Virus record (IMG/VR): IMGVR_UViG_3300025154_000318
Coordinates: 1 to 29,728 of that record
Direction: 5' to 3' (one strand)
Length of the DNA stretch: 29,728 bases
Origin: a virus
Shown here one piece after another: positions 1-29,728 of this stretch (positions are counted from its first letter, which is position 1; each line of letters begins with the position of its first letter). The position numbers and the translations under genes were made by a program. A model generated the notes under the pieces. That model ran no database searches. It was not told the DNA's origin and saw nothing but the letters and a program-made list of their open reading frames with translations.

Positions 1-81
1 GACGCGGCGTCCGAGCCGGTCCTGGACGAGACCGGCAATACCGTACGGGACGAAAAGGGGAACGAGATCTATGGGACTTAG
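1..81 (+). CDS. 3' end of a phage structural-region gene (partial)
   Basis: Frame 1 is open from the window edge to a TAG at 79-81 and gives a 26-residue acidic tail ending EKGNEIYGT. The start lies outside the window. Its stop overlaps the start of the next gene by 11 bases, as expected in a tightly packed morphogenesis operon. From its place just before the head-tail joining gene it should be a head or connector gene, but the fragment is too short to assign a family. Confidence 0.6.
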   Translation, partial: DAASEPVLDETGNTVRDEKGNEIYGT

Positions 82-391
82 ATCCGTATTCGCCGAGGCC
101 CTTCCGGACATCTTCGATGCCGCCGGAGAGGATGCCGTTTTCACCCCGGCGGCGGGTGATCCGATTCCCTGCAAGGTCTTCATCGAATTCAACGTGATGC
201 TCCAGCCGGCGGGGGTGGAGGTTCAGGTCTGGCAGCGGGGGACGACGATCGAGGCGCTCCTGTCCGATATCGCCCGCGAGCCGAACCGCGGCGAGACCTT
301 CACCCTGGATATCCCGTCGGACGATACGGTCTACACCGTCCAGGCGATCTCCGAAAACGACGGCCTGAAGGTCAAGGCGGTGGTGACATGA
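71..391 (+). CDS. Head-tail joining protein (lambda FII-like)
   Basis: This 106-residue acidic protein has the size and pattern of small phage head-tail connector proteins (lambda FII / Gifsy-2-type). It starts with a helical segment (GLRSVFAEALPDIFDAAGEDA), followed by beta-rich sequence with the motif FTPAAGDP and a C-terminal TYTVQAI-like strand ending KVKAVV. Such proteins sit at the head-tail interface and complete the connector before tail attachment. The ATG overlaps the end of the preceding gene, and its own stop overlaps the next ATG (ATGA at 388-391), so translation is probably coupled. The family call rests on length, residue pattern and being followed by a minor tail Z protein. 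A different small connector is the main alternative. Confidence 0.7.
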   Translation: MGLRSVFAEALPDIFDAAGEDAVFTPAAGDPIPCKVFIEFNVMLQPAGVEVQVWQRGTTIEALLSDIAREPNRGETFTLDIPSDDTVYTVQAISENDGLKVKAVVT

Positions 392-1011
392 TCGAGATCA
401 AATTCAACGAGGCGGACGTCGCCAATGTCAAACGAATGCTGCGGGGTCTGGACGATGTTGTCCCGAAGGTCCTAAGCCGGGCGATCAACGACACCCTCGC
501 CGGCGTCAAAACCGACGCCTCGACGGAGATCCGGAGCATCATCACCGCAAAAAAGAGCGCCGTAGATGCCACCTTCAGGACCGTCAAGGCGACCATCGCC
601 CATCTCTCCGGCCTGGTTTCGAGCTCGGGGCCCCCGCTGCCGTTGATCAAATTTTCCGCGAATCAAACCAAGGCCGGCGTCTCCGTCCAGGTGAAGAGGA
701 AGAATCCGCGTTCCGTGCTGAAAGGGGCGTTTATCGCCACGGTGCGCTCTTCAAATCAGGCTGAATCGGGATCATCCGGTCACAAAGGCGTCTTCTGGCG
801 CGAGTACCATGGCGCGAAAGTCCCTGTAAAAAAGATAGCCTATGGAAAGTTGCCGAGAAAATACCGTCTGCCGATGAAACAGCTATTCGGCCCCCGGATA
901 CCGGATATTCTGGGCGACGATCCGGTGATGACGGCTGTCTTATCCAAGGCCGACGACCGCATCCACAAGGCGGTCGAAAAAGAGCTCAATTACGAGCTTT
1001 CAAAACTTTAA
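388..1011 (+). CDS. Prophage minor tail protein Z-like
   Basis: A 207-residue basic protein resembling lambda-type minor tail protein Z. The N-terminal third has the family's layout: a short strand (MIEIKFNEADV), then a helix with LSRAINDTLAGVKTDAS and an ITAKKSAVD segment. The middle is basic (QVKRKNPRSVLKGAFIA) and the C-terminus is helical (DDRIHKAVEKELNYEL). In lambda, Z is needed to finish the tail end that meets the head. The start overlaps the upstream stop. The gene is directly followed by a tail-terminator-like gene, matching the usual Z-U order. Length is close to family size and nothing looks truncated. Confidence 0.8.
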   Translation: MIEIKFNEADVANVKRMLRGLDDVVPKVLSRAINDTLAGVKTDASTEIRSIITAKKSAVDATFRTVKATIAHLSGLVSSSGPPLPLIKFSANQTKAGVSVQVKRKNPRSVLKGAFIATVRSSNQAESGSSGHKGVFWREYHGAKVPVKKIAYGKLPRKYRLPMKQLFGPRIPDILGDDPVMTAVLSKADDRIHKAVEKELNYELSKL

Positions 1012-1019
1012 CGGTGTGG

Positions 1020-1044
1020 GGGGACAGATTTCAAATCCGTCCCC
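1020..1044. repeat. Imperfect inverted repeat in the Z / terminator gap
   Basis: GGGGAC (1020-1025) and GTCCCC (1039-1044) are perfect complements. Inside them GATTT (1027-1031) pairs with AAATC (1033-1037), with one A/C mismatch. It begins nine bases after the stop of the Z-like gene and fills the 48-base gap before the next ATG. There is no T-run after it, so it is not a classical terminator. It could be an mRNA hairpin or a protein site. Confidence 0.4.
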
Positions 1045-1059
1045 GGGAGTCGAGGGCGC

Positions 1060-1560
1060 ATGAACACTATCCGCGAAGAGATCATCCTCGAAATCATCGC
1101 CCGGGCAGCCGTCATCCGGACGGCCGGATCCCCGCAGCCCTATGCGACGGATATCGGGGAGACGGTCCTGCGCGCCCGGCCGAAGGTCGATCCGGATGAT
1201 CTTCCCTGCACGGTCGTCTGGCCGCAGGCCGAGATGGCGGAGAACGTTCACGGTAAATCGCGGCACAAAATGCCGGTCAAGGTCGAAGGACTCGCGGCGT
1301 TCGGGGCGGAGGATCCCTCCGTCGTTTCGGAGCGGATCCTGGGCGATCTGATCAAGTGCTTCACGTCTCCCGCCTGGGATCGCCGCCGACTTGTCGCCGG
1401 TTCGTCTCCGGCAACCTACCTCGATCCCTATATCGAATCAATCGTGTACCAGGGCGGCGGAACGGATTCCTCCCCGGAGGACGGGTCAGTCTCCGTCGGA
1501 AATCAGGCGATATTCCTGGTCACATACTACACCGCGATCGGAGATCCATATACACAGTGA
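1060..1560 (+). CDS. Tail completion / tail terminator protein
   Basis: A 166-residue protein with the layout of minor tail U / tail-terminator proteins: an N-terminal helix (NTIREEIILEIIARAA), a beta-rich middle with PCTVVWPQAE and MPVKVEGLAAF, a helix (SERILGDLIKCF), and a C-terminal strand with VTYYTAIGDPY. The pattern 'multi-strand core, helix, YxT-ending strand' is common to proteins that cap the head-proximal end of the tail tube. Position after the Z-like gene and before the tube gene supports the role. The ATG at 1060 follows only a weak GAGGGCGC purine stretch. The call is from pattern and context, not from a unique motif. Confidence 0.6.
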   Translation: MNTIREEIILEIIARAAVIRTAGSPQPYATDIGETVLRARPKVDPDDLPCTVVWPQAEMAENVHGKSRHKMPVKVEGLAAFGAEDPSVVSERILGDLIKCFTSPAWDRRRLVAGSSPATYLDPYIESIVYQGGGTDSSPEDGSVSVGNQAIFLVTYYTAIGDPYTQ

Positions 1561-1567
1561 GCGCGCC

Positions 1568-2104
1568 ATGGACGAGACGAAAAACAACCTGATCATCACC
1601 GGATCCGCCCCTTGCGTCCTGATCGACATCGCGGGGGTTCCGCGCGTCTGCACTTATGATTACATGGCGATCGGCCTGGACGCGGTCGACAAATACATCT
1701 GGCCGATCAAATATGTCGCCACCTATCACCCGGTCGAGATCCCCCGGATCCGCGAACGGCGGGAACGGTGCGGCGGCAACCTCGATTATCGGGTGATCTC
1801 GATGAAGGTCCTACCCGGTGTGGATATCATCGAACCGTTCCGCCCGCCTTCGGGATCGAGCTCCCTTCTGGGCGTCCTGGCGGCGCTCCGGATGGGATAC
1901 CGCCGGATCATCCTCTGCGGTTGTCCGCTAATCGGGAAGAACGCCGCGGGCGGGACTTACGAAACCTTCCGCAAGGGCTGGGAGGCGCGGGCGAATGAAT
2001 TCACGGGCCGCGTCCGGTCGATGTCCGGCTGGACCGCGGAATTTCTCGGCGCGCCGACGGAAGAATGGCTTTTGAATATAGAGGAGAAATCTGCAAATGG
2101 ATGA
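1568..2104 (+). CDS. MptE/DUF115-like Rossmann protein (possible glycan transferase)
   Basis: A 178-residue protein starting at ATG 1568; longer upstream extensions run through the tail-terminator gene and are unlikely. It opens with a strand-loop LIITGSAPCVLID and has a later segment SSLLGVLAALRMGYRRIILCG, the 'small-residue helix followed by GYKxIxLxG strand' seen in DUF115 / 6-hydroxymethylpterin pyrophosphokinase MptE-like and bacterial sialyltransferase-like proteins. Those families act on nucleotide-linked substrates. A methyl- or sugar-transfer role on virion or host glycans fits the two following genes. Its stop (2102-2104) overlaps the next ATG at 2097. Substrate unknown; the family link is remote and inferred by eye. 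Confidence 0.5.
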   Translation: MDETKNNLIITGSAPCVLIDIAGVPRVCTYDYMAIGLDAVDKYIWPIKYVATYHPVEIPRIRERRERCGGNLDYRVISMKVLPGVDIIEPFRPPSGSSSLLGVLAALRMGYRRIILCGCPLIGKNAAGGTYETFRKGWEARANEFTGRVRSMSGWTAEFLGAPTEEWLLNIEEKSANG

Positions 2105-3833
2105 ACTTTCGCGGGAGTGGCAGAAACGATTCGAAACGGTCTGGGACCCGGCCGGCAAGGGGCAGTACCGCCTCGGTTCGCCCGGCCAGCGTTTGGCGAA
2201 GCGCTTCCTGGCCAACATGGACCGGAAGACGTCGATCAACGAATACGGGTCCGGCACGGGCCGCGCCGTCTGCGAGATCTTAAAAACTCCGGGCCATTGC
2301 CAGCATCCGATCCACATGGTCGATATCGCCGGGAACGCGATGGAGGAGGAGTGCCGCCGGTTTCTCGCGGATCCGCAGTACGCGCTGACCTTTACCAACG
2401 CCTCGCTCTGGGATCTTCCCGAAGATTTCCCCCACGCCGAGTGGGGATACTGCATCGATGTCCTCTGCTTTCTTCCGCCGGAGAAGCTCGACGCGGTCCT
2501 CGCCGAGATCCGCCGCACCTGCGACAACCTTTTCTGCCAGGTCTACGACTGGCAGGACACCCGCTGCGGGATCGACCTGACCACGATCCAGCACGACGGC
2601 GCCTGGTGGGCGGACAGACTCAAGGAGCACTGGGGCGAGGTGATCCAGGAGGTTTCTCCCGAATCGGCCCACCGCTATATCTTCGTCTGTCGCGCGGGGG
2701 CCCAGCATCGGGAGAAAGACGGCACGATCCGCGATCTCAAACAGCGCCACTATGGACAGACGGCCTGGATCGTCGGCCGCGGCGCCTCCCTCCTGCAGGC
2801 GACGAAAGATCATTTCGGCCCCGGCCCGATGATCTGTTTGAACGAGTCGATCGAGAACATCGGCCCGCTCAAGCTCACGAACAAGCTCTACAACATCTGG
2901 CGGAACGGCGATCCCCCGGCGGACCTGCCGGCCATCCTGCCGGAGGGGACCACCCTTTTGTTGTGCGACAACCCGGTGCTTTCGGACCCGCCCTCCTCGA
3001 CGATGTTCACCGACTGGCGGCCGCGCAAGACTTTCGAGTGCAAGCGGGATCTCGGCTGCGCTCCGCCGGCGACCTTCTCGATGAAGGCGGCCCTCGAGAT
3101 CGCCGTCCGCGTTTTCGGCTGCAACGCGGTCAACTTCGTCTCGTTCGATAGCTGCACTACCGGCGACGTCCGGACGGTCCTCAAGCAGGGATTCACAAAA
3201 TCCGAGTACCGCCCCGGAGACTACAACGAACAGTGCGAGATTGTCTTCGCCCGCCTGAAGGCGCTGGGCGTCGAGAGCCGCTGGATCACCCCCGGCGATG
3301 ACGACGTCGTTCCATGGACCGGCAAGGTCAAGGAAGGCGAGAAGATCCGCCTGAATATCGGCTGCGGTGAGACCATCGAACCGGGATACACGAATATCGA
3401 CCTTCATTACGACAAGGCGGACGTCATGATGGACGCCCGGGCGCTCAAATATGGCGACGGGACCGTCGACGAGATCCGCTCTTCGCACCTCCTCGAGCAT
3501 TTTTCCAAGGCGGATGTCCCGCTCGTCCTTCGCGAGTGGTTCCGCGTCCTGAAGATCGGCGGCATGCTTACGCTGAATCTGCCGAACCTCGAATGGTGCT
3601 TAAGAAACTGGCTGGAAAAGCCGGAGAAGGAGCGCTTCGGCCTGTCGCTGAGCATGATCTACGGTCTCCAATCGCACGACGGAGAGTATCACAAGACCGG
3701 GTTCACCCGGGAGAGCCTGGAGGTCCTGCTTTCATTCGCGGGGTTTGAGGATATCAAGATCGTCGATCACCAGTCGCACTCGCAACAGTGCTTCCTGGCG
3801 ACCGCCGTAAAAAAAAAATCAATGACCGGGTGA
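2097..3833 (+). CDS. Three-domain methyltransferase / MptE-like fusion
   Basis: A 578-residue protein in which three domains can be seen. Residues about 1-200 look like a class I SAM-dependent methyltransferase (motif YGSGTGRAV, then CIDVLCFLPPEKLDAVL). Residues about 215-400 form an MptE/DUF115-like Rossmann domain (TAWIVGRGASLL, MICLNESIENIG, later FSMKAALEIA and VNFVSFDS). Residues about 420-578 are a second SAM methyltransferase, with motif I LNIGCGETIEPGYTNID, then SSHLLEHF and VLKIGGMLTLNLPNLE. The middle domain is related in pattern to the preceding gene. It overlaps both neighbours, so the three genes are probably co-translated. Role inferred: modifying glycans or another small molecule on the virion or host surface. 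The last codons run into an A-rich stretch just before the next start. Confidence 0.7.
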   Translation: MDELSREWQKRFETVWDPAGKGQYRLGSPGQRLAKRFLANMDRKTSINEYGSGTGRAVCEILKTPGHCQHPIHMVDIAGNAMEEECRRFLADPQYALTFTNASLWDLPEDFPHAEWGYCIDVLCFLPPEKLDAVLAEIRRTCDNLFCQVYDWQDTRCGIDLTTIQHDGAWWADRLKEHWGEVIQEVSPESAHRYIFVCRAGAQHREKDGTIRDLKQRHYGQTAWIVGRGASLLQATKDHFGPGPMICLNESIENIGPLKLTNKLYNIWRNGDPPADLPAILPEGTTLLLCDNPVLSDPPSSTMFTDWRPRKTFECKRDLGCAPPATFSMKAALEIAVRVFGCNAVNFVSFDSCTTGDVRTVLKQGFTKSEYRPGDYNEQCEIVFARLKALGVESRWITPGDDDVVPWTGKVKEGEKIRLNIGCGETIEPGYTNIDLHYDKADVMMDARALKYGDGTVDEIRSSHLLEHFSKADVPLVLREWFRVLKIGGMLTLNLPNLEWCLRNWLEKPEKERFGLSLSMIYGLQSHDGEYHKTGFTRESLEVLLSFAGFEDIKIVDHQSHSQQCFLATAVKKKSMTG

Positions 3834-4600
3834 CGGTCATCACGCTGACGGGCGACCGCCCGCTGGCGTTTGCTCTTTGTAAATTGTGGATGTCCGGACA
3901 GACGCTCAAGCCGGATCAATGGATCGTCGTGGACGACGGCAAGACGCCCCTCGTCCCCACGCCGGAGATGACTTACATCCGGCGAGAACCGCGCAGGGAT
4001 GACCCGTCGCACACGATGATCCTGAACATGCGGGCGGCCCTTCCGGCGATCGCGGGTGAGAAGATCCTGTTTTTGGAGGACGACGAGTATTACGCCCCCC
4101 GCTATGTCGAGGAGATGGCCCGCCGCCTCGAGGAGTACGAAGTCGTCGGAATCGCCAGGAGCAAATACTACCATCTGCCGACGGGGGGATTTCTCAGGCA
4201 CAGCAACATGGATCACGCCTCCCTCGCCCAGACCGGCTTTCGGGGATCGTTCCTCCCCGAGTTTGCGATGCTCCTTAAAGGAGACATGTTCCTCGACATC
4301 CGGATCTGGAAAAAGGTCGGGAACACCCAGAAACTGAAGTGGGGAGAAGAGACCTGTGTTGTGGGCGAAAGGATCGTCGGAAACGGGCGGGGGCTGCTGT
4401 TCGACGACGGGATCGAATCGAATCTCTACGTCGGCATGAAGGGCCTTCCCGGGCGCATGGGCATCGGCTGCGGACACCGCGAATATAAAGAGTATCTCAA
4501 AGATACGCCGGACCGCGAGGTCCTTAGACGATGGATCCCGGGGAATTATCAACATTATCTGGATATCCTGGCCGGGAAGGAGCCGAATGTAAGCGGATGA
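3830..4600 (+). CDS. Glycosyltransferase-like protein (GT-A fold)
   Basis: The frame is open further upstream, but GTG at 3830 overlaps the previous stop (GTGA) and begins right at the first strand VTVITLTGDRP, so I choose it (256 residues). Family-2-like features: TGDRPLAFALCKLWMSGQ, then QWIVVDDGKTPL (first acidic motif), and ILFLEDDEYYAP (a DxD-like metal/nucleotide-sugar motif, EDDEYY). Later EETCVVGERIVGNG and a C-terminal HREYKEYL helix follow. Known members transfer a sugar from a nucleotide-sugar to an acceptor. With the two preceding genes it forms a modification cassette between the tail-terminator and lysis genes. Acceptor unknown. Confidence 0.7.
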   Translation: MTVITLTGDRPLAFALCKLWMSGQTLKPDQWIVVDDGKTPLVPTPEMTYIRREPRRDDPSHTMILNMRAALPAIAGEKILFLEDDEYYAPRYVEEMARRLEEYEVVGIARSKYYHLPTGGFLRHSNMDHASLAQTGFRGSFLPEFAMLLKGDMFLDIRIWKKVGNTQKLKWGEETCVVGERIVGNGRGLLFDDGIESNLYVGMKGLPGRMGIGCGHREYKEYLKDTPDREVLRRWIPGNYQHYLDILAGKEPNVSG

Positions 4601-4680
4601 AGACCGGCAAGGTGGCCCTGAAAGAACAGGCCCGGAAGGTAAAACGGGCCAAAAGAAAGAAAAGGAGGTCTAAAAGATGA
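4597..4680 (+). CDS. Very small, very basic ORF (27 residues)
   Basis: ATG at 4597 overlaps the glycosyltransferase stop (ATGA), and the TGA at 4678-4680 overlaps the next ATG at 4677. The peptide is dominated by Lys and Arg (KVALKEQARKVKRAKRKK). The continuous overlap at both ends is what a real coupled gene would show. However, the A/G-rich sequence also contains the AGGAGG ribosome site of the lipoprotein gene, so the reading frame may be only a spacer. Confidence 0.3.
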   Translation: MKTGKVALKEQARKVKRAKRKKRRSKR

Positions 4681-5300
4681 AACGTTTTTTGTTGATCATT
4701 ATGTGCATCGCGATGGCGATCCTGTCGCTCACGGGCTGTATGTCGAAGAACCAACTCCTTGCGGAGCAATCGTTTTACGCCGCCAAAGTCGCCCTTGCGA
4801 AGCAGCAATCTTCGCAGCCGATCTTCGAGATGGTGGCCGCGAATGCCAAGGATCCTATTATTTTGCAAAACGTCTCGGCCATTCGGGTGTTTCAGGCCCC
4901 ATCGAGCGGCGGGAACGACGGGTTGCAGCAATACATCCAGAAGGATTACGCGAGCGCGTGGGTGAATGCTTTTCTGCAGATGGTCGGCATCGCCGCCCCA
5001 TGGGCCGGCGCCGCGATCATTACGAGCAACGTTGCGGGTGCGTTCAAGGACGTGGCGATGCAGCCCCACAGCATTACAAATACAAACGTATCGGCATCCG
5101 GATCGAGCCAGGCGATGTCCGGCGGCATGATGACCAATACGACGACGAGTTATGCCAACACGGTATCTGGTACGGGGAATGTCGCCAATATAGGGGGTAC
5201 GGTCAATCAGGCGACGGCGACGCCGACGGTGGTGGTGGTGGAACAGCCGCCGCCGGTGATCGTTCCGCCGAGCTATCCTCCGGCGACACCGGCCCCATGA
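4677..5300 (+). CDS. Phage-encoded lipoprotein, unknown function
   Basis: A 207-residue protein with a clear lipoprotein signal: MKRF, hydrophobic stretch, and lipobox LTGC with the modified Cys at residue 21. The mature part has a helical region (LLAEQSFYAAKVALAKQQ), a hydrophobic glycine/alanine segment (AAPWAGAAIITSNVAGAF), a Ser/Thr/Asn/Gly-rich linker, and a proline-rich end (EQPPPVIVPP...). It should be anchored to a membrane, most likely the outer one, with a proline-rich tail crossing part of the periplasm. AGGAGG lies seven bases before ATG 4677. Placed at the head of the lysis cluster, it might act in lysis or superinfection exclusion; I recognise no family. Confidence 0.65.
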   Translation: MKRFLLIIMCIAMAILSLTGCMSKNQLLAEQSFYAAKVALAKQQSSQPIFEMVAANAKDPIILQNVSAIRVFQAPSSGGNDGLQQYIQKDYASAWVNAFLQMVGIAAPWAGAAIITSNVAGAFKDVAMQPHSITNTNVSASGSSQAMSGGMMTNTTTSYANTVSGTGNVANIGGTVNQATATPTVVVVEQPPPVIVPPSYPPATPAP

Positions 5301-5339
5301 TTACAGTTGTGCCAATTCAGAGATGTCGGGGGAAATGCA

Positions 5340-5735
5340 ATGGACTGGAACGGACACGAACGAAGAATCCCTATGGGATGCCCCTTACACGGCGGGCTCG
5401 TAGATTGGATAAAAGACGAACGAGAAGAAATAAAAGGTGTGATGGCGAAACTGGACAAACTTATCGATCGCCAGACAGACCATCATGATGAAATTATGTA
5501 CATCAAGAACATTGTAAGCGACGGCCTTCAATCCGATGTAAAGAAGACCGCGCAAAGGGTAGATGAAATCTGTAAAACGTTGAATGTTCTTGAAGGTTTT
5601 AAGTGGTTCGGAGTCTGGATTAACGATTTAAGAGATCATACGTTTCTACATTTATTAAAATATTCAGCTATCGGCGGGATAGCTTTTATTGCAATCCATG
5701 TTGGGAATAAATTCATGGTTTGGTTGCTGAAATGA
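5340..5735 (+). CDS. XhlA-like membrane-associated lysis protein
   Basis: I start at ATG 5340 because GGGGGAA sits five to eight bases ahead; a TTG at 5307 is a longer option. The 131-residue product has an amphipathic, coiled-coil-prone middle (IKGVMAKLDKLIDRQ...HDEIMYIKNIVSDGL...VDEICKTLNVL) and one membrane segment near the C-terminus (LLKYSAIGGIAFIAIHVG). This is the layout of hemolysin XhlA-type proteins found beside holins. Next gene starts 11 bases later and encodes a holin-like protein. Base composition is lower in GC than the surrounding genes, suggesting a separate origin. Family call from topology and context. Confidence 0.5.
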   Translation: MDWNGHERRIPMGCPLHGGLVDWIKDEREEIKGVMAKLDKLIDRQTDHHDEIMYIKNIVSDGLQSDVKKTAQRVDEICKTLNVLEGFKWFGVWINDLRDHTFLHLLKYSAIGGIAFIAIHVGNKFMVWLLK

Positions 5736-5746
5736 GAGGAAATAAT

Positions 5747-6064
5747 ATGCCGGTAAACGATTCGCAGCCGTTTCAGTTATGGAGATTCTTGAAAAAGGTA
5801 AGAATCGAAATCTTTGTTTTTGCCTTTCTCGTCGGGGCATCCATGTTCCTGATGCCCAGGGAGGCCTTGATGGGGTTGCTATCTTTGCTTGCCGCGAAGC
5901 TTCTGACGTTGACCGTCGGGGTCACCTTCGCCCATCTGATGAGGATCTTCGGATTCCGCAACCTGTCGCTTACGGACATGATTAAAAAGGGAGAATGGTC
6001 CGGGGTGATTTTTCTGGCCATCTGGTATGCGGTCATCGTCTATGCCGTGGCCGTAGGAGGCTGA
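5747..6064 (+). CDS. Putative holin
   Basis: ATG 5747 is preceded by GAGAGGA at the right distance; a start nearer 5720 would overlap the previous gene. The 105-residue protein has about three hydrophobic segments: IFVFAFLVGASMFLM, a second at LMGLLSLLAAKLLTLTVGVTF, and a C-terminal one at VIFLAIWYAVIVYAVAV, with charged turns between. This is the size and topology of a phage holin, which makes the inner-membrane lesion that starts lysis. It lies directly upstream (one-base gap) of a lytic transglycosylase. No family-specific motif, so the role is inferred from topology and neighbours. Confidence 0.6.
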   Translation: MPVNDSQPFQLWRFLKKVRIEIFVFAFLVGASMFLMPREALMGLLSLLAAKLLTLTVGVTFAHLMRIFGFRNLSLTDMIKKGEWSGVIFLAIWYAVIVYAVAVGG

Positions 6065-6065
6065 G

Positions 6066-6713
6066 ATGCTATCGGCCATATTTAAGGGAATTGTCACAAG
6101 GGCATTATTCTGCATTTGGCTTATCATCATGTCCTTTATAGTTCTTTTATACACGCCTTGCGCTTGGCCATTGGATCGGTGCGCGATGCTGGTCAAGGAT
6201 GTGAGGGTGGAGCATGTCAAACAATTCGGTCTTGATTTCCCCTACTGGTATGGAGTGGGGCAACTCAAGCAGGAATCGGCCTGTCGGACCGATGTCACGG
6301 CCTTCGATCAGGGAATGGGAGTGGCGCAATTCATGCCGAAGACTGCGCAATACGTGTCGTCCCTGATGGGTGAATCACTCGATCCGTACAACTCGAAACA
6401 TGCGATCCGGATGCAGGCGTTCTACATGGCGCGGCTCGATCGATCGCGTCCGGATCCGGGGCCCGGCCTCTGGGCGACCTACCAGGCGTACAACGGCGGG
6501 TGGCCGGCGCTGCGGGGGGAAGAAATGCGCGCGGGATCCTGGTCGCGCGCCGCAATGAGGGCGGCGTGTTTCAGGAAAAAGATCGTTCTTCGCAGCGGGG
6601 CGGTGCTCGACTTCTGCGAAGTCAATTACGATTACTCCGTCCGCGTGCATCGCTACGGTCAGGCCTATCGAATCGGCGTCGACGGCAGGAGGTTCTTCGA
6701 TGAGAAAATGTGA
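6066..6713 (+). CDS. Phage lytic transglycosylase (SLT-like endolysin) with N-terminal anchor
   Basis: A 215-residue protein. Residues 14-31 are a hydrophobic signal or anchor segment. The catalytic domain follows with the lysozyme-like order: GVGQLKQESACR with the likely catalytic Glu at residue 70, then GMGVAQFMP (83-91), and later WATYQAYNGG, the aromatic motif typical of SLT transglycosylases. These enzymes cut the MurNAc-GlcNAc bond of peptidoglycan and form 1,6-anhydroMurNAc. A signal-anchored lysin can reach the periplasm by the host export system, with the holin as trigger. The 3' end overlaps the next gene by 14 bases. Confidence 0.8.
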   Translation: MLSAIFKGIVTRALFCIWLIIMSFIVLLYTPCAWPLDRCAMLVKDVRVEHVKQFGLDFPYWYGVGQLKQESACRTDVTAFDQGMGVAQFMPKTAQYVSSLMGESLDPYNSKHAIRMQAFYMARLDRSRPDPGPGLWATYQAYNGGWPALRGEEMRAGSWSRAAMRAACFRKKIVLRSGAVLDFCEVNYDYSVRVHRYGQAYRIGVDGRRFFDEKM

Positions 6714-7095
6714 TTTCGGCAATTTGGCCGCACGGGGTTCGATTGCGATCTGGGTCATGGTGGTGATTATAGCGCTGATCGCCTTGGAATCCGGCGGCGT
6801 GTATCTCTGGAAGATCTACAAGGCGCGCGTGAGCACGCAGCAGATCACCCCCGAACAGGTCCGGAATCAAGAGGCGGAGCTCGCGGCGAAATATGAAGCG
6901 ATCATCAAAGTAAAGGACAAAGAGATCGCGGCGGCTGCCGTAAAACTGAAGGCGTCCCAGGCGCGGTATGAAACCCTTGCCAGGACAATAAGGGAGATTG
7001 GTCAAAATGTTCAGAATATCACGCCGCCCAAAGAGCGGAAAGCGATCTGCGAGCGTCTGGATCGCCTTGGTTATCGTCCTGATTCTGGGTGCTGA
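6700..7095 (+). CDS. Rz-like inner-membrane spanin candidate
   Basis: A 131-residue protein with one N-terminal membrane segment (IAIWVMVVIIALIALESGGVYL) followed by a long charged helix (EQVRNQEAELAAKYEAIIKVKDKEIAAAA...), and a short Cys-containing C-terminal part (AICERLDRLGYRPDSGC). A type II anchor plus periplasmic coiled coil is the topology of i-spanins such as Rz, which disrupt the outer membrane at the end of lysis. It follows the lysin and overlaps the next gene by 89 bases in another frame, the kind of overlap seen in Rz/Rz1 pairs. Identified by topology and position only. Confidence 0.55.
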   Translation: MRKCDFGNLAARGSIAIWVMVVIIALIALESGGVYLWKIYKARVSTQQITPEQVRNQEAELAAKYEAIIKVKDKEIAAAAVKLKASQARYETLARTIREIGQNVQNITPPKERKAICERLDRLGYRPDSGC

Positions 7096-7477
7096 TCGCC
7101 CCGGTTTCTCCGCGGAAAATAAACCCGATCTCGTCGGCTTTTCCGACGTTAAAGTCGCCGGCATGATCGTCGAGATCGAACGCGGGCGGGAATACGCAAG
7201 GCAGATCGCCGTCATGGGCGAGGGTACCGACGAGTTGCTCAAGGAAATCACCCTGCTCAATGACATGGTGGCGTCGCGAACGCAGCAATTCGAGGCGGCG
7301 CAAAAGACGATCGACGAGCAGAAAGGCTTGATCGATCTCGGCATCACGGGAATGGAATCCAGGGACGTCGAGATCGTCGAGCTGAAGGAGGCCGAATCCG
7401 CGGCATGGTTCAAGGGAGGCGCATACGGCGCGGTCCTGGGGATCGTGCTGACGATATGGGCCATCATTATGCTGTGA
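7007..7477 (+). CDS. Exported coiled-coil protein overlapping the spanin candidate
   Basis: ATG 7007 has AGGGAG about ten bases upstream; a TTG at 6998 is less likely. The 156-residue product starts with a basic segment and a hydrophobic core (ASVWIALVIVLILGA) with a possible signal cleavage at FSA-EN. A long charged helix follows (KEITLLNDMVASRTQQFEAAQ...), then a C-terminal membrane segment (AYGAVLGIVLTIWAIIML). There is no lipobox, so it is not a textbook o-spanin. Its first 89 bases lie inside the preceding spanin candidate. It may be the partner of that protein or a membrane chaperone of lysis. Confidence 0.55.
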   Translation: MFRISRRPKSGKRSASVWIALVIVLILGADRPGFSAENKPDLVGFSDVKVAGMIVEIERGREYARQIAVMGEGTDELLKEITLLNDMVASRTQQFEAAQKTIDEQKGLIDLGITGMESRDVEIVELKEAESAAWFKGGAYGAVLGIVLTIWAIIML

Positions 7478-7543
7478 GACGGGGCGCGTATTGCCCGGAC
7501 TGACGATAACAACGCCGCAAGGCAAACTAAGGAGGATTGAATC

Positions 7544-8563
7544 ATGGGTACCGCAGAGAATGCAAAGATTCAGTACGAGAGCGGCCAGGACCTGGTCGCG
7601 TTTGTTGCCCTGACCGATCAGGGCGATCACAAGGATTTTCGGAGCGCCGATCCGCTCTGGTCGAACCGCGCGGGTTACGAGCCGGACGTCAAGCCGAACG
7701 GCCTGGCCACCGGGGGCGTGGTCGGCGTCGCCGCATCCGGATCGGACGACGTCGTGGACGTCGCCGCGCTTACATGTTATCTGGCCGGGCTCCTGACCTC
7801 GGTCATTGCCGAAGCCGACTTGGCGATCGCGCGGCCGACGGCGTCGCACGTCAAGTATTCCATCACGATCACCGGCGCCGGCGCCATCGCGGCCATAAAG
7901 GGCACGGAAAGCACGTCTTTTTCGACGACCCGCGGCGCGGCCGGCGGCCCCCCCTTAATCCTGCCGGATTCGATCGAGATCGCCCAGGTGTGGCTCTCTT
8001 CGGCGACCCCCGCGGCGATCACGGCCGACGAGATCAAACAGGTCGTCGGCACCCACTGCGAGCGGTACGATTATCCGACGTGGGAAGAGAAGCGGGCCAA
8101 CGTCGCCAACCGGGTGATCGGCAACGCCGGGATCCTCTTCGCCTCGGCTCTTCCGTTGATCCACTCCGAGGCGTCTCCGGTTTCCCCGGTTCCGAAGGCG
8201 GTTTACGCGCAGTATTACGAGCCGTCCTTTGTGGATGTCCCGATCAGCTCCGATTTTGTGCCGCCGGAAACGACACATTCCGTGAGTTCCAAGCAGGTGT
8301 ACGGAGCGACGATCGGCTCGTCGAGCCAGTCTCTCAACCAGGGGAATTTCACCGCTTTCTGCACCGACGGGATCTCCGACGGGATCGTCGGCCTGAAGAA
8401 CGAGAACCTTTGGGTCAAGTTCTTCCAGAATCGATTGAATTCCGTGCCGTATATCCTCGCCCAGGGGAAGCTCGGCGTCTCGCGGACGTTCCCGGCGGGC
8501 GATCAGATCGCGGCGGCCTGCACGATATCGGCGGAAACGGCGGCCCTGGACGTGGTCGGGTAA
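7544..8563 (+). CDS. Major tail (tube) protein
   Basis: A 339-residue protein led by a strong ribosome site (AAGGAGG, 12 bases before ATG 7544). It is rich in Ala, Gly, Ser and Thr with beta-strand spacing throughout, which suits a tube-forming structural protein. Recognisable stretches are FVALTDQGDHKDFRSADPLW near the start and GDQIAAACTISAETAALDV at the end. It lies directly before the tail assembly chaperone pair and the tape measure gene, which is where siphophages place the tube gene. I see no sheath-like features. Function assigned mainly by synteny. Confidence 0.65.
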   Translation: MGTAENAKIQYESGQDLVAFVALTDQGDHKDFRSADPLWSNRAGYEPDVKPNGLATGGVVGVAASGSDDVVDVAALTCYLAGLLTSVIAEADLAIARPTASHVKYSITITGAGAIAAIKGTESTSFSTTRGAAGGPPLILPDSIEIAQVWLSSATPAAITADEIKQVVGTHCERYDYPTWEEKRANVANRVIGNAGILFASALPLIHSEASPVSPVPKAVYAQYYEPSFVDVPISSDFVPPETTHSVSSKQVYGATIGSSSQSLNQGNFTAFCTDGISDGIVGLKNENLWVKFFQNRLNSVPYILAQGKLGVSRTFPAGDQIAAACTISAETAALDVVG

Positions 8564-8567
8564 AAAA

Positions 8568-8641
8568 TACGCGGGAGTAGCTCAGGCGCGAGAGCCCGCC
8601 GATAATACGGCGGCGACGGCGGTTGAAATCCGCCCCCCGTA
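8568..8641 (+). ncRNA. tRNA-like fold (degenerate tRNA) in the tail gene gap
   Basis: The 97-base gap between tube and chaperone genes folds as a cloverleaf. D-arm: GCTC 8580-8583 with GAGC 8592-8595. Anticodon-like arm: CCGCC 8596-8600 with GGCGG 8609-8613. T-arm: GGCGG 8618-8622, loop TTGAAAT, CCGCC 8630-8634. Acceptor: TACGCGG 8568-8574 with CCCCGTA 8635-8641, one C/C mismatch. The 5' part GCGGGAGTAGCTCAG (8571-8585) equals the start of common bacterial tRNA-Gly genes. Against a working tRNA: an anticodon loop of 6 or 8 bases, a 5-base gap before the D-arm, G instead of C in the T-loop, and no CCA. It may be a decayed tRNA or an mRNA structure. Confidence 0.45.
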
Positions 8642-8660
8642 AATCACAGTCGGAGGCCGT

Positions 8661-9173
8661 ATGACATTTGACGCAAAAAAGTTTCTCAAGACAAAATTCA
8701 CCCCCCGGACCGAAGAGGTGCCGGTCCCGGACCTCCAGGCGTTCTTCCCGGAAGGCGCAAGGGCCGTCTGGACGGTCCGCGGCTTGACCGGGCAGGAGCT
8801 CGGCCGGGCGAACGAGGCGGCGGAGCGCAACAAGAACGTCGCCGCGATCCTGGAAGGGCTCGCCGGCGGGGCGGCAAAGGAGAAGGCCGAAGCCGTCAAA
8901 GAGCTTCTCGGCGTCGGCGGATCCACTCCGCAGGACATCGCCAAGCGCCTGGAACATCTGGTGACGGGCAGCGTGGACCCGCCCTGCACGCAGGAACTCG
9001 CCGTCCGTCTCTGCGAGACCTTTCCGGTCGAGTTTTATTTAATCACAAACCGGATCGTCCATTTGACCGGGCAGGGGCAGATGCCGGGAAAACAGCCTCC
9101 CTCTGGCGAGACGCCGAAGTCCGCGCCTGCCTCGCCCTCGGTTACGCCAGAGGGCGGTTCCTCTATGAGCTGA
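8661..9173 (+). CDS. Tail assembly chaperone (lambda gpG-like)
   Basis: A 170-residue protein between tube and tape measure genes, the normal position of tail assembly chaperones. It starts MTFDAKKFLKTKF, has a beta segment ARAVWTVRGLTGQELGRANEA (the family's 'TGxEL..a.e' pattern), and an Ala/Glu-rich helical middle. These proteins bind the tape measure during tail assembly and are not kept in the virion. The zero-frame end (QPPSGETPKSAPASP...) is low complexity, as in the G part of G/GT pairs. A slippery heptamer near its end leads to a longer product. AGTCGGAGGCCGT gives a good ribosome site. Confidence 0.75.
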   Translation: MTFDAKKFLKTKFTPRTEEVPVPDLQAFFPEGARAVWTVRGLTGQELGRANEAAERNKNVAAILEGLAGGAAKEKAEAVKELLGVGGSTPQDIAKRLEHLVTGSVDPPCTQELAVRLCETFPVEFYLITNRIVHLTGQGQMPGKQPPSGETPKSAPASPSVTPEGGSSMS

Positions 9174-9265
9174 GGCCGGACCTGTTTCCCCAGGGCTACC
9201 TCACGCAAACCGAGATCGGGCTCTGGGAAAAGCATTACGAATCGATCAAAGGAACAAGAAAGTAA
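8661..9265 (+). CDS. Frameshifted tail chaperone (lambda gpG-T-like)
   Basis: A -1 shift at GGGAAAA (9086-9092) moves ribosomes from codon 144 of the chaperone into a frame that stays open to TAA 9263-9265, giving 201 residues. The added 57-residue part reads like a folded protein: ASLWRDAEVRACLALGYARG, then FLYELRPDLFPQGYLTQTE and IGLWEKHYESI. This sequence has no start of its own and ends between chaperone and tape measure genes, as the lambda T region does. Known biology: G/GT-type frameshifting is conserved in long-tailed phages, and the ratio of products matters for tail assembly. Coordinates span both frames; base 9092 is read twice. Confidence 0.75.
9086..9092 (+). other. Programmed -1 ribosomal frameshift site
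   Basis: The heptamer G GGA AAA is in the correct phase (codons GGA 9087-9089 and AAA 9090-9092, preceded by CCG) for tandem slippage to GGG AAA. It differs by one base from the lambda G-T site GGGAAAG. The -1 frame is open for 57 codons afterwards. Confidence 0.8.
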
Positions 9266-9350
9266 GAAGGTAAGAAAGAATACACCATGATGTGAGCATG
9301 TGACGGTCTTTAGTGACCCGTAAACGGTAATTTGAAAGGAAAAGTGAGTC

Positions 9351-9629
9351 ATGGAAGCGGTCGATCACGTTAAAATTATCGAGGATATGTCCGAAGGGCG
9401 GTGTGAACTTACGACGTTGAGGATTGTGTTTTGCGTACTCGGTGCTTGTAAAATCGCTCTTCCTTTACATTCAGGGTGCCCGGAAGTGTTGAAGTCCGTT
9501 TTGTCAACCGAAGCTCTCGTCAAGGAGCGCATTGAAGTAATTTCGACGCGAATGGATGGGATGGCGGAAGATTTTCGAAAAGCGACAGAGTTCATCTTTG
9601 AAAAACCGATAACATCAAAAATTCAGTAG
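9351..9629 (+). CDS. Small hypothetical protein between chaperone and tape measure
   Basis: A 92-residue protein with a ribosome site (GAAAGGAAAAG) before ATG 9351. It has two Cys residues in a hydrophobic stretch (TLRIVFCVLGACKIALPL) and a helical C-terminal half (LVKERIEVISTRMDGMAEDFRKATEFI). No family recognised. It sits after the frameshift product and 16 bases before the tape measure gene. The 85 bases before it hold no gene. Lower GC than its neighbours suggests a later insertion. Confidence 0.6.
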   Translation: MEAVDHVKIIEDMSEGRCELTTLRIVFCVLGACKIALPLHSGCPEVLKSVLSTEALVKERIEVISTRMDGMAEDFRKATEFIFEKPITSKIQ

Positions 9630-9645
9630 GAGGAGGACATGCATC

Positions 9646-12600
9646 ATGGCCAATATTCAAAAAACCGTCGAGATAATCTTCGGCGGTAAAAATGAAGTCA
9701 GCAACGTGATCGGCTCAATCGAAAGGAATTTCGACTCGCTTAATTCCTCAATCACCGCCGCCACCAAGCCGCTTGCGACCATTGCCGACTCCGTCTTCAA
9801 ACTAGACGCCGCGCTCCTCGCGCTGGCAGCCGGAGGGCTTTACTATGCCTATGAAAAGGCAATAAAATTCGAGAGTGCGATGGTCTCCTTTAGAAAAGTC
9901 TCGGACGGCACACAGGAATCAATGGATGCTGCCAGGGCCTCCTCTTTTGCTTTGTCAACGCAGTATGGCGCAACCGCCGTCTCCGTACTCAATTCCACAA
10001 CAGATTTTATCCAGGCCGGGTACGATACGCAACAATCCCTGAAGCTCACCGAGGAAGGGTTGAAGTTGATGATGGCCGGGGAAGTCTCTGTGGCAGAAGC
10101 ATCCCAATTCATGATTACAATTTTAAAGGGTTTTAAAGCCCCAGCAGAAGATGCCTCCCGCCTCACCGACATCCTCAACGCAGTTTCAGACAAAACCGCT
10201 ACAAATGTGCGTGAGCTGGCTATTGGTATGGCATACCTGTCGCCAATCGCGAAGCTCATGGGGCTGTCATTTGAGGAAACGGCAGGCTTACTCACGCCCG
10301 TGATTGAGGTTTTTTCAAGCGGTAGTGAGGCTGCGCATGGGTTAAGGACCGGACTGCTGCGCATTGTTAATGATTCTGCGCCGGTTCGCCAGGGCCTGGA
10401 ACAGCTCGGCGTTTCACAGACAGATTTAAATGGAAAACTCCGCAGCGGGAAAGATATCCTCCTCGACGTCCAAAAGGCCTACGTCGGCCTCGATGATCCG
10501 ACCAGAATCTTCCTCACACAGCAACTTGCGGGGAAGGATCAGGCGGCCAAAATGTTGGAAGTGTTTAATGGTCTGAATAAGACCCTCGAAGTGACCAATA
10601 TTGCGATGGGCGCCTCCGGCTCGATCGCGAAGGAAGTCGCGCTCCGCCTCGAATCAAGCCAAATCCAAGTCGATCGATTCAAGGTTGGTTTTGAAAACCT
10701 CGGCATCGTTGTAGGTGAGCAATTCAAGGTGGCGGCTACCGGGGCGGCCACTGGCGCGAACGCAATCCTGCAAGCCTTGAACGGCCTGGTCGTCAGCGGG
10801 GCCTTTGCTCCGCTATTCGACGAACTGAGCAAGATGGGAACCCGGCTTTCTGAATACCTTGTGAAGATCGCGGCTGCATTACCAGGGGCTATGAAGGGAA
10901 TTGATTTCAGCGGCCTGATTGCATCTTTCGAAAGAGTGGGTGGCGAGATCGGCAAGGTATTCAGTACGCTTTTCGGGGACGTGGATTTGACAACCGCTGA
11001 AGGGCTGCATAAGGCGATCCAGGCGGTGGTTGACGCGCTTGGGAAATTAGTGGATTTTACGGGGGGGATGATCAAGGGCATGGCGCCGCTGTGGGAGGCG
11101 ATTAGCTTAGGCATTGAACAATTCTCCGAGATGGATAGCGAGGGTGTGACTTTGGCGGGTACGATAATCGGTGTTGGCAAGGCTGTTAATGTCTTGACGG
11201 AAAACGCCGGTTTGCTCACCGGGGCGCTGTACCTTCTCACCACAAAAGCGCTTGTCGAAACTGCAACGTCTCTTGCGAGTTTGGGGGCGAAGGCGCTTAG
11301 TGCTGTGGGCGGCATGGGGGCTTTGGCCGCTGCGGCGGGGGCGGCCGTGCCGATCCTCGGCGTCGGCGTAGCGGGGGCTGTCGGTTATGCCGCAGGGTCG
11401 TTGTTGAATCAGATCCCTGTCGTCGGGAGGGTTGCTCAGGGGTTCTGGGAATTAATTGATGTGAATGATAACTTCTTCGGCGCCTCCGGGCGGACGAAGG
11501 CGCAGATGGACGAGACGAATAAAAAATTTGAGGAGGCGGTCGCAAAACATAAAACGCTGGCAGGGTCGCTCGGCACGACGGGGGCGGCGTCGGATGCATT
11601 GACGGGGAAGGTAGATACCCTCAAAGACAGGATCGGGGCTCTTCCCAAAGAGGTTTCGACGAAATTTGACATAAATGAGGCAATCAGGGCAGCGCAGGAG
11701 ATTGCGTTTTTAAAGAAGGAAATTGATGAGGTCCCGGAGAAGCGCGATGTCATTGTTTCAATGTCTATCGAGGACTTCGAGGCTAAGATAGCCGGTCTTG
11801 ATCAATCCTTGGCGAATAAACATTTGGATGTCGCACCTCAGCTATGGGACGAAGATAGCCAGTCGGTGATCGAGCATCTCGGTGATTGGATTCGAAAGAC
11901 TAGCGAGGATGATTTTGGAAAAACCATTACCCTGATCCCCATCGGCATCGATTCCGTAGAAGTAGAAAAACAGATCGCCGCCATTAACAAGACGGACCGG
12001 GACGCTTTGATCTTGCCCGCTAAGATTGATTGGGACCCGGACGGAACAACTTTTGAGAAAATTGGGAAATCCATAGAAGGAATCTGGAAACAGTCCTTCG
12101 TTGACGGAGAGGTGTTGTATACCGATTTCGGAGTCAAAATCGGAGAGTCTCTTGAGAAGGGTATCACAAAAGGAGCCAAGGGTGGGGTTAAAGCATCCAA
12201 GGCCGCACTCTCACTCGAAAAGGCTCAGCTTAAACTTGAGGAGGAGAAGCTCAAAAATGTCAGGTCTGAAGTTAAGTACGAGCTGAAATTTGATGAGACA
12301 AAGATCAAGGCTTCCGCCGACGTCATCCAAAAATCCATCGAATGGAAGGCAAAGGTCGATATCGCCGAGGCCGAAGGGGCCTTCAAGGTCCTTGCCGAGG
12401 CAGCCAAAAATATCGGAACGGAGATCGATTCAACGGGCAAAACGATGGGTGGCCTTGTTGAGAGTCTGATCAAGACAAAAGATTGGGGCAAGGAGAGCAC
12501 TATCGAGAAACTCATCAAGCAGGAAAATGAAAGAAGAAGCGCTGCATTCGAGGCCAACCAGGAGCTTATCGAGCAGACCATCCGATTGAATAAGGAAAGG

Positions 12601-12756
12601 CTCAAGGCATATGAGAAGGGAGAGGGGATGGTAATGGTGAAGGCGGACGGTTTAAAGCCACACCTGGAATTGATCCTCTGGGAGATCCTCGAGGCGATCC
12701 AGGTCCGGGCCAACGAAAGCGGATCCGAATTCTTGCTGGGGATGAAAGCCGTATGA
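9646..12756 (+). CDS. Tape measure protein (TP901 family)
   Basis: A 1036-residue protein, the longest in the window, with a strong AGGAGGAGG site before ATG 9646. Residues about 75-260 match the TP901 tape-measure core: KFESAMVSFRKVSDGTQE, then SSFALSTQYGATAVSVLNS, TDFIQAGYD, GLKLMMAGEVSVAEAS, and LSFEETAGLLTPVIEVFSSG. The middle has hydrophobic Ala/Gly-rich segments (about 530-590: GALAAAAGAAVPILGVG), as usual in tape measures. The C-terminal third is helical and charged (SLEKAQLKLEEEKLKNV). Its length sets tail length, and it may help DNA pass the host membrane. At the usual ~1.5 angstrom per residue it would mean a tail near 150 nm (inference). Stop overlaps next ATG. Confidence 0.85.
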   Translation: MANIQKTVEIIFGGKNEVSNVIGSIERNFDSLNSSITAATKPLATIADSVFKLDAALLALAAGGLYYAYEKAIKFESAMVSFRKVSDGTQESMDAARASSFALSTQYGATAVSVLNSTTDFIQAGYDTQQSLKLTEEGLKLMMAGEVSVAEASQFMITILKGFKAPAEDASRLTDILNAVSDKTATNVRELAIGMAYLSPIAKLMGLSFEETAGLLTPVIEVFSSGSEAAHGLRTGLLRIVNDSAPVRQGLEQLGVSQTDLNGKLRSGKDILLDVQKAYVGLDDPTRIFLTQQLAGKDQAAKMLEVFNGLNKTLEVTNIAMGASGSIAKEVALRLESSQIQVDRFKVGFENLGIVVGEQFKVAATGAATGANAILQALNGLVVSGAFAPLFDELSKMGTRLSEYLVKIAAALPGAMKGIDFSGLIASFERVGGEIGKVFSTLFGDVDLTTAEGLHKAIQAVVDALGKLVDFTGGMIKGMAPLWEAISLGIEQFSEMDSEGVTLAGTIIGVGKAVNVLTENAGLLTGALYLLTTKALVETATSLASLGAKALSAVGGMGALAAAAGAAVPILGVGVAGAVGYAAGSLLNQIPVVGRVAQGFWELIDVNDNFFGASGRTKAQMDETNKKFEEAVAKHKTLAGSLGTTGAASDALTGKVDTLKDRIGALPKEVSTKFDINEAIRAAQEIAFLKKEIDEVPEKRDVIVSMSIEDFEAKIAGLDQSLANKHLDVAPQLWDEDSQSVIEHLGDWIRKTSEDDFGKTITLIPIGIDSVEVEKQIAAINKTDRDALILPAKIDWDPDGTTFEKIGKSIEGIWKQSFVDGEVLYTDFGVKIGESLEKGITKGAKGGVKASKAALSLEKAQLKLEEEKLKNVRSEVKYELKFDETKIKASADVIQKSIEWKAKVDIAEAEGAFKVLAEAAKNIGTEIDSTGKTMGGLVESLIKTKDWGKESTIEKLIKQENERRSAAFEANQELIEQTIRLNKERLKAYEKGEGMVMVKADGLKPHLELILWEILEAIQVRANESGSEFLLGMKAV

Positions 12757-13106
12757 ACGACATGATTGGCATATCAGTGTCCACCGCCGATGAAGCGGGA
12801 TCCATGGTGCTCCGGATGACGCAGGGGTCGCGGCTCAAAAATGGGTCGCGGCGGGTTTCGCGGACCAAAACGCTCGACGGCGGATGCGCTATTTTTGACG
12901 GCGGGTTTTCGCATTCCGACCGGACATGGAGCGTCGAGGCCCGCGTCAGCGACGCGGTCTGGGAAGCGCTCTGGGCGATAATGATCAGTTACGCGTTGGT
13001 TTATGTCGCGACGGAGGAGGGCTTCTTCGAGGCCTGCCTCGAGTCGGCGGAACGAGACGAGGACAGGGCCGTCCTGTCCATTTTGATAAAGGAGAAGCTG
13101 ACATGA
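12753..13106 (+). CDS. Hypothetical tail protein after tape measure
   Basis: A 117-residue protein starting at ATG 12753, overlapping the tape measure stop (ATGA). It reads as a beta-rich domain (SMVLRMTQGSRLKNGSR, TLDGGCAIFDGGFSHSDRTW) followed by a hydrophobic helix (VWEALWAIMISYALVYVAT). Its stop overlaps the next gene. The repeated 'GG.A.F..G.S..DRT' look fits small tail-tip proteins placed after tape measures, but I recognise no family. Probably a tail-tip component by position. Confidence 0.6.
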   Translation: MNDMIGISVSTADEAGSMVLRMTQGSRLKNGSRRVSRTKTLDGGCAIFDGGFSHSDRTWSVEARVSDAVWEALWAIMISYALVYVATEEGFFEACLESAERDEDRAVLSILIKEKLT

Positions 13107-13690
13107 ACAGTATTTTCAAGGGAAAAATGGGGGCCTTTTTCACGAGGGAGCTGATCGCGAGGCGCGAGATGAAGGCCAAATTTCTTATCTTCTCGCGATG
13201 GGGGTTTGAGCATTACGATAGATACGGCTTTCTCAAGGAGGCCTCTCAAAAGGACGTGGAGAACTGCTGTACCGCCGAAGGACTGACCAGACTCCTAAAC
13301 GTCATGTTCCACGAGGCCCAGCAGATCACGGAGTGGTATATCCTCCTCTTCGGGGACAATTACACGCCGCTCGATGGCGATACCTACGCGGTTCCGGGAT
13401 TCACCGAATTAACGGATTATGACGAAACTACGCGCCCCGCGTTTGTCGAAGCCGAGGCCGTGGATAAGGTTATGACAAACAACGCAAACAAGGCGACCTT
13501 CACAATGAACGCCGATACGAACCTCTGGGGATCGGGTCTGGTCGGCGGCGGCTCGCCGGCAAACGGCAAGGGCGATACCGCCGGCGGCGGGGTGCTCTAT
13601 GCGGCGGCGAAATGGGCGACCGCAAAACCGGTTGAGATCGGCGACACGTTCAAGGTGAGATGCATTCTGACGTCGAGCGACGTGGTGTAA
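13103..13690 (+). CDS. Hypothetical structural protein (tail tip region)
   Basis: A 195-residue protein. The frame is open further upstream, but ATG 13103 has GGAGAAG in front and overlaps the previous stop, so I use it. The N-terminal half is helical with aromatic residues (FSRWGFEHYDRYGFLKEASQ, FHEAQQITEWYILLFGDNY). The C-terminal half is a beta-rich, Gly-rich domain (NADTNLWGSGLVGGGSP...KPVEIGDTFKVRCIL), resembling small phage decoration or structural domains. Function unknown; syntenic with tail-tip genes. Confidence 0.6.
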   Translation: MNSIFKGKMGAFFTRELIARREMKAKFLIFSRWGFEHYDRYGFLKEASQKDVENCCTAEGLTRLLNVMFHEAQQITEWYILLFGDNYTPLDGDTYAVPGFTELTDYDETTRPAFVEAEAVDKVMTNNANKATFTMNADTNLWGSGLVGGGSPANGKGDTAGGGVLYAAAKWATAKPVEIGDTFKVRCILTSSDVV

Positions 13691-13711
13691 CAGAAAAACA
13701 TGGTGTAACAG
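13683..13711 (+). repeat. Short tandem duplication around a stop and ribosome site
   Basis: TGGTGTAACAG occurs at 13683-13693 and again at 13701-13711, an 18-base tandem step. It duplicates the stop codon context of the upstream gene and reaches the next ATG at 13712. No clear ribosome site remains before that ATG, so the duplication may affect translation of the next gene. Confidence 0.6.
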
Positions 13712-15010
13712 ATGGCATATACCCCCGATCCGTTGGACAAAACCGCCCTGATGACGGCTAACGATGCGCCTTCGCCCAACGTCGCGTCGTCGAGTGGCGC
13801 TTACAATTCGGGATCGGAAGCGTGGTATGCCTTCAACCATGACCAACCAGGATTTTGGGATTCGGCCATGGGCGCGTTTCCCAAATGGCTGAAGTATGAT
13901 TTCGGGAGCGCCCTGTACGTCATAACGGGATACAACATCCTCCCGTATGTGGGTGAGGCTCCAATCGATTTTGTTCTTCAGGGCAGCAACGATGATTTGA
14001 ACTGGGTAGATTTTGACACTCAGGCGGATGTGACGGGATGGGACGATAACACCGTAAAGACATTTTCTTTTAGCAACTCGACCGCTTACAGGTACATCCG
14101 GCTTTACATCACCGAGGCCCAGCATGCCTTATATTGCGGTATACGCGAGCTTGAGCTTCTTCGGAATCCTTTGACCACCGAGGTCGATATCGCCGCCGAG
14201 GCCGGCATAAATGCGGACTTCGACGGCTTCCGGCTCTCCGATGAGCTTGCCGCCGTGGCGGGCGTCCAGGCGGAATTTGACGGCATCAAGATGGGCGACG
14301 ACCTCGCCGCCGAGGCCGGGATTAAGGCGGAGTTCAGCGCTGCGGGCAGCATATATTCAAAAAGCATGAGCGGGAATGCCGGGGTCAATGCCGCATTCAC
14401 CCGGTCGACAGAGGCCCTTCGCGATGTGTCGGCGGAAGCGGGCATGTCGGCGGACTTCGACGGCTTCAACTGGAGCAGTTTTCTTCGCATTTACCGCGAC
14501 CGCATCGGCATTCGCTACATCCTCACGCTGCGGCAAACGGGCATGGACGACCTCGTTGTGCCTATATCTTCGTTTCAGACCAGACTTCGGACGGGCGATC
14601 CGACGTATCTCTCGGTCGTCGTTCCGGGCAACGATCAGTATGACGCGATCGCGGCCCGCGACGATGCCGAAATGATCCTCACGATGGAGTATGTCATCGA
14701 TGGGACCGTCTACCATTATGAGGAGGTATGCACGGTCGACCTCGAAGATGTCCGTCTGGACCAGGGATCCACGAGCGTGAGCGTGACGCTCTCGGGACAT
14801 CGGACCGTCACACACTCGGCAAAAATTGTCTCTCTGACCGGACAATCCTACAAGGCCGTTTATGACGGGAAAATACGGTACAGGTGTACTCCGGATCTAT
14901 ATCTCCGACCGGGTGACACCTGCATCATAGGCGACGATACTTTCGTCGCCGGGGTCATCACATGGATGGCGAATCCATCGTATCAGACCCTTGAAATTGA
15001 GGAAGCGTGA
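13712..15010 (+). CDS. Tail protein with F5/8-type (discoidin-like) domain and internal repeats
   Basis: A 432-residue protein. Residues about 10-150 resemble an F5/8 type C (discoidin) domain: AYNSGSEAWYAFNHD, WLKYDFGS, VLQGSNDDLNWVDFD, and YRYIRLYITEAQ are the usual blocks. Such domains bind carbohydrates or lipids. Residues about 150-250 have four or five degenerate ~20-residue repeats of the type 'AAEAGI.ADFDGF'. Residues about 260-430 are beta-rich (FQTRLRTGDPTYLSVVVPG), like baseplate hub or fibre-attachment domains. The order suggests a tail-tip protein carrying a surface-binding head domain. It overlaps the next gene at TGATG. Confidence 0.65.
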   Translation: MAYTPDPLDKTALMTANDAPSPNVASSSGAYNSGSEAWYAFNHDQPGFWDSAMGAFPKWLKYDFGSALYVITGYNILPYVGEAPIDFVLQGSNDDLNWVDFDTQADVTGWDDNTVKTFSFSNSTAYRYIRLYITEAQHALYCGIRELELLRNPLTTEVDIAAEAGINADFDGFRLSDELAAVAGVQAEFDGIKMGDDLAAEAGIKAEFSAAGSIYSKSMSGNAGVNAAFTRSTEALRDVSAEAGMSADFDGFNWSSFLRIYRDRIGIRYILTLRQTGMDDLVVPISSFQTRLRTGDPTYLSVVVPGNDQYDAIAARDDAEMILTMEYVIDGTVYHYEEVCTVDLEDVRLDQGSTSVSVTLSGHRTVTHSAKIVSLTGQSYKAVYDGKIRYRCTPDLYLRPGDTCIIGDDTFVAGVITWMANPSYQTLEIEEA

Positions 15011-15744
15011 TGGGAAAGGGGCAGATCATATCGGGCGGCCCGGACGGCAGATACTCCGTCAAGGGTCTCTGGGACCGGACAAGGGCAGCCGCGAGGATCG
15101 CCAGAATCGACGCCGAGATCATCCTCCTGGATCAGAAGGTGACCACCCTCATAAGCGAGATCGCGGCGGCCCAGGCGGAATACGAGGCGGCAAAAACGAC
15201 ATCTCCGGCAAAGACCTTCGCGGAGCTCGCCGCCATGCTCACGCCGATCACGGCAAAAAGGGTCAAAATGAGCCTCTATCTCATCGAGAAGGCATCGAAG
15301 GTTTCGACGAAGAACAGACTAAACACCATTGCCGCCGACTCTATCGTCGATGCGTGGTGCGCCGATTTGACGGAGGACCTATCGGGAATCGTGGGCACGA
15401 TCGAGATGAACGGAGAGCCGGGGAACTGCATGATACTTCCCGGGTACAACGGCGGGGCTGTCTATAGTCGCACGCGCGACGGCCAGATCCAGCCGGTTAT
15501 GGCAAACACCCCCGAGGGGACCTTTTTCAATAAGGCGCTCATGACGGGATGGCAGAAGTGGATGCCGACCTTCAGGGTGGGGACGATAACCGCGATGTCC
15601 GAAGCCGATATGGCGGCCAACCGTTGTACCGTGACGCTGGATCCGGTGAATAGCCGGGAGGTCAGCAGACGATCGTCGTTCAACATCAATTACCCCGATA
15701 TTGCGACGGTGCTGACGAACATACCGATAGAATACATGACCTGA
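15010..15744 (+). CDS. Tail tip/baseplate protein, part 1 (ends at in-frame TGA)
   Basis: A 244-residue product from ATG 15010 (overlapping the previous stop). It begins MGKGQIISGGPDGRYSVKG, has a coiled-coil segment (ARIDAEIILLDQKVTTLISE...), and a beta-rich end with INYPDIATVLTNIPIEYMT. The last residues run straight into a TGA (15742-15744), after which the same frame continues HAAAFAVGDRVVVKF for 1.5 kb. As I remember such phage tail proteins, the region 'P.EYM.C.AAAF.VGD.VVV.F' belongs to one continuous domain with Cys at this place. So this may be only the first third of a 761-residue protein. Alternatives: a real stop, or a nonsense mutation. Confidence 0.65.
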   Translation: MGKGQIISGGPDGRYSVKGLWDRTRAAARIARIDAEIILLDQKVTTLISEIAAAQAEYEAAKTTSPAKTFAELAAMLTPITAKRVKMSLYLIEKASKVSTKNRLNTIAADSIVDAWCADLTEDLSGIVGTIEMNGEPGNCMILPGYNGGAVYSRTRDGQIQPVMANTPEGTFFNKALMTGWQKWMPTFRVGTITAMSEADMAANRCTVTLDPVNSREVSRRSSFNINYPDIATVLTNIPIEYMT

Positions 15745-15771
15745 CACGCCGCGGCCTTCGCCGTGGGCGAT
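15742..15771 (+). promoter_or_regulatory. In-frame TGA with SECIS-like hairpin
   Basis: TGA 15742-15744 interrupts an otherwise open frame. Eighteen bases after it starts a three-base loop GTG (15763-15765) closed by five perfect pairs: TCGCC 15758-15762 with GGCGA 15766-15770. As I recall the bacterial SECIS consensus, it needs a stem of four or more pairs, a 3-14 base loop with G among its first two bases, and a 16-37 base gap from UGA; this hairpin meets all three. Short GC-rich hairpins are common by chance, so this is suggestive only. Confidence 0.3.
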
Positions 15772-17295
15772 AGGGTGGTGGTGAAGTTCATAAGTTTGGG
15801 AACACAGACGGCGGCAAATTGGAGTACAGGCAAAGTGATAGGATTCGAGACAAACCCGAAGGCATGCGTGTCCTATGTCGTTGAAATCCGAAACCTCGAT
15901 GGATCATTGAAAAAATATTGGAGTATGGGAAAAGATGGAGTCAACACCGAGGTCCCCAATAATTCCTCATGGAAGTATCGGCTTTTCTCCGGTCAGGACT
16001 ACCCTGTAACATTCTTGCCTACAGTAGTCACGGCAGACAGAATCCCCAGCAAGGCGATGGAGTGGATCGCAGGGGAAAGCGCAATACTGGGGCTCCCTGT
16101 AACGCCGAAATTCCAGTCAAGTAAGGTTTCATCGATTGATGAAGAAGTAGACCGTGAAAGCGTTGATACCTCTTCTGGTGTTTCTCACGATAATGCCGTT
16201 CTAGCGGCTAAGATGGGTGATAATCCCATCACATCTTCCGGCGCTACTGCATGGGCCAATACTGAGACATTAAAACAATTTCTGGTGCATAAAGTTAATG
16301 GGATAGAAATAATCGATCCGCCATTCCTGACTTTAGTCGGTAACGTAATCGGCAATAGCACGTGGGGCATGACGCACACTCTTGGAACTGGCTATTCAAA
16401 TTATGTCGGGACTGAAGAAATTCTATATGATGGCTCAACCGCTGTCGAACACACCTACATGGCCATTGGGGACGGAAAATTTGCTGGGTATAGTTATTTT
16501 GTAACAACGTCACGAGATCAACAGATTTCTACTGTATCTTTCCATCATCTATCCCCAACTTCATATAGCAAGATAGCTGCAAGCGAATCTTCAAAAACAT
16601 TTGCTTACGGACCATTAATGTACGGGAGTCATGAAATACACCCTGCATGTTCGGTCATAGAAACAGCGGTCTTTAGTGGGTCAATGAGTATTGCGCCTGT
16701 ATCAAACAGCCCCTTAAGCTATGGTCCTGCGAGTGGATCATATATTTATGGGTATAACGGGAAGGCTCACGATTTCTTGTGGCAACTGGGCAATGGGGAC
16801 GAAGAATTTTGCTGCGAGTACTGGGTTATCGATTGGGTAAGAAATAATAATCGAACTGTTTCGCAGGCTGAGTATGGTCTTAATGCGTGGAATGCCTGGC
16901 CTGGGTTTGAGAATCATGGGGATTATGGATCATTTGAACTCACAGGAGATGATTCATTTACAAAAACGGTGACATATAAATTAGCATTTAGGACAAAGGG
17001 CGCAATAACCCAAATCACTCTCGGTACGTCAAACGAGATAGGGGATGGTACATGGAAATATGCGAGCCTTGTGGGAAGAGAATGTGATACCCACTTTTTA
17101 ATTTTACATACATTTTTATCAATAATATTATGGGGGCCGGCATTCTACACCTACGAACTCATCGTCATTAATAAGATAACGGGCGGATACGAACGAATCC
17201 CCCTCGGAGATGAAACCACGTGGGGGCAGAATATTCGTATAGCGTTAAAGGGGATAGGTCCCGATGCGTACACGCCGCCACCCCCATCACCATAA
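15763..17295 (+). CDS. Tail tip/baseplate protein, part 2 (same frame as part 1)
   Basis: The frame is open from 15745 to 17295. The first possible start is GTG 15763, which has no ribosome site and falls inside the beta-domain sequence AVGDRVVVKFISLG, so independent translation is doubtful. Residues that follow (TGKVIGFETNPKACVSYVVEI) complete the domain begun by part 1. The rest is a long beta-rich region rich in Ser, Thr, Tyr and Gly (GMTHTLGTGYSNYVGTEEI, YIYGYNGKAHDFLWQLGNGD), like a host-contact domain. Base composition falls clearly after about 15,800, suggesting that the C-terminal domain was acquired separately. The end is PPPPSP. Confidence 0.65.
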   Translation: MGDRVVVKFISLGTQTAANWSTGKVIGFETNPKACVSYVVEIRNLDGSLKKYWSMGKDGVNTEVPNNSSWKYRLFSGQDYPVTFLPTVVTADRIPSKAMEWIAGESAILGLPVTPKFQSSKVSSIDEEVDRESVDTSSGVSHDNAVLAAKMGDNPITSSGATAWANTETLKQFLVHKVNGIEIIDPPFLTLVGNVIGNSTWGMTHTLGTGYSNYVGTEEILYDGSTAVEHTYMAIGDGKFAGYSYFVTTSRDQQISTVSFHHLSPTSYSKIAASESSKTFAYGPLMYGSHEIHPACSVIETAVFSGSMSIAPVSNSPLSYGPASGSYIYGYNGKAHDFLWQLGNGDEEFCCEYWVIDWVRNNNRTVSQAEYGLNAWNAWPGFENHGDYGSFELTGDDSFTKTVTYKLAFRTKGAITQITLGTSNEIGDGTWKYASLVGRECDTHFLILHTFLSIILWGPAFYTYELIVINKITGGYERIPLGDETTWGQNIRIALKGIGPDAYTPPPPSP

Positions 17296-17338
17296 TGATT
17301 AAGGCTGAGCGAATGAAGCGAAAAAGGAGGAACATGAA

Positions 17339-18733
17339 ATGCCAAAAATGAGTAAGTACATGATTGTGACCGATCCGCTGGATGCGGATTATGTATTGAT
17401 TGTTCACGAGGGCGTAACAAAAAGGGTTAGTTTTTCCACGCTTAAAGATATCATCTTTTCCCCTTATCACAAAAACAACCTGTCCGCGGTGACGGCACCC
17501 GGGGCGAGCGATGATTCCGGCGACGGCTACAGCGTCGGGTCACTCTGGATCAACGTGGCCGGATCCCCGAAGGAAGCCTATCAGTGCATGGACGCGACGG
17601 TGGGTGCGGCGATCTGGATCAACACGACGCTTGACATCTCGGAGCTCGGCACCGGCGCCGTGCGCAATATCGAGGCGGGCACGGCGGAAAATGACATGCT
17701 CTTCGGCGGACCTTCGCCGTTTTTCTGGATCACAAAAACCCTTGCCCAGGCGAAGGCGATCCTGGGGATCGGCGGGACGGTGCCCACTCCGACGGCGGAG
17801 AATGACGTCATTATGGGTGCAGGATCCCCGCTCGATTGGGTAAAAAAGACTATCGAGGAGCTGAAAACGGCACTCGGCCTGGGGACGGCCGCCTATACGA
17901 ATACGACCGCCTATGATGCCGCCGGCGCAGCGACATCTGCGGCGGCTCCCAAGGCGGACAAGGTCCCTACATCTCCGACCCCTGTGGACTATTTGGCCGG
18001 CCTGGATGTCTCCGGGAACCTGGCGGTATCGACGGTCGCGGTTGTTGATGCCGCGGACGCAATATCGAAAAAGCACTCGAATTCTCTCGACCATGCGCAG
18101 GGAACGGATCAGGGCCTTGACACGGGTGGCGCGAACGCCGTTACAGCCGCACAGGTCAAGTCCGCGGTGTCGGCAGCCCATGCCCCCGAATCGGACAACC
18201 AGGACCTCTCCGGCCTGATGCAGAAATCGGCCAATTTCTCGGATGTTGGCAATGCAGTGACTGCGTTCGGAAATATTAAACAGCCAGCGTCTGACGTCGC
18301 CACCGGTGTGGTAGAAATGGCCACCGTCCCGGAATCGGTCACCGGGACCAGCTTGACGCTTGCAGATACGCCTGCAGGCGGTCAAGCGAAGGCCGAGGAC
18401 GAACGGATCCGGCAGGCGGAAAACGGATCGGAGCAGATCCAATACCCCATCCCGATCAGCGGCTATATGCTTAAAGCGGCATCGGATGGTTCCCCGGCTA
18501 CGGCGACCAACACCGATTCGGACGTCGCCGATGCAGTGACGAAAAAGCACGCCCAAAACACAGATACCGGCACGGCGGCTACTTCGTTCAAAATCAACAC
18601 CGGCGGAAACGAGGCGGATTTACAAACAGGCGGGCTTACCGGGGATCGAGATTTTACCCTGCCGGATATTGATACTATGCTGGCCGGGGCGGTCGTGATG
18701 GCTCAAAACTCATTTGAAATCATAGCCTATTAG
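17339..18733 (+). CDS. Tail fibre protein
   Basis: A 464-residue protein with AAGGAGG before ATG 17339. After a short N-terminal domain (MSKYMIVTDPLDADYVLIV) and a segment GYSVGSLWINVAGSPKEAYQ it becomes repetitive and Ala/Thr/Asp-rich, e.g. GTAENDMLFGGPSPFFWITK and TAENDVIMGAGSPLDWVKK (a duplicated ~60-residue block with TLAQAKAILG / TIEELKTALG). Further on come DADAISKKHSN and DVADAVTKKHAQ, typical of phage fibre shafts. Shaft proteins form trimers that link the tail tip to receptor-binding domains. The next two genes, including the DGR target, may provide the tip. Confidence 0.7.
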   Translation: MPKMSKYMIVTDPLDADYVLIVHEGVTKRVSFSTLKDIIFSPYHKNNLSAVTAPGASDDSGDGYSVGSLWINVAGSPKEAYQCMDATVGAAIWINTTLDISELGTGAVRNIEAGTAENDMLFGGPSPFFWITKTLAQAKAILGIGGTVPTPTAENDVIMGAGSPLDWVKKTIEELKTALGLGTAAYTNTTAYDAAGAATSAAAPKADKVPTSPTPVDYLAGLDVSGNLAVSTVAVVDAADAISKKHSNSLDHAQGTDQGLDTGGANAVTAAQVKSAVSAAHAPESDNQDLSGLMQKSANFSDVGNAVTAFGNIKQPASDVATGVVEMATVPESVTGTSLTLADTPAGGQAKAEDERIRQAENGSEQIQYPIPISGYMLKAASDGSPATATNTDSDVADAVTKKHAQNTDTGTAATSFKINTGGNEADLQTGGLTGDRDFTLPDIDTMLAGAVVMAQNSFEIIAY

Positions 18734-18755
18734 CATAGGCGGAAAAGGAGACGTT

Positions 18756-19085
18756 ATGGGAATCAGAACAGAATTGACCGGCATGTTGCCGGGAACTATC
18801 GTCCGGATCGAGGAGCTTCTTGAAAAAACAGCGGATCTCAATCCAAAGGTGGTGCGCGGGTATGATTCGCTCGCCGGCAAGGACAGCTATTTTTACTGGG
18901 GCGTGGCATGCCGGATTCAATGCGCGGACATGGCAGCGCTCAAGACGAATGCAGAAGATATGGGTTTTCTGTGGCTGTCCAATGACGGGGATCTGGCCTA
19001 TATCAAAGGACTGACAATCGATGAATTCAAGACCTATCGGGTCAACGGCGATCTCGAGCTGACGCCGGAAAAGGAGGGGGTGTAA
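18756..19085 (+). CDS. Small hypothetical protein upstream of DGR target 1
   Basis: A 109-residue protein with AAAAGGAGACG before ATG 18756. It reads as one mixed alpha/beta domain: IVRIEELLEKTADL helix, then DSYFYWGVACRIQCADM, FLWLSNDGDLAYIKGL and DEFKTYRVNGDLEL. It ends two bases before the next ATG. Placed between the fibre and the variable tip protein it may be an adaptor or chaperone for that protein; no family recognised. Confidence 0.6.
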   Translation: MGIRTELTGMLPGTIVRIEELLEKTADLNPKVVRGYDSLAGKDSYFYWGVACRIQCADMAALKTNAEDMGFLWLSNDGDLAYIKGLTIDEFKTYRVNGDLELTPEKEGV

Positions 19086-19087
19086 TC

Positions 19088-20218
19088 ATGGGGAACTTCA
19101 TTTCGCAACACGTTTTGATCCCGAAATTCACGATCTCGGATGTCGCGGGCGTCACGTTTGGCGGATTTCTGGCGGACAAATATGTCTGTTCGCAGCCGAA
19201 CGCCACCCCTTCCGAAGGCAGTCCCGATGTCGCCCCCGCCGGCGCGGCTGCGGCGGTCCCGGCCATTTCGAAGGCCGGCGTTCCGGTGTGGGACTATATC
19301 ACATTCCCTCAGGCGATGATCGCCTGCTGCAACCGGGGAAAAGGCTGGCATCTGCTTTCGGCTTTCGAGTATGCCGCCCTGGCGTTCCTGGCCAAGAAGT
19401 ATGGCACGCAGCCCCACGGCGGAAACGCAAACGTGGATCCGCCCTCGGATATCACCTTCACGACCGAGATCGCTTCCCTCGACAAGCATCTGCACGGCGA
19501 AAACGGCGGATATCACCGCGCCCTTCCCGGTACGGGTCCGAACACCTGGGCGCATAACCACCTGGCGTCGGGCGTCTTCGACCTGCAGGGCCTGGTTTGG
19601 CAATGGATCCTCCTGATGATGGCCACGAGCGGATATCCCTACGTTCCGGCGAATCTGGATGTCAGTTATACCGGCTCTCCCTATGGTCGGGGGACCATCT
19701 CTGGATCCGGAGGCGCGACCCCCACCCTGTCGCTCGACGGCGCCGGCATCAACTGGCTGAAAGCATGGACGGTGGATGAATTCAACACCGATTGCTGGTG
19801 CTACATTGCCGAAGCGGGCGGCGGTGCGGGCGCACTCTATCAGGTCGTAGACACGACTCCCACGACGTTGATCCTGGCCAATGGCGCCGCCCCCGGCGAT
19901 GGCGCGGCGACGTTCTGCATTTTCAAACTGATCGCGACGGATGTCTCCGGCGGGTGCTCCTCCGGACAAAAGATCCTGACGCTCCGAGATGCAGACGCCA
20001 ACCTGAAACCGTTCGCGATCCCCGCGACGACGGACGGGACTGGCGCGGCGGCCTATGGCAACGACATTTATTACTTTGACAAGAGCTCATTGCGCGCGGC
20101 GTTGCGTGGCGGCAGCTTCCTTGACGTGGCGTCCGCGGGTGTGTTCGCGCTCCACTTGAGCAACGCTGCGTCGGGCTCGTACTCCTCCTTCGGCTTCCGC
20201 GCCGGCAAGGCACTCTGA
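19088..20218 (+). CDS. DGR target 1: variable tail-tip protein, C-type-lectin/FGE-like fold
   Basis: A 376-residue protein whose last 40 residues are encoded by a DGR variable repeat. GGAGGGGG precedes ATG 19088. The domain shows marks of formylglycine-generating-enzyme-like C-type lectin folds used by DGR targets: FPQAMIACCNRGKGWHLLSAFEYAA, LQGLVWQWI, LDVSYTGSPYGRGT, and the C-terminal RAALRGGSF...AGVFAL...GFRAGK. Variable residues sit in a ligand-binding surface, so the protein is probably the receptor-binding tip joined to the fibre upstream. Residues about 110-165 (DPPSDITFTTEIASLDKHL...) are absent from target 2. It ends TGA 20216-20218, inside the VR1 hairpin. Confidence 0.85.
   Translation: MGNFISQHVLIPKFTISDVAGVTFGGFLADKYVCSQPNATPSEGSPDVAPAGAAAAVPAISKAGVPVWDYITFPQAMIACCNRGKGWHLLSAFEYAALAFLAKKYGTQPHGGNANVDPPSDITFTTEIASLDKHLHGENGGYHRALPGTGPNTWAHNHLASGVFDLQGLVWQWILLMMATSGYPYVPANLDVSYTGSPYGRGTISGSGGATPTLSLDGAGINWLKAWTVDEFNTDCWCYIAEAGGGAGALYQVVDTTPTTLILANGAAPGDGAATFCIFKLIATDVSGGCSSGQKILTLRDADANLKPFAIPATTDGTGAAAYGNDIYYFDKSSLRAALRGGSFLDVASAGVFALHLSNAASGSYSSFGFRAGKAL
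20091..20208 (+). repeat. DGR variable repeat VR1
   Basis: This 118-base stretch aligns without gaps to template positions 20653-20770. I count 18 differences. Seventeen are at template A positions (20666, 20677, 20682, 20683, 20685, 20689, 20694, 20695, 20715, 20722, 20736, 20737, 20742, 20746, 20748, 20749, 20751), and one is C to G (template 20730, VR 20168). The 3' end CGGCTTCCGCGCCGGCAA is unchanged and is the likely IMH-like boundary. Adenine-specific change is the signature of DGR mutagenic retrohoming. Confidence 0.92.
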
Positions 20219-20234
20219 AATCTGCTTTTTCAGA
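20214..20234 (+). other. DGR target hairpin after VR1
   Basis: TCTGAAA (20214-20220) pairs perfectly with TTTCAGA (20228-20234) around loop TCTGCTT. It starts six bases after the unchanged 3' end of VR1. In the Bordetella phage DGR a hairpin or cruciform at this place is required for efficient retrohoming. VR2 has an equivalent one and the template does not. Confidence 0.7.
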
Positions 20235-20271
20235 CTATCTGTCTTTCCGAGGAAAAGGGAGGAGTTAAAAA

Positions 20272-20649
20272 ATGTCGAGAACGAACGAATTGATCATCTA
20301 CCAGAAGCATTATGATTTAATGCTCTATTCGTTTCCGATCATCGGCAGATTTCCGAAGGAGCAGCGGTTCGTCCTCGGTCAACAGATCGAAAATGCCATG
20401 CTGGATATCGGCATGATGATCGTTCATGCCAATAAATTGCGCCAGAAAAAGGAGATGCTCTATGAACTCGACATCGCTCTGGAGAAACTACGTTTTCTGA
20501 TCCGCTTGTCGAAAGATTTGAAGATGATGTCGGTGTCAAAATATGGCCACCACTGCGAGCGAATCGACGAGATCGGTAAATTGCTCGGCGGGTGGATTAA
20601 AAGCTCCGTCCCGGATCATTCCGGGACGGCCAAACAGGGGCATGGTTGA
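20272..20649 (+). CDS. avd: DGR accessory variability determinant (Avd), four-helix bundle
   Basis: A 125-residue protein with GGGAGGAG before ATG 20272. It is nearly all helical, with the Avd pattern: ELIIYQKHYDLMLYSFPIIG, RFPKEQRFVLGQQIENAML, a third helix ANKLRQKKEMLYELDIALEKL with RFLIRLSKDLKMM, and a last helix with HHCERIDEIGKLLGGWI. Known Avd proteins form a pentameric barrel that binds the reverse transcriptase and template RNA and is needed for mutagenesis. It ends exactly where the template repeat begins and is in the usual order target-avd-TR-RT. Confidence 0.88.
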   Translation: MSRTNELIIYQKHYDLMLYSFPIIGRFPKEQRFVLGQQIENAMLDIGMMIVHANKLRQKKEMLYELDIALEKLRFLIRLSKDLKMMSVSKYGHHCERIDEIGKLLGGWIKSSVPDHSGTAKQGHG

Positions 20650-20771
20650 TTATGCGCGCGGCGTTACGTGGCGGCAACTTCAATAACGAGGCGAACGCGG
20701 GTGTGTTCGCGCTCAACTTGAACAACGCTCCGTCGAACTCGAACTACAACATCGGCTTCCGCGCCGGCAAA
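20649..20771 (+). ncRNA. DGR template repeat (TR) and template RNA region
   Basis: This non-coding stretch matches VR1 (from 20653) and VR2 (from 20649). If translated it would be rich in Asn from AAC/AAT codons (GGNFNNEANAG, LNLNNAPSNSNYN), the codon type that gives most amino-acid choice on A mutation. It has no ribosome site. The template RNA probably continues into the spacer before the reverse transcriptase gene, which holds hairpins CCGGGA 20796-20801 / TCCCGG 20809-20814 and TCACC/GGTGA around 20845-20860. Such spacer structure is needed by the reverse transcriptase in studied DGRs. Confidence 0.9.
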
Positions 20772-20923
20772 ACGAAAGATTCTTCAGCGAGACGGCCGGG
20801 ATAACATTTCCCGGGCGCAGTGCAGAGTGCTTTGGAATCATGACCCTCACCGTAAGGTGAAAAATAAAAAAGGGGATGTACCCTCAGTAGACAACGAACA
20901 GGACGCATTCTTCCGGGAGCGGC

Positions 20924-21955
20924 ATGAAAACATATAGCGGTTTGTATCCTCAAATCTGCGAATTCGACAACATTCACGCGGCCTATCTCAAGGCACGCCG
21001 ATTGAAGCGCTATAAGCAAGAGGTCCTGCGTTTTTCCTCCAAGCTGGAGGAAAACCTGATCAACATCCAGAACGATTTGATTTGGAAGACTTACCATCCC
21101 AGCCGCTACAAATATTTTACAATCTACGAGCCGAAACAGCGCCTCATCGCGGCCCTGCCGTTTCGGGACCGCGTCGTCCACCACGCGCTATGCACCGTCA
21201 TCGAGCCGATCTGCGAGCTATCCATGATTCACGATTCTTTCGCCTGTCGCCGCGGCCAGGGTGTTCTTTCCGGCGTTCTCAGGACAACCCGCTTCCTCCG
21301 GGACGCCGGTCGTCGCTGGGGCCGCGTCTATTGCCTGAAGGCGGATGTCACGAAGTTTTTTCCGTCGATCAATCACGAGATCCTCAAGCGGATACTTCGC
21401 CGCCGGATCGCCTGTCCGGATACCCTTTCCCTGATCGACACCATCATCGACAGCACCGAAACCGATCGGGGGCTCCCGATCGGCAGCCTGACTTCGCAGC
21501 TATGGGCGAACGTCTATCTCAACGAGCTGGATCATTTTGTCAAAGAGACGCTCCGGATCCGATACTACATCCGCTATATGGATGACTTCGTGCTCCTCGA
21601 TGCAGACAAGGTCCGCCTGCACAATGTGTTGGAGGAGATCACCGCGTTTCTCGACGATCGGCTCCATCTCTCCCTGAATGGCAAAACACAGATTTTCCAG
21701 ATATATCCGCGCTGCGTGGATTTCCTGGGATACCGGATCTGGCCGAATTATCGTCTACTCAGAAAAGCGAATGTCAAGAGGGCGAGGCGACGATTAAAGA
21801 AACTGGTGCGCCAGATTCGCGCGGGAGAGATCACCTGGGAGAGCTTCCGCCCTCACTTAACGTCCTGGCTCGGCCATTGCCGATATGCGGACAGCTTCCG
21901 GATCCGGAATAGCGTGATGAGATCCGCCGGGATCCTGGCGGAGGATATTCATTGA
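20924..21955 (+). CDS. DGR reverse transcriptase
   Basis: A 343-residue RT. Blocks in order: IYEPKQRLIAALPFRDRVVHHAL (RT motifs 1-2), VYCLKADVTKFFPSINHEIL (motif 3, first catalytic Asp), GLPIGSLTSQLWAN (residues 183-196, with the SQ that marks DGR RTs in place of QG), YIRYMDDFVLL (YMDD at 218-221, catalytic Asp pair), and FLDDRLHLSLNGKTQIF plus VDFLGYRIWP (motifs 6-7). No maturase or other domain is fused. It copies the template RNA into cDNA with errors opposite adenine. The stop overlaps the next ATG (TGATG), so the following lipoprotein is probably co-translated. Confidence 0.93.
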   Translation: MKTYSGLYPQICEFDNIHAAYLKARRLKRYKQEVLRFSSKLEENLINIQNDLIWKTYHPSRYKYFTIYEPKQRLIAALPFRDRVVHHALCTVIEPICELSMIHDSFACRRGQGVLSGVLRTTRFLRDAGRRWGRVYCLKADVTKFFPSINHEILKRILRRRIACPDTLSLIDTIIDSTETDRGLPIGSLTSQLWANVYLNELDHFVKETLRIRYYIRYMDDFVLLDADKVRLHNVLEEITAFLDDRLHLSLNGKTQIFQIYPRCVDFLGYRIWPNYRLLRKANVKRARRRLKKLVRQIRAGEITWESFRPHLTSWLGHCRYADSFRIRNSVMRSAGILAEDIH

Positions 21956-22374
21956 TGAGAAGGCTTGTTTTAATCATATTCTTTTTTGCGGTTCTCGCCG
22001 GTTGCAATAACGGGACAGACAAACTCGGAACCGGGGGAAGGCTGTTCAACGACTATCAAGGCTGGTTCACCAGCATCAGCCAGCCGACCAAGTCCACGCT
22101 GGATACTACTTTAACAATTCGTTTCAGGGGTTTTGGAAGTGAAGCCGAGAAGCAAACCGCTTGGGATAAGCAATGGAGGAGCAAGCATCCGGAATGGGGG
22201 CCGGTTCAACAGGCGACTGTATCAGGGTTTCCCATCGAGATATGGTTCGATATTCGGGAGATTCCCAAGGAGGGCTTGCTGCTCCCGCCCCATATTATTG
22301 GCCATGAGGTGATCCATGCAATCAAGATCGCGCGACCCGAAGCAATCGATTCGGATAGTTTTGCGATGAGGTAG
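21955..22374 (+). CDS. Lipoprotein with HEXXH motif, coupled to DGR RT
   Basis: A 139-residue protein starting at ATG 21955, overlapping the RT stop. It has a lipoprotein signal (hydrophobic stretch, lipobox LAGC with Cys 17). The mature part ends in PPHIIGHEVIHAIKIARPEAI, where HEVIH (117-121) fits the zinc-metallopeptidase HEXXH signature. A third zinc ligand could be an acidic residue in the downstream Glu/Asp stretch. The short mature domain (about 120 residues) is smaller than most proteases, so it may be inactive or need a partner. Its place in the DGR operon is unusual; it might act at the cell surface in lysis or exclusion. Confidence 0.65.
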   Translation: MRRLVLIIFFFAVLAGCNNGTDKLGTGGRLFNDYQGWFTSISQPTKSTLDTTLTIRFRGFGSEAEKQTAWDKQWRSKHPEWGPVQQATVSGFPIEIWFDIREIPKEGLLLPPHIIGHEVIHAIKIARPEAIDSDSFAMR

Positions 22375-22411
22375 AACTCGGTAAAAGCGTAGAGACTTGT
22401 AGAGACCAAGA

Positions 22412-22438
22412 AAAAGGCCTCCTTCGGGAAGCCCTTGT
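22412..22438. terminator. Hairpin with TTCG loop between DGR and integrase operons
   Basis: Sequence from AAAGGCCTCC through TTCG to GGAAGCCCTT forms a stem with two mismatches around a stable TTCG tetraloop, followed by TTGTTATT on the plus strand and preceded by a purine-A run that becomes T-rich on the minus strand. It lies between the two converging transcription units and may stop both. Confidence 0.45.
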
Positions 22439-22441
22439 TAT

Positions 22442-22488
22442 TGGTGGGTCGTGCGGGAATCGGACCCGCGACCAACGGATTAAAAGTC
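22442..22488 (-). other. Attachment core: 3' end of tRNA-Lys (UUU)
   Basis: Read on the minus strand this 47-base stretch is the 3' part of a tRNA-Lys: GACTTTTAATC (anticodon stem-loop with TTT), a variable loop, T-arm GCGGG/TCCGATT/CCCGC, acceptor strand and CCA. The 5' half is missing, so it is not a working tRNA. Phages that integrate into tRNA genes carry exactly such 3' fragments to restore the gene after integration. It lies 66 bases from the integrase gene. Confidence 0.85.
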
Positions 22489-22553
22489 TTGTAAAAAAAC
22501 AATCATATCGAATATTTGAAATAAATTTACTGCCCTCGTGTAGAGACTGGCCT

Positions 22554-23669
22554 TTATTTCTGCGGATTTCCCGTAGAGACCTCTCCGGAAAACAAGCCCT
22601 GCGCCCGCCTGAGATCAGCCATTGAAACATGAGAATACCATTGTGTCGTAAGAATATTTTTATGCCCGAGGAATCTCTGAATGATTGAAGCGTTGACATC
22701 AGAGGCCATAAGGTGACTGGCTATTGAATGCCTCATCAGGTGTGGCGTCACCCTTTTTGTCACCCCCGCCGCCTTGCAGATCCGTTTGATTGCTGCACGG
22801 ACATCCCCGATCGGCTCCCCTTCCATTTTTTTTAACCCGAACAGATATTCCCTGGGCTTCATCGGCCATAGATCCACCAGATCTTTTACCGCATCGATGA
22901 CCTGATCGCTCAGGGGCAAGACTTTTTCCGTCCCGCCCTTCTGTCGGACCTTCACAGCTCGATTCTCAAAGTCAAAATCTTCCAGTCTCAAAAAGCGAAC
23001 CTCTGAAAACCGAAACCCGAGCGCGTACAGGCAGAGGAAAAACGTCCTGTAAAACGGCTCCCGTTCCGCCGCCTGCATGATTCGACTGACCTCCTCCGGA
23101 CTCAGGACGACGGGAAGGGGCCTCGAGCATGGCAGCTTTTCATAGTGGATCGCCGGGATATCGATCTTCTTTTCCCGCCGGCACCACTTCAGGAATCCGG
23201 CGAAGTAGTCCAGCTCCTTATTCACCGTCCTGTTTTTCACCTTCCCGGCCCGGTTCTGCTGGTAAAGGCTGAAATACTCCGGCGCAATGTCCCGAACCTG
23301 ATACTGTCCTAGAATGGGGCTGATCGACTTCTCCCATGTCAGATTGATGTCCCGGCAAGTCCCTGGCCGTCGCCGATCCCCCACCCGACACCATTTGAGA
23401 TAACCCGGAAACAGATCCGCCACGGTGGATAACGAGGAGGATGCGACGACAACGGGCCGACGCTTCACGCCCATGAGGACCCGTTCGTGTCTTTTGGCCT
23501 CTCCGAGATCCGTCTCCGCCGGGAGCGTGATCTTCTTCCGCCCTCCACGCCGCCCGTTCGGCCAGTAATCGATCGCGAACCGAAAGGCGATGGATCCACA
23601 GTCCGGACAGTCGATCGTCCCCTGGGGCACCCTGCGGCGACAAGAACGGCATTTGATGATCAGGGCCAT
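22554..23669 (-). CDS. int: Phage integrase (tyrosine recombinase) with N-terminal zinc ribbon
   Basis: A 371-residue minus-strand protein. Residues 8-25 form a Cys4 zinc ribbon (CRSCRRR...CPDCGS). A core-binding domain follows (ADLFPGYLKWCRV...NRTVNKELDYFAGFLKWC). The catalytic domain has the Arg in YALGFRFSEVRFL, the box PHLMRHSIASHLMA (H-x-x-R), GHKNILTT, and QWYSHV with the nucleophilic Tyr. It should join attP to the 3' end of a host tRNA-Lys. It is last in the lysogeny operon, with its ATG one base after the upstream stop, and its own end overlaps an arm-like repeat. A zinc ribbon on the N-terminus is less common and may aid arm-site binding. Confidence 0.93.
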   Translation of the reverse strand: MALIIKCRSCRRRVPQGTIDCPDCGSIAFRFAIDYWPNGRRGGRKKITLPAETDLGEAKRHERVLMGVKRRPVVVASSSLSTVADLFPGYLKWCRVGDRRRPGTCRDINLTWEKSISPILGQYQVRDIAPEYFSLYQQNRAGKVKNRTVNKELDYFAGFLKWCRREKKIDIPAIHYEKLPCSRPLPVVLSPEEVSRIMQAAEREPFYRTFFLCLYALGFRFSEVRFLRLEDFDFENRAVKVRQKGGTEKVLPLSDQVIDAVKDLVDLWPMKPREYLFGLKKMEGEPIGDVRAAIKRICKAAGVTKRVTPHLMRHSIASHLMASDVNASIIQRFLGHKNILTTQWYSHVSMADLRRAQGLFSGEVSTGNPQK

Positions 23670-23670
23670 A

Positions 23671-23835
23671 TCAGTTTCCGCATTTGAAGATCATGGTCAG
23701 CAGTCCGGCCAAGACAATGGTGATGATCAGCGCCCAGGCATAGCTCCCATAATCATGCCGGGCTCCACAATGGGGGCATCGTCCGGACGAGTCGCTCTTC
23801 ATCTTGCCGCATTCATGGCAGGGGATCATGGACAT
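23671..23835 (-). CDS. Small zinc-ribbon membrane protein
   Basis: A 54-residue minus-strand protein. It has a Cys4 ribbon (CHECGKMK...CPHCGA, residues 6-24) followed by one membrane segment (WALIITIVLAGLLTMIF) and a Cys near the end. GGGAG lies nine bases before its ATG at 23835. It overlaps the upstream gene's stop by ten bases, and its own stop is one base from the integrase start, so it belongs to the same operon. Zinc ribbon plus single membrane helix is a common small accessory layout; function unknown. Confidence 0.7.
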   Translation of the reverse strand: MSMIPCHECGKMKSDSSGRCPHCGARHDYGSYAWALIITIVLAGLLTMIFKCGN

Positions 23836-24380
23836 GGCAACCCGCTCCCCGTTTTAAGAAAATTGACAAAATCATGTTGGGATAAGTGATATTGTCCATC
23901 CGTAATAAGTGTTTTCTTGTGTTCATCGGGCCTCAATAGATCAAAATGCACAGAACCGTGGATGAAATAACCTTTCTCATCGGTCAAATCAGACGTGGCG
24001 CTGGTCACTTGGCATACAAGACTAATGTGCTTCATTGCTTCTTTCCATATCAGCCTTTTTGCCAGTTTTGAGTCATAGAGTACATGGCCCTGAGCAAAGG
24101 AATAGGCATTCCCCTGCGTCCATTTAAATACCTTTTTGGTCAGTTTTCTTTTTCTGGTCTTTTCGTTTTTTTTGACCCATCCATATTGTATTTGCCCATC
24201 AATGAGCTCCGGCTCAATTCGCTCGGTAAACCGAATGTCCAACTGGTCTTTGAAATATTCGCCAACGGCGAAAAACCATCCATCAGCATAGCCATCGACA
24301 AACTTAACAATTAGTGAGAGAGATCTTTTTGTTCGTGGCATCGGTAACCTTATAGATATATCACGTTCCTGTATTTCCAA
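23826..24380 (-). CDS. Hypothetical protein in the lysogeny operon
   Basis: A 184-residue minus-strand protein if it begins at ATG 24380. ATG 24342 (MPRTKRSLSL), with AAGG just ahead, is a good alternative and would avoid the overlap with the upstream gene. Features: SLSLIVKFVDGYADGWFFAVG, a basic stretch (KNEKTRKRKLTKKVFKW), a central QGNAYSFAQGHVLYDSKLAK, and an acidic/His-rich end. No family recognised. Low GC compared with the structural genes. Its stop overlaps the small zinc-ribbon gene. Confidence 0.6.
   Translation of the reverse strand: MEIQERDISIRLPMPRTKRSLSLIVKFVDGYADGWFFAVGEYFKDQLDIRFTERIEPELIDGQIQYGWVKKNEKTRKRKLTKKVFKWTQGNAYSFAQGHVLYDSKLAKRLIWKEAMKHISLVCQVTSATSDLTDEKGYFIHGSVHFDLLRPDEHKKTLITDGQYHLSQHDFVNFLKTGSGLPCP
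24352..24369. repeat. 18-base direct repeat, copy 1
   Basis: ATAGATATATCACGTTCC is found here and again, without mismatch, at 24920-24937. Here it covers the 5' end of the 184-residue gene. It contains the palindrome GATATATC. On the minus strand it reads GGAACGTGATATATCTAT upstream of the likely start. Confidence 0.75.
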
Positions 24381-24966
24381 AATTCATAAGTTTCCTATAT
24401 TCACGTGAGATCCATTCAAGCAGAGCATTTTCCATATATTTGTATTTTTTTGGCAAAACACATTGCATCAATCTGAGCGAGCCAGAAGCCATGTCATTAT
24501 AAATTTCAAGGTTGAACTCTTCGGTTTCTAAATCAACGGAAGCTCGGATGGAATTCCCGTCACCTAAGCCCGTCAGGTGAACATATTTTCTCTTTTTAGC
24601 TGCGGTTATGGTTTTTATACTTCCCTCGGGTATGGGGGGGCTCATTGATTGCATACTAGACATAGACGGCAAAAAACTTTGTCCTCGAATCGCTCGTTGT
24701 TTTATTTCATCTTTGAACGGTTGTAACGATTCAGGAATTCCCTTTTCCATGAAAGCCTGAATTAAATGTTTACAGAGACGGCGGGGATCATCTATGGAAT
24801 ATTTTTTCAGCGTGATTTGAAAATATTTGCAGGAACAGCTCGTCTCATCGAAATCGACCTTATAATAAGCCCCGCGATTTGATAGACTCTCAAAATACAT
24901 TTCCTTGCCAGTTTCTGTCATAGATATATCACGTTCCCCCTTTTCCTGATGAAGCCACCGGCGCAT
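24361..24966 (-). CDS. SWIM zinc-finger protein
   Basis: The frame is open from ATG 24966 (201 residues), but that start overlaps the repressor gene by 38 bases. ATG 24921 (MTETGKEMYFESLSNRG, 186 residues) directly follows the 18-base repeat and may be the true start. A SWIM finger is visible: SCSCKYFQ (C-x-C) then RRLCKHLIQAF (C-x-H). SWIM fingers bind DNA or proteins and occur in recombination- and transposase-related proteins. The C-terminal half has two beta-rich stretches (YVHLTGLGDGNSIRASVDL...FNLEIYNDM). It is second in the lysogeny operon. Function unknown. Confidence 0.65.
   Translation of the reverse strand: MRRWLHQEKGERDISMTETGKEMYFESLSNRGAYYKVDFDETSCSCKYFQITLKKYSIDDPRRLCKHLIQAFMEKGIPESLQPFKDEIKQRAIRGQSFLPSMSSMQSMSPPIPEGSIKTITAAKKRKYVHLTGLGDGNSIRASVDLETEEFNLEIYNDMASGSLRLMQCVLPKKYKYMENALLEWISREYRKLMNFGNTGT
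24920..24937. repeat. 18-base direct repeat, copy 2
   Basis: Identical to 24352-24369. On the minus strand it ends with the TATG that contains the probable ATG 24921 of the SWIM gene. It also overlaps the end of the repressor gene. Confidence 0.75.
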
Positions 24967-25303
24967 TTGCTCCAGGAGTAGGGGAGGTCAGTTTGTCATA
25001 ATTCTTCCGAAATTTGGCTATTACGCTTTGAGCTTCGGCCAGCTCTTCCGTGCGGGCAAAATATTTACCTTTCCATTTCTCGATCTCGCTGGATAAAAGC
25101 TTTTCCCCCTGGCCGGTACGCAGCCATTCAAGACGCAAACCTCTTTCTACGCCAAGCAAGAGTAGCTTATTTTTTATCGTCCCCGTTTTTTTCTTGTTCG
25201 AAAAATTGGAGATCGTTTCCCCAACGGCTTTTGCAACCGCCCCTTCCGTCTTGTAGCCGCAAGAATCCATCAATCTTTTAAGTATTTGTGTAATTTCATC
25301 CAT
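24929..25303 (-). CDS. Phage CI-type repressor (HTH only, no peptidase domain)
   Basis: A 124-residue minus-strand protein. Residues about 1-65 form a CI-like helix-turn-helix domain (QILKRLMDSCGYKTEGAVAKAVG...ETISNFSNKKKTGTI...LLLGVERGLRLEWLRTGQG), ending in the 'LEWL.TG.G' typical of that family. A coiled coil follows (SSEIEKWKGKYFARTEELAEAQSV), probably for dimer or tetramer formation. There is no LexA-like peptidase domain, so RecA-triggered self-cleavage is unlikely; another induction route would be needed. No Shine-Dalgarno precedes the ATG, so a leaderless message, as for lambda cI, is possible. It is divergent from a promoter with a palindromic operator. Confidence 0.8.
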   Translation of the reverse strand: MDEITQILKRLMDSCGYKTEGAVAKAVGETISNFSNKKKTGTIKNKLLLLGVERGLRLEWLRTGQGEKLLSSEIEKWKGKYFARTEELAEAQSVIAKFRKNYDKLTSPTPGANAPVASSGKGGT

Positions 25304-25330
25304 GATTCAAAAAATAAATTAAAAAAATGC

Positions 25331-25361
25331 TTGACATGTTTTGATGAATCGTGTATTCATC
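25331..25361 (+). promoter_or_regulatory. Rightward early promoter with overlapping operator
   Basis: TTGACA (25331-25336), 17 bases, then TATTCA (25354-25359): a near-consensus sigma70 promoter pointing to the early genes. The palindrome GATGAAT-CGTGT-ATTCATC (25343-25361) covers the spacer and -10 box, so a bound dimer would block RNA polymerase. It is the best candidate operator of the divergent CI-type repressor. A second smaller palindrome GATTAAGAATC lies at 25371-25381. Confidence 0.75.
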
Positions 25362-25411
25362 CACCCCAGAGATTAAGAATCAACCCCTAAACCTTAACGA
25401 GGAGGCAAGTC

Positions 25412-25834
25412 ATGATAAAAATACCAGCAATCTACCTCCCCGCATTTTGGCGCAACACAACGGCCTATGAGCGAGAGCGCGGCTGCATCGGAATAGGGTT
25501 AACTCTTGAATCCGGTGAGACCGTGCGATTTCGCCTGGATGCGATTAACGCGCGCCATCTGTCCGAGACCATCACGGAATACCTCCCTACGAACCCTTCC
25601 TCCACTCGCTCAAATCTTCCGGATGATCAACCGTTTGTTGCTCATCCCATGGCGTCCAACCCGTTGCACACATATAAACATCATCTGCCGCAAGCTGGGG
25701 CGAATCATATGACCCCAAATTCTCATCGTCAATCCAAAGGCAATAACGGCCTCGCACGTTTTCATCAGGCCTTATCGCAAAAGTTCCAATGTTTGTTCGA
25801 TATTGGTAAATTTCTATGTCCCCTCAAGAAATAG
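25412..25834 (+). CDS. First early protein, unknown function
   Basis: A 140-residue protein with a strong AGGAGG before ATG 25412, the first gene after the early promoter. The first 60 residues look like a small folded domain (IPAIYLPAFWRNTTAYERE, IGIGLTLESGETVRFRLDAI). The rest (HTYKHHLPQAGANHMTPNS...) is less regular and may be disordered or out of true frame. No helix-turn-helix, so it is not an obvious Cro. Its end overlaps the next ATG by 19 bases. Confidence 0.55.
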   Translation: MIKIPAIYLPAFWRNTTAYERERGCIGIGLTLESGETVRFRLDAINARHLSETITEYLPTNPSSTRSNLPDDQPFVAHPMASNPLHTYKHHLPQAGANHMTPNSHRQSKGNNGLARFHQALSQKFQCLFDIGKFLCPLKK

Positions 25835-26097
25835 ATGCCCTCCGCAAGGAGGTCAAACACAAACTGGTCGATCTCGGGCTCGATCGGCCGGGTTCATACG
25901 AGATCATTGCTCCGCATCTGCGCCTGCCCGTCAGCAAGAAGATCCTCAGCATGGCGTTGACGGGTTATCGCCATGGGAAGGCAGCCCAGGCCCTCCTGGA
26001 GGAGCTTTTAACGGTATTGTCGGCCTGGCCTCCGGAGGCTGATAGAAATACTCCCCATTGTGGACATATACACAATGGGGAAAAGAAAAACAATTAA
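25816..26097 (+). CDS. Putative HTH DNA-binding early regulator
   Basis: A 93-residue protein from ATG 25816. The middle reads IIAPHLRLPVSKKILSMALTGYRHGKAAQALLEELLTVL; the 'S.xxLSxAL.GYR.G..a..lL.eL' pattern recalls phage regulator helix-turn-helix domains of Cro/Cox type. No other domain. It may be the functional opponent of the CI-type repressor. An 11-bp inverted repeat covers its last codons, which could allow control of its own message or of the next gene. Call from pattern only. Confidence 0.5.
   Translation: MSPQEIDALRKEVKHKLVDLGLDRPGSYEIIAPHLRLPVSKKILSMALTGYRHGKAAQALLEELLTVLSAWPPEADRNTPHCGHIHNGEKKNN
26052..26081. repeat. Perfect 11-bp inverted repeat (8-base loop)
   Basis: TCCCCATTGTG (26052-26062) and CACAATGGGGA (26071-26081) are exact complements around GACATATA. 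It lies in the last codons of the preceding gene and 38 bases before the next ATG. The following bases are A-rich rather than T-rich, so it is not a plain terminator on this strand. Confidence 0.75.
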
Positions 26098-26119
26098 ATT
26101 TTTAAGGGGAGGGTGAACG

Positions 26120-26380
26120 ATGAAATCAGGACAAATATCCCTCGATCTTTCATACAAACCCCACAATGTCCTTTTAGATCTGGGCAAGAAAACCGAACGA
26201 ATTACTTTTACAGCCACTGATGACCTTACTTCAATGCTCCGCTTGCTTACAAATAGGCTGGGCGTTTCCATTTCTGAGTATTGCCATGACCGCGTGATCG
26301 AATGCGCCTCTCGTGACATTGGTGAAATCCTCCTTCTTCAAGCAAAAGCGAACAAACCGCTGAAAGATTTGTTGCGATGA
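26120..26380 (+). CDS. Small early protein, unknown function
   Basis: An 86-residue protein with GGGGAGGG before ATG 26120. A beta-rich start (ISLDLSYKPHNVLLDLGKKTERITFTATDD) is followed by a helical part (LTSMLRLLTNRLGVSISEYCHDRVIECASRDIGEILLLQ). The helical part with SISEYCHDRVIE recalls ribbon-helix-helix-type or antirepressor small proteins, but the match is weak. The 80 bases after its stop hold a T-rich promoter-like sequence and a hairpin, so the next gene may be controlled separately. Confidence 0.55.
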   Translation: MKSGQISLDLSYKPHNVLLDLGKKTERITFTATDDLTSMLRLLTNRLGVSISEYCHDRVIECASRDIGEILLLQAKANKPLKDLLR

Positions 26381-26393
26381 TGGACTCTTTTTT

Positions 26394-26442
26394 TTGACAT
26401 GCAAGTATACCTCGGTGTGATCATGATGCACAGCGGGTATAC
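26394..26442 (+). promoter_or_regulatory. Possible promoter and hairpin leader
   Basis: TTGACA at 26394-26399 is a perfect -35 box; a -10 box is poor (TGTGAT/TGATCA about 16-18 bases later). GTATACC (26405-26411) pairs with GGTATAC (26436-26442), and inside them TGTG pairs with CACA around ATCATGATG. The nested hairpin ends 18 bases before ATG 26461 and could control its translation or be a protein site. Confidence 0.35.
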
Positions 26443-26460
26443 CACAAAGGAATCAAGCAC

Positions 26461-26814
26461 ATGCCCCGTACCATTGAACAGCAGATCAAAGACCTTCTGG
26501 ACAGAGTGAATCTCCTGGAGGGGATCGTAATCGAGGGGAAGCAACCACCCACGCCCGGATCGGAGGAATATTTCAACGTCGTTATCCCGGCGCTGGCGAA
26601 AGGGGATGTCAAGCCACTGATCGCATTCAAGAAGCGCGGCGGGGTAGTCCCGGACTATGAGCCCCTGCCGAATGAAGCCCGCAGAACCTGTATTTATAAG
26701 CCCCGCAAACGAGTAGAGAGGCCCCGGGCAGAACCTACAAACGGTTGCGGAACCCCGGTCATGCTTCTTCCGGGCCGCGATAAGGCGGCAAAAGAGCAGC
26801 GGCGCGTGGTGTAG
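26461..26814 (+). CDS. Hypothetical early protein
   Basis: A 117-residue protein from ATG 26461 with AAAGGAA 9 bases ahead. An N-terminal helix (IEQQIKDLLDRVNLLEGIVIEG) looks able to form a coiled coil. A middle FNVVIPALAKGDVKPLIAFKKRG is followed by a basic, proline-containing end (KPRKRVERPRAEPTN). No family recognised. Confidence 0.55.
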   Translation: MPRTIEQQIKDLLDRVNLLEGIVIEGKQPPTPGSEEYFNVVIPALAKGDVKPLIAFKKRGGVVPDYEPLPNEARRTCIYKPRKRVERPRAEPTNGCGTPVMLLPGRDKAAKEQRRVV

Positions 26815-26819
26815 TGGTA

Positions 26820-26849
26820 GTTGGGTCCGTCGTGGGGAACGGACCCAAC
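26820..26849. repeat. Perfect 11-bp inverted repeat before a membrane protein gene
   Basis: GTTGGGTCCGT (26820-26830) and ACGGACCCAAC (26839-26849) pair exactly around CGTGGGGA. It lies between the 26461 gene and the ribosome site of the next one, with no T-run after it. Stem and loop lengths equal those of the repeat at 26052-26081, though the sequence differs. Confidence 0.75.
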
Positions 26850-26868
26850 CTCGAAACGGAGGCAAGCC

Positions 26869-27054
26869 ATGAAGAGCCATGAGACACAATCATATGTGAA
26901 TGTCGGGGGATGGCAAATTCTCCTTTGGGGTTTCAAGGAAAGTCCCCCGAAGGCCCTGCAGGAGATCGGCGCCTGCCTGCTTATGTTCGCCGTGATGTTT
27001 GGAGCGTTGTTTTTGAAGGATATCCTGATTTGGATTGGGGAGGTGCTTGGATGA
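26869..27054 (+). CDS. Small membrane protein
   Basis: A 61-residue protein. I start at ATG 26869 because ACGGAGG lies seven bases before it; a TTG at 26821 would run through the hairpin. It has one or two membrane segments near the C-terminus (IGACLLMFAVMFGALFL, ILIWIGEVLG). Its stop overlaps the next ATG at 27051. Function unknown; likely inner membrane. Confidence 0.6.
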   Translation: MKSHETQSYVNVGGWQILLWGFKESPPKALQEIGACLLMFAVMFGALFLKDILIWIGEVLG

Positions 27055-27272
27055 GTACATCGTCTGCTGTTTTTGAAGCCAATAGGACTCTTTCTTGGAC
27101 GTTCGCGGGATGCTTGAACTCAGGTGAATCGGTGTTCTTTACGCCGGCGGGAGATTTGGCCATCGAAAAAGATCATGCCTACTTGATGGAAGTGACCCCG
27201 GAGGAACGAGCCGAAATCTATCAAAAATGGCCACACCTGAATCCCATATCAAAGATGAGCCTTTCAGGTTGA
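27051..27272 (+). CDS. Small hypothetical protein
   Basis: A 73-residue protein starting at ATG 27051, overlapping the upstream stop, with GGGGAGG ahead. Sequence is mixed (FEANRTLSWTFAGCLNSGE, DLAIEKDHAYLMEVTPEER). No family recognised. Confidence 0.55.
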   Translation: MSTSSAVFEANRTLSWTFAGCLNSGESVFFTPAGDLAIEKDHAYLMEVTPEERAEIYQKWPHLNPISKMSLSG

Positions 27273-27296
27273 ATGACCACAATAGAGAGCTAGTAT

Positions 27297-27389
27297 ATGC
27301 AAAAGTGGCTTATTAAAAACGCGATCGCATTCACGGCCCTGGGGCTGGCAGCCCTGGGGTATATGATCATCGGCTTTTTTAAGATGTGA
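27297..27389 (+). CDS. 30-residue single-span membrane peptide
   Basis: ATG 27297 has GAGAG eight bases before it and gives MQKWLIKNAIAFTALG continuing LAALGYMIIGFFKM: a basic start, one membrane helix and a short end. Fills the 126-base gap between two genes. Short phage membrane peptides are common but seldom characterised. Confidence 0.5.
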   Translation: MQKWLIKNAIAFTALGLAALGYMIIGFFKM

Positions 27390-27398
27390 GATGATTTC

Positions 27399-27689
27399 AT
27401 GAGCGGGACACCTGTCGCAAGCGAATATTTCCGCTGGGGGACGCAGTCGCGCAAGCTATACGATCGCCTGACGTGCGGTCCGGTCACCGCATCCGAAATT
27501 GTCAGGCAGCTCAAGATCCATCAATACCACAAAAAGATTTCCGAGATCCGGAACCGGATCGCCGGGACGGGCGTCACCGTCAAAGCCAGGCCGATCGACG
27601 GACGCCGCCGCGGACGCCTTGTCTTGGAATTCCGCCTGGCCCTCGAGAATGTTGAGAGCATCGAGGCCGCGAAGGAGGCTTTGAATTGA
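27399..27689 (+). CDS. Small winged-helix-like protein
   Basis: A 96-residue protein from ATG 27399. Its order of helices and basic wing (TQSRKLYDRLTCGPVTASEIVRQLKI, KKISEIRNRIAG, then VKARPIDGRRRGRLVLEFRLAL) is that of a small winged-helix DNA-binding domain as found in phage replication or regulator proteins. Its stop overlaps the TTG start of the next gene. Confidence 0.55.
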   Translation: MSGTPVASEYFRWGTQSRKLYDRLTCGPVTASEIVRQLKIHQYHKKISEIRNRIAGTGVTVKARPIDGRRRGRLVLEFRLALENVESIEAAKEALN

Positions 27690-28636
27690 CCGAATCCCGT
27701 CGATGCTTTCCTCATTGCGGAAAATGCCAATCGACGGCGGTGTACCTGGATGACGAGCCCTGGACCGGCAGCAAGTACATCGCCTGTCTGAAGTGTGGGA
27801 ACCGTTGGCCGGGCGGGGTTGAACCATATATGGCCGAAAAAGGGGAGGGAAATATGAGCAAAAGGGCTACGTGTAAGAACTGCAAGCGGGAAGAAATGAG
27901 CATCATCCGCGAAGGACTCTGCGGAATCTGCGCGGAGATGGCGAAAAAGAATCCGGATCCGGAGCTTCGGGCGTCCGCCTTGGCCGAGGTCCGGGCAAAA
28001 GTCGAACGGAGCGATCTCAAGGGTCCGCGGTATGATGGTCCCCGGAAGAAGAAGGCCGCAAAAGCCCCAGGAGATCGTGTGCGCGATATCGCACACCCAA
28101 AGAAAACGTCCGGCGGGGATCCGCCCCCGTTGCCGGCTGGCGGATATCCGCCTCCCCTGAGTAAAACGCGTTCAGAAGAGTTTCATGAATCCCTGAAACG
28201 TACGCGGCAACGTGCAGAAAATATCCTGGGAAAGAAATCCCCTGGCTCGGTTCATCCGATGGCGACGCCCGAAAAGGAACTCGGTCCGTCCGGCGTCAGG
28301 GCTTGCCGGATTTGCGGTTGCACGGATGATCATGCCTGTGAAGGTGGGTGTTCCTGGGTAGTGGATCCGGATTTCGGAGATCTATGCAGCCGGTGTGCTT
28401 CCGATCTTATTCGGGTGGCAGATAATACCCCCACGAGGGTCGTTCCTTCCCAAGCCAAATCCATGAAGTCGATTGTCATTCAACTCAGCTTCTCCGGAGC
28501 AGACATTCTGATGTATCGCTTGTTCGAGATTTATTGTCACCACCATCAGAGACGGAACCCGGAAGGACAAATCCTTTTCATGATCAAAGAGGCCGTCAGA
28601 GCGGCAACACGTCATCAAACACAGGAGGGTATATGA
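27686..28636 (+). CDS. Multi-zinc-ribbon protein with unusual TTG start
   Basis: A 316-residue protein. TTG 27686 is supported by AAGGAGG eight bases before it; ATG 27854, with GGGGAGGG, is a fair internal start. Three Cys clusters are visible: CGKC...CLKCG (about residues 11-38), CKNCKRE...CGIC (63-82), and CRICGCTDDHACEGGCSW...LCSRC (about 208-238), each able to bind zinc. Between them is a disordered basic and proline-rich linker (KKKAAKAPGD, PPPLPAGGYPPPL). The C-terminal 65 residues are helical (SGADILMYRLFEIYCHHHQ). It overlaps the second DGR target (ATGA at 28633-28636). It may be a regulator or two fused small genes. Confidence 0.6.
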   Translation: MTESRRCFPHCGKCQSTAVYLDDEPWTGSKYIACLKCGNRWPGGVEPYMAEKGEGNMSKRATCKNCKREEMSIIREGLCGICAEMAKKNPDPELRASALAEVRAKVERSDLKGPRYDGPRKKKAAKAPGDRVRDIAHPKKTSGGDPPPLPAGGYPPPLSKTRSEEFHESLKRTRQRAENILGKKSPGSVHPMATPEKELGPSGVRACRICGCTDDHACEGGCSWVVDPDFGDLCSRCASDLIRVADNTPTRVVPSQAKSMKSIVIQLSFSGADILMYRLFEIYCHHHQRRNPEGQILFMIKEAVRAATRHQTQEGI

Positions 28637-29592
28637 AAAAGAAGGAAGTCGAAAATTTGGTGTATGTCCCGGCGTTCAAGACCAAAGAAGTCCCAGGAGT
28701 CACGTTCGGCGGATTCTCCCTGGACCGGCACATGGCATCCGAAAACAAAATGCCGTTGCGAAGAAAGACATTGCCCGAAGCTATGATCTCTTGCGCCGAT
28801 AAGGGGAAGGGTTGGCATTTGATCACGGCGTACCAGTGGGCGTCCATGGCCCATTTCTGGAAAAAGGCGAAGAGCCTCGATGAACTCGATTTTGATCCCC
28901 ATGCAGAGACCTGGCAATGGGTTATGGGCCTCTTTATGGAGGACGACGGCCATGTTGATGTTCTCGGATCGTTGGACGTCTCTTACACAGGCAGTCCATA
29001 CGGCCGTGGAACGATCAGTGGTTCGGGCAATTCTCCGATCCTGGCCGTAGATGGCGCAGGAATTAACTGGCTCAAGAAGTGGGAGACCGGAGCATTCAGG
29101 GGCATGATGGCTTATATTGCAGAGGCGAATAGTGCCCGGGGTGGGCTTTACCATATCGTGGACAGCAAGAAAGACTCTCTCCAGCTCCAAATCGCATCCA
29201 GCCCCGGAAATGGTCCTGCAACATTCTGCATCGTCAATCATGTTCCCATCGATATGACCAAGGGCATGAATACAGGGGATCACATTACGGCCCTGAGCAA
29301 TGATAACGATTTGAAGCCTTTTGCCATCCCCGGAAAAACAAGACGAGACGAAGATCCATTATTCGGGAATGACCATTACTGGTTCTATAAAAGCAGAATT
29401 ATGCGCGCGGCGTTCCGTGGCGGCGCCTTCGATGACGAGGCGGACGCGGGTGTGTTCGCGCTCTACTTGAACACCGCTCCGTCGAACTCGGTCTGCGGCG
29501 TCGGCTTCCGCGCCGGCAAAGCAATCAGAAATCTGGTTTTTCTGAAAATCTGCTTCGATATAATGGCACTGGGTCGTAGGTCAATGGCTTGA
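28633..29592 (+). CDS. DGR target 2: remote variable protein, C-type-lectin/FGE-like fold
   Basis: A 319-residue protein with CAGGAGGG before ATG 28633. It is clearly related to target 1: VPGVTFGGFSLDR, LPEAMISCADKGKGWHLITA, LDVSYTGSPYGRGTISGSG, DGAGINWLKKW, DLKPFAIPGKT and RAAFRGGAFDDEADAGVFAL...GFRAGK. It lacks a ~55-residue insertion present in target 1 and has a C-terminal extension (AIRNLVFLKICFDIMALG) after the variable repeat. No signal peptide. It is the last gene of the early/accessory cluster, 8.6 kb from the DGR, rather than near tail genes. It could be a second receptor protein or one made in lysogens. Diversified in trans by the DGR, as VR2 shows. Confidence 0.85.
   Translation: MKKKEVENLVYVPAFKTKEVPGVTFGGFSLDRHMASENKMPLRRKTLPEAMISCADKGKGWHLITAYQWASMAHFWKKAKSLDELDFDPHAETWQWVMGLFMEDDGHVDVLGSLDVSYTGSPYGRGTISGSGNSPILAVDGAGINWLKKWETGAFRGMMAYIAEANSARGGLYHIVDSKKDSLQLQIASSPGNGPATFCIVNHVPIDMTKGMNTGDHITALSNDNDLKPFAIPGKTRRDEDPLFGNDHYWFYKSRIMRAAFRGGAFDDEADAGVFALYLNTAPSNSVCGVGFRAGKAIRNLVFLKICFDIMALGRRSMA
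29398..29520 (+). repeat. DGR variable repeat VR2
   Basis: Aligned without gaps to template 20649-20771 it shows 14 differences, all at template adenines (20666, 20676, 20677, 20682, 20685, 20694, 20715, 20725, 20742, 20743, 20746, 20748, 20749, 20751). Ten of them do not give the same base as VR1. All non-adenine positions are identical. This shows recent diversification from the same template. Confidence 0.93.
29525..29545 (+). other. DGR target hairpin after VR2
   Basis: TCAGAAA (29525-29531) pairs exactly with TTTCTGA (29539-29545) around loop TCTGGTT. It starts five bases after the end of VR2, has the same stem length and nearly the same loop as the VR1 hairpin, and differs in stem sequence. 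It lies inside the coding sequence of target 2. Confidence 0.7.
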
Positions 29593-29629
29593 TAGATGTT
29601 TGAACGATATCTAAGAAAAGAACCCGTTA

Positions 29630-29728
29630 ATGCAAAATAATAATAAGTACCTTATCGTCGGCTTTAGCCGATTACCATCGCCGGCGGTATCGACTCATTT
29701 CCGGGGATATTCCCCCAGGCCCCACACC
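29630..29728 (+). CDS. Possible partial ORF at the window end
   Basis: ATG 29630 opens a frame to the window edge (33 residues, MQNNNKYLIVGFSRLPSP...). The ribosome site is weak (AAGAAAAG, 11 bases ahead). Two hairpins lie in it (TCGGC/GCCGA near 29657-29670, GGGGA/TCCCC at 29703-29715). It may equally be non-coding sequence after target 2. Confidence 0.25.
   Translation, partial: MQNNNKYLIVGFSRLPSPAVSTHFRGYSPRPHT

Follow-up and report, generated by a model that had tools for sequence, protein, structure and literature searches.

The window, that is the whole of a linear IMG/VR record of 29,728 bp from a temperate phage, very probably carries a single phage DGR that diversifies two paralogous C-type-lectin proteins, one encoded beside the template and the other in a distant early region. 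In the explanation we favour, the RNA of the template repeat (TR) would be copied by the reverse transcriptase (RT) together with Avd, with errors at A, as is established for BPP-1, and the cDNA would replace VR1 in the adjacent tail-side gene and also, in trans, VR2 at a distance of about 8.7 kb. VR2 would be reachable because its gene retains the 3' end of the VR together with a phased CTG array, to which we ascribe this role. The VR2 gene would have originated as a duplicate of a VR1-type gene before the window and a related phage, G002, parted, would subsequently have lost two segments, and would now be part of an early operon beside lysogeny genes. Its product would most likely be a soluble accessory binding protein expressed with the early genes, which would give the phage a second recognition surface to vary. 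The features concerned are the following.

19088-20218, plus strand: target 1, tail-side variable protein of 376 aa, carrying VR1
20091-20208, plus strand: VR1, 17 of 18 differences from TR at A
20209-20243, plus strand: CTG array behind VR1, GGCACTCTGAAATCTGCTTTTTCAGACTATCTGTC
20272-20649, plus strand: avd (Pfam bAvd PF22296, 4e-29; PHROG 3206 'Avd protein of DGR', 2e-36)
20649-20771, plus strand: template repeat TR
20924-21955, plus strand: DGR reverse transcriptase, 343 aa (RVT_1, PF00078, 2e-20; 38% identity to BPP-1 Brt)
22442-22489, minus strand: tRNA-Lys-like 3' end, candidate attachment site, found by eye
22554-23669, minus strand: tyrosine integrase (PF00589, 8e-34)
24929-25303, minus strand: CI-type repressor (PF07022, 1e-4)
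25412-28636, plus strand: rightward early genes without known families, from ORFs
28633-29592, plus strand: target 2, remote variable protein of 319 aa, ATGA-coupled to the preceding gene (TaqVP, Z 19.0)
29398-29520, plus strand: VR2, 14 of 14 differences from TR at A over 118 bases
29523-29555, plus strand: CTG array behind VR2, within the coding region, AATCAGAAATCTGGTTTTTCTGAAAATCTGCTT

According to Pfam and PHROG the cassette is complete, with avd, TR and RT all present, and target 1 matches PHROG 2889 as well as the tail PHROG 5302 and, by phmmer, 5vf4 (TaqVP, E 2e-9). The integrase and the CI-type repressor, both on the minus strand, separate the RT from the early genes, and the early genes adjoining VR2 have no PHROG match and belong to no known family. 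An attP between the cassette and VR2, as proposed in the first-pass annotation, is plausible in view of the tRNA-Lys-like 3' end next to the integrase, although no tRNA was called by ARAGORN at 22442-22489. Elsewhere in the window (2097-4600), two ORFs between the head-completion and tail genes look, from the sequence alone, like a methyltransferase (578 aa) and a glycosyltransferase (270 aa), and an undefined tRNA-??? call by ARAGORN at 8570-8642 overlaps the end of a late gene, probably by chance.

Aligned by program and without gaps over the same 118 bases, as the first-pass annotation had suggested, TR (20653-20770) differs from VR1 (20091-20208) at 18 positions, 17 of them at a TR A and the remaining one being C20730->G. 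All 14 differences between TR and VR2 fall on A (15 of 15 over 29398-29522). As there are 26 A per 118 bases, the hypergeometric p is 3.7e-13 for VR1 and 1.9e-11 for VR2. Both VRs thus show A-specific differences, the earlier counts were reproduced, and the repeat coordinates and the assignment of one template to two targets stand. The window therefore has the defining feature of a DGR, an RT plus TR/VR pairs that differ almost only at TR A, with VR2 about 8.7 kb away and in another gene. In both target genes the template A are nearly always found at codon positions 1 and 2, which is the usual DGR design. A total of 11 A sites are altered in both VRs and carry the same base in only one case and different bases in ten, from which it follows that VR1 and VR2 were rewritten separately. 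This argues against the view that VR2 is a silent archive or relic, either a former target or a copy fed from VR1 by recombination and itself unused, which we consider improbable; non-A changes have not accumulated in VR2 either, and its reading frame is open.

We examined 80 RT relatives from IMG/VR for a second VR. A single-sequence IMG/VR scan with VR2 yielded nothing; an alignment-based scan yielded G002 (locus L003) and VR1-type relatives. G002 is a record of 37,952 bp from another metagenome whose RT is 71% identical to that of the window. Here VR1 differs from TR at A in 10 of 10 cases, and a remote VR2, 6.5 kb from TR, in 18 of 18 cases, so that the confinement of TR/VR2 differences to A holds in a related phage as well. 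The gene order in G002 is primase, terminase, portal, head, tail, VR1, avd, TR, RT, integrase, CI, early genes and VR2, where portal and head are named from our own inspection of the ORFs. Between the two phages the VR2 genes are 58% identical and the VR1 genes 69%, compared with about 36% between VR1 and VR2 genes. As each type is closest to its counterpart in the other phage, the duplication must be older than the split between the window and G002. The N-terminal part of the G002 VR1 protein, about 140 residues long, is fibre-like; such a part is found neither in the G002 VR2 protein nor in the window VR1 protein.

The two genes also bear the mark of concerted evolution with their template. 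Nine non-A sites distinguish the TRs of the two phages, and at all nine VR1 and VR2 match the TR of their own phage. Outside the VR, third codon positions of the VR1 and VR2 genes differ at 68% in the window and 60% in G002, inside the VR at only 5% and 0%, respectively. Both the low third-position divergence inside the VR and the agreement at the nine sites are explained by repeated copying of TR into both genes, and as a matter of history the rewriting of VR2 from TR is, from these comparisons, nearly certain. Outside the VR, the VR2 genes of the window and G002 differ at 35% of first, 28% of second and 61% of third codon positions; this excess of third-position differences indicates that the protein is kept by selection, and purifying selection between phages is again at odds with an unused VR2. 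A point in favour of a recombination-fed archive comes from G002, where more than 30 identical bases follow VR1 and VR2 (L003:9340-9371 and 16374-16405) beyond the part that matches TR; they reflect either strong constraint or recombination between the targets.

Misplacement of a VR1 copy near a contig end by the assembler might be suspected, as the window contig stops 136 bp past the VR2 gene and the G002 contig 247 bp past its own. We regard such an artefact as hardly credible: over half of the residues differ between the VR1 and VR2 genes outside the VR, the flanks are different, and the layout recurs in the separate assembly of G002 and inside the complete genome of phage FP_Lagaffe. The first-pass reading of one DGR with two true targets is thus borne out by the same layout in G002, by the concerted evolution of TR and VRs and by named relatives, and the findings show that a phage can retain a DGR for two paralogous targets through long periods.

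Regarding the VR2 gene itself, we place the start at ATG 28633, which overlaps the upstream stop as ATGA (the mechanical ORF start was 28534). Neither target of the window is recognised by Pfam at E values up to 1, and no signal sequence was seen in the VR2 protein. AlphaFold2 with only 12 sequences gave a poor model (pLDDT 48), while 47 sequences gave a mean pLDDT of 88.2. The solved structure nearest to this model is TaqVP, the Thermus aquaticus DGR variable protein (Z 19.0, 218 residues), followed by formylglycine-generating enzymes (FGE, Z 10.2), PvdO and Mtd (Z 10.4), and TaqVP is also matched at the sequence level by a profile built from the targets (E 7e-17). The VR2 protein is, by its predicted structure, of the C-type-lectin/FGE-like fold with the VR in its C-terminal part. 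Residues 112-203 of the model are a beta-rich domain inserted into the lectin fold and shared by VR1, whose similarity to V-ATPase N-terminal barrels and to a phage tail-tip domain is weak (Z 6-7).

Two segments of the VR1 proteins, of about 27 and 51 residues, are missing from the VR2 protein. Outgroups identify these gaps as losses in VR2 and not as insertions in VR1, the second segment being kept in the targets of FP_Lagaffe. The size difference between the targets described previously is therefore present but corresponds to two losses in VR2 instead of an insertion of about 55 residues. The C-terminal extension of VR2 is real: VR1 and both G002 targets stop at ...KAL*, VR2 reads past that point, and its final 21 residues, modelled with low confidence, come from read-through into the element behind the VR.

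As had been stated before, VR2 lies among early, non-structural genes, after CI, on the rightward strand and with ATGA coupling; its position past CI, its direction and the coupling are the basis for assigning it to an early operon. We lean slightly towards a non-virion role of the VR2 protein, judged from its sequence and surroundings. The related idea of the first-pass annotation, two binding proteins for different phases, is plausible given the early region, the coupling and the stand-alone protein, and we infer with similar, modest preference that it applies. The main rival is that VR2 is a second virion protein, an alternative receptor binder or a decoration, whose gene merely happens to be in the early region, so that both targets act at adsorption. 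This is possible, at roughly one chance in three in our judgement: VR2 descends from a tail-side, VR1-type protein, its two nearest relatives of known function in sequence are tail proteins (PHROG 5302), and the resemblance of residues 112-203 to a phage tail-tip domain (8vjh, Z 6.6, below 8 and thus weak) points the same way. What weighs against a virion protein is, besides the early position and the coupling to an early gene, that VR2 is devoid of a fibre-like N-terminus, and that an independent lineage has its VR2 in the same early position, with methyltransferase, deoxyribosyltransferase and replication genes as neighbours.

To gain an overview of how frequent such targets are, 35 other viral records with related RTs or targets were scanned over all or most of their length. 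A distal second VR was found in four of them (G002, G037, G045 and G048) and, in addition, in FP_Lagaffe. In G037 VR2 lies at 15.3 kb with 15 of 15 differences at A, and its gene overlaps the preceding one with ATGA coupling as in the window; in G045 and G048, 13 of 13 and 15 of 16 differences are at A, and the distance would be about 9-11 kb if these genomes are circular. In the other phages VR2 is surrounded by early or accessory genes, among them a replication initiator, deoxyribosyltransferase, HD phosphohydrolase, DNA methyltransferases or PAPS reductase. In a tree of 36 targets the VR2s of the window and G002 group together (100/100) inside the window-type targets, and those of FP_Lagaffe, G037, G045 and G048 group together (100/99) in the other half. 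A single clade of all six VR2s is rejected (p-AU 2.3e-9), also after removal of the VR (4.7e-7), which excludes a pull by the shared template. Remote early-region targets therefore arose at least twice, which speaks for selection rather than accident. The G037 contig begins (L216:1-91) and ends (L218, record 46001-46113) inside VR1, and the two end alleles differ, with 10 of 10 and 14 of 14 differences at A. This indicates that the assembly broke at the hypervariable VR of a probably circular genome, the contig ends in effect recording VR1 diversity within the sample.

Several VRs per DGR have been known since 2012, in about a seventh of DGRs (PMC3521204), and second VRs were noted in Lagaffe, Lelie and CP11 (PMC11792537). 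In four gut prophage species a second VR is distal from the RT and near counter-defence genes (PMC12629997, Nature 2025); these are gut isolates, likened to the window by description and not by sequence. The assessment of the arrangement as unusual in a phage therefore holds only in part, since it has been published for FP_Lagaffe and these four species and also occurs in 4 of the 35 records scanned. Large surveys limited to the surroundings of the RT miss such targets, as Roux et al. stated of their own (PMC8144416).

The closest known system is FP_Lagaffe (MG711461), which likewise has one TR, a VR1 in an adjacent Mtd-like gene (13 of 13 at A), a VR2 (11 of 11 at A) about 9.5 kb downstream, in an FGE-domain gene of the early region that is located by annotation between integrase/HTH and exonuclease/ERF genes, and a CTG array after both VRs. 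However, its VR2 gene falls in a separate tree clade and is not an orthologue of that of the window, and it has an IS30-type integrase and a Gram-positive gut host, whereas the window has a tyrosine integrase. The window thus fits the layout, a distal second VR with A-only differences in an early or accessory region, without common descent of the second target. The window works like FP_Lagaffe but arose separately, the kind being a matter of layout and not of descent; this kind of system is already known, and the window comes from a lineage that acquired it independently. The phage DGRs nd4 and nd12 (tentaclins, PMC10743442) also combine one TR with two C-type-lectin targets, but these have no mutual sequence similarity, one VR is near the 5' end, and both targets are in the cassette, with the nd12 VR about 2 kb from TR. 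BPP-1 (Mtd), the system in which the rules for targets were established (PMC3240598), shares the order target-avd-TR-RT, A-specific differences, a C-type-lectin target and an RT of 38% identity, but differs in having one target, in lacking a regular CTG array and in carrying a canonical hairpin 4 bp behind the VR (PMC3240598). Cyanobacterial remote variable proteins (PMC7517822) are paralogous targets away from the RT and diversified in trans as well, but they are chromosomal, with TR after the RT, and do not lie in phage early regions.

In the DGR group of the window, VRs but not TRs are followed by 3-5 CTG triplets with a spacing of mostly 7-8 bp. At least three CTG within 60 nt were found after 50 of 58 VRs, which include close relatives and so are not all independent; the same holds for 2 of 58 TRs and for 7% of random windows. 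When four units are strictly required, 29 of 43 VR zones contain an array, against about 0.15% of windows of equal size elsewhere. The array stands behind both VRs in the window (three exact CTG units each) and in G002 (four each), and in the VR2 of both the window and FP_Lagaffe it is inside the coding region. Units of the CTTT type with the same phasing of 7-8, 15 and 23 bp occur in many cyanobacterial and other chromosomal DGRs (L123-L183). No description of a VR-side array was found in the literature searched, which left out a major 2018 DGR survey. We tentatively suggest, at somewhat less than even chances, that in many DGRs the phased CTG/CTTT-type array serves as a hitherto unrecognised address element for the target, a role that its position and conservation may indicate. 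If so, any C-type-lectin gene ending with the VR 3' part plus the array would become a target in trans, which would explain how phages enlisted a remote early-region protein at least twice and also why an array that has to be translated is nonetheless retained. The shared array offers a testable idea of target marking, of use in finding remote targets and in directed-evolution tools.

A canonical hairpin (GC-rich stem, 4-nt GRNA loop) was not found within 150 nt of the window or G002 VRs, and Rfam gave no match; a hairpin after the VR is typical but not required, as homing without it is reduced and not lost (PMC12875486). An AT-rich stem of 7 bp that can be drawn behind both VR1 and VR2, apparently with a compensatory change, was rejected in favour of the array, as G002 and L002 form it incompletely and its z-scores are weak. 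CAG-rich sequence after TRs was likewise discarded as a pairing partner of the array on account of a spacing mismatch. The CAG triplets as such are enriched after TRs (at least three within 60 nt in 27 of 58) and rare after VRs (L002-L081), and may be part of the DGR RNA.
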